Shown here piece by piece: positions 1-64,000 of a stretch of DNA of 64,000 nucleotides. This DNA comes from Clytia hemisphaerica (taxonomy: Eukaryota; Cnidaria; Hydrozoa; Leptothecata; Clytiidae). The stretch is taken from contig CACVBU010000865.1 in the NCBI GenBank assembly GCA_902728285.1, positions 2,678,842 through 2,742,841 of the forward strand, read 5' to 3'. Both the position numbers and the translations under genes were made by a program. A model generated the notes under the pieces. The model searched no databases, was not told the DNA's origin, and saw only the letters and a program-made list of their open reading frames with translations. Position 1 is the first letter of the stretch. Every line of letters begins with the position of its first letter.

Positions 1-89
1 AGCTCCAAAAAAGATCTTGTAATTCGAGGTTTAAAGCACTAATTTCGGTTAATAAAGGTGTAAAACATTTAGATTTTAATTTTGGTTGA

Positions 90-330
90 GGTTTGATTGT
101 TGTTTGTCTATTGTAAGATTGTTTTTTTGTGGGTTGTTACTTTTTGGTTCTTTGTTTTTATTTTGTTATTGTTGTTGGTTTTAAGGTTTGTCGCTGTTTT
201 GTTTTGTTGGTTTTCAACTTTTGTCCTTGTTGCGTTAAGTTGGTGAAAATGATTTCTCGCTCTGTTTGAATGTTTTTGATTTTTAGTTTGACACGCGTTT
301 TCTGAATTTTAATTAGCTTTTTCAGATAAA
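90..330 (+). repeat. Dispersed repeat, inverted copy of 30,860-31,145
   Basis: This T/G-rich stretch reads almost base for base as the reverse complement of about 30,900-31,145. There the sequence lies downstream of the Penelope-like reverse transcriptase fragment that is coded on the minus strand. It is therefore probably 3'-UTR or tail sequence of the same element family, here in plus orientation. No coding piece of the element accompanies it inside the window; the rest would lie left of position 1 or is absent. Confidence 0.6.
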
Positions 331-503
331 AAATTGGGCAAAAGTTTTGGTCGGGTGATAAAATATCGGGGAAAAAATTCGTCGGGGGAAAATTTCGTCA
401 CCTCAAAATTTTCGTCACTTTCCCCTAAAATTTTTTTCCCCGATAAGGTATTAAATGCAATTTATTATTTAAAACCCAGCTGACTTGGGTGGCTATTTTA
501 ATA

Positions 504-892
504 GGGGCCGTCCACATAGTACGTACGCACTAATGGGGGGGGTCTTCTCAAAAGCGTATGCTTGCGTACAGGGGGAGGGGAGGGGTCAAAGGATGATGTA
601 CGTACGCAGAGAAGTTTTTTTCATATCCCTTTTTCGCTTGTTTTTTGTCGACTTTTACGCTTGTTATACGCATCAAGGAAAGGAAAAGGTTTCTTGATAA
701 GTTTTGAGTTTCATGTATGAAATAAAGCTCCGAAATCAAACGATTTGAATTCGAAACTTTCTTCAATCGAAGTGGGGGGGAGTGAATGAAAAAGTAAGAT
801 GGGGTATAGCCATTTGTGTACGCTTGCGTACAGGGGGGAGGGGGTACTCGATTTTCGACATTTTAGTGCGTACGTACTATGTGGACGGCCCC
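504..892. mobile_element. MITE with ~28-bp terminal inverted repeats (GGGGCCGTCCACATAGTACG family)
   Basis: The left end begins GGGGCCGTCCACATAGTACG and the right end finishes with its reverse complement, giving terminal inverted repeats of about 28 bp. The flanks share ATA on both sides (501-503 and 893-895), a possible 3-bp target duplication. The 389-bp interior is non-coding and contains polyG-rich stretches and repeated GTACGTACGC-type motifs. A second copy lies at 3,889-4,265. Short open frames inside it are not genes. The superfamily is uncertain; PIF/Harbinger or ISL2EU-like is a guess from the end motif. Confidence 0.85.
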
Positions 893-1059
893 ATAGTCAG
901 ATCGGAATGCTACATCCCTTTAACGTTTTTTTTAACCTCGTCCCTGTAAATTCCAGGTTTTTTTATGCTACTTTTGGACGTCAGAGAATACCCCTTTCGA
1001 CCCTTAGCGGCGCAGTTAGCTTTTTATTAGGGGACTGGTAATAAATTTACAAGGAGAAG

Positions 1060-1200
1060 AATTTTCCTTGTAAAGGCCGGTCTCCGCTTTCGCGCAAAAT
1101 GAGCGAAAACCTTTTAACGTTTTTATAAGGTCATTGGTCGGTTGGAAAATGAAGCAATTCCATTTGGCAAGGGGAACTCTTTGATTGCTTTAGCAAAATA
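1060..1200. repeat. Solo fragment of the AAGGCCGGTCTCC repeat family
   Basis: The stretch starting aaggccggtctccgctttc, then 'atgagcgaaaa', then 'ttggaaaatgaagcaattcc', matches the order of motifs at 3,437-3,600. No matching right end was seen, so this is a truncated or diverged copy. The neighbouring 893-1,460 holds no gene that I can support. Confidence 0.5.
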
Positions 1201-1464
1201 AGATATGCAATCAATCTACACTGTAAGGGCGAAAAATGTTCGGTAAAATACACTGTTATGATACCTTTTCACTGCCCAAGAGCTGCATTGTAAGGGTCCG
1301 ATTATGAAAAGCTTTTTTTAGCGGCACATGTCGTCGTTTAGTAATCGAGTGCCCCCAGGCAATTTAATAACAATGCCGAGCCTGAAATTACTCATTTTCA
1401 AGCAATTTAAGAAGAAAGTAGTAAAATTTGGGTAAAAGGCCTAAAGTTTCTCGGTTTCACCCTC

Positions 1465-3146
1465 TACACGCTTTTTTTTTTGTAAGAATGGTGTAAATCT
1501 ATTTCATCATGAATATTCTTAACTTTTTTGGGAAAATCATCCTAAAATATGCTTACAGCATTCTTAGGTTAAGATCCTAATTCAGACTAGATTTAACATT
1601 TAGTACATAGGTCTCAAGGATAAAATGGCATTTTTGTGAAAGAAGTGAGCCTTACTTGGGGGTAATTGACAATTTATAATTGAACATGCTCTAAAAATGG
1701 CATTCTTAGGTTTACCTGTCAAATTCCATGATGGTGATATTATTAGCATATTCTTAATTTTTTGGCCATTTTTATCATGGACATTCTTATAAAGTGTATT
1801 CTTATAAAAAAAGCGTGTTAGAACAATTTGAGGATCAAAGTGCCAAAAAATAAGAACAGCCGAGTCTAATCACTGGTCCTTATAAAAAAGTATATTATGA
1901 AACACAAAAGGTTATCAGTTTCGAGGGATTCCGAACACGTGCAATTTATCCTAAACTTCTTTTTCTTTTATAAGAACGATTTCATAATTACAATGAGGCT
2001 CAAAATGGCTAAAATATAAGAACAATGGTAAGCCTGGATTACTCAATTTCAAGCAATTTAGGGGGGGTCAGAGTAGTAAAAATTGTGTATAAATTCTGAA
2101 ATATTTAAGTTTAACCCTATAAATAAGAACGTGATAAGAACAATTTGAGGCTCAAAGTGCAAAAAATAGGACAGCCTAGCCTAATATAAAATTTACTGGT
2201 TCTTATAAACACAATTGTGTCTCTCTCTGTTTACTTTTGTATGCGAGTGACTTCATTTTTCTCCCGTTTCTCTTTGTGTGTATAAACTTTCATTTTTTTC
2301 TTCACTTACACAAGTGTAGTGTAGTGTCTCTTTTCTGTTGTGCAGATACTTGTTAAAAAATTTTGTCGCACGTTGTTAATTGATAATATTTCGATATTTG
2401 ATTATATTTGTAACTGGTTTGAATTAATTCATTGAAAATTGACTCTATTTGACTGGAATTCGTTGAATTTTGAAGTTTTACACTCGTTTTACTTTTAATT
2501 TGTTGCCGCTGGTATTTTACGTGGTTTTCGAAAATGGGGCCTAAACCCCATAAAATCAAACCCAAGCTGCAGATTAAAACACACGAAAACTTGGCTGATT
2601 TAAATAAATTTGTATGGAGTCGCTTTAAAAAATCGAAGCAACAAATTGGTGAGTTTCTTTCGGTTTATTTTAGCTTTCGACCTGATATATGTATACTAAA
2701 AGATAGAACTTTCTTAACGTCATACATTCCATTAAAGTGCGGCCTGAAGCTCTACACACTTTTTTCATTAGAGCCAATTTTATGAGAAAATTAGGCCTTT
2801 TAAATAGAAAGAAAATTTAGTCAAATTGGAGAATGCTGTAAGAATACACGTTTTTTTTTATTAGAATACCTAAAATTTGGCTGAGCCTGGATGTGCTTAT
2901 TTTTTTTAGCAATTTTCAGCCTAAAATGTTCTTAAATGCGTTCTTAATTTTTCAGACTACTCTAAATCGACAATATGATACAAAATAAAGAGGACTTAAA
3001 TTTAGCAAAATTTGGACAATATTTGACTCTCGACTTTTGAAGATCCACCCATAAATTCGGTTAAAACTGCTTAAAAAGAGGAAAAAAAAGTTAAGAATAT
3101 CCATGATGAAATGGATTTACACCATTCTTATAAAAAAAGCGTGTAA
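1465..3146. repeat. Foldback element: ~60-bp inverted ends with nested copies
   Basis: The left end (1,465-1,529) is an A/T run followed by 'gtaagaatggtgtaaatc' and 'catcatgaatattcttaac'. The right end (3,084-3,146) is its near reverse complement. Shorter copies of the end motif (cttataaaaaaagcgtgtta) occur inside at about 1,801-1,823, and related pieces lie at about 2,755 and 2,850, so several small foldback elements seem nested. A relative sits at 11,262-11,430. The interior holds one candidate first exon (2,534-2,648) and otherwise low-complexity DNA. No clear target duplication was found. Confidence 0.6.
2534..2648 (+). CDS. Possible first exon, Lys-rich, unknown product
   Basis: An ATG follows a run without upstream ATGs and opens 38 codons that start MGPKPHKIKPK and end KSKQQI. 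A consensus splice donor (TTG|GTGAGT) then leaves phase 1. Composition is basic, as in the N-terminus of a DNA-binding protein. No downstream exon could be matched, and the exon lies inside the foldback repeat 1,465-3,146, so it may belong to a transposable element or be chance. I do not recognise the product. Confidence 0.25.
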
Positions 3147-3436
3147 TCACATGTTTTGACTGCGATGATTTAATTTTGCAATCCGTGTATTAATCAAAAT
3201 TAAGAACCTAGAAAGGCTGATATTGAAAATGTTCTCCCATTGGGTCAACCATGATGGTTCCTTTTCAGACCCATATCATAGCCTGTTCATACCTTCAACA
3301 CTTCAACAAAATATTCCGCAGACGCCCTGTTTTAACCATATTTTTGACATGACGGTGTGATATATTGTTAGAAATTAAAAAATGGCGAATTAGCCAAACG
3401 AATGGGTTGAAATACAAAGATATATATTTTCTCTAA

Positions 3437-3720
3437 AGGCCGGTCTCCACTTTTGCGCGACATGAGCGAAAACTTTCTGACTTTTTTAAGGCCGGTCTCT
3501 ACTTGTGCGCGCTGTGATCGAACTTTTTCGAGCAAAGCTTCCACGCAATTGGTCAAAAGAAAAATGAAGTAATTCCATTGGCGCGATCTGACGTAACATT
3601 TGAAAACAGTTGAAATTGTATTCACTTTTTTTTCAAGCACACGCTACATTTTTATGACGTAACCTTTTCTCCAAGCAAAAAGATTGAAACCAAAATGTGA
3701 GATCACAGCGCGTGCAAGTT
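3437..3720. mobile_element. MITE-like element, AAGGCCGGTCTC ends
   Basis: Two tandem starts (about 3,437 and 3,490) read aaggccggtctcyactt..gcgcg. Near 3,695-3,719 the sequence gatcacagcgcgtgcaag is the reverse complement of the second start (cttgtgcgcgctgtgatc), so the unit 3,490-3,719 is an imperfect foldback. It is related to the solo fragment at 1,060-1,200. No target duplication could be fixed, and nothing coding is seen. Confidence 0.55.
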
Positions 3721-3888
3721 TTTAGGAATTTTTTTAAAAACCGCAAGTGAATTTCTAGGTTAAAAATAAACTCGTATGAATTCAAGACGCTATATCTTTA
3801 TACGTGTTCAATCAGCTTGTAATGTAATGCAAACGGCCAGGCGTCCCCTAGGGCGGCCCTAATCGATCACAGTGTTTCTGTGTCGCAA

Positions 3889-4265
3889 GGGGCCGTCCAC
3901 ATAGTATGTACACACAAAGGGGGTATCTTATCAAAAGCGTATGCTTGCGTACAGGGGGCGGAGAGGGTCAGACGAAAATGTTCGTGTGAAAGAGAATAAA
4001 GATTCATGTTGTCCTGTTCTCGTGAAATAATAAACGATATTAAGCAAAGAGAATAGAGAGACTTTAAGACAATGTGTATATATCTGCTTAATTCCTAATG
4101 TGACTTTCATATTTTACCAGAAGATTTTCACTTTAATTTTTAAGGTGGGGGGGGGGTAATGGAAAAACTATGTAAAAACAACGGGGATATACGTACATTT
4201 GCGTACTCGGGAGGAGGGGCTACTCGATTTTTGACAATTTAGTGCGTACGTACTATGTGGACGGG
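3889..4265. mobile_element. Second copy of the GGGGCCGTCCACATAGTA MITE
   Basis: Left end ggggccgtccacatagtatg; right end gtgcgtacgtactatgtggacggg. The interior shares the polyG and 'gcttgcgtacaggggg' blocks with the 504-892 copy, but the body has diverged. The right terminus lacks the last bases seen in the first copy, and no certain target duplication is visible. It ends only a few bases before an ATGGCGG context at 4,269. Confidence 0.8.
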
Positions 4266-4289
4266 AAGATGGCGGACAGTGTGAACGAA

Positions 4290-4732
4290 TTTTTATCCAA
4301 ACCCCAATGGGGTTAAAAATGCCATTGCTCCCTGCCCAAAAGTTGCAGTGGGAATATGGTTTTGGAGTGCAATTTTTACCAATGATTTTGAAATGGGAAC
4401 GAAGTCAATTCCCCAGTGGGGCTGAAATTAGCGACCTTAAGCATCTAGGACGGCGAATTGAATGAGGACGTGAAGTAAATCTTAAAATCAAATTGCGAGT
4501 ATTTTCCGACTTTATCTAGATTTGATATTATTATATATTTGATATTTGATAAATTTTTGTAAAAAATAACGATATAATTCTCGACGGGTTCATATCATTA
4601 AAACTATTGTACTCTTCCTTTACCGTCTTCGTCCTGAAGACGCTATTGTAGGTAATCTTTCGACTGGAAGTAAATTTAAGGCAAGTTTTCGAGTAGGACT
4701 GGGGTTCAAGCAGGTCTATGACACAGGGGTGT
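4290..4732. repeat. Degraded copy of the ACACCCCTGT..TGACC repeat, inverted
   Basis: The right edge (acacaggggtgtaa) is the reverse complement of the left edge at 12,882. Internal blocks such as cccagtggggctgaaatt and accccaatggggtt echo those at 13,300-13,353. It is probably a decayed inverted-repeat element. It separates a possible initiator (ATG at 4,269, reading MADSVNEFLSKP before a stop or a weak donor) from the kinase exon. Confidence 0.35.
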
Positions 4733-4855
4733 AATTATGGCAGAATTCATAAATATCTCACGTAATTCGTAGAAATTAATTAAATTTTAAAGACACGAAA
4801 ACGATTCGTTCTAAAGATTTCATTTCGCCTAAGTTAACTCTCTATCTTCTCTTAG

Positions 4856-5825
4856 ATAAGGGACAGTTTGGTGTTGTGAATAAAGGGACCTACGAAAAAA
4901 AGACTGTCGCTGTTAAAGTTATGGAATCCCATGTAACACAGGAACAATATTTGAAGGAGGCGAAGCTAAATAAGCTAGCTTCAGAGTCATGTGAGAACAT
5001 AGCTTCATTTTTGGGCATCTCATATACATCGACGTACGCTATTATGCAAGAGTTCTGTTCCTTCAAGTTTTCAATAATATGCTCTCTCCAAGAAGAAGTA
5101 TCTTCGCTTCAAAAACTCGTCAAAACAATCGACCATAACTTTGATTTCAAAGAATTTGAACATTTTGCTTTCAAAATTGTGAAAGATGTCGCAAATGGAC
5201 TTTCACATCTACACAGTCTTGGTATAGCACATCGAGATTTGAAGCCAGCCAATATTCTAGTGTCCAACCAGCATTTCCATGAATCTAAGTTTGGTGAACC
5301 AGAATGGTATTCAAACCCTTTAGTCTGTAAATTAACTGATTTTGGAGAAAGTCGTTCAACAGTTGTCCATACCAGAGCAATGCTTATGAATGAAACGGTC
5401 CGAAAATCGACCGTCAATGATTTTAATCGTGGAACATTTTTCTACAACGCACCTGAAATTACAGTACCAAGCAAAAGACCACAAGCCTTCACACAAGCGA
5501 TGCTTGAAAAAGCTGACGTTTGGTCGTTTGGTATGGTTATTTTTTCAGTCTTGAATGCGGATTATGGTGGTATTCCATATCAAGAAAACATCAAAAACGC
5601 CTTAAAAGACAGACCAGAAATGATCGTTAAAGAACAAGTAATCGAATTAATGAGAAATGAGATTCCGCCAACATGGAGCAAGAAGTATGCACACCTACAC
5701 AATGCTCAATGGAGAGATCTGGTGAAAATTCAAAAAAGTTGCGCTGTTCATTTTGGAGAACGCCCAACTATGGTGGAAGTTTTGCATAGTCTCGGAAAAC
5801 AGGTAACAGGTCGAATTGTAGCTCA
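4856..5825 (+). CDS. Protein kinase domain exon of a composite gene
   Basis: The exon opens at an acceptor (ttctcttag|at) and reads DKGQFGVVNKG, a partial glycine loop. VAVKVM follows, with the ATP-binding Lys. Then come HRDLKPAN (catalytic loop, 5,230-5,253), DFG (5,338-5,346), APE (5,449-5,457) and DVWSFGM, so all the catalytic residues expected of an active Ser/Thr-type kinase are present. The first Gly of the loop and any earlier part must come from an upstream exon not identified. The ATG at 4,269 is a weak candidate whose phase would fit. The frame reaches TAA at 5,827-5,829, but a donor (GCTCA|GTAAGC) lies just before it. That donor is phase 2 and matches the acceptor at 6,750, so I read the kinase as the N-terminal part of a longer protein. 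A stand-alone kinase ending in the TAA is the alternative. Confidence 0.85.
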
Positions 5826-6749
5826 GTAAGCGCCCAGCGACATTGTATACTTGCGTTTGATAATTTAGTACTATAAATTTTTAGAAAATTACAATCCACA
5901 AAATTTTCGAAAATTAACCTTTTATACTTTTATGCTAGAAACATTTTAGTGCGTAGTATGTAGTTTCTTGATTTCTCCGAAATAGAGGTTTTACTCAATG
6001 AAGTATAAGCCCATAGAAGCGAATCTTTAACCTTTCTCAGGCAAGAAAAAGTGAAGCCTTAGAATATACGCCGTACTTTTGATGACGGATTGAATTTAGT
6101 GGTTTCTTTCTTTTCGAGTGGCATTTTTTTAAATCTAGCTGAAAATTATACTTTTAATATCCGGAATTTGTATAAAAACCACACGAGCCGCTCAAAGCTG
6201 CGCGTAACTTTGGCGGGTAAGATTTAGGGGCTTCAAATCCTACTAAGGAGATTAGCTTCCAGCCCTTCAGAATTATATTTCATTGGTTTTATTTGCATGT
6301 TATTTAAAAAACTTATTAATTATAATTTCAGGAGCCAGAAAGTGATTGTTGGGCTTGTTTCAAGAATTCATCTTTAAATGAAATTGTTAGGTGAGATGCC
6401 AATGAGATAATTAATGTGGTATAAATTTAAAAATTGATATTCAAGGTTTGGGATGAAAATCAAATTGGAGGTAAATAAGTAACGGATAAATGGATCTAGA
6501 AAGCGCTGAAAGTGTTAAACTTGCGATAGAAAACGGCTTTTTCTATGAGCTATTTTGACCGTGAAACAAAAGAGAGGTTTCAATCGAAAATTCTATTTCA
6601 TTAACAGTTATTTAAGTCATCTAGGATGAATATTCGAATCCACAGCGTGAACAATTTCACAATCGGTATGAAAATTAATTATAATATGGACACTGTCAAC
6701 TAGTTGTGAAAAAGTTAACTGAAAAAGTTCATTCAAATTTCTATTTTAG

Positions 6750-7609
6750 AAAAATTGAGATCATCAGTCTTCCGATAAGTCAAAACTCGGCGATGGAACA
6801 CTATAATGAAGAGCAGGCACTTGCGTTCGAAAATACTGGGCTTCTCAGTGACCAACCACTAGAAAACGATGGTAGTAATGGTTGTACTTATCTTTGCCTG
6901 AAGATTGTTCAAAATTTGCTAAAAGAAGAATACACAGGAGAAAAATTGGAAGGTAATCGAAGTATATTTGTTAGCGCTATCAAGGTCGTGTTTTTTGAGG
7001 AATTGTAATCCGGGTTAATTAAAAAAAAAAACATTCAGATTGGATAACTTTTTTATGAATTATTTAGAAAGAAAGATATGTAATGAAAAAAAGTTAAAGG
7101 TCAAAAGGTTAGGTCAAGTTAAAAGGCCTAAGGTAACTGAAGTATTCTATTTATTCAATTTAGAAATGGTAGCAAAGGTTATATGGACCTATCCAGCTAT
7201 TCTAAACAATTTTCGAAGCTTTTCCAGCATGTCTCCGATGGATGCATACAAAGTTATGGGTAGCTAATGATAAGAACTTCATTAAGATGAATTTCGAATA
7301 TGTGGTTGGAAGTTATCGCGCTCTTACAGATTCGGGAAAGGCAGATCTACATGAAAAACTTAACTCACTAAAAGAAGATTTTGTATCTGTTTTTGTTTGC
7401 CTTCCTTACACAGTTGTGATATTTCGCTCAAAAGGAAAGCTACATCTTATTGACACACACTCAATTCCTGAAAAGTCGGGGGGAACTGGTACCGGGGTCA
7501 TTGTATCGTCGGAGACAGCACAAGATCTTTGTAATTGGTTACATCTCCGTTTGGAAAACACAGAAATGGAAGTCAATACTCCACAATCATTGATTCTTCT
7601 AAAAGAAAA
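6750..7609 (+). CDS. Cysteine-peptidase-like domain (two or three exons)
   Basis: Exon one (6,750-6,952) follows a strong acceptor (ctattttag) and carries DGSNGCTYLCLKI, a typical nucleophile-Cys helix start (Cys codon 6,883-6,885). Its phase-1 donor matches the acceptor at 7,163, opening EMVAKVIWTYPA through SPMDAYKVM. The frame then shifts by one base in a GGG run near 7,258-7,260. The new frame continues MNFEYVVGSYRAL, later LPYTVVIF, and LHLIDTHSIPE (His codon 7,458-7,460), then GTGTGVIV. The Cys, then Asp-x-His order resembles papain-fold deubiquitinase or SUMO-protease-like enzymes, but this is motif-level inference. The exon ends at 7,609 (GAAAA|GTAAGG, phase 2), matching the next acceptor. 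The frame break could be an assembly error, a real mutation or an unrecognised junction. Confidence 0.6.
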
Positions 7610-7787
7610 GTAAGGCTTCAGCTCGGTAAACTTTTTCAATTTACACCATAGAGACCACAATGAACAGACATTTTTTTTATTTTTGAAAAAGACTAAGAAG
7701 ACTGGAAAAACAAAACCCTGTAAATTCTTCCCTGGCTACCCCATACTTTAAAATATTTAACCATCTTTAATACACACTTCACTTTAG

Positions 7788-10700
7788 CACCGATGACATC
7801 CATTTCGATCTCAATATGGTGGATGACGATCAACCTGTTATCAAAATTAGAGAACCAACGGTAAGTTTTAAAATTATTATTTTAATAGAATACTGGGTTT
7901 ACTAATGCAGTGAAAAGATAATTAGTAACTTTCGTTTTCAAACAAAGTTAAGATTTAGCGATCCCCCACCTCATCTGCTCGACTCTTAGAACATCGACAG
8001 AGTTCGTAAACCTTTGTACACCTCTTTCGTGGCATGGTTTAGTCGCAGGAGAAGGTATATTATCTATCAAGTGAATCGGTCATGATGCGGGAGTTGGGTC
8101 AGACCTTGACACCTTAAACGTTAGTTAACATTGTACCCGTCACAGTACGCAACATTTTTGCCCTTAGGATTTATAGTACGTATTTTATTAATTTAGGGAA
8201 ATTTGTCTAAAGCAGCAGAGCCAGCTTCTTCGAAATCAAACGAAGCACATAAAACAAGAAACCCGTCTAGAGTGGAAAAGAACTTTGTAAGAATTCAATT
8301 TAATTTAATTGCAGCGATCGCAGTACTATGAAAAATAACCAAAGTCCTATAAAATAAAATTGAAACGTAAACTAATTTCATTTACAGCTTTGCGAGTAAG
8401 AGACTGATCAATTTTCAAACCTCGAATTTACTTAATTACTTACTTTAGGTAAATCTGACTGAAGATCCGGATTCCTCGAATTCAAGCAAAGCAGAGAAGA
8501 CTAAAAATTCTTCTAGTGATAGATCACCCTTGGTAAGATTGTCATTGGATTTGAAATGTAACCGATTCACAATTTGTTTTCGTGAACTCAATAAAACATT
8601 TAAAATTGAATCATACAAAAGCTTTTTTAGAACAATCTTTACGAAACACGATTTTCTAACGGAGTTTGTTTAATATCCAGGAGATAAAGGTTAAACCCAT
8701 TCAAGCCCATTCAATAAAGTGAAAATGAAGAGTTGATAAAACAATAGTTTACATTCAAATGCTTTTTGTTGGTTTTAGGCAAATACGTTTAAAGAATCTG
8801 AGTCAACTTCTTCAAAACCGAACGAGACAGAAAAACAAGGAGAATTCTCAGGAAAAAAGCCGTCAAGAAAAAAAAGACCCTCTGTAAGATAATAACATTG
8901 CCAACAAATAAATGACCAGGATTTTCAATTTAATCTCTCATATTGAAACCTCCAATAAATGATCCTGTGTAAAATAATTTAACCAAGACATTACTGAGCA
9001 TCACCATTTGACCTATTTTTTAAATATAGTCTGTGAGGAGACCCTGTAAGAATGTTATCGCGCATGTCTCGATTTAACTATCTAAAAATTAACGAACAGA
9101 GAGCATGCATCCATCTTTCTANAGATAACACTGTACCCCGCAAGGTACTACAAACCGCTCAAAACATTTACACTTAAGTTTTACAGTACGTGTTTTTTTA
9201 TTAAATTTAGAAAAATCTATCCAAAACAGCTGGACCAAGCTCTTCCAAATCAAAGAAACCAAGACACCCGTCTAGTGATAGGACAAACTTTGTAAGATTT
9301 CAATTAAATTTAATTGCAGTACCAAACAACAAAGTCTTTGCTGAACTAAACCTGTACAATCAGCGCAATAAAATAAAGTATAATCAATGTAGTCAAATTA
9401 AATCTTATTTACGATTTTTAACAACTTTGCCAGCAAGAGACTGATCAATTTTCAAATCTCGAATTTACTTAATTACTTATTTTAGGTAAATCTGACTGAA
9501 GATCCAATTTCCTCGAATTCAAGCAAAGCAGAGAAGACTAAAAATTCGTCTAGTGATAGAACACCATTGGTAAGAATGTCATTGGATTTGAAATGTAACC
9601 GATTCACCATTTGTTTTCGTGAATTTAATGAAACATTTAAAATCGAATTACTTGGCTAGTTTACATGTTTTCAATGCGAAAACTGCTAAAGAATGAATGG
9701 TTGTGTAAAATGTAGTTTACATTCACATATATTTTGTCAAATTTAGGAAAATCTGACGGAAGAGCCTGAGCAAAGTCCCTCGAAATCAAACGAGACACAG
9801 AAAACAAGAAAGCCGTCTAGTGGGAACAGAATCTTTGTAAGATTTTTTTGATTACAGTTGAACTCGTGTAATTCGAATTCTCAAGGGACCGAGAATTTTG
9901 TTCGAATTACGTACATGAGTTTCGATCTAGATGAGTTTTTGTATTTTTGACCTAATTCGATGAAAAAAGTCTTTCACAGGTTTACTTTTGAACAACTTTT
10001 TGTATTTTCGAGTTAGAATAATGAAACACTAAATTCATAAAGTGACTTCTTTATGTTTTATTTTTCCCATCTTGTCTTGATAAGAAATGGAAGGCAGTGG
10101 ACGAGCGACGAGCTCCAATCGAATGTAAAAAAGAAAACATAGATTGGCAAACAATAATTCGTACGTCAAAAACGTTCGATTGACAAAATGTCGAGTTTGT
10201 CAGCTTCAAAAAATCAAAAGATTTAAAAATTCGAATTACATGATTAAAATTTCTTGATGGGATCGGAAAATCTGTTCGATTTACATGATTTTTCGATTTG
10301 CATCATTTTTCGAGTTACATGGGTTCGAATCATAGGAGTTTTCTTGTAAGGTTTTTAAGGTAAATTCTGAGGAGACCACAGAATCTGTTCGAATTAAGTG
10401 AGTTTTCGAATTATAGGAGTTCGAATTACACGAGTTCAACTGTATATAGTATACTTTCTTTTCTCTATTTAATGCGACGTCCTATTAACAATTAATGTGG
10501 ATAAACTATTTTGAAAAGTTCTGGTAAATTTATTTCCTCCGACTCTATTATTATCATAGTACACACCATAAAATTAAATTAAATCTTATTTACGATTTTT
10601 AACAACTTTGCCAACAAGAGACTGATCAATTTTCAAACCTCGAATTTACTTAATTACTTAGGTAAATCTGACTGAAGATCCGGATTCCTCGAATTCAAGA

Positions 10701-12700
10701 AAAGCAGAGAAGACTAAAAATTCGTCTAGTGGTAGATCACCCTTGGTAAGATTTTCATTGGATTTGAAATGTAGCCAATACACCTTATCGGAAATTCCAC
10801 CTCCTTGCGTTGTTGCTACGCAACACTTTTTGGGAGGTAAACAAAGCGCGATATTGCGGTTTACAGGCAAAAAGCCTCACAAAACACTCAAAATATTGAT
10901 GCCAAAAGAGCCTCCAAATCAACTGAAGAACCACCGAAGTTGTTGTTGTTGTTCCTCTTTCTTATAGCTTCTGCTAGCATCTTGAAAGCTTTGTTTTGTT
11001 TGTTTTTTTCAAATTCAGTGTATTTTTAGGAACATATAAACAAGCCAGATATAAGCAAATGAGTTCTTGTTTTACGCGGGAACTTTTAGCGCTACTCGCG
11101 CTGCTATTGGTCCCATTTATGTTTACCTCCTAATTTCAACGGATCCATTTTAGCGCGTTTGTTTTTGTGGAATTTCCCATAAGGTGTATTTACAATTTGT
11201 TTTCGTGAACTCAATAAAACATTTAAAATTGAATCATGCAAAGGCTTTTTTAGAACATACACGCGTTTTTATAAGAAAACTGCTATAAGAATATCAGAGT
11301 GAGATTTCGGAGATGAAAAATATTGGGCCTATTGTTTAGAACAATACAAAAATAAGAATAATGCTCACCCTCAGCCAAAGTACACAAAAACGTGTATATT
11401 CTTATTCTTAATAAACTGAATCTGCTTTATTTCATCCAAGATTAGTTCCTAGAACACAAATGATATAGGTTTGCCCGAACATATATTTTTTTTTATTTAG
11501 GGAAATCTTTCAAAAGCATCTGAACCAACTCCTGCGACATCAAACAAAACACAGAAAACAAACAACCCGTCGCTGAGGAGAAAAAATTCCTTGGTAAGAT
11601 TTTGATCGGATCGGGTTATTTATGAATAGCCTAACCAGAAGTAAAAATACTAAGCTGAATAGAAACGTGCAGCTTTTTTTCTTGGGGTAAAAATATTTCG
11701 AATATCAACAGCTCTATTTACCATTCTGTGACATAGCATAATCAATTGTCGGGAATAATATCTACCATATCTACTATTTTGAGACATAGACCAGCTTCAC
11801 CTTTTATCAAATATTGCCATATATCTATATTACCAGCTAAGTAATTGTGCATAGGATTTATGATATGCCGTATTGTTCCGAATCTAGACGTAAGATGAAC
11901 AACCCTTCCTTTCATATCCCTTTTAGGATAATCTGGCTGAAGAGCACGATTCAAATTCTTCAAAACCGAAGGCAAAAAAAACTAAAATCTCGTTTAGTGA
12001 AAATTTGTCAACCGTAAGTCACTTTTGAGTTGATAATAAAGCTCTGAAAATTTGAAATTTCGTCAACTTTGCAAAATTCAAATGTTTTATCGCAATTGAT
12101 TCTTTTGGTTTCATTATGGTTTTTAAAATGCTTAAATTGTTAAGGAAACCATTTTACATTTAGATCTTGCTCATTTTTAATAAAGTTTTTTTTTAAAGTT
12201 TTTCTGAGAAGTATTCATAATACTTACCTTACTTTTCCAGTAAACAGAAATCTTTTTCGAGAAAAACTTTCGTGAAAGTTTCTTCTCTTTACGTATTTAA
12301 CGCTGCGAAGTACTTATTTTAGAATGACAACGGTGGAAGGCAAAGTTTGTCAAGCAACTCATCGACAGCTGAAAAACAGAGTCACTGTGATACAACGTCC
12401 AGGTAAATTCAGTTACCAAAGTATGTACCAGGTTTATAGCCTGAGACTTCAGCTCTTTTTCTTATTTACGACCTAAAGTAGCAGAGGTTGAGGCCTGAGA
12501 TCGCCTGAATAAATTTAGCTAATCAAAGAAAAGCTTTTGATAGGCTTAACCTTATTGGGCTGTAAAAATAAAAAAACAAACCATCATCAGATTGTACTGT
12601 TCGTAGTTTTTAAATGAAACTAGCAATTGTGTTTTTGAAAATCGGAAACTTTTCCCTTCCAGCTCACAAGATTCATCGGATGAGGTCTCAACCAAAACAA
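7788..12700 (+). CDS. Array of short Ser/Lys/Asn-rich linker exons of the composite gene
   Basis: Thirteen-odd small exons follow one another with consistent phases. They are 7,788-7,860; 8,197-8,286; 8,449-8,532; 8,779-8,883; 9,211-9,291; 9,486-9,569; 9,747-9,836; 10,662-10,745; 11,501-11,593; 11,927-12,013; 12,323-12,402 and 12,663-12,700. Those from 8,197 to 12,013 are symmetric (phase 0-0), 27-35 codons each, and obviously related: GNLSKAAEPASSKSN, VNLTEDPDSSNSSKAEK, KNLSKTAGPSSSKSK, DNLAEEHDSNSSKPK. Nearly all end in GTAAGA or GTAAGT donors. Flanking introns are also similar (for example 'agactgatcaattttcaaa' before three of the acceptors), so exon plus intron was duplicated. The product is a hydrophilic, probably disordered, phosphorylatable linker between the peptidase-like and transposase domains. 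No catalytic motif is seen. Confidence 0.75.
9855..10442. mobile_element. Intronic MITE, CAGTTGAACTCG ends, TA target
   Basis: Terminal inverted repeats begin CAGTTGAACTCGTGTAATTC and are matched at the right end (gaattacacgagttcaactg), flanked by TA on both sides. End sequence and TA duplication resemble pogo/Tigger-type Tc1/mariner elements. The 588-bp interior carries many TTCGAATTA repeats and codes nothing. It lies inside the intron after the linker exon ending at 9,836. Confidence 0.85.
10781..11186. mobile_element. Intronic MITE, CACCTTAT..GGAAATTCCAC ends, TA target
   Basis: The left end CACCTTATCGGAAATTCCAC is mirrored at the right end (gtggaatttcccataaggtg), with TA on each side. 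The paralogous introns after exons 8,449-8,532 and 9,486-9,569 run straight through the equivalent point (gtaaccgattcac then caatttgttttcgtg), so they serve as natural empty sites and date the insertion after the exon duplication. Short frames inside are not genes. Confidence 0.85.
11262..11430. repeat. Intronic foldback fragment related to 1,465-3,146
   Basis: It begins acacgcgtttttataagaa and ends with 'cgtgtatattcttattctt', an imperfect inverted pair of the same TTCTTATAA..CGTGT family seen near the window start. It lies in the same intron as the preceding MITE and is non-coding. Confidence 0.45.
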
Positions 12701-12881
12701 GTAAGTCTTTGGTTTTTTCTTTGTCACGGACTTCGTATGTTCAAAGAATTCTTTTAATGATGATACCTCCCAATCTCATTTCATTTCTTTAAGAATACAC
12801 GAAAGAAAAAAGACAACTTTTGCGAACAACTCGAAAATCCTACATAGCGCACGCATAATTTCATTTAAAAGACTTAGTTAT

Positions 12882-13353
12882 ACACCCCTGTATCAGTGAC
12901 CCGGTTGGATCAGTCCCGGTGGATAACCCGGTGAAAAAGGATTCCAAAAGTGGCCTAACTTTAAAACCCAGTAGGATAATGAGTGAACTCAGTCAAAATT
13001 TCCTCGCTGAACAGAATTGGAAAATTTATTGTCATATTAATTACATTTTGTTGGTCAACTCGGTCAAAAATTCCAGTTTTTTTTTTTGGATGAGCAACCT
13101 AGTAAAAAGTAAAAGTCTCCCTTAATTTTTTTATCCTCTTATTCTCCACATAATCCATTTCCAAAACTATCATTTTTTCCCTGTGGCACTAACCATATTT
13201 TTTCAATTTGAATATCTTAGTGTCCTTGTCCCGTTGAGAATCGATGTGAAAATTCTCAACCCATGTATAATACCTCAAAATCAGACTCGGTGAAATTTTC
13301 GTAGTCACCCCGCTGGGTTTTTAAAACGCCACTGGGTCACTGAGACTGGGGTT
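12882..13353. mobile_element. Intronic inverted-repeat element, CACCCCTGTATCAGTGACCC ends
   Basis: The left edge acacccctgtatcagtgaccc and the right edge (gggtcactgagactggggttc) are imperfect inverted repeats of about 27 bp. The interior is full of 'actcggt' and 'acccggtg' motifs and has no credible frame. It sits in the 12,701-13,396 intron. Related copies are at 4,290-4,732 and from 36,023. Confidence 0.65.
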
Positions 13354-13396
13354 CTTTATCCGTAATACCTTCATCCTTTTTTCCCTTTTTTATCAG

Positions 13397-14708
13397 GCTG
13401 TGAATCAATACGGACGGATGACTATCCAAAGTATCCTAGATCAAAGTTTAATTTGGAAGACCTGGTCAAAATATGTATCGGAGAAGAAGTCGAGAAAAAT
13501 CTAGTCTGTAATAGAGTCCCACGCGATGTCTTTTTTGACGCAACTTACATCATCGATCTAAATAAAGTCAATCATAAAGATATTACTTGCGACGGACTAA
13601 TTTATGGGCCGTGTTCATCTCCATCAACAAACATTAATGTAACGTTCGCAGAAAATGGAAAAATTCAAAAATGTGGTATTGCTAAGAAAGAAAACGACCA
13701 CACGCATGTTCTTCGTCGGCAGTACAGTGTTTGTTCAGCAAAACTTTTGGCTGGAGCAAAAATGGAAAGGAAAATTTATCGATTCGAAAGGCCAGGTTAT
13801 GGATTGGCCAGATACGCTATTATAACATATAACTGTGTAATTCCAGAAGGTTTACCCAAACCAACCTTTAACGTTTTCGGGAGATGCCACGGAAACAGAA
13901 AGAGACGAAAACATGAAGTCTACGTGCGTACATTCCCTACTACGCTTGAAGCAATGAAAAAGAAAGTCTGCTTCAAGACACCGAAAAACACCGTCCAAGA
14001 GTTACGAGAAGAAAATGGGGGTGTATTAAATTTCACCAATCCAGCGAAACTTCCCAGAAACCGAACGCAAGTTTACAATGCATCCAAAGGTCTTGACAAG
14101 CCAAAACATAGAAATACTGGAAGGGTAAAAAACACCGATTTTTCGAAACTTTTGATGATGTTGTCTGGTGGAAGGTTTGTGAAGAAAGTTCACTATGACA
14201 CAAATCCTGAAGAACATGTGAATCCAAAAGTCTTTGCTGGCACAGATTCTACATTAGGATACATAAATACATTTTGCCGAACATCCAACCCAAAAAGCCA
14301 GCTGGGGATCGATATGACGTATAAGTGTGGGCCGTTTTATGTGACACCTTGTACTCTGAAACATCCTGCAGTGGTGCTTGAAGACGACCCAACAAAACAT
14401 CCAACGGTTGTCGCAGCTCTCGCTATAACTTACAGAAAAGAGACAGAAGATTACAGCTTTTTGGCGGAAGGGATCAGAACGACAACCCCAAATAAACTGA
14501 TTTATGGTACCGACGGCGAAGTAGCTATCGAGAAAGCTTTTGAATCAGCATTTCCAATAACTGAAACAGCGGATGCTTCCATCCATTTAAGATGCTTCAA
14601 CCATATCGACAATGATATCGGACGTTTTTTGAAATCGAAGCTACCAAATAACGAAATAAGAACAATAGTCAACGATATTCTAGGATACGAAGATGCACAT
14701 GGTACAAG
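13397..14708 (+). CDS. MULE-type transposase domain exon of the composite gene
   Basis: The acceptor tttttatcag opens a phase-1 exon reading CESIRTDDYPKYPRSKFNLEDL and runs 437 codons without a stop to a phase-2 donor (ACAAG|GTATGC). MULE/Mutator DDE landmarks are present: the first acidic residue in GIDMTYKCGPFYVTP (Asp at 14,311), and the second in YGTDGEVAIEKAF (Asp at 14,512), followed by HLRCFNHIDND, the usual C/H motif. The third acidic residue is in the next exon. The N-terminal half (NRVPRDVFFDATYIID, CGIAKKENDHTHVLRR) would carry DNA binding in this family. With all three acidic residues kept, it may be catalytically competent. The intron structure and upstream fused domains argue for a spliced host-like gene or a complex MULE. 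Confidence 0.85.
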
Positions 14709-15176
14709 GTATGCTTTAAAACTTTTTTTATGAAGAAATCTACATTTGAAATGGGTGATGTAAAAAGGATCACTTAACATAACTGTTTAGGAACAGCTGG
14801 CTGTTCAAGGCGTCCGCAATCATGGAACGATCTACTCTGTCTTGATCTTATATTCAAAAGGTTTCGCTGGGCATGCCATTCGTTAAAACCAGTATTTAAG
14901 AACGGTGATTATAGCTAATTTTTTGAACAGATGATTAAATTTGGGTGATTTCAAACTCACCTAAACAAGCTACATGCTGAATGGACCTACCTGAAGTCTA
15001 ATACAATAAGAAATAGAAAAAATCGCAACAACATTGATGGACAGCTTCTTGGTACTAGTAGCATGGTAGAATAGGGCCACTAAAACACGAGACAACGAGA
15101 AACATGAGCAAAATAAACGATTCATTTGCTCCTTTAAAATTTAATCCTATCAAAGTAACTTTTATTTACATTACAG

Positions 15177-16557
15177 ATTTGAAGGACTGGTTGATGCACA
15201 AGAAGAAGAGTTTGAGCAAAAATATGATTTGATGAAGAAAAGATGGCCAGACTACTTTGTGAATTGGGTTGAAACCGCAACTGGTAGGTCTCGCCCCTTA
15301 AAGGAGACGATGAAAAAGTGCATGCTTCGAAATGTTCGTGAGTCTGCTGGACTTGGTAACCCGCCAAACAAGTACAGTAACAACCCTGTTGAAGCCATAA
15401 ATTTGGTCGTCCAAGAAGCAATTTCAAAGAATGCAGTAGATGTGATTTCATTTTTGGACAAAGTTGAGAGGCAGGTGTTCAAAGCTCAAGAAGATGACTT
15501 GATACAGGCTATATACAATATGGGCATTTATCGTCTTGCTTGTCCCGAAAAATCCGTTCGAATTTCTGAATGGAATAAAATGTCCAATGCCCAGCAGGAT
15601 GCAACAATTAAGAAGCTCCTTTCTGGCGCAGCACCCAATAGATCCCATAAATTCAAAGGTGCAATACTTCTAACATTGAATGAAGCCTGTCAGTTGGCTG
15701 ATCTCCCAATTTCTACTCTTGAAAAACCTTGGACGGATGCTGAATTTATCATCGCTCAAGGAAGAGTAGAAAAACTGGTTTCTGGTGTTACATCTATTTC
15801 GGGCTACGATAGCAACGCCATTGTGGGCATCAACGGGAAATGTGACTGTTCAGAATTCGGCTTTAAAGGTCTGTGCTGTCACGTCATTGCATTCCATGCT
15901 TATAATGATACCTTGAATAGATTCTTGGAGGAGTTTAAAGTCGACCCTGCGAAGGTGGTTAATGTTCCGAAGCGTGGTGGAAAGAAACCGCATGAAAAAA
16001 AGAAACGGCATGGAAAAAACAACATAAAATCGCACCCAATCACCCACCTGAAAACAGATTTTGATCCTCAAGTCGATGAGGAAAAAGAAATGGATTTCAA
16101 GGAGTTTTGGCACAATAACGAGCCATTCACCATTCACCGGTTGGGAAATGAAGAATGTAAGCGTGCCGTCAAATGCGAGCAATGCAGGATGCATTTCCCA
16201 ACAGGGAAAAAGGTGAAGATTGGCTCCGACATTGTTGTTAAACACCGGGAATACTACTATCGTCCTAATCCTGATGGTGGTCCACCAATCCTAACGTACG
16301 TCCTTGCAAGAAAGTTTTATTGTGCAAAAAGAAAGTGCATCCTTCAGCGATTCCCCTACTTCTGGAAGGGGATGATGTCAATCGACCCTGTTGACGAGAA
16401 AGCTTTATTCCCGGAGCATTTCAAGATCCTTTACAGAGAATTTCACTGCCAAGGTAACTGCTTAAAAGTGTGTTTGGAAGAGAACGGGGCGAAATCTAAA
16501 TTGAGAAAAATTCCTCATGATTCATCTTACAATTTTCCGACCTACTTGCCTGATTAG
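15177..16557 (+). CDS. MULE transposase C-terminal part with SWIM zinc finger
   Basis: A strong acceptor (ttacattacag) joins in phase 2 to the exon ending at 14,708, giving RFEGLVDAQEEEF. YSNNPVEAINLVVQE contains the likely third catalytic acid (Glu at 15,391), as in the MULE 'NN..E..N' motif. The SWIM finger (CxC..CxH) is CDCSEFGFKGLCCH at 15,841-15,882. A Lys-rich stretch (GGKKPHEKKKRHGK) could be a nuclear signal. A second Cys-rich part, from EECKRAVKCEQC to FYCAKRKCI, looks zinc-binding. The frame ends at TAG 16,555-16,557 (FPTYLPD). A donor at 16,453 (CCAAG|GTAACT) would instead splice to 17,349. Together with the previous exon this makes a near full-length MULE transposase. Confidence 0.9.
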
Positions 16558-17348
16558 CGTTTTAGAAAAACCTTCGTACTCTATATAGAAAAATCATTGT
16601 TAACCTCACTGTAATTATTCTATCTTACTGAATTGACAAATGTTCAACACGTCCTCGTCAGAATGTATTGCTTACTAATCAAAGCTGGACCACATTTATA
16701 ATAAAATGAAGTACTGCTAAAATTTATGTTAGATGTAATTTTGAGGGGGTAAATTTTGCTTAAGTCCCGACTTTGGTTGTAGATTGCAAAATTCAGTCCC
16801 AAAGATAGCGGAATGTCCAAAGACCACTATATGTTAGTTGAGATTAAAGATGATTTAAAAACCTATTCCAGCAATCAGCATGCGCAGTTTAGATGTAAAA
16901 AGGCATGAAAATCCTAAAAATACAATGCAGTATAAATATAGTCATCTGCGAAATTTACTTCTTGTGAAATACACGTTTTTTGATGTAAGCATTGCACATA
17001 AGCATATCAAGGCTCATTATGGCAGCAATTTAAGCCGATGATAAGCATTAACTCGAGCCTACGAAAAATATATTTTCCTGATTTTTCCTGTCTTTGGCTC
17101 GGGTTTTACGGATTTACGGAATTTCCCTGTAGTTTTGCTTGAGTTCAAGCATCCTTTTTAGCATTTTTCAGAACATCTCTTAGCCTGTCTTCAAATGTTT
17201 GTATGCTTATAAAAAATCATGTAGGGTATTAAAAATTCGAGAATCAGTTAATTTGAGAAATATATATTGCCTGTGAAAATATTTTGGTGGAATTCGGATT
17301 TGTTTAGTTTTTTTAAACGAAACTTTTTTTTTTTTCTTTTATTTGTAG

Positions 17349-17425
17349 GGGGCGTTACAAATGTCGACAAAGCATCGGACAAAGTGCAGGATGGGGCGTC
17401 AGATGAATCGTCAATGTCCGAATAG
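17349..17425 (+). CDS. Alternative last exon (acidic C-terminus) of the composite gene
   Basis: A pyrimidine-rich acceptor (ttttatttgtag) opens a frame GVTNVDKASDKVQDGASDES ending SMSE and TAG. It needs two bases to complete a phase-1 codon, exactly what the donor at 16,453 supplies. The spliced form would replace the last 34 residues of the 16,557 form with this short acidic, Ser-rich tail. A polyadenylation signal lies about 145 bp downstream. Confidence 0.55.
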
Positions 17426-17570
17426 AATATTATATCATCACCTTCGAGAACATTAATATTTAAAAGGAATTATGTTTGAATTTAAATCTTCCCGCCATAG
17501 TCATTATAAAAAACCCTGGTCTAGGTCAATGTATTGTTTTAGTTTTTTGTCAAATTTTCCTTTGTTATGA

Positions 17571-17576
17571 ATAAAA
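17571..17576 (+). promoter_or_regulatory. Polyadenylation signal AATAAA
   Basis: AATAAA occurs in 'ttatgaataaaatgc' shortly after the alternative last exon and is the first good signal downstream of both candidate stop codons on this strand. It fits the end of the composite gene transcript. Confidence 0.5.
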
Positions 17577-17588
17577 TGCAAGTTGCGA

Positions 17589-17673
17589 TTTGCATACTTT
17601 TTGATCACGTTACAAAATACTACTTTTGGGATTGGTCTTATTTCTAATCACATGATCAAAAAGTATGCAAAAC
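17589..17673. repeat. Hairpin: TTGCATACTTTTTGATCA inverted pair
   Basis: The sequence ttgcatactttttgatca is followed about 40 bases later by its reverse complement (tgatcaaaaagtatgcaa). A long stable stem is therefore possible in DNA or RNA just past the polyadenylation signal. It may be a tiny foldback element. Confidence 0.65.
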
Positions 17674-19589
17674 AAGTCGATTTACGAACGCAAGCTCTAA
17701 CTGTTAACAAAAGAATTAAACAAAAGCTTTCTAGACCGGGGATTTTTATATTGACTATGTTCCCGCTACGGCATATCTAAACCATGTTTCAAACGTTACG
17801 GTTCCGTATTTTTTTTCCGAACTAAAATGGTTTCGTATTGTTCCGAATCGAAATGATTCCGAAACACTGTGTGAATATCAAAATTTGAAACTTCAAAAAA
17901 AGAAGACATTCCAAAGCATAACATAACAGATCGAAACGTTTTTGCTCCAAAACTGCTCCGGAACAAAACTGCTCCGTTCTCTTGCTCCGAAACGTTCCAA
18001 AACCATTATAAACACTCTCGGTCAGTAACGGAAGCAATACCGGAACGATACGAATAATCGTAACATCTGAATATGATCTTAGACGTTACTTTACCCTCTT
18101 AATGCATCCGACCATAGTTGGAAAGACATTGGCATGTGTTTTGTTACTATTCTCCTTGAAAACTAACCGGCGCCGCTAAGGCCTGGCTTAAACATACATT
18201 AGCTTTTCCATTGAAGTCAGTATTTTTTTATTGGGGTTTCCAATGGTGTTAACCTTTACATTCCAGAGTCTTCTTTCTAATTGAGGTAGCTAGAAATAAC
18301 TCTCAATACTCGATCGAATTTCAAGAAGCCAATTGAGTTCCACACTGAAAATATTAGCATAGGATCCAGCCGTGTCAATTGAATAACAAACCTGGTTTAC
18401 GTTGCTTAGTTTGCTTGTCGGGCTGCTTTGAATTTCGATGATGACATTTTTTGCCCATCGCTGTTCATCACGTGATCAAAATGTAGCCAATAAAATTGGA
18501 AAAGTCATTGCATTTGAGTTGACAATGTCACCAAGCTAAGTGAATTATTTTCTTCACTGCCATGGCTTCAGAGAAAAGATTGGCTCAACCTAGTAGTCCT
18601 CATGCCTAATAACTATTTTTGATTGATGAGGAGATTAGCCCTGGAATCGTCTGGATTTTATCGGGTGTACGAGAAGATTTTCCAGTTACTTTGTAAGATA
18701 TCTGTAAATATACACCGTTTCCTAACCAGGTAGATTTTCAATTGACATTTGTTTGGGGGTATATCATGAAAGTTCTATCAGTTAAAGAATCTGCTACCAT
18801 TTTATAATTCTAAAATTCTCTTGTTTAATAGAAGAATCTTGAAGTTGACAATTTCTTGAAAAGTTACAGTTTCTGATCGTCAACCCTGCATATCATTTAT
18901 AACATAATATTTTGTTTATTAAGTTGTTCAGACCAGAGAAATAATGTTTACGCTGTACGTAATATATTTCTTAAAAAAATTGATTGTCAATGTTTTCAAA
19001 GACATGCATGATTGACATATACCGTAATCGCATATTTCTGTGTCACTCCCTAGTTCCTTCAGAAGGTAGTAAGAGTATAAAGGAACAGTTATCCCATCCA
19101 TTAAGATATTTTTAAAGCACTCCGTATCACAAACGATCTAATACCCTACAATATCATACCTTACAGAAATTATTTTATAATTTCTTTCCTATTGAGACCG
19201 ATGTAACAGCTTATATAAAGTGAAAGAATTTTTTAGTATGCTAATTCAGATTTTGACCTTAAAATGGATAAAATTTCGCATGGATTAATTTTCGAACCTA
19301 AAATTGGCTAACCCCTAGGGAAATGAGAAAACGAAAAAAAGTACGATTAGCAAAATTTTATATTCTCGATCCGCAAAACAAAATCCACGCGAAAATTAAT
19401 CCACCTTTAATAAGTTATACTTCAATCCCGAAAAGGAAACACCCATCTATCGACAGTTTCGATGCAAAACATTGATCTGTAGATAACTATTTAGGCCATG
19501 AAATTACTATTAAAAAAAAATTCAAGCTTTTTTTTTCTCAAAATGAAGCGTGTCTGTGTTGGGTCCCTTAGTAAGAGACTTGTATCACG
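17674..19589. other. No gene seen
   Basis: This stretch has no supported coding region. At 17,790-18,060 there are recurring 'gttccgaa' and 'cggaac' words. At about 19,282-19,404 a weak foldback is present (ggattaattttcg against cgaaaattaatcc). The rest is ordinary AT-rich sequence on both strands. Confidence 0.5.
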
Positions 19590-22500
19590 TCTCCGATACC
19601 GTCTTCGTATTGGTCTAAAATCTGGCTTGTGATTTCTATCACAAAGGGACTTCCCTGTGCAAACTTTCATGTTGTGAGATTTATTGGTTGTGAAAATACG
19701 GAGACTGGTATTTTTGCACCACGTCGAATTACGTTTTTCTTACGTAACTCCCGTCAACAAGGTTCCACAGATCTGATTTTTGGCATGAAGCTGCGTCTTT
19801 TAGATGATAACACACGTGCAATACCTTGTGCAAATTTTCTTGTTGTTAAACATATTCGTTCCATAGATACGCAGACTTGTATTTTTGCACTACGTCACAT
19901 TACGTTTTTCTTACGTATCTTCTTCCCACGTCGGGTGGGGGATTTAATTTTTTTAGAGAGGACTTTTATATATACCTTACGTGATCACACCAAATTTGGG
20001 CTAGTTGGTCCAATTTCTCCTCGAATTAGAGCAGTTCTAAGTTTTGGTGGTGAACGGTTATAGGATGATTACGTGATTTTACGTTTTTCTTATGTAACTC
20101 CCGTCAACAAAGTACTACAGAGCTGATTTTTGGCATGAAGCAGAGTCATACGAATACTAAGATACGTGCCAAATTTCGTTTTAAGATATACAACGGTTCG
20201 AGAGTTATTTGAATATTCCGTAGATTAGTAATTTGCGGAATATTATTCCGCAGATTAGTAATTTGCGGAATTTCAACGTAACTCCCGATGACGTCTTTGT
20301 ATTGATCTGAAATTTGGCTTGTGAGTTTTTATCACAAAGGGGCTACCCTGTGCAAATTTTCATGTTGTGAGACTTATTGGTTGCGGAAATACGGAGACTG
20401 GTATTTTTGCACTACGTCGAATTACGTTTTTCTCACGTAACTCCCGTCAACAAGGTACCACAGATCTGATTTTTGGCGTGAAGCAGCGTTATTTAGATAC
20501 TAACACACGTGCCAAATTTTGCTGCATGATATATAACGGTTCGAAAGTTATTTGAGAATTCCGTAGATTAGTAAATTGCGGAATTTTATTCCGCAGATTA
20601 GTAATTTGCGGAATTTCAACGTAACTCTCGATGACGTCATTGTATTGGTCTGAAATTTTTCATGTGAGCTTTTGTCACAAAGGGGCTACCTTGTGCCAAT
20701 TTCCTTGTTGTGAAACATATTCGTTCGATAGATACGCAGACTTGTATTTTTGCACTACGTCACATTACGTTTTTCTTACGTATCTTCTTCCCACGTCGGT
20801 TAGGGGATTTAATTTTTTTAGAGAGGACTTTTATATACACCATACGTGTTCACACCCAGTTTGGGCTTGTTGGTCCAATTTCTCCTTGAATTAGAGCAGT
20901 TCTAGGTTTTGGTGGTGAACGGTTATAGGATGATTACGTGATTTTACGTTTTTCTTATGTAACTCCCGTCAACAAAGTACTACAGAGCTGATTTTTGGCA
21001 TGAAGCAGAGTCATACGAATAATAAGATACGTGCCAAATTTCGTTTTAAGATATACAACGGTTCGAGAGTTATTTGAATATTCCGTAGATTAGTAATTTG
21101 CGGAATTTCAACGTAACTCCCGATGACATCTTTGTATTGATCTGAAATTTGGCTTGTGAGTTTTTATCACAAAGGGGCTACCCTGTGCAAATTTTCATGT
21201 TGTGAGAACTTATTGGTTGCGGAAATACGGAGACTGGTATTTTTGCACTACGTCGAATTACGTTTTTCTCACGTAACTCCCGTCAACAAGATACCACAGA
21301 TCTGATTTTTGGCGTGAAGCAGCGTTATTTAGATACTAACACACGTGCCAAATTTTGCTGCATGATATATAACGGTTCGAAAGTTATTTGAGAATTCCGT
21401 AGATTAGTAATATGCGGAATATTATTCCGCAGATTAGTAATTTGCGGAATTTCAACGTAACTCTCGATGACGTCATTGTATTGGTCTGAAATTTTTCATG
21501 TGAGCTTTTGTCACAAAGGGGCTACCTTGTGCAAATTTTCTTGTTGTGAAACATATTCGTTCCATAGATACGCAGACTTGTATTTTTGCACTACGTCACA
21601 TTACGTTTTTCTTACGTATCTTCTTCCCACGTCGGTTAGGGGATTTAATTTTTTTAGAGAGGACTTTTATATATACCTTACGTGATCACACCAAATTTGG
21701 GCTAGTTGGTCCAATTTCTCCTCGAATTAGAGCAGTTCTAAGTTTTGGTGGTGAACGGTTATAGGATGATTACGTGATTTTACGTTTTTCTTATGTAACT
21801 CCCGTCAACAAAGTACTACAGAGCTGATTTTTGGCATGAAGCAGAGTCATACGAATACTAAGATACGTGCCAAATTTCGTTTTAAGATATACAACGGTTC
21901 GAGAGTTATTTGAATATTCCGTAGATTAGTAATTTGCGGAATATTATTCCGCAGATTAGTAATTTGCGGAATTTCAACGTAACTCCCGATGACGTCTTTG
22001 TATTGATCTGAAATTTGGCTTGTGAGTTTTTATCACAAAGGGGCTACCCTGTGCAAATTTTCATGTTGTGAGACTTATTGGTTGCGGAAATACGGAGACT
22101 GGTATTTTTGCACTACGTCGAATTACGTTTTTCTCACGTAACTCCCGTCAACAAGGTACCACAGATCTGATTTTTGGCGTGAAGCAGCGTTATTTAGATA
22201 CTAACACACGTGCCAAATTTTGCTGCATGATATATAACGGTTCGAAAGTTATTTGAGAATTCCGTAGATTAGTAAATTGCGGAATTTTATTCCGCAGATT
22301 AGTAATTTGCGGAATTTCAACGTAACTCTCGATGACGTCATTGTATTGGTCTGAAATTTTTCATGTGAGCTTTTGTCACAAAGGGGCTACCTTGTGCAAA
22401 TTTTCTTGTTGTGAAACATATTCGTTCCATAGATACGCAGACTTGTATTTTTGCACTACGTCACATTACGTTTTTCTTACGTATCTTCTTCCCACGTCGG

Positions 22501-23671
22501 TTAGGGGATTTAATTTTTTTAGAGAGGACTTTTATATACACCATACGTGTTCACACCAAATTTGGGCTAGTTGGTCCAATTTCTCCTCGAATTAGAGCAG
22601 TTCTAAGTTTTGGTGGTGAACGGTTATACGATGATTACGTGATTTTACGTTTTTCTTATGTAACTCCCGTCAACAAAGTACTACAGAGCTGATTTTTGGC
22701 ATGAAGCAGAGTCATACGAATACTAAGATACGTGCCAAATTTCGTTTTAAGATATACAACGGTTCGAGAGTTATTTGAATATTCCGTAGATTAGTAATTT
22801 GCGGAATATTATTCCGCAGATTAGTAATTTGCGGAATTTCAACGTAACTCCCGATGACGTCTTTGTATTGATCTGAAATTTGGCTTGTGAGTTTTTATCA
22901 CAAAGGGGCTACCCTGTGCAAATTTTCATGTTGTGAGACTTATTGGTTGCGGAAATACGGAGACTGGTATTTTTGCACTACGTCGAATTACGTTTTTCTC
23001 ACGTAACTCCCGTCAACAAGATACCACAGATCTGATTTTTGGCGTGAAGCAGCGTTATTTAGATACTAACACACGTGCCAAATTTTGCTGCATGATATAT
23101 AACGGTTCGAAAGTTATTTGAGAATTCCGTAGATTAGTAAATTGCGGAATTTTATTCCGCAGATTAGTAATTTGCGGAATTTCAACGTAACTCTCGATGA
23201 CGTCATTGTATTGGTCTGAAATTTTTCATGTGAGCTTTTGTCACAAAGGGGCTACCTTGTGCAAATCTTCTTGTTGTGAAACATATTCGTTCCATAGATA
23301 CGCAGACTTGTATTTTTGCACTACGTCACATTACGTTTTTCTTACGTATCTTCTTCCCACGTCGGTTAGGGGATTTAATTTTTTTAGAGAGGACTTTTAT
23401 ATACACCATACGTGTTCACACCCAGTTTGGGCTTGTTGGTCCAATTTCTCCTTGAATTAGAGCAGTTCTAGGTTTTGGTGGTGAACGGTTATAGGATGAT
23501 TACGTGATTTTACGTTTTTCTTATGTAACTCCCGTCAACAAAGTACTACAGAGCTGATTTTTGGCATGAAGCAGAGTCATACGAATACTAAGATACGTGC
23601 CAAATTTTGTTTTAAGATATACAACGGTTCGAAAGTTATTTTAGAATTCCGTAGATTAGTAATTTGCGGAA
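19590..23671. repeat. Satellite: about 4.7 tandem units of ~865 bp, each a diverged dimer
   Basis: Identical landmarks recur at 20,631, 21,467, 22,332 and 23,197, so steps are 836, 865 and 865 bp. Within a unit, half A (tgacgtcattgtattggtc onward) and half B (tgacgtctttgtattgatc onward) are diverged copies of one ancestral half unit, making a higher-order repeat. Each half ends in the motif ccgtagattagtaatttgcg, which recurs with variants in short inverted pairs (ttccgtaga / gcggaa). The 836-bp unit lacks one of two such motifs. Unit-to-unit identity is very high. Open frames inside repeat with the satellite and are not genes. Confidence 0.9.
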
Positions 23672-23828
23672 TCTTTCTAATCAGTACGGCACTAAATGTT
23701 TTATTGGCCGTAATTACGGTTTACGTAGGTTTCATATTCCCAAATTTGGCATGTAGCAGCCTTGATCCATTATAAAGACATGTGTGAAGTTTTAACAATA
23801 TACCTTTATTGCTTCAAGAGATATCAAC

Positions 23829-23915
23829 GTATTCCGTAGATTAGTAATTTGCGGAATAAAATTCCGTAAATTAAAAGGCGGAATTTTATTCCGTAAATTA
23901 CTATAAGCCGATTTA
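23829..23915. repeat. Outlying fragments of the satellite end motif
   Basis: Three further copies of the short attccgtaga..taatttgcggaat type motif lie about 150 bp beyond the last full unit. The edge of the array is therefore diffuse, or the motif itself is a separate small unit. No coding capacity. Confidence 0.5.
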
Positions 23916-25885
23916 GAGGTATAGCTACTATGTACCATTTTACATGGCCTCAACGATTAACCGCTAGTACTTTTGAAACAAACGACCATTTGGTATTGTG
24001 ATATTATTTGCTTCCAAAGCTTATCAATATAACACTGCCATGCTTCAGTTTTGATTATTTTGAAAAAATCTTTTGACAAAAGTTTACAAAAGCTAGATCC
24101 TTGTTAAAATTTGTTAGTGTTATTTTGTCTCTTAATGTTATTTAATATTTATTTTTTTGCGTAAAGTTACGACTTTAGAAATTTTTAACTTGTTTATATT
24201 GCTTATACAAAAGTAATATATTTTACATTTTACAGTGTTAATTTTATTTGTTTTATCTTTCGTTATAAAGTTGAAATTTTCCAATGATTATATATAATGT
24301 TCTGCGAGAGCTGACAAATAATGCCATTTTTAATCAGGGATTAAGGTTTGTTTTTAAAAAATACTGACAGAGACTACAAAGGCTAGATGCTTGTTAAAAA
24401 CGTTTCTTGTGATTTTATCTCGTAAGCTTTTTTGTTTATATTTATTTAACTTTCGTTTATACATAGGAAAGGTAAAACATTTTAGGCTAATTTTAGTTAT
24501 TTATCTTAAAAGTGTTTGCATTGAATTTTACGTCTACCCAGCTGGATTAGATATTACTTAAAAATACGCCATTCAAAGATTTTACAAAATCACTCTGGTT
24601 AAATAATAATTGTATTTGTAAAATTATTTTTGAAGAGCCCTATCCTCAACTTTTTATGTTAACAAGCAGCTGTTGGTATTGCCTTTTCGCAAAGGTCCTT
24701 TTAACATTTTAATTTTAACTTTAGTTTTTCTTTATTTCATATTAAAATATCATTAAATTTTTTTAGTGTTGAAAAAAACAAGTTTTTTGACATCGAAATG
24801 ATGACCTTCTTTTGTCTCATCTGTTGATTATATTCAACTATGTTCGACCATGATTCGTTTAATTTAGGGTAGTGTCCTGGGTGGAACATTTTGGGTACAA
24901 CCAGAATATTTGCTACGTCAAACTTAGTTTTAAAATTTATACGAACTCGAGGCCATCTTATCAAGTGTTATGCCTTTTTATTAGCACGAAGAAAATTTGG
25001 TTGAAACTCTAAATATTTCGCAAAATTTCATCTCTTCTTTAGCCTAAAATTATGTTCCCTTACAAGTAAGGCGAGTGGGTATGAATTGAAATAGAGTTTT
25101 CGCTTAACTAAATTTCGCCCAGTTTTTGCCCAAATTCTTTCATTTTAGTAGGGGGTCAGTATAGATTTGCAATTAAAGTTGTATTTTGTGGATTCAATTT
25201 ACACCCAAAAACGAAAATCAGTTCCCTAAGTTAACTTTGGTGAGATCAAATTTCGTGAATTTTTGTCATTTTTGGAAAATTAACACGTGAGAGATCGTGA
25301 ATTTGTTTTTTGTCGTTTGGCCCGGGACAGTTAATCCGATAAGTAATACTGTGGTCCGTAATTTACAAAACAAAATTTCCCGGCTGGTCTGCGTATTATT
25401 ACGGGGTACTCCATTAGGTACACCATTGGAGTACTCCATGGATGGGCTCCATGTTTTACAACGACCCTTCGGAAACCCCCATAAATAGCGGAAATGCTAT
25501 AATTATTAGGGAGATAATTTGATGTTGTGTTCTCAAGACTCTCACGCTTACGATGATATTTTATCAAACATCAATTCGTTGTCAATTTTCTGATCAAGAT
25601 TATGATAATGAATTCACTATTCGGAATCTCTTTCGTACTCTTACGATTTTATCACCCTTATATTTCTTTTGATGAAAGAAAAGAATCGGAATTTGTTTTC
25701 AATGTAAACAAATATGGCGGAATCCGAACCAAGCAAGAATATTTTACCTAGTGCTCTTTTGTCTAAAACAGAAAAAAATCAAAAACGAAAATCTCACGGT
25801 TTTTGCCTGAATCTCAAGGTTTTCTGAGGAAAAAAATAAAAGTCTCAAGGTTTTGGCCTTTCACAGGTTGGCAGGTCTGCGAAAA
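23916..25885. other. AT-rich, no gene seen
   Basis: Mostly poly(T)-rich low-complexity sequence with weak internal similarity, for example 'caaaggctagatgcttgttaaaa' at about 24,377 echoing 'caaaagctagatccttgttaaaa' at about 24,086. No frame shows protein-like composition or splice sites that I could support. Confidence 0.5.
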
Positions 25886-25889
25886 TGCC

Positions 25890-26002
25890 ATGCTATCCGT
25901 CCCTTCAAAATACACATCAAGTCTTATTCTCAACCTTGGATAACACAGAAATGTAAAAGGTTATCTCGGCGGAAGAAGAGGGCCTACAAGCGAGGTCATA
26001 CT
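25890..26002 (+). pseudogene. Short non-LTR retrotransposon coding fragment
   Basis: One frame reads RPFKIHIKSYSQPWITQKC followed by KRLSRRKKRAYKRGH. The 'PW.T..CK.L.R.K.RAY' pattern is the linker between endonuclease and reverse transcriptase in CR1/jockey-like elements. Neither flanking domain is present, so it is a small relic. Confidence 0.55.
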
Positions 26003-26048
26003 ATTCTATATAACCTGTAGAATTTATGTTTTTATCAGGGTTTGGATG

Positions 26049-26252
26049 ATGGCGAGCTGGAGTTACAGCAGAGCATGTCGTGCTCTTGGCCGGGGACACT
26101 GAACAGGTGTCCAATGATGACCAAGATTCAGATGAAACAGCTTCTTTAGTAGAGGTAGTCGGTGAACATTTAGTAAATAATGTGCTGCCAGTGCAACAAG
26201 AGCTAATAGATGTAGCCAGGCCATACTCACTAGAAAATCTACAAAATAAGTA
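26049..26252 (+). CDS. Possible exon, acidic, unknown
   Basis: The frame reads EHVVLLAGDTEQVSNDDQDS, then VVGEHLVNNVLPVQQELI, and ends at TAG. It is only about 65 codons and shows a mild coding look (acidic, Q/N). It lies upstream of the Q/N-rich frame at 26,650 and could be part of the same relic, but no splice connection was verified. Unknown function. Confidence 0.2.
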
Positions 26253-26649
26253 GATGTATAAATTTTCTTAATTCTATGGACGTCTGTAGAAATACGGCAC
26301 TCTTTAATATCGACATATGATGTAGAATATAGAATTCAACTAATTTTGTAGATACTCTAACACGATTTCACTTTGTGCGTGCTCGAGAATCGAGCTCCAA
26401 ACCCCTGACCCAAGGACTTTTGTAGTGACGAGTAAACAGTCTAACTGACGAGTTAGGCTAACTGTCTAGATCGTTATTTATCCGTTACTCTACCCCATTG
26501 TATTCTTTGCCCTTACTTGTCAGCGCTAAATTACTCATTGTGGTGTATACAATATAGACTCTGTTGTGTAGCAATCTACTAATTTGCCGTAATTCTGCAG
26601 ACGTCTGTAGAAATTTCAAATTTACACCATCTACGTATTCTGTAGAATT

Positions 26650-26961
26650 ATGTGTGTTGATGTAGCACAACAGCAACAAGTAGTAGGACAGCAACAAGTC
26701 AATTTAGAACAGCAATCAGATGAAGATTTAGATCAACAGCAAATAAATCAGATTGATAATCAAGTAAATCAGATTAATAATCAAGTAAATCAGGTTGCCG
26801 GTAATCCAAATCGTGGTCGTGGTAATCCAGATCGTGGCCGTGGCGCTGGCAATCCAAATCGTGGTTTCCATCCATACCAACAGCAACAACAGCAACTCCG
26901 ACCACCAAACCCAATTGATACGGTCTACTTGTTGTTGACGACACTTAATAAATTTTTATAA
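26650..26961 (+). CDS. Q/N-rich protein with GNPNRGRG repeats, unknown
   Basis: The ATG at 26,650 opens 103 codons. Residues about 8-55 are Gln/Asn-rich with a repeated NQVNQI heptad-like unit. Residues about 55-80 carry three GNP(N/D)RGRG units, an RGG-like nucleic-acid-binding composition. The tail is FHPYQQQQQQLRPPNP. Low-complexity tails like this occur in RNA-binding proteins and in Gag-like proteins of retroelements. No partner gene is adjacent, and a chance frame in a CAA/GGT-rich repeat cannot be excluded. Confidence 0.35.
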   Translation: MCVDVAQQQQVVGQQQVNLEQQSDEDLDQQQINQIDNQVNQINNQVNQVAGNPNRGRGNPDRGRGAGNPNRGFHPYQQQQQQLRPPNPIDTVYLLLTTLNKFL

Positions 26962-27426
26962 CATTTTTTTTTAATTTGTAACTATTTGTTACTACATCTG
27001 TAAAGAGAAAAGAAAGTGTTGGTAATTCTAAATGTGATATTGTTTCATATTTTCATGTTTCTCATTTTAAAGATCAGCAAACTAAATTTGTTTTGAAAGG
27101 AAATATCTTGCTGAAATTAATAAACATTTGATATTTTTAGAGCAACTTTTCGACTGACAGTATAAAATCTTCTTTAAAAATTTTTATTTTGAAACGGTTG
27201 AAACATCTGTTTCAAATGAATTAACAGTTAAATTTGATTTTAATATTTTTTCTCGTTACAGTGAACTAATAAAAATGTAAAACTATCAAATGGTTACAGT
27301 AGAGAACTAAATGAAGTAATAAAAGCTCAACAAAGCCTGGATATTTCTTTGATTGTAATTAATTGGATTTGACCATCAAGAGAGTAAGCTTGATCTTTCC
27401 ACGTAGCATAAATCCCATGGTATGAT

Positions 27427-27892
27427 GTATTTTACACACCGGTCTGTAAAATACGACTCAATGATTCGAAAAATATGAAATTTTGAATTTGACCCATTTT
27501 TATCAATCCCTGTTAGGATGCAAATATTTTGCAAGCATGGAAACATTGTTTTTCCATAGCAAAGTGTATTTTACAGACCGGTCTGTAAAATACCACCCGG
27601 TGGTCCGAAAAGTATGAAATTTTTACCAATCCCTGTTAGTGTGCAAATTTTCAGCTGAAACCAAGCATGGAAACATTGTTTTTCCATAGTATAGTGTATT
27701 TTACAGACCGGTCCGTAAAATACCACCCGGTGGTCCAAAAAGTATGAAACTTCAAACTTGACTCATTTTTATCAATACCTGCTAGTGTGTGAAGTTTCAG
27801 CTCATTCAGACCTCAAGAACACCTATTTTGATTAGTAGCATTATCAAATATCAATTTCATCTAGCAATTTACAAACTGGTCTGTAAAATACA
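27427..27892. repeat. Array of four ~28-bp palindromes at ~130-bp spacing
   Basis: A perfect palindrome occupies 27,566-27,593 (centre gaccggtc, arms gtattttaca / tgtaaaatac). Near-perfect copies are at about 27,427-27,454, 27,696-27,723 and 27,866-27,888. The second and third copies are each followed by the smaller palindrome-like ccacccggtgg and sit in ~130-bp direct repeats that share 'catggaaacattgtttttccatag', itself an inverted pair. This is a tandem repeat of a compound palindrome. Function unknown. Confidence 0.8.
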
Positions 27893-28276
27893 CATGTTTC
27901 GGAACACTTTTGAATATTTTTTCTAGAATTCCAAAGCAAACATCAATATCTTTCTTCCCTGAAAATTTCAGGACAAACCCTTCAAAAATTTTGAATTCAA
28001 AAAAAGGTTTTTTGTACTGTTTTTGGTGCCGTTCACTGTAACACATTTAGCCTAGGCTGTTTGTTACCAAAAGAGCTGTTTTTTGCTCCACAAAATATGA
28101 TATCTCTGGAACCGCTTATCCGTTTTGAGCTCAATGACCCCTCATTTTTTTTTCATTTTTTGCACTCTTTCAGATAAACCAATTTTCTTTTTTTTTCCGT
28201 TCGAACCTCATCGCGTGCGGATGTGCTCTTGAATCAATTTTTGTGGGTGTGAGACTTTTGGAAATATATATTCAAA

Positions 28277-28970
28277 ATGGCTACAGTTAAAGTTTATACT
28301 GAGCAGGAATTGAAAAGCATGAACAAAGACTCTGTGATAAAGATCTGGTTGCAACAACAATCCATCCAACAACAATCCATCCAACAACAGCTAAGAACTC
28401 TAACACAGAAAATGGACAGTTTTGAAAAGAAGCTGAACGAATCACAAGCTGTTGCTTCTGTAGCCCAAAATGTTTCTGGTATTCTCCAAGAAAGGGTGAA
28501 AAGTTTAGAAATTGCTTTACTGAAAAGTGAGCAATACAGTCGACGAGAATGTTTGGACATTAGTGGGCTAGACGATGAGATTGGTGATGGTGAATTGGAA
28601 GGGAAAGTTTGTGAATTGCTGGGGGGAAATTAATATTAATGTTAACATGGAAAGAGATATTCAAGCCTGTCACAGGTATGGCAGGAAAAAAGATATTATT
28701 GTAAAATTTTCTAACAGGAAAATGGTTGCGAAAATTCTTCAAGCCAAAAAGAACTTGCAAGATAATATTTTCATCAACGAGTCATTGTGCCCACGTAATA
28801 AAGCATTACGTGGTCGTTGTGGAATGTTAAAAAAACAGGGACTGATCGCGAATGTGGTTACAAAAAATGGTATGGTCAGGATAAAAAAACTCAACGCAAA
28901 CACGTACACTGACATCCTTCACGAAGACGATCTTAGAGATGCTTTTCCGAATTTTGCCTTTCCTTATTAA
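28277..28970 (+). pseudogene. Non-LTR retrotransposon ORF1 (coiled coil plus RNA-binding domain), frameshifted
   Basis: The ATG at 28,277 starts MATVKVYTEQELK. A Gln-rich coiled coil follows (two QQQSIQ units, then MDSFEKKLNE to LEIALLKSEQYSRRECL). The frame breaks at a GGGGGG run near 28,620-28,625. The following frame (to the TAA at 28,968) continues DIQACHRYGRKKDIIVKFSN, then IFINESLCPRNKALRG, the RRM/C-terminal pattern of L1-type and CR1-type ORF1 proteins, which bind element RNA. The break needs one base, so the copy is either recently inactivated or carries a homopolymer assembly error. It lies about 375 bp upstream of the ORF2 start on the same strand. Confidence 0.75.
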
Positions 28971-29343
28971 TGTACAAAACTTCACACATAAACTTAGATT
29001 TTGTGCAGTTCAGATTGAGATAAATTTGATATTTTCTGTCTTTTGTCTCAAATCCACTACTAGATGATTATCAATAACGACTTCTGAATGCTTCTATTCA
29101 GAATCCTTAGTGTCATTATACTCATGACGAGTGTATTGAAATTTCTTATTAATAGCGTTTGCTGTTTTATTACAGTTTTTTCATTAATTTATTTTTGTGT
29201 CGCTACATTTTTTGATTTCATTTTTTGCACCAAGAGCATTGCGAGGAATATCATGTCAGGTTGTTTGATGGCTGTTGAACATGTTGTTTGTCACGAGGGT
29301 AAGTCAGCACAGAGCATGCATCGGATTTTTCGATACTTAAAGT

Positions 29344-29829
29344 TTGAAGTTCCGTGGCAACCTAGGTTCTTCTCCAAAATTCTGTAGCCTACTAAATATT
29401 GCATCTTTTATAATTTTCTGCCTTTTTTTATCTGGAGATATTGAAGTAAACCCTGGGCCGGGGAAGAAAACCACACTGAATGTTTGTCATTGGAATCTGA
29501 AAAGTGTTTGGGTTGATAAATTTATCAAAATAAAACAACTTTCTGCATTTCTCAGTATTCATAAGTTTGATATCGTGTGTTTAGGAGAAACCTTTTTAAA
29601 TTCTGAAATAAGTGACGACGATCCGAGGTTAGCTATTGAACACTATACGATCGAAAGATGCGACCACCCCTCTGATTCTAAGAGAGGTGGAGTCTGTGTT
29701 TACTATCGAGACCACTTAGGTCTCCAGCCAAAACCTAACTTTACTAATTTAGACGAATGCCTAGTTTTCGAGATGAAAACCGGTGTAGACGGTTTGAAAT
29801 TTGGCCTGGCCACCCTAACACGAATATAG
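29344..29829 (+). pseudogene. Non-LTR retrotransposon ORF2 start: 2A-like motif and truncated APE endonuclease
   Basis: A hydrophobic segment (LLNIASFIIFCLFL) is followed directly by SGDIEVNPGP, which matches the D(V/I)ExNPGP consensus of ribosome-skipping 2A peptides at about 29,432-29,460. The endonuclease then begins: NVCHWNLKSV (first catalytic Asn region), DIVCLGETFL (catalytic Glu), HYTIERCDHPSDSKRGGVCVYYR. The frame ends after LATLTRI at TAG, so the second half of the endonuclease and the whole reverse transcriptase are missing, and nothing downstream continues it. The family fits CR1/L2-like elements, where such 2A motifs upstream of the endonuclease are documented. Non-LTR copies are usually 5'-truncated; this one lacks the 3' part. 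Confidence 0.75.
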
Positions 29830-30169
29830 CTTGCCTCTGGACAATGATTTGTTCAAGATCCATGATACAGCTTTCACTTCTGAATACTTTGGTAAGAGAT
29901 AATTTGGAATATTTGTTACCTGTAGGTCTGATTTGATTTTTCATGTTATATTTCAGTTAGGGAAACCATCCAGGATCCTGCCATTCTACAAGCCAGCAAA
30001 AACTAAATGACACTTGACTTGTAAACTTAAGTTTCTTACTATTTTCCATAAAAAAACAACCAAAAACATTGCTACTTCCCAAAGCTGGAGACCAAAACAA
30101 ATTATCTTCCAAGATTATTGCGCCCTTTTGGATCTATTGTTATGGCCATCTAAAATGGTGGAAAGAGTT

Positions 30170-30400
30170 GTGGAAAGATAGGGGCGCCCGCTAGCTTCGA
30201 GGGTGGTAACGCCAAAACGCCAAATATGATCTTCCAACAAAAAGCGAGTTAGTTACCGCGCGAGTTACGTCATACACTCCATCGCAGCGGACAACGAACG
30301 GTGTTTTAGTGAATATCAACAATTATAAGAATATCTTATGTGCTTAAATTCAGTAAACTTTGAGTGCTTCATTGAATATTAAGAAGATCAGAAGATAAAA
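30170..30400. other. CpG-richer stretch upstream of a small ORF
   Basis: Between two AT-rich zones this segment contains ggggcgcccgctagcttcg, 'taccgcgcgagttacgtca' and 'cgcagcggacaacgaacgg'. The CpG density stands out and could mark a promoter for the small frame at 30,402. No core promoter motif is clear. Confidence 0.25.
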
Positions 30401-30401
30401 A

Positions 30402-30641
30402 ATGCGCAGGATAATTTTCATTGTAACAGTTTGGTCAATCATTGCTGAAAGTTTGAGAAAAAAATTCCGACGCAAAAAAAAACTTCAGCCAATTAAAAGC
30501 ACAGTGTGCTTATATTTACTATGTTTGCTACATCGTCTAGGCTATAAAAAGTGCGAAAAGACACGAACGTCATTTTTTAATGAGTGTTGTTATGATTTTT
30601 TAGATAGCGGTCACGTACAGGAACTCGCCAAATGTTCCTAA
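30402..30641 (+). CDS. Small hypothetical basic protein
   Basis: The ATG opens 79 codons: a hydrophobic start (MRRIIFIVTVWSIIAES), a basic block (LRKKFRRKKKLQ), a hydrophobic segment (TVCLYLLCLLHRLGYKK) and a Cys-containing tail. It could be a small membrane or secreted protein. No family was recognised and no splice partner found. It may be chance. Confidence 0.25.
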   Translation: MRRIIFIVTVWSIIAESLRKKFRRKKKLQPIKSTVCLYLLCLLHRLGYKKCEKTRTSFFNECCYDFLDSGHVQELAKCS

Positions 30642-30825
30642 CTGTATTTTATTTCATATTTCATATGAATTTTTTAATATTTGTAAAACAAGCCCTGCCC
30701 TTCTGATATCATAAAATTTTCTTTGGAACACTCTCAAGGAATCTTTTGTTATTTTGTTTTTCACCATATACCTTGTTGAAATTTTGTTTGTTTTACTTTA
30801 TCATGATTTGAGTTACTGTATTGAT

Positions 30826-31145
30826 CTTATCAATCAAGCCAAAAAATTCTTCTATGTTTAGGGAGGTCTCCAGTTTGGTCAAATTTTGGAAAATAGACCC
30901 CTAACTATACCTTTTTTATCTGAAAAAGCTAATTAAAATTCAGAAAACGTGTGTCAAACTAAAAATCAAAAACATTCTAACTGAGCGAGAAATCATTTTT
31001 CACCAACTTAAAGCAACAAGGACAAAAGTTGAAAACCAACAAAACAAGACAGCGATAAACCTTAAAACCAACAACAATAACAAAATAAAAACAAAGAACC
31101 AAAAAGTAACAACCCGCAAATAAACAATCTTACAATAGACAAACA
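30826..31145 (-). repeat. Penelope-like element tail region
   Basis: The block 30,826-30,917 recurs at 32,848-32,940 in the same orientation ('agggaggtctccagtttgg' is shared). The block 30,920-31,145 is the inverted partner of 90-330. Both lie 3' of the reverse transcriptase frame on the minus strand, so they are likely terminal or UTR sequence of that element family. Confidence 0.55.
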
Positions 31146-31686
31146 AATAATATAAATCTACAAATTTAGCGGAGAGAAAATCGGTAAGTGAATTTAAAGA
31201 AAGTTGAGAAATAAATGGAAAGCGGATAGATGAAGACCAAAGTCTGGCATCAGGTGTGGCCATGAGTAAGCTTGCCCTGTTACTCTAGAGTCACCCGTCA
31301 TCTAACCAAAGGTTAGAGAGTGTTGCGATCACAATCTAGAAAAGAAAAGATTTAGAAAGAAAGACGCATAATCGAAAAGTTTGAAGTCGGCACAGAGCCC
31401 GGTTCGGAGTACCGTATCCGAGTTGCCGTACGTTAGAAAAAGAAGAAGGAAATGAGGACTTCAAACAAAAAACACACAAATTTATATCAATACGCGTGAA
31501 CTTCTCAAACCAATTTTTTACTAATGTGAGTTGCTAATTCACATATCCTGCAAACAAGTGGAGCGCTACCAACCAGTAGACTTTCTAATAAGTTCAAACG
31601 AGACATTCACAATTTTCAAACTAAAAATGTTAAAGAAAACGACAAATCCGATAAATGTTTTAGATGATGATGATAATTGATTAAAA

Positions 31687-32678
31687 CTAGAGAAGACTTT
31701 CTAAGAATAGTGTTATATTGCCAGCAAGGGAATGGAATACCTGCTGGCGTCCATATATTTTTTTCAATGTCTTTTGTAAACGAAAGACTTTTCCACCTTG
31801 TTTCAAAGCACGGTCCATTAAAACTCTACCAGCCAAGCTAAAATTTTCCAAAGATGAACTAACCCGTGCTATCCGGATGATTTCAGCACCAAAAAAAGAG
31901 TAAAACATGGTTGAAGGCAAATTACTAGTGCAAAAAGGAAGACGTACAATCTCAAAGGAAAAACTGTCCCTTTTATCAAAAAGTCTAACATCTAGACGAC
32001 CGTTGATGTTTCTCAATTCAATGTCTAAAAAAGTAATTCGATCACCAGAACTTTCAAGATTTAATTTTAATTCTGGAGGATAAATTGACTTAAAATTTTC
32101 CAAGAAGAGATTGTTATCATTGATGGTAAGAAGGTCATCTATAAAACGAAATGTGTTGCTAAATCGTCTGGCTTTTTGAAGATTTTCTTTTTTCAAGCTC
32201 TTGATCCACTTCGACTCAAAATGATAAAGGAAAAGATTAGCCATATATGGCGCTGGGTCCGACCCCATCGGTATCCCAATGATCTGACGAAAAATATTAA
32301 CCCCAAAAGTGAAATAACAATTCCCCATAAGATATGATAGGGCCTCCTTGAAAAGATCTTTGAAAATTTTACACCGGCATTACTTTCTTTGTCACCCATC
32401 TTGCACTAGTACCAGAAACAGAAATCACATCATTAGCACCTCCCTGAAAACAAAAATCAGAAAGAGTGTTCAACACATCAAGTAAACTTTCGTGTGGAAT
32501 TTTGGTATAAAGGGTTGAAAAGTCAAACGTGGCCATAGATCTAAAAGAACCTCGCTTGTTCAATTTGTTAATAACATCGGCATTGTTTTGAATAACCCAA
32601 AATGTTTTGACACTTGAATAGAAAAAAGATTTAGCATTATAGTTTTCTATCTGACGAAAGAATAATTCAGAATTTTTG
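31687..32678 (-). pseudogene. Penelope-like (Naiad-type) reverse transcriptase, C-terminal part, broken
   Basis: Reading from 32,678 down: FWVIQNNADVINK, then MATFDFSTLYTKIPHESLLDVL (RT motif A region). After a one-base frame change near 32,370 come KIFKDLFKEALSYL, GIPMGSDPAPYMANLFLYHFE and FRFIDDLLTIN (the catalytic DD of motif C), then FLDIELRN, DKRDSFSFEIV and a C-terminal tail ending at 31,687. This pattern belongs to Penelope-like elements of the kind with a permuted N-terminal GIY-YIG domain. The frameshift and missing N-terminal half make it a relic. The piece at 37,506-38,273 on the same strand holds the N-terminal half. Confidence 0.75.
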
Positions 32679-32700
32679 TAATTGCTTTAGAAAGAAATTG

Positions 32701-33083
32701 CTTTAGACTGTTTGGGTCCTTGAAATAGTACCGGGATATCAGAATTTTTGTAATATTTTAGTTTTGACGAAACGTTTTATTTTATTTTCATTTGTTTTAG
32801 TCATGATTTCCTGAAAACCTTCAAAAATATTGATTTGTTACTTTTCATCTTATCAATCAAGCCAAAAATTTTTTCTATGTTTAGGGAGGTCTCCAGTTTG
32901 GTCAAATTTTGGGAAATAGACACCTAACTATACCTTTTTTAGACTGTTTGGGTCCTTGAAATAGTACCGGGATATCAGAATTTTTGTAATATTTTAGTTT
33001 TGACGAAAGGTTTTATTTTTAATTCATTTGTTTTAGTCGTGATTTTCTGAAAACCTTCAAAAATATTTATTTGTTACTTTTCG
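32701..33083 (-). repeat. Tandem ~240-bp repeat (partial second copy) at the Penelope-like fragment
   Basis: The unit beginning tagactgtttgggtccttg occurs at 32,704 and again at 32,940. The first copy includes the 92-bp block shared with 30,826. Penelope-like elements are often flanked by such tandem pseudo-LTR-like segments. The copies differ by a few percent. Confidence 0.65.
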
Positions 33084-36015
33084 AGATGAGCATTTTTACG
33101 AGTAGCGCTTTACAATCATTTGAAAAGATCTTCACTATTTTTTCATGATTTGCAGGATTTTGTCTAATCTTTTTATCAACTTTTTTTATTTTTCAAAATA
33201 ATACACATTACTTATAGTTTCATCAAATGAGTAATCGTGTATTTTATTTTTTTATGAACAAGATACTTTTGCTCTACTTGTTATTGAGCATTTTGCTGAC
33301 TTGTTTCACATGAATTGTTTATGAACTTTTTTACACAATTAATCTGCATGGCCTCCTTTAAATCAATTTAATTGACAGTTAATTCGAAAGAGCACAGGTC
33401 GAGTTAGCGGTTATTTGGATATGCATTTTTAAGGTTCTTAACAAACTCTCCATTTGTCAATTTTTTTAACTCTTTTTCCATAAATCCCGTTTTCTTACTC
33501 TGCCTGAGAGAACATCTGGTTACAAATAAATTTGGTCTATTTATATTTTAAAAATGAAAGTTAGAAATTTTTGTTCCATTTACATTTTAGTTACTTAAGA
33601 TTGAAAGTTAGAAATTTGTACTTGTAATTCGTTGAAGTTAAAGTTTACTATTTAGAGACGCGTACGGGTCTCCAGAAGCTGTGCTGGATTTCATAGCATG
33701 AACATTACACGAGAGTTTGCAGCATGGACAAAGTTTTTTATCTAACAGAGATACGACTTCTTTTCTATCTACTAGAAAAACTTAACAACACTAATTTTTC
33801 CACTTACACAACTCAAGCAATCTCAGAATTATGCTTATTAAAAAAACATGTACATAATTTCAAGCCATTCGCGTTTGTTTGTTTTATTTTGCCAAAGATT
33901 TCCTTTGTGAAGATAGCCCTTTTGAGAAAGTTCTTCTTCTGGTAGTAATCTGACGCGCTTTTTGGGAACATGTTTCATTGATAAACGAACGATACAGATA
34001 AACTTGAAACTTGCTTGTACTACTTTTTCATACATTATTGGAACTAATTTTACGGGAATTAATCTAGGCGGTTAATGCCTTTTCTAGAGAGAAAATCTTT
34101 TTATTTCCTTGGCTTAAGTATAGAGTATATTTTTTTTTCTATGAAATGGTCAAAAATTGTGTTTCACTGGTTGAAACTTTTGCGAAAAGCTTCAAATTGT
34201 GCAAAACTTATTTCAGCAATTTTTGAACGTAAAAAATAGCTTTTCTAACTCATTTTGCCTGTAATCTAATTTCAACGGGGAAAGACGGTGACAAAACTCT
34301 TATCGTAGAGTGACAAAAGTTTTCCCATAGTAGGGTTATTTCTTGACTAATTATACCATAGTTGGAGGGAGGCGGGAGGAAGCAAGCAGGCCTGGCGGGC
34401 TTGGACTTTACAAGGGTTGTTATTTTTTCGATACCCCCTCTACCCTCCACCTATTTAAAATCCGTTCGAGTGAAACTGAGAGATATACAGTGTATCGGGA
34501 GGAAAACGAAAAAGAGTTTGTATAAAGAAAAGCCCCCATATTATTTTTGCAACCTAATTGATTGGTTTCTTTTCTCCAAAACCCATCCAGTTCCAGGGTA
34601 TTCTTCGGTGTCCACTGTCTTCATTATGGAAAATGAAGTTACTTATTTTCCATCCAGACCCTTGTCNGACTCTTCCTTAACATCATTTCTAAACATGCTC
34701 TGCCCTGACGAACAGTGCTACACACTGACCTTGGCTTGTTAAATAAAACTTTTAAACATCAATTTTCTCAAATCTTTTGTGTTCTAATTGCTCGTAATTT
34801 AATCAAACTAAACCGCCAATACACAAAACAATTTAGCAAAGTAATTTGCTACAATTATCAATGGAGCAGAGCAATTTACCGAAATTATTCGAAAAAAATG
34901 TATTTTAAAGGTATCTAAGAATTTTGAACGTAAAAAAATTGTAGTAAAATGTAAGTGACCAACAAGTATTTTTCTCATGATATATTTCGAGAACTATTTC
35001 TCATCTTCAGATATTTACTCTAAAACAAAATATAAAACAGTTTAAAAAAACAGTAAAATTCATACAAGTTAAAAACATTCATTCCGTAAAAACCTTTCCA
35101 CAATCAACAAAAACGTAATGCCTACAAGTAAGAGAAATCAAAAATTCAAAATCATTAAAGCGAAACGAAAAAATTAAAAAGCTATCTAAGAACAATTAAA
35201 TTTTTACGACCAGTGTCCGACTTTTATATTCATCTTTAGTATTTAATTCAGGCTTGAGGTCTTTTATCAATAGTGCCTCAAGGGTCATTAAAAAAATTGT
35301 CACAAATTTTTACAATTTTGATTAAGTTTCTTCTGCATTGAAGAATAAATCAAACATCAAAACGATATTCTCTTTGTGATAAAAACAAAATTTCTGTGCT
35401 TATTATTGTGAACTAACTCAACTTACAAATCCATGGAAATACTGTGCTAGTCTCGTTTTTACAAGTAAGACAGAAAATTAGTAGATTTTAATTTTTTTTG
35501 TCAGACAAAAAACTTATGATTAGAATCAGAAAAAAAGTTGCGCCATTATTGTGAAATACTATGATATGTGATAATAATAACATCAAAAGCTTTCGTTCAA
35601 AATTTGCGGAAGAATTCATCCTACTTCAGGATCATGCGCTACTTGCAACTAAAAGCTAACATATTCTGTTATCTTGCGCGTAGAGCTTCTAAAATGGCTG
35701 CTACGCGCTCGCTTTTCCAAGTTTTTTCGAATATTCAAAGTATTTGTTGTTAGACAAATATTCACTTTTTGTCCGATAAAAAACTTATCGAAAGTTTATC
35801 TGGTTCAGAGAAAAAAAGTTTCGTTATTAATCGTGAGGGCGGCTGGGTCACAAAAATTTCAAAATTTTAAATGATTTCCCGATCCGCCCTGCATTGTGCA
35901 CAAAAATTTTCTGACATCATTTAATTTTGAAACCTACCATAATGAACTGTAATTTTTAACTCATGAAAAATAGCATATTCAATAACATATAACATTATAT
36001 ATTATTTTCAGATCC
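33084..36015. other. AT-rich, no gene supported
   Basis: Several frames of 60-130 codons occur (for example around 33,724-33,945 and 34,343-34,742), but they lack protein-like composition, conserved motifs or splice sites, and one spans an undetermined base at 34,666. The sequence is low complexity. I see nothing else in it. Confidence 0.5.
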
Positions 36016-36022
36016 ATTTCCT

Positions 36023-36320
36023 AACACCCCTGTCTCACTGACCCTGTTAAAGTTATTTAGCCAGTGAAGATAAAATGAGCAATGCCAATGGGAGTGGAAA
36101 ACCGCTTGTTTTTAAATGAGTGGGAATCTCAAATTCTAATGTTTACAGCTCAAAAATCCAGTGAGGATGGCCTCAGTGTCTCAGTGTTTTTTCCGAGCGG
36201 CAATGAGAGCTCTTGTAGCTTTGCAATGGGGATGAAATTTCAGGGTATTTCTATCACCGGGACCATTTTGGCGGCTTTTCCAGTGAGGAGGGTCCCACCG
36301 ATTGTTTCTAGGGCTGTTTC
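36023..36320. repeat. Copy of the ACACCCCTGT..TGACC repeat family
   Basis: The start aacacccctgtctcactgac matches the left ends at 12,882 and (inverted) 4,732. Internal 'ccagtgaagat', 'ccagtgaggatgg' and 'ccagtgaggaggg' units echo the same family. The right end is not clear. The 80-codon frame inside is not a gene. Confidence 0.45.
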
Positions 36321-36329
36321 CTAACTTGT

Positions 36330-37500
36330 GAACAGCGCGAGGAGTTATCAAGGAGGGAGATTTAACAAAACATGATAAACATGGATTAAAGATTTAAAAT
36401 TGATGGCGAAATACTGTACTGTCATCAGTGTGCCTTATTTTTGACGATTACGATCTTCATTGTAAGGGTGCGATTTCGCGATAGCCGCATTCTTTTGTGG
36501 TAAATATGGTTTTAAGATTATAAAAACGCTGGGTCTTTCACTTCACCACTGAAAAGGTTAGCTTGAAATAGAATATGTTACACTGAAAGAAAGAACATGG
36601 GATTTCAATTAAGTTTCAAGAATTCTGGTAACATTTTATTTGAAAGCTTGCGAAAAATCTCCATTCTGCATTGAATTCAAATAGGTGAAAATGGAAATTT
36701 TTGGTAATCCCTGTACCATTAATCATTCTATCTCTTTTCTGAATACCGAATAGACTGGCTATAGTTTTACTTAAAATATATTAGGTTGCATTTAGTCTCG
36801 TGACTATTTACTCTGGTATTAATCTTTACTAATTCATCTTTTTACTTATTTTTTGATTTTTAAAAATTAGAAAAAAATGAATTTCAGCAAAAAAAATTAA
36901 AACAGCATGGAATGGAAAGTGCATTTTATTTGTAAAACTATTGGAACTGCATTTTATTTTATCAAATTCGTGACCATATCGAAAAATTTAGTTCATTTAG
37001 TTTCCCATACGTTTAAATATCAATGGGAAGTGCAACATTTTATTTTATTATTGAATTCATGACCATATCGAAAAATTTAGTTTCAATGCGTTTTAAAAAA
37101 TCGAATGGAAAGTGATTTATTTTTAAAAATTTGAACTGCATTTTTTTTGTCAATTTCATCAGCATATCGAAAAATTTAGTTTAAATGCGTTTAAAAAATC
37201 GAAAATAAAAATGCATTTCATTGTGAGAGCATCTGAATTGCATTTTATTGATGAATCCGTGGTTCACATTAAAAATATAATTTACTACTTTAAAAAATTA
37301 ATGGAAAATGAATTTATTGAAACAATTTGATTGTATTTCTTTGCTCAAGTTCAACGCAATCTTTTATATATTTATATGTAATTTAAAGTCTAGAATTTAA
37401 ATACATTTTGACACCCAATGAATTAGAAATTCATCAAAGTTTTGAACCTAGAATTTTATTCTATTTTAGTGCATTCTATATTCGTTTTCAATGGAATACG
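36330..37500. repeat. AT-rich block with ~110-bp diverged repeats; no gene
   Basis: From about 36,905 to 37,270 the phrase 'catatcgaaaaatttagttt' plus 'aatggaaagtgcattttatttg' recurs about four times at irregular spacing of around 110 bp, an old tandem repeat. The rest of the interval is AT-rich without coding signal. Confidence 0.5.
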
Positions 37501-37505
37501 AGCAT

Positions 37506-38273
37506 TTAATTTCCGTAAGGGAGAGAGGAAGGATCAGCAAGAAAAGTTTCAACGTCTAAGTTTGACACAAATTGATTGAAATTGAAGATTTTTGATCCAA
37601 TAGCTGGCTCTAAGGAATAAACAATGGTTGGTGGAGAAAAGGTGTTGATGATAGAAGGGATTGTCTCTAAAACAGATCTTTCATGTAACATGGATGGCAA
37701 GTTGACTAATTATATTCCCTTGTTGCAAAAATCTACATTTAAATCATTTTTAAGCGGGGGACGTTTCTTTTTAGGTGGAGGAGGTGAATAAACACGGAAA
37801 TCTATAATGTCTAAGGCAATAGAGTACCACTGAGAAAATGGAAAATTTAGAGGACTAGATAAAAGTATGTCATTAATGTTGTCGGCTAGCTGCTTCAATT
37901 CTGATGTCTTCATATTGGTCAAAGACATTCGAATAAAATTAGATGCGTTCTTGATCTCAGTATTCAAAACATTATTAAGTTCCTCTAGAAAGGTCTTGTG
38001 ATCAAACTTTCCTGTGCCCACCCTAGAAAAACGTCTGAGCGAACGGTTGAAATTGCGCTTTAATGTAAAAAAAATTTTTCCAATAAGACTACTGTTTTGA
38101 TCTTTCATGTAGTCATCTCCTAATTTATCATTTAGACCATAGGGATAAACCGTGCGTAGAGTCCTTATCCAGAAATCTTCTCTCTTTTTCCTAATCGATG
38201 TGAGTTTAGGGTCTAATGCCTTATGTTTAGTTCTTCCAGATCCTTCAAGCTTTTCTATGATTTGAACTTTCAT
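37506..38273 (-). pseudogene. Penelope-like element N-terminal half with GIY-YIG-type nuclease end
   Basis: From 38,273 down: MKVQIIEKLEGSGRTKHKAL, then RKKREDFWIRTLRTVYPYG, which is the C-terminal part of a GIY-YIG endonuclease as found at the N-terminus of permuted (Naiad-type) Penelope-like elements. The linker follows (FYSPPPPKKKRPP region), then an in-frame TAA at about 37,710. The same frame resumes with PPTIVYSLEPAIGSKIFNF and NQFVSNLDVETFLADPSS, the conserved start of the RT-side domain. It stops at 37,506, before the reverse transcriptase. With 31,687-32,678 it covers both ends of one element family; roughly the middle third is absent from the window. Confidence 0.65.
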
Positions 38274-38547
38274 ACTTTCTGTAAAATGTATTACATAATT
38301 TTTGCATAATTAGCATATTTTGCATAATTATGTTTTATCTTTTCTGTCTTTGTATATTTTATAATTTCTAGACCACGTGATTATCTCATGGTCTTCCATG
38401 TATTTTAACTTGTGAACTCACGTTTTTTGAGTGGTTACTTATCATAGTTATCTAAAGTGAACGGAAGAAGCATGTAAACTAATAAATCAAGATTCGGCTA
38501 TTATTGCTAAAGACCAACCAGCTAAAAGACAACCCTCTGAAACCTAT

Positions 38548-38603
38548 AGTCAGGTAGAATTTTGTCCGGGTTGTGGTAAAATTTCAACTAATTCTACCTG
38601 ACT
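38548..38603. repeat. Hairpin with 13-bp stem
   Basis: agtcaggtagaat (38,548-38,560) pairs perfectly with attctacctgact (38,591-38,603) over a 30-base loop containing 'gtccgggttgtgg'. It is an isolated foldback. No terminator or gene context explains it. Confidence 0.6.
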
Positions 38604-39441
38604 ACTAGGGACATCTGGTTTTTACATAGCGCACCGATTTGCTGATACAGAACCAATCTGAAGATCATTGGAACGGAAGCAGATCAAACTGGAAAAATGT
38701 CAGGAGTTAAGGGATCGCGTTTCATTCATCAGTATTGAATTTAATCTTGAGTCTTAGCGGTATTGAAGGCCATAGCACGGCAGTTTCAAAACTCGAATCT
38801 TTAGAATTTTGCGCGTATTTCAAAATGTAAACAACAATGCAATGACTTCATTCGAAAGCCGGCGGCTGTCACACCAACTTACCCTCCGCTTTGGTGGAAA
38901 AAAGACTATAAATCAAACTAAAATGCGAATGTTTTTGTTTCTTTTCATCACCAAAGCCCTTAACCATGATAACATGCAAAAAAATCTGGAAATTTCTGAA
39001 AATNGGCACTCAAGAGTTTGTTTTTATTTTGGAAGTGATTAGTCTAAATTTGAAGCCGAGTTTTAAATAATATTGCTTCGTTATCAGGCATTTTTAAAGT
39101 GGTAGCTAAAATACCCTAGAAATGTGTGTTGTTGAGAATTTTTTTAAATCAAGAATCCTTAGAAATTTTTAAGTTTAAAAGTCAATAAATTGCTAGCAGA
39201 AATCTCAAAAAAACACTTAAGTTTAGTAAAAGGTATGGTCATTAATTTTTGGCATTAATTAATTTTACGCAATAATTAATTATAATTACAGATTATAGAA
39301 TTCTTTTGCTTACAAAAAACTTCTTCTAGTTATATAAAAAACAAAATCAATAACAATAACAATCAACGGCAAAGGAAGGTTTTTAAAAGATATACTATCT
39401 CTCTAATTTTACAGAGCATGGATTGGATGGAAACCTATTTG

Positions 39442-39741
39442 CCCGGGGGGGGGTACTAGGGCAAGATGGGTTACGGGGATGCTCCGCTGGTCAGGGTACC
39501 TTTTCTAACCTCCACGAGTCCCAGGTAGGGTCGCAAAAACACCAAAATAGAAAAATCAGTCCCTCGTAGGGTGCCTTTTTTTGGAAAATTTGGGGAAAAA
39601 GTAGAAAATTTGAGAAAATTTTGGAATTTCAGTCCCATTCAGGGTCACTTTTTTCGCAAATTTCGAGTCCCACGTAGGGTCCATTTTTCGAACCCTCAGC
39701 GGAGCACCCCCGTCGGTCGACAAGGGTAGTACCCCCCCGGG
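39442..39741. mobile_element. hAT-like MITE with 8-bp target duplication
   Basis: The 300-bp element starts CCCGGGGGGGGGTACTAGGG and ends with the inverted AGTACCCCCCCGGG; the stem also includes ggatgctccgctg / cagcggagcaccc. CCTATTTG flanks it on both sides (39,434-39,441 and 39,742-39,749), a perfect 8-bp duplication typical of hAT elements. The interior has GTCCCA(C/G)GTAGGGT units and codes nothing. Confidence 0.9.
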
Positions 39742-39793
39742 CCTATTTGTGACTTTGCTCACATCGAGTGATCAATTTTTCATATTAAATAAG

Positions 39794-39924
39794 ATGGGTC
39801 TTACAGTACGAGAAATTTTGACTTTTAAGTCAATTTATCCTCAACAAAATAGGGGAACAAGAAGCTCAGGTATTCCGAATACTCCCCAATCCACTGTATT
39901 GGAAAATCATCTCGAAAATGTACA
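39794..39924 (+). CDS. Candidate first exon, unknown product
   Basis: ATG in the context ataagATGG opens MGLTVREILTFKSIYPQQN, then RGTRSSGIPNTPQSTVLENH, and ends at a consensus donor (GTACA|GTAAGT, phase 2). Composition is protein-like. No acceptor of fitting phase joins it cleanly to the next candidate exon, and the product is not recognised. It starts about 45 bp after the hAT-like MITE. Confidence 0.4.
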
Positions 39925-40314
39925 GTAAGTCAATCTCATTTCATTTTTTTCTGTACTGTAAAGCTTTTTCAAGCTCTAAATCTTCACAAATCAGGCCAAT
40001 TTGAAATCTAGGGATATGGGCAGCACACTCCCACCTTGCCCACAATGGATTACAGAATATTCTTGGAAATGTGGGGAAAACAGGAAACCATAATCAATTA
40101 ATTGATAAAAAAACATTGATTTTAGTTTTTTTCTTTCAAAATGTTATAGTCTTTTTTATACGCATACAGCAAAATTAGGTCAAGGCTTAAACATGATTAG
40201 CAAGATTTTATTTTCCTAAATCTTTATAAAAAATGTATGTCATTAACAAAAACCTTGCAAATTTCAGGTTAAGAAAATGCTTTTTTTATAGGTAACGCTA
40301 CATAAGAAACTAAG

Positions 40315-40517
40315 TTGTGAAAAAGTGGGCTGGAAACAATTTGCCAACATTCAATAAGGATGATACTGACAACAAAAAGGAACTTAAAGAACTGGTTACA
40401 AAACTATCAGAGAACCCATTGCTTAAGTCTGTTGTTGAGGCTGATAAAGTGAAGTCAAAAGTAATTCAAATAATGAAAGAAAGGCGAAGGAATGTGAGGA
40501 AAGGAATGGATTATAAG
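40315..40517 (+). CDS. Candidate internal exon, Lys-rich helical
   Basis: The frame KKWAGNNLPTFNKDDTDNKK, then LVTKLSENPLLKSVVEADKV, ending RRRNVRKGMDYK and a donor (ATAAG|GTAAAT). It looks like a charged, helical protein segment, possibly coiled coil. The acceptor side is weak, and its phase does not match the 39,924 donor directly. Unknown function. Confidence 0.35.
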
Positions 40518-40912
40518 GTAAATTAGGCTTACTCGTTTTCGTAATAACCATAGTGCTCTTTACACTTCACACATTAGGCTTATTACTAGAGAGCAGGCCT
40601 CAATTAAATTTCAAATCTCTCAAGGACAAGTTCATGGATCAAACAAACATTTCTATTGCCATGGTTTTGCAGATGAATTATGATTTTTCTAGGCATTTTC
40701 CTTGGTCTGTCCAAAAATAATCTGCAGTTGAAACAAAAAAGGGGTGTAACTTTTTGATAGGGGATTTGAATCAGATAGTAATTTTGTGCTCTATAAAAGA
40801 AGTTGCTTTATTTCTTCTTCACCTTCATTTCCCAAAATTTTTCGGAATGTTTTTTATTTCATAATATCCCACCCAAAATTACAAGTTACAACACTTCCTG
40901 TTCCTAGGCTGC

Positions 40913-41206
40913 ACACATACTGTAATCTCTGATTTAATTTGTTATATGGGATGCGTATCATCTCAATCATTTTTGTCCCAGATTACCCCCGTCTTTGTAA
41001 ATTTCCTTTTTTATTATGTGTCATAGCATTACAATGGATTTATCCTTTTTTCATAAATGAAAACATCTTATTATGAAAATATGCAATGACTTCATTTTCT
41101 CTTTTGTTTGATTGAATGAAGAAATCAGGATTATAAGAAATATGCGGGACAAAAATAATGGAGACGATTTGCATCCCATATAACAAAACTAATTTCGGGG
41201 ATGCGC
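40913..41206. mobile_element. Foldback element, ~75-bp arms
   Basis: The left arm ttgttatatgggatgcgtat and 'tcatttttgtccc' is mirrored at 41,138-41,190 (gggacaaaaataa, then gcatcccatataacaaaac), and the similarity extends outward to taggctgc / gcagccta. A 220-bp spacer separates the arms. The 62-codon frame starting at 41,158 is the right arm read as protein and is not a gene. Confidence 0.65.
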
Positions 41207-44200
41207 GCAGCCTATGGTACTACAAGCCTTTTAAGGAACTGAACACCCTCTGCCAAATTCACCATTCGTCTAAACAAAATTTCAAAGATATTGCTACCAA
41301 AAAGACAAACATTTTCATCAAAATACTCCAAGAGAATCAAAGCTGAATGAGTAGATGGATATTATATTAGTTTTTGCGTCTAGAAAAAAGACATTATATC
41401 GACGAAATTCACATTAAAAAGTATTTTGAAAATTATAGTTTCAAAGTCAAGTAATATTTTAGGTGAAGCAGAGAAACTTTCGTTAAAAAGATTTAAAACT
41501 GAAAAGATTGTAAAAAAACCTTTCCTCTCTAAATTTCTTTTATTTCCTTGCATTAAACAACTATTTTTTAGCTTTGAATCAGTGACGTAGTAAACCCAGT
41601 CCTGCTGCAGAAAGTCCCTCTTTCAGCCACTCTTTAACTTGATTTTTAGAGAAGAAGGATACATTAGACAAAGAAATATTTATATCAGTATGATTTAAAT
41701 CGGTTTTTCGTAAGGATTTTCATAAAAAATAAATTTCCGAAGTTCTCCTCCAAAATCTAACTAAAGACAAAATAATAGCACACCGTGGCACAGTTTGCCC
41801 AGGGGTGGAAAAAACCTCTTTATGAAAGTAGCCAAAAACCCTAGTTTTCACTTTTTTCCCTGTTTCTATATCCCAAACCATGCGAAATGACCAAAGAGAG
41901 TGGTTAAAAGCGATTTGGAGGTCCTGTAGGCCTGCTTGAAGTCAGCCCAGACGGCAAAAATTGTTTTATCGAAACGATTTTCACCAATTTTTCAGATTTG
42001 GCCATATTTTGGCCCCGATAACAGATTTTCACCTCAATTTTGTGATTTTGATCAGGAATTTGGTGTCGCTTTTGGAAGCAAGAAGAAATTTGGCAATTTT
42101 AGCACTAAAAATGGCTGAAAAAATAGTTCATTTCCAAAAATTACCCAAAAAGCAGCTATTTTTTGACCTTTTTTTTCGTCATAAATTTCCATGAACTATT
42201 GAAAATAGCTCCTCTCAGGGCCATTCAGGGCCATAACTGACTTTCCCTCCTGAAAGCAAACTTACTCAGGACTACGAAAATCATATAGAGACCATTGCCC
42301 AATGTTGCCCATTTAAGATTTATGACGTCATAGCTTGCCCGACCCCCTTCAGAATTATCACGTCTTGTAATTCCAGCCGGTTATGCATTTTGCTTAAAAT
42401 CTCAACTTTTTTTTTTTTTTCCAGCATAGCAACAAGCCAACGGTGATATTTGGTGAAATTTAGAAGATATAACTGGACTGAATCCATATACTCCCACCTA
42501 TGTATTTTAAATATCTAAGGATTTTGGACACAGGAAAACCCTTATTTTTGACCTTTTCGGTCGCAAAAACGCCCAAATTTGCATTTTTTTGCAATTTTTT
42601 TATGATTTTCACAAATATTTGTCAATTGGCCTTAGCAACAGGCAATTTTTTCAAGATTTGAGTCATCCAGTGTTCACCCAGGGCCTTCAGGGCCCTTTTA
42701 CGCCCAAAATTAAAAAAATCGAAATTCGGTCCCAGACCCCCAAATTTTCAAAAACTTAGAATTTTTTTGACTTTTTCTGGTTCGTTTGCTTAAATTAGCC
42801 TCCGTCTCAGAACGCGGTCAGAAAATTTTGCGGATAATTTCACAGCGAAAATGCATCCAGTGAAATTGGGGGTAATGTATCATGATTCAAGTCGACTGAC
42901 ATAATTGTACACATAATACATGTTACAAGTTCTGCATACAAATTCTCAAGCTCGGCTATAATAAAACTATTACATGTTAGTAGCAGACCCGACTGACCAA
43001 TGTTATGTAGCAGGTTGAAACATGAGTTTCTGCTGGAAAGATGCAGTTTGTTTTCAAGTTAAATCTTCAAAATAAAACAAACTGTGTGGGTTTCTTTACT
43101 TCCAAACAACCTACCAATAGTTTTGGAACACTCCATAATAAAGGAAGATGGCTCTCTTCTTGTGGATTGGCTTTCTGATACCCCATATAAACACGATGTG
43201 ACATGAAAGTGAAGTGACATGATTTGTTGGTTTTTGTTTGATTTGTTTACTCATATATCTCATGGCAAATGGGATAGCAAATGACTTTTCATGTATTGCT
43301 TGACTCTACATATGATACCTCTAGCTTTGAACACCTCCAGAATGTTGAAAAAAGCATTTTACGAGACAAGTTTCAATTATAATTTTCATGGAAATTTTTA
43401 ATCGACAGATTTAGCTTGGCGTCAGTTTTGTTTGGTTGATGTTTGGTATTGTGATCATTAAAAGCAATGAAATGCCACACAGTCACTCTACATGATGCCT
43501 CCAGCCATGATTGGTATCAGAATGTTGGAAAAAAAACATTTTACGAGAAATTGTTGATAGAAATTATATTGACTTATTTTTACAATTTTGGCGATATGGG
43601 TTTAGTTGGTTGATAATGTTTACACTGTGGGATGGTTTTCAAAAAACTGTTATATTGATTGCTGTTTGTTGGAATTGATTACCAAAAAAAAAGAGAACCT
43701 TTTTTTGATAAATACTTTATTTTTTTCATGAATCGAAAAAAGCGTTTGGATAGTATGTTTTGTAGTAACCAATGCAGTGTCTGTTTTCAAATTTTGAAAG
43801 CTCTATACCTACTGAATTGAAGCTCTGACTAGCTCTGTCTTAAAACTTTGAGCCATGTTTTTTTCTTTGTTGCTATTAAAGATAGATTTTTAAATTGTCG
43901 TAATGTAAATTTATTTGTAAAGTTTTAGTTTTTGAGTTTAGTTCATCAGTAGTACATACAGTATATAGTATTTTTTCAGTAATCCTTTCTTGTAAATATA
44001 GTAACATTTAACCAGACTCATTGCCCTCATTATATTCGAATTTGTATTTTTTTAGGACTGATAAGTACATATTTTTAAACACCAAAACAAAGCAAACAAC
44101 ATGCCAGTTCTTTCTGGACAAATATATATGTATACTTTATTGTGTGCTTTGAGTTCTATTTTAATCAACCCTCTCAACTGCTGATCTTTCAACTATCATT

Positions 44201-44989
44201 TAGGAGTATAGAATGGGCTTCCATAGTATGTATAGTACCATTTTCTCTAAGTATTTTGTGCAAATTGCCAACAAAGTAGACTTCTTGACTGTCCTTGTCC
44301 TTTATGCTAAAGTTGTTCTGATGGAGGAGTTTGCTATTTTTGGTAGCTTCACATATCAATAAGGAGCTTTGGTGTAACTGTTTTTTCTGATGAAATCATA
44401 CTAATCTGAAACTATTAGGCCTTTATGAACTTTCTAGAATAATAATCTTGAGAAACACTGGGAAAATAGGTTAGCATTCCCTGCCATAATTTCACAGATT
44501 TCCTCTGCTTTCTGCTTGAAAACGCTGTCGTATAGCCGAAAACGAAAGTGAAACTGTGAAAACGTCCGCAAATTCGGGCCCAGTCCCCTTCCGAGACGGA
44601 GGCTAATGCTTTCCAACGAGGGGTCATTTTCATTCACAACCCTTTTAGTTTTCGATATATGAGGTTTTTTCCAATTTTTCAGCTTCTGGGCAGACTGTGC
44701 GTACACTAAAAATATACATCAATTTTTCTGTTTACCCGAATATCAATCCCATCATGCTTTGTGTTAATTTCTTGTGTACGTTAATTACACTCAATGAGAA
44801 ATAGAAATGCAATAGAATTCACGAATTTCAAATCAAGTCGAAAGGGATTGTGGGATTTGAAACTCGGGCAAATATCTGCTGAAATAATCATGACGTCTGC
44901 ATAACGGACTGCTATTTAATCCACAAAAAAAACCATCATATTAGCTGGGGCTGGGTAAAAAGTCTTTGAAGGTGCTATCCCCAGGATTA
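41207..44989. other. Non-coding, low complexity, no gene supported
   Basis: The only distinctive part is 44,500-44,620, CpG-richer, whose 'gagacggaggctaat' is the reverse complement of a phrase at about 42,795 (attagcctccgtctc), so these may be arms of a large decayed repeat. The minus-strand frames there (44,434-44,706) have no recognisable motif. The rest is AT-rich. Confidence 0.4.
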
Positions 44990-45840
44990 TGTTGCGGCCA
45001 TGATAACATTGGCCTCAAGAGACTTGTCATATTATGACGTATGTTGTTTTGGTAGCTATATTCCCATTTGGGAATTAGCGTATGATATCGCGTTTTAATG
45101 TTTAATTTAATTAGTTTTTAATGCTCCAATGCACAATTTTCTCTATTTTTATCGCCCTTTTTGCTTTTGAATTCTATCTAGAAATTGTTATGAGAACGTG
45201 TAGACGTTTTGAGGAGTTTGTAGAAACTCCATTTTCGCTTCTCGTTGGAGAAACTTTAAAGTTAACATTTAGAGTTATTGAATTGATTTTCATTTTGGAT
45301 TTACTTGAGAATTTATTTTGGTATTTCCTGTGGAGCCATCCATACACAGTGCTTTGGAGCTTATGTTTCAGTAAGTTTTTCCTATATTTTTGACTTTTAA
45401 TTTTTCCTATTTTTGTACATTTTTTTGGTACTAGATTCTCTAGGATTCTTTTGATCTTTCCTTGTATTTTGGTCACCTTTTGACCTGTTCTGTGACTTTC
45501 GTTTAGTCGATCTTGGAGTCATTTTCCTAGCTGTTTTTCTGGTCACAGACCGTTAGTCTTTTGGGCATTGCATTTTGTCCTTTGGTCGATTTGGCTTCAT
45601 ACTCCATTTCTGGCCTCTATTTGCCCTCTGTTTGCTCTAGGACCATTTTACTTTTGGAGTTCCGTATAGTTTTCCGTATTCCGGTATTGGCCCTTTCCAT
45701 CCGGAACTGACTGATTCCGCAATTCGGAACTTAGCTATTTTTATTTTATTTTAAATTCTAATTAGGCTTTCTTTGTATTTTTCTAGCCTCTGAATCAATA
45801 AAGAGCGTTGTAACACACCACACTGTTTCGGGCTTCCACA
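44990..45840 (+). repeat. 5' LTR of BEL/Pao element
   Basis: An 851-bp repeat that begins TGTTGCGGCC and ends GGGCTTCCACA, identical as far as I can read to 52,874-53,724 (constant offset 7,884, and the same 90-codon and 100-codon chance frames). TG..CA termini. An AATAAA at about 45,799 near the 3' side fits R-region polyadenylation. ATTA precedes it and also follows the 3' LTR. Confidence 0.95.
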
Positions 45841-45855
45841 AAGTGAAACATAAGA

Positions 45856-48800
45856 ATGAATGTCGATCGTCCCCTAGAACTCGTTGGAGTTCACAATGGA
45901 GATGGAGATGTTGACCGTACCGCCACAGATGTTGACCGTACCGCCACAGATGTTGACCGTACCGCCACAGATGTTGACCGTACCGTCACAGATGTTGACC
46001 GGACCATCATAGAAGTTGACCAGACCACCATAGAAGTCAATCAACCCAGAGATGAGGGAGATGCTAGTCGTGCAGGTACCCAAGCTGTCGAGGAACCTGA
46101 TGACAAACAGAGCATACCATCTCAAGATGATGAAACAGGATCGCTTTTACTTGGTGCAACAGCTCTATCCCCAACACGTCGCTACCCAAAAAGAGAAAGA
46201 CAACTAACTGAGAAGGGTAAGAAATCACGCATTCAACACTTATTTGCTGAACGAAAAAGACTTCTCAACAGATTAGAGAAACGAGGCAAGTCTATGATGG
46301 AAACATTAGCCCTGCTGGATCAAAGTCTTATCAAGAGTCGACTTCAACAGTACAACGAGACAGCATTAACTTTCGAGGGCACTCACAATGAGCTGAACGA
46401 GTTACTCGACCCACACGAAAAGGCTGAAGACCAGTATTGGTTTACCACAGTTGATGATCAAATCAATGTCGTAAAACAGTCAGTTTACGACAGAATACAG
46501 ACATTAAATCTTCAAGAAGAAGAAAGAAGCACTGCACCATCACGTAAATCTTTACAATCATCAAAATCTTCTAAATCATCACGATCATCAAAATCTTCTA
46601 AATCATCACGATCATCAAGGTCACCTAAATCCTTACGATCATCACATTCTTCAAGTTCTTCAATGGTTTCCAAGTTGTCAAAATCCACTCACTCTTCCAA
46701 ATCGTCGAAGAAGTCAGGATCCACATCACCAACATGGAGTTCACCAAGATCGAGACATAGTCAACTTTCTGATCAACTGCTTGAAGAAGAGATCAAACGA
46801 GCCGAACTACTAGCAGAGTCAAAATTCATCGAAGAAGAATATGACCATGCTCAAAGGACAAAGGAACTGAAACTACAACGTCAGATAGCATTATCTTCAG
46901 CAAGGATTGATGTGCTTCGTACAAGAACCTCGAATGAAGATCAAACTGACACAAGTCAAGCCAAGCAGGAGCCACCTGCGGCACCAACAATCATTGATCC
47001 ATCAAAGACTCTATCGCCAATCAGAAGACAAGCCATGCAGGAGCCACCTGCGGCGTCACACCTTGATCAATCGTCGACACACCTACCGTCAATCGGCAGA
47101 CAAGTCATGCAGGAGCCACCTGCGGCGTCACGCTTTGAACAACCAAAGACGCATCAATCTTCAACCAGCAAAAAAGCCATGCAGGAGCCACCTGCGGCGT
47201 CACACCTTGATCAATCGTCGACACTCCTACCGTCAATCGGCAGACAAGTCATGCAGGAGCCACCTGCGGCGTCACGCTTTGATCAACCAAAGACGCATCA
47301 ATCTTCAACCAGTAGACAAGCCATGCAGAAGCCACCTGCGGCATCAATCAATTTTGATCCATCAAGGAGACACCTATCGTCAATCAAACAAGCCTTGCCG
47401 GAGCCACCTGAGGCGACATTCAACATTGATCAGTCAAGGATGTACCAATCACCCGTCAATACCCAAGCCATGCAGGAGCCACCTGCGGCATCTCAATGTT
47501 CCAAACAGACAAAATTGTACCCATCGATTTACATGCATCAAGCCAAGCAAAATCCGACTGCGATATCACATCCACGCCATTCCATGACATCAATTAACAC
47601 AGAACCATTTCAACATTCAAGCTTACCAGTTCAGGCTGCATCGATGGATGATATTATGGAGACTTATTCACCAATTACGTCACCGAAAAGGACGTCTCCT
47701 GAACCGCTGTCGACGAACGATCTACTATTTGCCATGTTGAAACAACAAGAGGCACCACGTGTGGACGTGGAATCGTACGATGGAGATCCACTCAACTATG
47801 CACATTTCATCTCTGTTTTCAAGGAAGCAGTTGAATCGAAAATCCCAAATCCTAGAGGAAGGCTGACAAGACTGATGAAGTACACCACAGCTGAAGCTCA
47901 TGAAGCAATCAAACATTGCATCCAACTACCGTCTGCATATGGCTACTCCTCCGCATTGGATATACTCAAGAAGAGATTTGGAAATCCACATCTGATTTTA
48001 TCGGCATATCGCAACCAAATCAAAAATATGCAATCATTACGATTCAGCAACCCTAAAGGTTTTCGCGAATTCCTGAACCATCTGACCAAATGGCAGACCT
48101 TCTACTGTGATCACTCTAACGTCCTGGATTCACCAGAAACCATCAGGCTGCTATTGGAGAAGTTACCACCACCTCTCATCGACAGATGGAATCGAAAAGC
48201 TATGATACTCCGTCAATCAAATGCAACGGAGCCAACTTTGAAACATTTTGTCGCGTTTATGGAGCAAGAAACAACCCTTGTGAATGATCCATTGTACTCT
48301 CGTCATGCTATCGGTAAAGATTCTGCACCCAAACAATTGGAGAAAGGTCATTCAAGAAACTCAAGACGTTCCTTCAAGACTGCTGCAACCAAGAACGAAC
48401 AAACACCAAGGATCAAAATCTGTCCGTTCTGTGAGCAACAACATGACGCAGAAGATTGCCCAGTCATCTTAGCAAAGGATATCAACCAACGTAGCATCAT
48501 GATAAGATCAAAGAAACTTTGTTTTGGATGTCTCCAAAAGATGACTCATGATCACAACGCCCGAACGTGCACAAAGCGACGAACCTGTAAAGTATGTCGA
48601 TCCAAGCATGCAACTATCCTCCACGGCTTCAAATTTCGACCAAGAGAGACCAAGAGAGACGATCGACCATCATCACATGCTGATGGAGACAATTCAGACC
48701 ATAGAACTGATACCAAAGACCAAGGGAGATCAGATCATCAGATGAACAAAGATACCAAAGATGTGAAGGAAGACACAGATCAACCTCAAACCAAAACAAC

Positions 48801-51800
48801 AACTTGTCGTGCAACCAATTGTCATGAAGTTATATCAATGTGTGTAGTTCCAATCTGCATCAAACATGCAGACGATCCCTTATCAGAAAGACACACCCTT
48901 GCGATGCTCGACCCCTGCAGCCAAGCATCATTTATTGCTGATACCTTGGTTGACCGGATGAACATCAAAGGACGTACCACCTCCTTATCAATCACCACAG
49001 TGAATGGAACTGGTGAAGTCAATTCTACCGTCGTCAAGGAGCTGAGTGTCAGAGCGTTAAACAGCAACCAAACGATCACTGTTAAGAAAGCATTCTCAAG
49101 AGAAGATCTACCGGTCGACCAAAATGAGATCGCCACCAAATCCAAGATCAAAGCATGGGATTACCTGAGCAAAATCAAAGATAGCTTACCTAACAATGAC
49201 CACCAACCTGTTGAGCTTCTTATCGGTGCAGACTGCCTCAAAGCTATCGAACCAATCGAAGTCATCCCAAGTCAAGATGGAGGTCCATTTGCTTATCGCA
49301 CCGTTCTCGGATGGTGCATCGTTGGACCATTAGAATCCTCCACAAAGAGCCAATCAATTGGATGTCATAGAACCATTGTCAATGACATATCAGAAAAATC
49401 AAAGAGTAATCACTTCGTTTTCAAGACCAATGTGAAAGAAATGGACATTGGAGAAATGTACGAGTCGTTGTACAACACTGATTTTGTCGAAAACCAGTCT
49501 AACGAACGTATCGACTTTGAAGATTCACACATGTCAGTCGAAGACAAAAGGTTTATGTCCATCATGGAAGAAAAGACAACGATGGAGGATGGTCACTATG
49601 TACTTCCATTACCACTCAGAGATGGAGAAAGCAACTTACCAAACAACAGATGCATTGCAGAAAGACGATTAGCAAGTCTCAAACGAAAACTTGAACGCAA
49701 CCCTACCTTTTTCGACCACTACATGACGTTTATGGATACCATATTGAAGAATGGTCATGCAAGAATCGCCAGACCATTACCAGATGACAAGCAAGTTTGG
49801 TATCTTCCTCACCATGGAGTGTATCATCCACGAAAACCAGGGAAGGTCCGGGTCGTTCTGGATTGTGGAGCTGAGTTCCAAACTCAATCACTGAATAAAC
49901 AATTGTTAACCGGACCAGACTTGACCAATCAAATTGTTGGAGTTCTGTCACGTTTTCGTCAAGGTCGGATTGGAGTAATGGCAGACATCCAAGCTATGTT
50001 TTACCAAGTCTTTGTTCCTGAACACCAACGATCCCTTCTTCGCTTCCTTTGGTGGGAAGACAACGATCTAACTACAACACCTATCGACTACGAAATGAAC
50101 GTCCACGTCTTTGGTGCAGGATCATCACCAAGCTGTTCAAGTTATGCACTCAGAAGAACAGCCATCGACAATCAAGAAGATTTCCCCGACAAGATACGAA
50201 ACATCCTTTTCAACAATTTCTACGTCGATGATATGTTGAAATCAGAAGATGACGAACAAGAAACCATTGAAATGATACAGGGTGTCAAATCGCTATGTAA
50301 ACGAGGAGGATTCAACCTCGTAAAGTTCGTAACCAACAGTCAAACCGTGCTCAATTCTCTACCAAAAGAGGATCTTGGATCGTCACTCAAGGATGCATCC
50401 CTACTGGGTGGACTCACTGACAAAGCACTCGGTGTGTCCTGGAATCTCACTGATGACGTGTTCAAATTCGATCTGACAGAATTGAAGCAGAAACCTTTGA
50501 CAAGACGAGGAATGTTGTCTATGATAAGCAGCATCTATGACCCTCTTGGATTGATATCACCATTCATCCTGAAAGGAAGACTTATTCTCCAAACTTTGTG
50601 CAAGATGCAACATGGCTGGGATGATCAAATTCCAGAGAATATTGCAACCGATTGGACAAAATGGTATTCTGACCTTCAAGATATCAAATTGATCAGCATA
50701 CCACGATGTTATCAGCCAGATGACTTCGGTACACCAGTTGAGAAATCATTCCACCACTTCTCAGATGCTTCTGAGAGAGGATATGGACAAGTGACATACT
50801 TGAGACAAATCAACAAAGAAGGAGAAATCCATTGTTCCTTGGTAATTGGCAAATCACGTGTTGCACCAATTAAATTTGTATCAATACCAAGGCTTGAGCT
50901 GACAGCAGGAGTATTGTCCACAAAAATCTGCAATCTTGTCGAGAAAGAAGTACAAATCAAAGATGCCAAACATGTATTCTGGACCGACAGTGAGGTGGTT
51001 TTGAGCTATCTCCACAACACTACCAAGAGATTCAAAACTTTTGTGGCAAATCGTGTCCAAACTATCCATTCATCTACTGACCTTGAAGCCTGGAGGTACA
51101 TCAAAACGACTGACAATCCAGCTGACATCTCCTCAAGAGGAATTTCTACCAAAGATGCAAACAAGATCCAAATGTGGATACATGGGCCAGAATTCCTCTG
51201 GCAAAACGAAGGTACGTGGAAGAAATCAAAGCCCTCGACCAAGCTAGACGCAAACGATACAGAACTAAAGAAAGTGAACGCAATCATGATAAAAGATGCA
51301 ACAAATAATGTGTTTTTGAGGTTAATCAAGCAGATCTCAAATTGGAAAAGGCTGTGTCGTATCGTAGCATTAATCGTACGTTTCGTACGCATCATTTGTA
51401 AAGCTCCAAACATCGAAAGATCACTTCATCCCACCATTGAAGAAGTAAATGGAGCAGAAAGGCTCATCATCACCACCACCCAGCAAGTAAAATTCACAGA
51501 CGAAATTGCAGCCTTGCAGAAGCAAAACCATGTCTCAGAACACAGCCCAATCTCCAGTCTCAATCCCTTCATTGATGAGTCAGGAGTACTTCGTGTTGGT
51601 GGAAGATTGCGGAGATCCAGCCTAGACTTCCAACTGAGACACCCTATTCTATTACCAAAGAATCATGAGTTATCTGAGTCAATCGTTCGATGGTGTCACG
51701 AGAAGTGTGCTCACAGAGGTCGTCTACACACACTTCACGAATTGAGAAATCATGGTTTCTGGGTTGTCAATGGAAACACCTTTGTTCGAAAAATTATCTA

Positions 51801-52839
51801 CCATTGTGTCATTTGTCGTTACCTCAGAGGATCAACATCCAATCAGATCATGGCTGATCTACCAAAAGCAAGAGTTGTCGAATCTCCACCATTCACTTAC
51901 GTTGGGGTGGATTTCTTCGGACCATTCATCGTCAAAGAGCTGAGGAGGGAATTAAAACGCTATGGAGTTATCTTCACGTGCTTTTCAACACGAGCTGTTC
52001 ATCTTGAAGTATCATCCAGCTTAGAAACCGACACATTCATTATGACTCTAAGAAGATTCATCTCAAGACGAGGAAAAGTTCGTTCAATGCACTCAGACAA
52101 TGGAACTAACTTCGTTGGCACCGAAAGAGAGCTGAAGAAGGCTATCTCAGAAATGGACCACGAAAGAATTGCAAAATACATGAACGAGCAAGACGGTGAT
52201 TGGATTTGGAAATTCAATCCCCCAGCTTCAAGTCATATGGGTGGTGTGTGGGAGCGTCACATCAGAAGTATCAGAAGGATCCTTGCTGCACTCTTGAAAT
52301 CTCAAGGACCAAGTCTCAACACTGAAACCCTCACAACACTGCTTGTCGAAGTAGAATCAATTATCAACTCAAGACCATTAACTGTCGACACCCTAAGCGA
52401 CCCAACAGAACCAATGGCACTATCACCTATGAATTTGCTGACCATGAAAAGCAAAGTCGTCTTACCACCACCAGGAGAGTTCGACGAATCTGATTTATAT
52501 TCTCGCAAACGATGGAGAAGAATTCAATTCTTAGCAAACGAGTTTTGGGAGCGGTGGAGGAAAGAGTATCTTTTTCAATTGCAGCACCGCACCAAATGGA
52601 GAACCAAAGAAAGGAATTTTCGATCTGGAGACATAGTCCTACTAAAGGACAACACACTAACAAACACACGAAACGATTGGCCGATGGGAACGATTGAAAG
52701 GGTGTATCCAGACGACACTGGCACAGTACGTTCGGTAGACTGTCGAATTGGGAAAAATGTTTACAGACGACCAATAACAAAATTAGTGTTATTGATTGAG
52801 TGTTCGACCCCCGACGAGGAGCCATCAGATTTGGAGTAA
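45856..52839 (+). CDS. BEL/Pao Gag-Pol polyprotein
   Basis: 2,327 residues. The N-terminus has five DVDRTAT-like heptads (about 18-50). A Ser/Lys-rich stretch follows (about 230-290), then about eight QEPPAAS repeats (about 370-550). The Gag core (DUF1759-like, from VESYDGDPLNYAHF at 636) precedes Cys/His knuckles (CPFCEQQHDAEDC at about 855; CKVCRSKHATILH). The protease-like region has LDPCSQASFI at about 1,018, where the usual motif is D(S/T)G, so the catalytic site looks atypical. Reverse transcriptase: VRVVLDCGAEF, GVMADIQAMFYQV and FYVDDML (about 1,456). RNase H: HFSDASERGYG and FWTDSEVV. Integrase: HH-CC finger (HEKCAHRG..CVICRYL), then core Asp in GVDFFGP, Asp in HSDNGTNF and Glu in GGVWERH (about 2,130). 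A C-terminal DUF5641-like domain follows. It copies and integrates the element. Confidence 0.95.
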   Translation: MNVDRPLELVGVHNGDGDVDRTATDVDRTATDVDRTATDVDRTVTDVDRTIIEVDQTTIEVNQPRDEGDASRAGTQAVEEPDDKQSIPSQDDETGSLLLGATALSPTRRYPKRERQLTEKGKKSRIQHLFAERKRLLNRLEKRGKSMMETLALLDQSLIKSRLQQYNETALTFEGTHNELNELLDPHEKAEDQYWFTTVDDQINVVKQSVYDRIQTLNLQEEERSTAPSRKSLQSSKSSKSSRSSKSSKSSRSSRSPKSLRSSHSSSSSMVSKLSKSTHSSKSSKKSGSTSPTWSSPRSRHSQLSDQLLEEEIKRAELLAESKFIEEEYDHAQRTKELKLQRQIALSSARIDVLRTRTSNEDQTDTSQAKQEPPAAPTIIDPSKTLSPIRRQAMQEPPAASHLDQSSTHLPSIGRQVMQEPPAASRFEQPKTHQSSTSKKAMQEPPAASHLDQSSTLLPSIGRQVMQEPPAASRFDQPKTHQSSTSRQAMQKPPAASINFDPSRRHLSSIKQALPEPPEATFNIDQSRMYQSPVNTQAMQEPPAASQCSKQTKLYPSIYMHQAKQNPTAISHPRHSMTSINTEPFQHSSLPVQAASMDDIMETYSPITSPKRTSPEPLSTNDLLFAMLKQQEAPRVDVESYDGDPLNYAHFISVFKEAVESKIPNPRGRLTRLMKYTTAEAHEAIKHCIQLPSAYGYSSALDILKKRFGNPHLILSAYRNQIKNMQSLRFSNPKGFREFLNHLTKWQTFYCDHSNVLDSPETIRLLLEKLPPPLIDRWNRKAMILRQSNATEPTLKHFVAFMEQETTLVNDPLYSRHAIGKDSAPKQLEKGHSRNSRRSFKTAATKNEQTPRIKICPFCEQQHDAEDCPVILAKDINQRSIMIRSKKLCFGCLQKMTHDHNARTCTKRRTCKVCRSKHATILHGFKFRPRETKRDDRPSSHADGDNSDHRTDTKDQGRSDHQMNKDTKDVKEDTDQPQTKTTTCRATNCHEVISMCVVPICIKHADDPLSERHTLAMLDPCSQASFIADTLVDRMNIKGRTTSLSITTVNGTGEVNSTVVKELSVRALNSNQTITVKKAFSREDLPVDQNEIATKSKIKAWDYLSKIKDSLPNNDHQPVELLIGADCLKAIEPIEVIPSQDGGPFAYRTVLGWCIVGPLESSTKSQSIGCHRTIVNDISEKSKSNHFVFKTNVKEMDIGEMYESLYNTDFVENQSNERIDFEDSHMSVEDKRFMSIMEEKTTMEDGHYVLPLPLRDGESNLPNNRCIAERRLASLKRKLERNPTFFDHYMTFMDTILKNGHARIARPLPDDKQVWYLPHHGVYHPRKPGKVRVVLDCGAEFQTQSLNKQLLTGPDLTNQIVGVLSRFRQGRIGVMADIQAMFYQVFVPEHQRSLLRFLWWEDNDLTTTPIDYEMNVHVFGAGSSPSCSSYALRRTAIDNQEDFPDKIRNILFNNFYVDDMLKSEDDEQETIEMIQGVKSLCKRGGFNLVKFVTNSQTVLNSLPKEDLGSSLKDASLLGGLTDKALGVSWNLTDDVFKFDLTELKQKPLTRRGMLSMISSIYDPLGLISPFILKGRLILQTLCKMQHGWDDQIPENIATDWTKWYSDLQDIKLISIPRCYQPDDFGTPVEKSFHHFSDASERGYGQVTYLRQINKEGEIHCSLVIGKSRVAPIKFVSIPRLELTAGVLSTKICNLVEKEVQIKDAKHVFWTDSEVVLSYLHNTTKRFKTFVANRVQTIHSSTDLEAWRYIKTTDNPADISSRGISTKDANKIQMWIHGPEFLWQNEGTWKKSKPSTKLDANDTELKKVNAIMIKDATNNVFLRLIKQISNWKRLCRIVALIVRFVRIICKAPNIERSLHPTIEEVNGAERLIITTTQQVKFTDEIAALQKQNHVSEHSPISSLNPFIDESGVLRVGGRLRRSSLDFQLRHPILLPKNHELSESIVRWCHEKCAHRGRLHTLHELRNHGFWVVNGNTFVRKIIYHCVICRYLRGSTSNQIMADLPKARVVESPPFTYVGVDFFGPFIVKELRRELKRYGVIFTCFSTRAVHLEVSSSLETDTFIMTLRRFISRRGKVRSMHSDNGTNFVGTERELKKAISEMDHERIAKYMNEQDGDWIWKFNPPASSHMGGVWERHIRSIRRILAALLKSQGPSLNTETLTTLLVEVESIINSRPLTVDTLSDPTEPMALSPMNLLTMKSKVVLPPPGEFDESDLYSRKRWRRIQFLANEFWERWRKEYLFQLQHRTKWRTKERNFRSGDIVLLKDNTLTNTRNDWPMGTIERVYPDDTGTVRSVDCRIGKNVYRRPITKLVLLIECSTPDEEPSDLE
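45907..46011 (+). repeat. 21-bp tandem repeat in gag
   Basis: Five copies of gatgttgaccgtaccgccac-type 21-bp units code DVDRTAT heptads at the Gag N-terminus. The first three are identical and the last two diverged, which fits recent slippage expansion in frame. Confidence 0.85.
46960..47500 (+). repeat. Tandem coding repeats (QAMQEPPAAS units) in gag
   Basis: About eight units share a core atgcaggagccacctgcggc with 60-75 bp spacing. The middle units form a near-identical dimer (about 47,035-47,165 and 47,175-47,290). They code a Pro/Ala/Ser-rich Gag spacer. A 226-codon frame in another phase over this region is a by-product of the repeat. Confidence 0.85.
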
Positions 52840-52873
52840 TCATATGATCGCGAATCATATGAGAGGAGCCATG

Positions 52874-53724
52874 TGTTGCGGCCATGATAACATTGGCCTC
52901 AAGAGACTTGTCATATTATGACGTATGTTGTTTTGGTAGCTATATTCCCATTTGGGAATTAGCGTATGATATCGCGTTTTAATGTTTAATTTAATTAGTT
53001 TTTAATGCTCCAATGCACAATTTTCTCTATTTTTATCGCCCTTTTTGCTTTTGAATTCTATCTAGAAATTGTTATGAGAACGTGTAGACGTTTTGAGGAG
53101 TTTGTAGAAACTCCATTTTCGCTTCTCGTTGGAGAAACTTTAAAGTTAACATTTAGAGTTATTGAATTGATTTTCATTTTGGATTTACTTGAGAATTTAT
53201 TTTGGTATTTCCTGTGGAGCCATCCATACACAGTGCTTTGGAGCTTATGTTTCAGTAAGTTTTTCCTATATTTTTGACTTTTAATTTTTCCTATTTTTGT
53301 ACATTTTTTTGGTACTAGATTCTCTAGGATTCTTTTGATCTTTCCTTGTATTTTGGTCACCTTTTGACCTGTTCTGTGACTTTCGTTTAGTCGATCTTGG
53401 AGTCATTTTCCTAGCTGTTTTTCTGGTCACAGACCGTTAGTCTTTTGGGCATTGCATTTTGTCCTTTGGTCGATTTGGCTTCATACTCCATTTCTGGCCT
53501 CTATTTGCCCTCTGTTTGCTCTAGGACCATTTTACTTTTGGAGTTCCGTATAGTTTTCCGTATTCCGGTATTGGCCCTTTCCATCCGGAACTGACTGATT
53601 CCGCAATTCGGAACTTAGCTATTTTTATTTTATTTTAAATTCTAATTAGGCTTTCTTTGTATTTTTCTAGCCTCTGAATCAATAAAGAGCGTTGTAACAC
53701 ACCACACTGTTTCGGGCTTCCACA
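52874..53724 (+). repeat. 3' LTR of BEL/Pao element
   Basis: Copy of the 5' LTR (44,990-45,840) with no difference noticed. It starts TGTTGCGG after the purine-rich gagaggagccatg and ends CTTCCACA, followed by the ATTA duplication. Confidence 0.95.
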
Positions 53725-53757
53725 ATTAAATTCCAAACCTAGTTAGTTAATAATTAC

Positions 53758-54339
53758 CTCTTCGACAAAATGCTTTGATGCTGGTGTCCCAACATCTTCC
53801 CATTTCACATATTCCAATGCCATATCCAGATCGTTATAAAGAATGTATGTTAGGGCTGCTTCACTCAAGGGCAAGGGTCTAAAACCATGTGTTATTGCAT
53901 ACGAAAACATTTTACCAATAAATTGGAACATTTTGGATAAAGCAGTATCGATTCTGTTGACTGGCAGGAAAGATTTGACATTGCCTTCAAAGAGTCGATC
54001 TTCTGGATCTGACAATTTGAGAAACAATTTATTGAAAAATTAGCGGGTTAACCCTCCATCATCGATAACTGGTTGATTAGTAAATCTGACCCTTAGTTTC
54101 TTTGAGGAATCAAATGTACCACTTTTGAAGAAATGGAAAGCATCACCAATCAAGTTTTCAACATCCAAATAAACATGTCCTTCAAGTTGACTTTTAAGGT
54201 GGTCAAAGAATTCTTCAATAGACGTGATGTTCTGAGGAAGCTTCAAGATGGCGTTTACGGCATCGTTCATAGGAAACGTGCAGTAGTTCCCAAGGGTTGA
54301 CAAAGAAATGTCTGGAAACATTTCCTGCAGTCTTGAAAG
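53758..54339 (-). pseudogene. HECT-like E3 ligase exon with in-frame stop
   Basis: Phase-0 exon between acceptor ttttattttag and donor GAAGAG|GTAATT. It reads LSRLQEMFPDISLSTLGNYC (CUE-like helix pair), later YLDVENLIGDAFHFFKSGTF, LRVRFTNQPVIDDGGLTR, a stop, then FFNKLFLKLSDPEDRLFEGN and ITHGFRPLPLSEAALTY. DDGGLTR-x-FF is the HECT N-lobe signature, in which x is normally Glu. TAA stands where GAA is expected (54,040-54,042), a one-base nonsense change. The same frame stays open for 94 further codons, so the change is recent, a sequencing error or read through. HECT ligases transfer ubiquitin via a C-lobe Cys; that part was not found. The BEL insertion begins 33 bp past the donor. Confidence 0.75.
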
Positions 54340-54419
54340 CTAAAATAAAAACAAGGAAGTTATTATAAAGAAACATTTCAAATCCCTCTCAGTCCCTCTA
54401 AAAATATTTGACACTTTTT

Positions 54420-56117
54420 TAAAAATATTATACAACTGTCGAAAGTGAGAAACAATTGTAAATTTCATTACCTACTCAGACCTACTGGAAAATTTATCCC
54501 CAGGCCCCTAAAATAAAATTTTCAAAGATAAAAAATCATCCCTAGGAACAAGTGTGTCAAATATCACGCAATGTTTTGTTTTTTAGGTGTATGGTGACAT
54601 TTGAAAGAGTCAAGAGAACATTCAATTTTATAATGTATCTACAGCTTTAGCACATGATTCAAATAAAATTGGTTAAAAATTGAGCGAGCAATGAAATGAC
54701 AAGTTTGCTTGTTATTTTTTAGAAATGTGCATTATCTAAGCACCTATTAGTGGGTCCAAGTCCAAGGAGCTCAACGGAGCAAGTGAAAAGTTTCTAAACC
54801 ACTACCTTCACTATGTTTACATATGTTTTCCTCACTGTCACAGATTTGAAAACAAAATACCTTAAAGGAAGAAATTTTGGCGGGAATTTAAATTGACAGA
54901 TGTCCCAAAAAAAATTTTCAGACAGAATTTGGAATTTAATTTGGTGGTTGCGGAATATCTAGGGTAAAAAATTATAGCAAAATCAGCGAAAAACAACTTT
55001 TAGAGCCTAAAATAGGACAAAATTTGACGGAATGTAATATCTTAAAGGAAGAAATTTTGGCGGGAATTTAATTTGGCGGATGGCCAAAAAAGTTTTTTCA
55101 GACAAAATTACGAACGGACAAAAGTTAATTTATAGGACCTCCAGGTAGGTCCAAAAATAATTTTCTAATGTACAAATTTTGTGGAGTGAATTTTTAATAT
55201 GTTTAAGATTTGCTATGCAAAATTTGAAGTCGATAGCACAAATAGCGCAGGCTACGTCAAAGTTCAATTTTTATAGAAACTTTTTTTGGACCACCCGATA
55301 TATTACGTACGAGCATTGACTTCCAAATAAGGTAACACTCTCTGTCAAAAATTTTGAGAACCTTCTGTATCCACCACTGGCTAACTGACGATAACCGATG
55401 GTAATGGAATAATAAAATATTAGGGTATGGAATGAGATAAAGTAAACTTTATGGTTTATAGTTTTGGTGATATGTTTTTTTGATTAGTACAACGACGAGA
55501 AGTGAATGGTCAAACAGCCAACCGAACATAGTCAAACCAGTCGAATCAATCGATTAAATGAACCAATCAAACGATGATCTGACGAGTTTGAATCAATCGA
55601 ATCTAGCACTAATCAAACGCAATTGAATCAATTGAGAAAATCGCAGTAATATTTGATTATTTTCAATAATTCGATTGCGTTCAATTGATTTGGCGTTCGA
55701 TTGACATCGTCTGCTGGTTAAAAAGCTAATAACTTGGTGACTACTGAACCGAAATTGAAGTTATTCCTCAAAATTAAAGTTAGACTTTCCACCTTCTAAT
55801 GAAATAAAAACATTAATCATAAAACATTTTTGTCAGCTCCAGGAAGCTATCAAGCCATCAAAGTTTTTTTGGACCACCCAGGATTTTTAGGTTATTTTTG
55901 AGCGAAATCAGGCTGTCACATGTTTTTCATCTTGCCCTTTTGTTCAAAAATTCAGAATTAACTAATGAACCCATCTTGAGAAAAGTTCATAACAGACGAA
56001 CAAACAAGATTTCAATGGATAATTTATAGGACCTCCGGGTAAGTCCACAAAGGATATTGTTTTCTTAAGGTTTAATAACTATTAAATTGTGTTAAGTGAT
56101 AGTATATGACAACTCAC
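54420..56117. repeat. HECT gene intron with duplicated segments
   Basis: 'ttaaaggaagaaattttggcggg' occurs at about 54,862 and 55,050. 'ttataggacctccaggtaggt' at about 55,130 has a partner at 56,027, and 'tttttttggaccacccgat' at about 55,285 has one at 55,866. These pairs suggest old nested elements. A stretch rich in 'caatcga' and 'tcgattg' words (55,500-55,720) forms weak foldbacks. No exon was seen inside. Confidence 0.5.
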
Positions 56118-56434
56118 TGTTGCAAAACTTGATGACAAGGGTGGGTCTTCCATAAATGTTGATGAGGAAGGGCGGTCTTCCATAGATCTTGATGAGCAAG
56201 GTGTGTCTTCCACATATCTTGATGAGGAAGGGTGGTCTTCCATAGATCTTGATGAGCAAGGTGTGTCTTCCACATATCTTGATGAGGAAGGGCGTTCTTC
56301 CATAGATCTTGATGAGCAAGGTGTGTCTTCTAGAGATCTTGATGACAAAGGAGTTTCTCTCTCTATAAAGCTGGGTAATAATTCTTCATCAGAATTATCA
56401 TCATCAGTTATAATACTCAATGGCAAATTGAGTT
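56118..56434 (-). CDS. HECT-like gene exon with 20-residue tandem repeats
   Basis: Bounded by acceptor tcttacctag and donor AACA|GTGAGT, which is phase 0 and matches the next exon's acceptor at 54,340. It begins LNLPLSIITDDDNSDEELLP and is followed by about five units of SSRSMEDRPSSSRYVEDTPC type (60 bp each), then PPLSSSFAT. This Ser/acidic segment precedes the CUE/HECT part. The 60-bp DNA repeat also opens frames on both strands that are not genes. Incoming phase is 1, and the upstream exon end is not resolved. Confidence 0.6.
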
Positions 56435-56671
56435 CTAGGTAAGATCCCAAACAAAATCTTTGCCAACACATGGTTTAACAATTCTATGTTTGTCTCTTTT
56501 TACAAAGTGAAAGTCATGACTTTTAATAAAGTGAAGTTTTGGCTTCAAGCACATAACAATTTTTTTACGAATATCTTCTTCAAACATAGAAGAACACAGT
56601 GTTACCATAGCTTGCTTTAACGCAATCATCTCATCATGGAAAATATATTCATCAGCTGCATGTTGCTTTAT
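56435..56671 (-). CDS. Upstream exon of the HECT-like gene (approximate 3' limit)
   Basis: After acceptor tgtttatgtag the frame reads IKQHAADEYIFHDEMIALKQ, AMVTLCSSMFEEDIRKKIVM and KPKLHFIKSHDFHFVKRD. Composition is convincingly coding, but I cannot name a domain. The frame closes at a stop overlapping the next acceptor; the true donor would have to be phase 1 and is not obvious (a weak CCAT|GTGTTG near 56,473 would fit). Further upstream exons were not identified before 57,000. Confidence 0.45.
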   Translation of the reverse strand: MKQHAADEYIFHDEMIALKQAMVTLCSSMFEEDIRKKIVMCLKPKLHFIKSHDFHFVKRDKHRIVKPCVGKDFVWDLT

Positions 56672-57039
56672 CTACATAAACATCATTATGGATTTGTGAA
56701 AACTACCTAAAATCAATGGGATTACCCCCCTTTGATCTTGGAATAGGTTCCTAATTGATAATTCAGAACTGATTCGGAGGAACAAAGCATTCTCTGACAA
56801 ATTATATTCTGCCATGCTCTCTCAAGGGAACAATTTGGCCATCAGTGCACGTGAATATGGTCCTTCAAAAGTATTCAATGAGTTCCCTTTGATTGAACAA
56901 ATGTTGCTGGTATTGTTTGATTGGGAACTTTTCAAATTAGAACAAAATGTTCTTTTTCATTTAAAAGAGAACATAATATTCATTTGAAATTGAAGGAAAA
57001 AAATTTAATATAAATAAGGAAATTCTTTTACGAGAGTAC

Positions 57040-58025
57040 AAAGGGTAATGTTTGAAGATTATAACAATGATTTGAGGATTATAACAATAAATAATGTTCT
57101 ACAAGGGTATATTCATTTTTTAAAAGGAACATGTCATACACTATATATACATATTACTTTTTTCAAGGATCATATCATACTGTATATAAGTGTTGTTCCT
57201 TTTTATAAGGAACAGATCATACACTATATCTATATGCATATTCCTTTTTTATAAGGAATATCTCATACTGTATATAAGTGTTGTTCCTTTAAAATTGAAT
57301 ATAAAGAGTAATTTTTAAAAGGAATGATTTGAAGATTATTACAATAAGTATTTTTATACAATGTTTTATTCAATTTTTAAAAGGAACATGTCATACACTA
57401 TATATACATATTTCTTTTTTATAAGGATCATATCATACTGTATATAAGTGTTGTTCCTTTTTATAAGGAACAGATCATACACTATATCTATATGCATATT
57501 CCTTTTTTATAAGGAATATCTCATACTGTATATAAGTGTTGTTCCTTTAAAATTGAATATAAAGAGTAATTTTTAAAAGGAATGATTCAAAGATTATTAC
57601 AATGAGTATTTTTATACAATGTTTTATTCAATTTTTAAAAGGAACATGTCATACACTATATATACATATTTCTTTTTTATAAGGATCATATCATACTGTA
57701 TATAAGTGTTGTTCCTTTTTATAAGGAACAAATGATACACTATATTTATATGCATATTCCTTATTTATGAGGAATATCTTATGCTGTATATAAGTGTTGT
57801 TCCTTTAAAATTGAATATAAAGAGTAATTTTTAAAAGGAATGATTTAAAAATTATTACAATAAGTAAATTTATACAATGATATATTCCTTTTTATAAGAA
57901 ACATATCATACACTATATATGTATTCCTTTTTTATAAGGATCGTATGATACTGTATATAAGTGTTGTTCCTTTTTAAAAGGAATATAAAGGGTAAATTTA
58001 AAAAGGAACAATTAATTTTAAGATT
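57040..58025. repeat. Tandem repeat, ~257-bp unit, about four copies
   Basis: 'ggaacatgtcatacactata' recurs at 57,126, 57,383 and 57,641, with a diverged copy at about 57,897. Each unit has several short palindromes (ccttttttataagg, ttcctttttataaggaa) alternating with 'catactgtatataagtgttg', so the repeat could extrude multiple small hairpins. It is almost pure AT plus CC/GG steps. The 68-codon frame in the first unit is not a gene. Confidence 0.85.
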
Positions 58026-58426
58026 TTTACAATAAATAATTTTATATGTTGTAATTATAAAGTAACTGTTTGTACTTTATATTTGTATTATTCATATTTA
58101 AAAAACTATAAACACTAAATAATTTTTTAGAGAGAATGATTTTAATATCATTGTCAAAAATAAGGAATATTATTACGTTTATTCCTATTTTCCCAAAACA
58201 GAAAGAGAAATACAAAATTGGGTTCTGATTGGTCCGTTAAGAATCAGCGCTGGTGAAATTGTAGCTCTTGGAAAAGAACCAATGGAAAAAGGCAAATTTT
58301 GGCGGGGACTTAATAGTGCCAATTTAAAGTGGAACGATGTTAAATGGAACTAATGGTATCATTTAGACTTTGAACCCATTGAAAAGAACCAATGAAATCG
58401 TGCAATCAAACAAAAGGAATTTTGTG

Positions 58427-58471
58427 CATAAATAGAGGGATCATTCGTTCTTTCTAATCATTAGACTCAGT
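58427..58471 (+). promoter_or_regulatory. Candidate core promoter (TATA-like plus initiator)
   Basis: CATAAATAG at 58,427-58,435 lies about 40 bp upstream of a TCAGT initiator-like element (58,467) and just before the ATG of the recombinase-like gene at 58,476. This would leave a very short 5' UTR. The inference rests on spacing only. Confidence 0.35.
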
Positions 58472-58475
58472 CAAT

Positions 58476-60200
58476 ATGAAGAGGACGTTTCATAAAAAAG
58501 AGTGGAAAAATGTTGAGGGTGCCAGCGAAAAAGCCAAACGACTGAAATTACAACCAGATATCAATGGTATTTATCTTTGTCCACTCAGTGAATGTGACAG
58601 CAACGCTTACAAAAGTCAGAGAGGTTGCCGGAAACACGTCACAGAAAAACACGGCTGGTTTTTCTTTTTTGACGAAAAACCCAAGATAGAAGATAAATTT
58701 CCAGAGAAGCTTTTGAATCCAGCAACCAAACTTTCACCGTTGAGAACAAAGACCTGGGATATGCCATCCTTTTCAAACAAGTGTGGATTAGCTCAAGACT
58801 TCGTTAATTGGATTTGCAGTGCTGGTGGTGGTGGAAAAGACAAAGATCAAGCTGAACAAATCGTCAAGAGAATACTCAAATTTGCAAAATACTGTTGTTC
58901 AGATCTTGATGACTCGTGTGAACTGACCAAAGTCATGATGGAATATTGCATTGGTTGCGTCCAGTTTATCGAGAGATTTGTTGTGTTTATTGAAACCGAA
59001 TGCAAAATGGGTAAACCAGGTATCATTTCATATTTACAATCTCTTTCTCATTGCCTTGACTTTATGAGATACAAGGGAGTAGACTCTACAAAACTTTCAG
59101 TTTTCATGACGAGTGAAGTATTTCTATCTCGTGCTAAACAATGCCTACGGAGACAAATGCGAGTGGAGTGGAACACGTTATTCAGTATTGAAACACTTGA
59201 GAGCAAAAACAGCTGGGCCACTTTGGCAGAGCTTCAAACAGTTTTGCCATACCACGAAACTAGATATGAACAGATACTGAAACTGATAACAACTAAAAAC
59301 CATTCCTCTAGGGATTTGTCATTTGCCACTTCATTTATCGTGGCAATGCTGTTCCTGAGAGTAAAGTCAAGTAGGCCAATGACTTACCAATTTATAACGA
59401 TTCCCATGATGAATTCGATCAAAGAGGATGGTATGATTGACCAAACAAAATTTAAAACAAACTCAACATATGCATTTGACTCTCTACTATTTGAAAAAAT
59501 TGTTTTAGAAAAAGTGAAACAGTATGTTGAAATTGTGAGACCAACTTTCAAACCATGTTGTCAGTATCTTTTAGTGAACGGAAATGGTACACAGCTGAAG
59601 AATCTTGGTGATATCTTTGGCAGAATGGTCTATCAAGCGATTGGAAAATATGTGAATCCAACGAGATATCGACAAATTATTGAAACTGAGAGCGCAGAAC
59701 GTTTGACTACAGAAGAACAGGCAATCGTCAGCTTGGACCAAAAACACACATCAAACGTTGCAAAAGTCCACTATCAAAAACAAAAATCTCGAGATGTTGC
59801 GCGAAAGGCCAGCGAATGCATGAAAATACTGATCAATAACAGTCCTAGCTCTACCATCACCGACGATCAGGACAATAGGAAGGTAAGCGTTGAAAACACA
59901 ATTGACATGTCTAACGATAATTCTCAACCAGACGACGAATCACCAAATGTCGAATCTCAAAAACCTAAGAAACCTACATCAACAGCCAAACCTCCAAAAA
60001 GCACGCAACGCTCACCAACCGAACGAAAGCCAAAAAGCTCTTTCACAGCAGAAGAAGACGATTTCATTCTTAAAGGACTGAGGAAGTATGGCCAAGGCAA
60101 ATGGACGCGCATTCTTAAAGATCCAGAATTTTGTTTTCACCCTTCACGAACAAACGCTACTCTCATGACAAGAGCAAAAGCTAAAAACTTGATTTCTTAG
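58476..60200 (+). CDS. Tyrosine-recombinase-like protein with C2H2 finger and Myb/SANT domain
   Basis: A single 574-residue frame. A C2H2 finger (Cys35, Cys40, His54, His59) precedes a helical domain (about 95-290). The recombinase-like core has Arg300 in RVKSSRPMTYQ, then YVNPTRYRQIIETES with Arg397, His424 in KHTSNVAKVHYQK and Tyr433 nine residues later. That H-x8-Y spacing and the order R..R..H..Y match tyrosine recombinases. The usual His before the second Arg seems replaced by Asn394, and I could not place the beta-hairpin Lys. After an acidic, Pro/Lys-rich linker, FTAEEDDFILKGLRKYGQGK with KWTRIL (about 523-560) is a Myb/SANT domain resembling telobox types. Intronless, so likely a Crypton-like transposon protein or a domesticated one. 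It is tail-to-tail with an SF3 helicase gene. Confidence 0.65.
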   Translation: MKRTFHKKEWKNVEGASEKAKRLKLQPDINGIYLCPLSECDSNAYKSQRGCRKHVTEKHGWFFFFDEKPKIEDKFPEKLLNPATKLSPLRTKTWDMPSFSNKCGLAQDFVNWICSAGGGGKDKDQAEQIVKRILKFAKYCCSDLDDSCELTKVMMEYCIGCVQFIERFVVFIETECKMGKPGIISYLQSLSHCLDFMRYKGVDSTKLSVFMTSEVFLSRAKQCLRRQMRVEWNTLFSIETLESKNSWATLAELQTVLPYHETRYEQILKLITTKNHSSRDLSFATSFIVAMLFLRVKSSRPMTYQFITIPMMNSIKEDGMIDQTKFKTNSTYAFDSLLFEKIVLEKVKQYVEIVRPTFKPCCQYLLVNGNGTQLKNLGDIFGRMVYQAIGKYVNPTRYRQIIETESAERLTTEEQAIVSLDQKHTSNVAKVHYQKQKSRDVARKASECMKILINNSPSSTITDDQDNRKVSVENTIDMSNDNSQPDDESPNVESQKPKKPTSTAKPPKSTQRSPTERKPKSSFTAEEDDFILKGLRKYGQGKWTRILKDPEFCFHPSRTNATLMTRAKAKNLIS

Positions 60201-60339
60201 AATATTTACTAGTTGAACTATATAAAAAATTATTTAAATTAACTTTCTTTGAATTTTTTTAATTACTACAATTAGTTGTAAATTTCATATAAACATTTAT
60301 TATATACTATTCATCAACTTTAAGAACATTTAACAAATC

Positions 60340-61965
60340 CAAACCAGAAGTCTTGTCACCCTCTCTCACCCTTAATAACGTCTTATCACACTCTATCTAC
60401 ACTATTCACAGGTTTGACAATAACTAGAAATTTGAGAAAACGAAAGTGAAAATCTAGTCACCCTCTCTCACCCTCAATAACGTCTTATTACACTTTATCT
60501 ATTCACAGGTTTGGAAATAACTAGAAATTTGAGAAATCGAAAGTGGAAATCTTGTCACCCCCTTTCACCCTTAATAACGTCTTATCACACTCTATCTAGA
60601 CTATTCACAGGTTTGGAAATAACTAGAAATTTGAGTAATCGAAAGTGAAAATTTTGTCGCCCCCTTTCACCCTTAATAACGTCTTATCACACCCTATCTA
60701 CACTATTCACAGGTTTGGAAATAACTAGAAATTTGGGAAAACGAAAGTTGAAATCTAGTCACCCCCTTTCACCCTTAATAACGTCTTATCACACCCTATC
60801 TACACTATTCACAGGTTTGGAAGAAACTAGAATTTTGAGTAATCGAAAGTGAAAATTTTGTCGCCCCCTTTCACCCTTAATAACGTCTTATCACACTCTA
60901 TCTACACTATTCACAGGTTTGGAAATAACTAGAAATTTGGGAAAACGAAAGTGGAAATCTTGTCACCCCCTTTCACCCTTAATAACGTCTTATCACACTC
61001 TATCTAGACTATTCACAGGTTTGGAAATAACTAGAAATTTGAGTAATCGAAAGTGAAAATTTTGTCGCCCCCTTTAACCCTTAATAACGTCTTATCACAC
61101 TCTATCTACACTATTCACAGGTTTGGAAATAACTAGAAATTTGGGAAAACGAAAGTGGAAATCTTGTCACCCCCTTTCACCCTTAATAACGTCTTATCAC
61201 ACTCTATCTAGACTATTCACAGGTTTGGAAATAACTAGAAATTTGAGTAATCGAAAGTGAAAATTTTGTCGCCCCCTTTCACCCTTAATAACGTCTTATC
61301 ACACTCTATCTACACTATTCACAGGTTTGGAAATAACTAGAAATTTGGGAAAACGAAAGTTGAAATCTAGTCACCCCCTTTCACCCTTAATAACGTCTTA
61401 TCACACCCTATCTACACTATTCACAGGTTTGGAAATAACTAGAAATTTGAGAAATCGAAAGTGGAAATCTTGTCACCCCCTTTCACCCTTAATAACGTCT
61501 TACCACACCCTATCTACACTATTCACAGGTTTGGAAGAAACTAGAAATTTGAGAAATCGAAAGTGGAAATTTTGTCACCCCCTTTCACCCTTAATAACGT
61601 CTTATCACACCCTATCTAGACCATTCACAGGTTTGGAAGAAACTAGAATTTTGAGTAATCGAAAGTGAAAATTTTGTCGCCCCCTTTCACCCTTAATAAC
61701 GTCTTATCACACCCTATCTACACTATTCACAGGTTTGGAAGAAACTAGAATTTTGAGTAATCGAAAGTGAAAATTTTGTCGCCCCCTTTCACCCTTAATA
61801 ACGTCTTATCACACTCTATCTACACTATTCACAGGTTTGGAAGAAACTAGAATTTTGAGTAATCGAAAGTGAAAATTTTGTCGCCCCCTTTCACCCTTAA
61901 TAACGTCTTATCACACCCTATCTACACTATTCACAGGTTTGATAAAAACTAGAAATTTGAGAAAA
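60340..61965. repeat. Minisatellite of 102-bp units, about 16 copies
   Basis: The phrase 'ttcacaggtttggaaataac' recurs with a 102-bp period (60,604, 60,706, 60,808 and on); the first two steps are shorter. Two unit types differ at 'gagtaatcgaaagtgaaaat' (with tttgtcgcc) and 'gggaaaacgaaagtggaaat' (with cttgtcacc). From about 60,570 to 61,330 they alternate, so the working unit there is a 204-bp dimer. Because 102 is a multiple of three, repeats stay in frame and give false frames such as 61,327-61,668. Confidence 0.95.
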
Positions 61966-62213
61966 CGTATAAACGAAAAATATTTATTTTGATGTTATAT
62001 TTCTTTCATTTGATAAAAAGGATTGCTTAAACGTGACGAGTTAAAAAACACGAATACTTGAGCACAAAAGCACGCGTTCCGAAAGTCGAGAAATACCTCT
62101 TTCAATATAACTAAGAACAGTGGAAGAGAAAACATTGAAAACACGACTTTTCAGCTCTATAAAAGGTTTTTCGTCTTACAAAATATAAAAATTTTAAAAC
62201 TTAAAATTTTCGT

Positions 62214-62219
62214 TTTATT
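62214..62219 (-). promoter_or_regulatory. Polyadenylation signal of the SF3 helicase gene
   Basis: On the minus strand AATAAA occurs 18 bp after the helicase stop codon, in 'acttaataaaacgaaa'. It gives the gene a very short 3' UTR and places its end about 250 bp from the minisatellite. Confidence 0.55.
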
Positions 62220-62236
62220 AAGTTAAATGTCTGAAT

Positions 62237-63234
62237 TCAGTCTTCGTCTGAAACTAGGTTTGCTTCGGAGATTTTAAACGAAACACCCGAGTCCGATGCA
62301 TTAATTTGACCTTCCTTTTCTTTTGGTTGTGGTTCCTTTTTGCCATCTTCGTCTTCAGTTTTGCCATTTGTCATGTTACTGTCAGGTGGTAACTCCTCTC
62401 CGATCTCGGATTGCTTTTGATCATCTTCCTTTGTTTCGTTAGTTTCACCTGGTTTGTCTTGTTCCATTTCTTCTGATGTTGAAGCGGGCTGATGTAGGGG
62501 TGGAGTATTTCCTGCATTTTCATCTTCATTGTTGGTTTTGAGTGCCTCATTTTCACTGTCACTTGTAAAAACAAGTCGCTGTCTTTTCGTTTTCGTCACC
62601 ATTTCATCATCGCTAGAGCTCAGCACGTTTCTCTTTCGAAGCGGCTCAGGAGATTTTGGAATGTTGTCCTCATAGTCTGGGAAGAGGAGGCAGAAATTGT
62701 GAAGGTCGAACCAGCTTCGTTGCCAGCCTTTCCTCAACAGCCATGTATCAAACACGGAATCGGGAAGAGCCCAGCTCATCCTCAATCGACGATGGAACAT
62801 CTTTTCAGCGTTTACGGAGATCACAATTTCGTCCCAGGCACCTTCAAAGTTAGTAAGAAGGTTGTAAACCTTTGTGCAGTATGCGTCATCGCACGTTTCC
62901 GATTCATTGTCGAAATGCGGAGACTCCCATTGCAGTTGATCGTACAGGACGCCCTCAGTTTTGTCCGCATCCATAACAGCAGAATCCACAGCGCTTTCAA
63001 TGGAAGATACTCGGTGGTCATTTGGCGTGCTTGTTTTCAGAGGGCTGCACTGCGAGAACGAGAACTGTTCTGTTTCTTCCGCTTCCATGAGACTCTCCAT
63101 TGGGGTGCAGTCAAAATCATTGTAAACCGCTCCGTGTTCGAGCGTCTCCTCCATATCGTTATCGAAGAGTGGCGTGTCCTTTAACACCTCGGCGAGATAA
63201 TGAAAGACTTGCATACAGTTTTGACGAAGCCAAC
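62237..63234 (-). CDS. SF3 helicase gene, last exon (C-terminal region)
   Basis: Opens after acceptor cacttttctcag in phase 1 with WLRQNCMQVFHYLAEVLKD, the C-terminal helix of the helicase core. It continues through a middle segment (VYNLLTNFEGAWDEIVISVN; RKGWQRSWFDLHNFC) to a 130-residue acidic, Ser/Glu/Lys-rich tail with a basic KTKRQR motif (possible nuclear signal), ending LVSDED. About 332 codons. The acidic tail is typical of nuclear replication or chromatin proteins. No further enzymatic motif was seen in this exon. Confidence 0.8.
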
Positions 63235-63396
63235 CTGAGAAAAGTGAGACAAAGATATGACAAAGTATGGCCAGCTAGTTCATCTAATTACTGAATATGC
63301 TCCAAATGCTAAATCAAAAAGCATAACAAAATACTTGTCGGTTTTGATCAAGGTATGCTCGTTCTATTACCCTGAAAGACGAAAGACAATACTTAC

Positions 63397-63589
63397 GTGT
63401 TACTTTTTTGTCTTTCTTTGGGAGTGAATCACAATTGAAGACCTCAAGACGTGTCGCGATTGCTTGGTTGTCAATATCATTTACAAAGTCGGGCATTTCA
63501 TTTGTCGTCAAGAAAAATCCAGAGTTGTATCTGATCCGGTTGCCTTGTTTGTGCTTCTGGGGTAAAAACAGCAGACCACCTAAAAGGAA
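63397..63589 (-). CDS. SF3 helicase exon: motif C and arginine finger
   Basis: Between acceptor tttccttttag and donor ACAC|GTAAGT, phase 1 on both sides. It reads GLLFLPQKHKQGNRIRYNSG, then FFLTTNEMPDF (motif C with the sensor Asn), then NQAIATRLEVFNCDSLPKKD, whose Arg is placed like the SF3 arginine finger. These elements are shared by initiator helicases of small DNA viruses and related eukaryotic mobile elements. Confidence 0.85.
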
Positions 63590-63712
63590 ATCAAAAAAGC
63601 AATTATGTAAAGACGAAAACTATTGTGTTTCTTTGTCAAATAAAGCTTTTAATACATGCAATAAAGCTTGCAATACATGCAATAAAACTTTATCAAGAAA
63701 AACATGCATTAC

Positions 63713-63859
63713 CTTGGAGAATTCTTTTAGCATCGTCACAGCCAAGACATTCCGGCGTCCATTCATCCATGAGAACCACTTGTGTATTGTCAGTAAGCAT
63801 TGAAGCAGAAAACTTTCCGTCATTCATCATACCCGCTATGTAACGCGCAGGAACGACAC
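63713..63859 (-). CDS. SF3 helicase exon: Walker B
   Basis: Between acceptor tcaaatttag and donor CCAAG|GTAATG, phase 1 on both sides. It reads VVPARYIAGMMNDGKFSASM, then LTDNTQVVLMDEWTPE, which is a Walker B strand with Asp-Glu, then DDAKRILQG. It joins the Walker A exon and the motif C exon without a frame change. Confidence 0.85.
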
Positions 63860-63962
63860 CTAAATTTGAAAGAAAAAGACTTCAGTCATTAAGAAGAGCA
63901 CCTCTAAGGATTGAAAATTGCAAATGCTTAGTTCAAATGCCTTTTCAAAATGGAAAATATAC

Positions 63963-64000
63963 CTTGGATAGCGCTGAACCAGCTGGTCTTTCCCGAATCC
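63963..64000 (-). CDS. SF3 helicase exon: Walker A (cut by the window edge)
   Basis: The last bases of the window, read on the minus strand, give DSGKTSWFSAIQ and a donor (CCAAG|GTATAT, phase 1). GKTS is the Walker A end, and the preceding Gly residues lie outside. The gene continues beyond 64,000, so any N-terminal nuclease or origin-binding domain cannot be seen here. Confidence 0.8.

What the first reader, a model, noticed from the sequence alone, without database searches (positions are those of the whole stretch)
4856..17425. Kinase, cysteine-peptidase-like, MULE transposase and SWIM domains in one phase-consistent spliced frame
Seen: kinase donor at 5,825 (phase 2) matches acceptor 6,750; 6,952 matches 7,164 (phase 1); 7,609 matches 7,788 (phase 2); all linker exons are phase 0-0; then 12,402/12,663 (2), 12,700/13,397 (1) and 14,708/15,177 (2). 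Kinase and DDE residues are all kept. Known: MULEs carrying Ulp1-like proteases exist in plants. Inferred: this may be an animal MULE or domesticated gene that also gained a kinase, so that phosphorylation and deconjugation might act on the same complex as the transposase.
Basis: partly seen in the sequence, partly recalled or inferred. Interest (0 to 1): 0.87.

Follow-up and report, generated by a model that had tools for sequence, protein, structure and literature searches.

The report
Jellyfish transposon with kinase and deubiquitinase
This stretch of jellyfish DNA lies inside a very large jumping gene (a Mutator-type transposon) that carries, besides its cutting enzyme, a protein kinase and what looks like a herpesvirus-type ubiquitin-removing enzyme; a distant relative elsewhere in the same genome has the same parts inside a complete transposon.

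Summary
The window is from the hydrozoan Clytia hemisphaerica. The frame as stated is not: the kinase donor is 5,802, exon 6,332-6,390 was missed, and exon 7,164-7,609 cannot keep the claimed phase. A transcript-named protein (P0040) joins the end of the kinase, the peptidase and linker exons 1-5. No protein found crosses from linker to MULE. The peptidase best fits the VTD (viral tegument-like deubiquitinase) family, on weak sequence scores.

It is not a domesticated gene. The locus lies in a ~27.6-kb element with inverted ends (97.2% over 1,816 nt), and deletion copies exist. Paralogue C504, about 31% identical in the kinase, is a complete 18,983-bp element: kinase, VTD, MULE and SWIM inside 312-bp inverted repeats with a perfect 9-bp target duplication. 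MULE follows kinase-VTD on the same strand at 5 of 6 loci taken as non-allelic.

Most likely a MULE lineage encoding its own kinase and deubiquitinase. DUB-bearing MULEs are known; I saw none with a kinase or a VTD in ten limited paper searches.

The parts
4856..5802 (+). protein kinase exon (HRD at about 5,230, DFG at about 5,338)
   Evidence: Pkinase 98.7 bits; exon ends from P0041/P0040
   Evidence: present in P0040 and P0041; AG/GT sites and phases fit
6750..6952 (+). peptidase exon with the putative catalytic Cys (about 6,883)
   Evidence: Cys segment matches only 8adb in the PDB, E 0.39
7164..7609 (+). peptidase exon with the Asp-x-His motif (about 7,452-7,460); frame broken in the window letters only
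7788..7860 (+). exon following the peptidase
   Evidence: in P0040
8197..12013 (+). nine tandem phase-0 Ser/Lys-rich linker exons (8197-8286, 8449-8532, 8779-8883, 9211-9291, 9486-9569, 9747-9836, 10662-10745, 11501-11593, 11927-12013)
   Evidence: the first five are in P0040
12323..12402 (+). exon before MULE (phase 0 in, 2 out)
   Evidence: no transcript evidence seen
12663..12700 (+). exon before MULE (phase 2 in, 1 out)
   Evidence: no transcript evidence seen
13397..14708 (+). MULE transposase exon, first and second catalytic Asp
15177..16453 (+). MULE exon with catalytic Glu and SWIM finger
   Evidence: SWIM 14.9 bits, cut-off 19.6
17349..17425 (+). last coding exon, stop TAG
   Evidence: P0001
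19593..23909 (.). right-terminal repeat block of the element; its outer 1.8 kb (22,096-23,909/10) is the inverted copy of the left end, which lies about 1.9-3.7 kb left of the window (C594:2,675,102 on)

Best explanation
The locus is the coding core of a very large (~27.6 kb) Mutator-like (MULE) DNA transposon of Clytia hemisphaerica. On its + strand lie a protein kinase, a VTD-like (herpes-tegument-like) deubiquitinase, a repeated Ser/Lys-rich linker and a DDE MULE transposase with a SWIM-type finger. Shown: domain order, catalytic motifs, inverted termini, deletion copies, and a diverged complete element with TIRs and a 9-bp target duplication that carries the same parts. Inferred: the long mRNA makes one protein, and reading past the 7,609 donor gives a shorter kinase-VTD form. 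Inferred: the DUB protects the transposase complex, or a host factor it needs, from ubiquitin-dependent removal. Inferred: the kinase phosphorylates that complex (the Ser-rich linker is an obvious candidate) and so times or licenses transposition.
Against: No target duplication for the window copy; only 6 of 8 bases agree at C612; the right end of C672 was not found within the 6 kb fetched. No protein found joins linker to MULE, and none of the MULE hits came from the transcript-named set, so no transcript evidence for MULE was seen. P0041 stops before the linker. No linker-like exon array was found in C504. At C817 no MULE was recognised in the 8.7 kb fetched, nor kinase-VTD in 8.0 kb upstream of the C340 MULE and 7.8 kb upstream of the C628 MULE. 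VTD scores are sub-threshold; 5 of 6 paralogue domains gave no Herpes_teg_N match. Foldseek gave no match at E <= 0.001 for the MULE model.
Confidence: 0.75

Rival explanations
1. The transposon carries two separate genes, as maize MuDR does (recalled): a kinase-VTD gene, with the linker exons at its 3' end, and a MULE-SWIM gene. No fusion protein is made.
For: No protein found spans linker and MULE. P0041 ends just past the 7,609 donor. The NCBI MULE protein P0001 lacks the other parts.
Against: Phases are continuous from the linker to MULE. Linker exons 6-9 continue the array towards MULE and keep donors. The contig length reported for P0001 (752,681) equals that of C612, where the sequence is cut at 13,808, so its short N-terminus may only reflect that deletion copy.
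Confidence: 0.3
2. A domesticated host gene, made by capture of a MULE by a kinase-VTD gene.
For: Intact-looking reading frames and transcript-named models. At C340 and C628 MULE parts were seen without recognised kinase-VTD in the 8 kb upstream.
Against: Inverted termini outside both parts, deletion copies with the same termini, and a complete diverged element with TIRs and TSD. Window and C504 kinases are only about 31% identical yet sit in the same arrangement.
Confidence: 0.05
3. Chance neighbours or an assembly artefact in a repeat-rich region.
For: The region is repeat-rich, the window copy has no target duplication, and contig C944 shows a head-to-head arrangement that may be an artefact.
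Against: Same order and strand on five contigs taken as non-allelic, and joined protein models.
Confidence: 0.02

Closest known systems
MuDR-6_HM of Hydra, MULE group 14 of Dupeyron et al. 2019 (PMC6446971; passages and part 1 of section 6 seen)
   Same: Cnidarian MULE with a deubiquitinase-type domain (OTU) in its ORF, per Table 1.
   Different: OTU, not VTD; the passages show no kinase ('kinase' occurs 0 times in the main text). Its sequence was not compared here.
Helitron-encoded VTDs (DrT1, DrT2), Erven et al. 2022 (PMC9741609; outline, passages, sections 6 and 8 seen)
   Same: VTD-type deubiquitinase inside a transposon; Cys and Asp-x-His; the authors also mention cnidarian VTDs fused to transposon-associated domains.
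   Different: Helitrons use a Rep/helicase, not a DDE transposase; 'kinase', 'MULE' and 'Mutator' occur 0 times in the main text.
Plant MULEs with Ulp1-like proteases (Kaonashi; recalled, listed)
   Same: MULE plus a deconjugating cysteine peptidase.
   Different: Different peptidase family, plants, no kinase as far as recalled.
ISCth4 transposase (PDB 6xgx)
   Different: Bacterial; the listed chain is 355 residues and holds none of the accessory parts.

Membership tests
MULE (Mutator-like) transposon | DDE catalytic residues in an RNase H-like core | tested here: met
   [not shown]
MULE (Mutator-like) transposon | Pfam MULE (PF10551) match above cut-off | tested here: not met
   Window ORFs: no match. 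Relatives P0035 25.0, P0031 23.4, P0042 17.4 bits, cut-off 27.6; C120 ORF 18.3. The profile is a detection aid, not a defining trait.
MULE (Mutator-like) transposon | Long terminal inverted repeats | tested here: met
   Window element 1,816 nt at 97.2%; C504 312 bp at 89.7%
MULE (Mutator-like) transposon | 8-11 bp (typically 9 bp) target-site duplication | tested here: inconclusive
   C504: perfect 9 bp GTAGGAAAG. Window copy: none of 8-11 bp. C612: 6 of 8.
SWIM zinc finger | C-x-C...C-x-H above the Pfam cut-off | tested here: inconclusive
   Motif present; window 14.9 bits, cut-off 19.6; relative P0012 22.9 bits
VTD deubiquitinase (herpes-tegument-like) | Catalytic Cys followed by an Asp-x-His motif | tested here: met
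   Cys in 6 of 6 Clytia domains; D-T-H in the 4 that cover it. Cys-His spacing 121 in P0041 against 131 in DrT1-VTD2. In register with 8adb at both motifs.
VTD deubiquitinase (herpes-tegument-like) | Significant sequence or profile match | tested here: inconclusive
   Herpes_teg_N 11.8 bits against 25, in 1 of 6 members. 8adb: E 0.39 for the Cys segment, E 0.52 with a profile, ranked below an unrelated chain 3bqa at E 0.1.
VTD deubiquitinase (herpes-tegument-like) | VTD fold | tested here: inconclusive
   Single-sequence model of P0041 had mean pLDDT 36.2 and was not used
VTD deubiquitinase (herpes-tegument-like) | Ubiquitin-cleaving activity | not testable with these tools
   needs a biochemical assay
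Eukaryotic protein kinase | Pkinase match with catalytic Lys, HRD and DFG | tested here: met
   98.7 bits against 31.7; VAVK, HRDLKPAN and DFG located

The most novel reading that the evidence does not exclude
A lineage of giant animal MULEs has bundled a protein kinase, a herpes-tegument-like deubiquitinase and the transposase in one long polyprotein, and uses on-board phosphorylation and deubiquitination to control its own transposase and to escape host degradation. The module has travelled as a unit long enough for two subfamilies only about 27-33% identical in the kinase-VTD part to keep it.
Probability: 0.5. Interest if true: 0.88.

Novelty: new variant of a known kind. Interest (0 to 1): 0.8.

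Why it matters
Host kinases and ubiquitin are known to regulate transposases (general knowledge). An element that brings its own kinase and deubiquitinase would make transposon-host conflict testable in one protein. It also links herpesvirus-type DUBs to DDE transposons: the published VTD account centres on Helitrons and does not name MULEs (PMC9741609; passages and two sections seen). C504, with catalytic motifs, TIRs and target duplication all present, is a concrete object for experiments.

Tried and rejected
Domesticated gene and chance neighbours: see rivals. A first TIR search inside the window found no pair flanking the gene above simulated scores except 100-333/30,912-31,146 (235 nt, 96%). 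Its flanks do not match by eye and it was set aside as a dispersed repeat; the true left end lies outside the window. A further TIR search around MULE alone (7,861-13,396 against 16,560-24,000) found none. The single-sequence model of P0041 was unusable. Fold searches were run only on the MULE relative P0042; families not listed there are not excluded. No relatives of the MULE alignment or of P0040 in viral contigs, nor of the MULE alignment in prokaryote contigs. Rfam was not searched.

Papers: ten searches. Of the listed papers none was titled or abstracted as a kinase-bearing MULE, but several searches matched far more papers than were listed (for example 10 of 3,635, 15 of 2,492). Four papers were opened: PMC6446971 (passages, outline, part 1 of section 6), PMC9741609 (outline, passages, sections 6 and 8), PMC10027918 and PMC10318531 (passages). 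Marquez and Pritham 2010 is not held.

Limits of counts: the own-genome search was answered only for P0041 and P0001, so copy numbers are lower bounds. Of the 65 rows, flanking DNA was fetched for a minority. That C944 and C594 are allelic, and that the six loci are non-allelic, is inferred from identity (98-99% against 72.6% or less). The C417 MULE rests on its row; its DNA was not fetched.
Full report
Identity of the window. A 702-aa NCBI protein of Clytia hemisphaerica (P0001) is identical to part of the joined MULE exons. The own-genome search places the window at contig C594:2,678,842-2,742,841 of a 417-Mb assembly of 951 contigs.

The gene model. The kinase ORF is clear. P0040 is a EukProt entry named TCONS_00027039, transcript-derived by its name; P0041 is an NCBI model named as Clytia. 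Both leave the kinase exon at 5,802, use an exon 6,332-6,390 and continue into the peptidase. P0040 holds only the end of the kinase in frame and goes on through linker exons 1-5; P0041 has the kinase and stops just past the 7,609 donor. The window agrees with P0041 at 434 of 434 residues up to the middle of exon 7,164-7,609. It then differs by one base in length, which breaks the frame in the window only. Downstream it differs from P0040 at 1 of 286 residues. The + arm of contig C944 also has the shorter form. Since the exon has 446 nt, 'phase 1 in, phase 2 out' cannot hold for the window.

The linker. Nine exons of 81-105 nt, all phase 0, lie between peptidase and MULE. The same scan found 0.01 on average in 200 simulations and 0 on the + strand of 17,501-64,000. 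In most of the 36 pairs the exons are more alike than their flanks, but not in all: exons 2, 5 and 7 are recent copies with partly similar flanks, and pairs such as 3-4 and 3-6 show no excess. Linker exons 6-9 are not in P0040. No protein found joins linker to MULE: the 8 hits are 824-905 aa long and cover MULE and SWIM. One long protein is likely but unproven.

The peptidase. Pfam gives a sub-threshold Herpes_teg_N match over the Asp-x-His half (11.8 bits), and only in 1 of 6 Clytia domains. The 44-residue Cys segment hits one PDB sequence at E <= 10, deubiquitinase 8adb/8adc, E 0.39. Erven et al. (PMC9741609) name these Wc-VTD1 and describe VTDs by their Asp-x-His motif. A profile of the six domains aligns over 149 positions with 8adb, E 0.52 for the sequence, with Cys on Cys and D-x-H on D-x-H; an unrelated chain, 3bqa, ranks above it at E 0.1. 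I put VTD at about 0.8.

Is it mobile? One search gave 65 rows for P0001. Contig C612 holds window 13,808-17,978 at 99.3%, joined at 13,808 to the repeat block of window 19.6-23.9 kb in inverted orientation. Copies on C839, C672 and C792 (92-96%) lie beside the same inverted block. The 9 kb left of the window contain the matching left end: 1,816 nt, 97.2%, inverted, ending at the same base as the right end. That terminus also ends the C612 derivative on both sides (728,380 and 747,067) and C672 on the left. The window element is thus about 27.6 kb and encloses the whole gene. No target duplication was found for it; C612 shows 6 of 8 matching bases. Contig C944 carries near-identical sequence in two arms that meet head-to-head at window coordinate 3,967; I read it as allelic and possibly misassembled. 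The contig lengths reported with P0041 (264,040) and P0001 (752,681) equal those of C944 and C612. So the NCBI models probably come from those contigs, and P0001 may start late because C612 is the deletion copy.

The decisive relative. Contig C504 has kinase, VTD, MULE and SWIM in the same order, at about 31% identity for the kinase-side piece, 27% for the second VTD exon and 34-50% for MULE pieces. It is enclosed by inverted tandem arrays and, outside these, by 312-bp TIRs at 89.7% with a perfect 9-bp duplication GTAGGAAAG. The catalytic motifs looked for are all present. No linker-like exon array was found there. A second subfamily (C120, C308, C417, C817) has kinase-VTD again. MULE lies downstream on the same strand at C120, C308 and C417. 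At C817 none was recognised in the fetched 8.7 kb, only an ORF with a Cys/His-rich stretch that Pfam does not name. C120 and C308 pair with each other in both parts (64% and 75%), and window and C504 stand apart from them in both, which fits descent as a set.

How it most likely works. Shown: the parts and their transposon frame. Inferred: the DUB counters ubiquitin-dependent loss of the transposase, as Erven et al. suggest for Helitron VTDs. Inferred: the kinase acts on the complex or on host factors, and reading past the 7,609 donor yields a kinase-VTD form without transposase. No activity was tested.

Novelty. A MULE with an OTU (Table 1 of PMC6446971) and Helitrons with VTDs are in print. 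In ten paper searches I saw no kinase-bearing and no VTD-bearing MULE. That is not proof of absence: listings were capped, and Erven et al. mention cnidarian VTDs fused to unnamed transposon-associated domains. I file it as a new variant of a known kind.

Noticed in passing
window 45847-52839 (+): A 2,330-aa open frame that by eye looks like a BEL/Pao-type retrotransposon polyprotein; no family search was run.
   Followed up: no
window 29341-29829 (+) and 31687-32379 (-): Open frames that by eye resemble non-LTR/Penelope-type retroelement pieces; not searched.
   Followed up: no
window 100-333 and 30912-31146: A 235-nt inverted pair at 96% without matching flanks, probably a dispersed repeat.
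   Followed up: partly
window 9853-10444 and 10777-11190: Two short inverted-repeat pairs (28 and 24 nt, 96%) inside linker introns, possibly small MITE-like insertions.
   Followed up: no
window 9122: A single N where both C944 arms hold about 790-800 extra bases; the piece of the + arm has no match in the window and no linker exon by the same scan. Single Ns also at 34667 and 39004.
   Followed up: partly
L036 (C628:1775664-1776032, - strand): An ORF upstream of another MULE that by eye recalls an OTU peptidase; Pfam does not support it.
   Followed up: partly
L034 (C817:75001-75933, - strand): A Cys/His-rich ORF downstream of a kinase-VTD paralogue, by eye FLYWCH-like; no Pfam match.
   Followed up: partly
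[not shown]
   Followed up: no
L024-L026 (C944:140000-170000): Two near-identical copies of the locus head-to-head at window coordinate 3967, real duplication or misassembly.
   Followed up: partly
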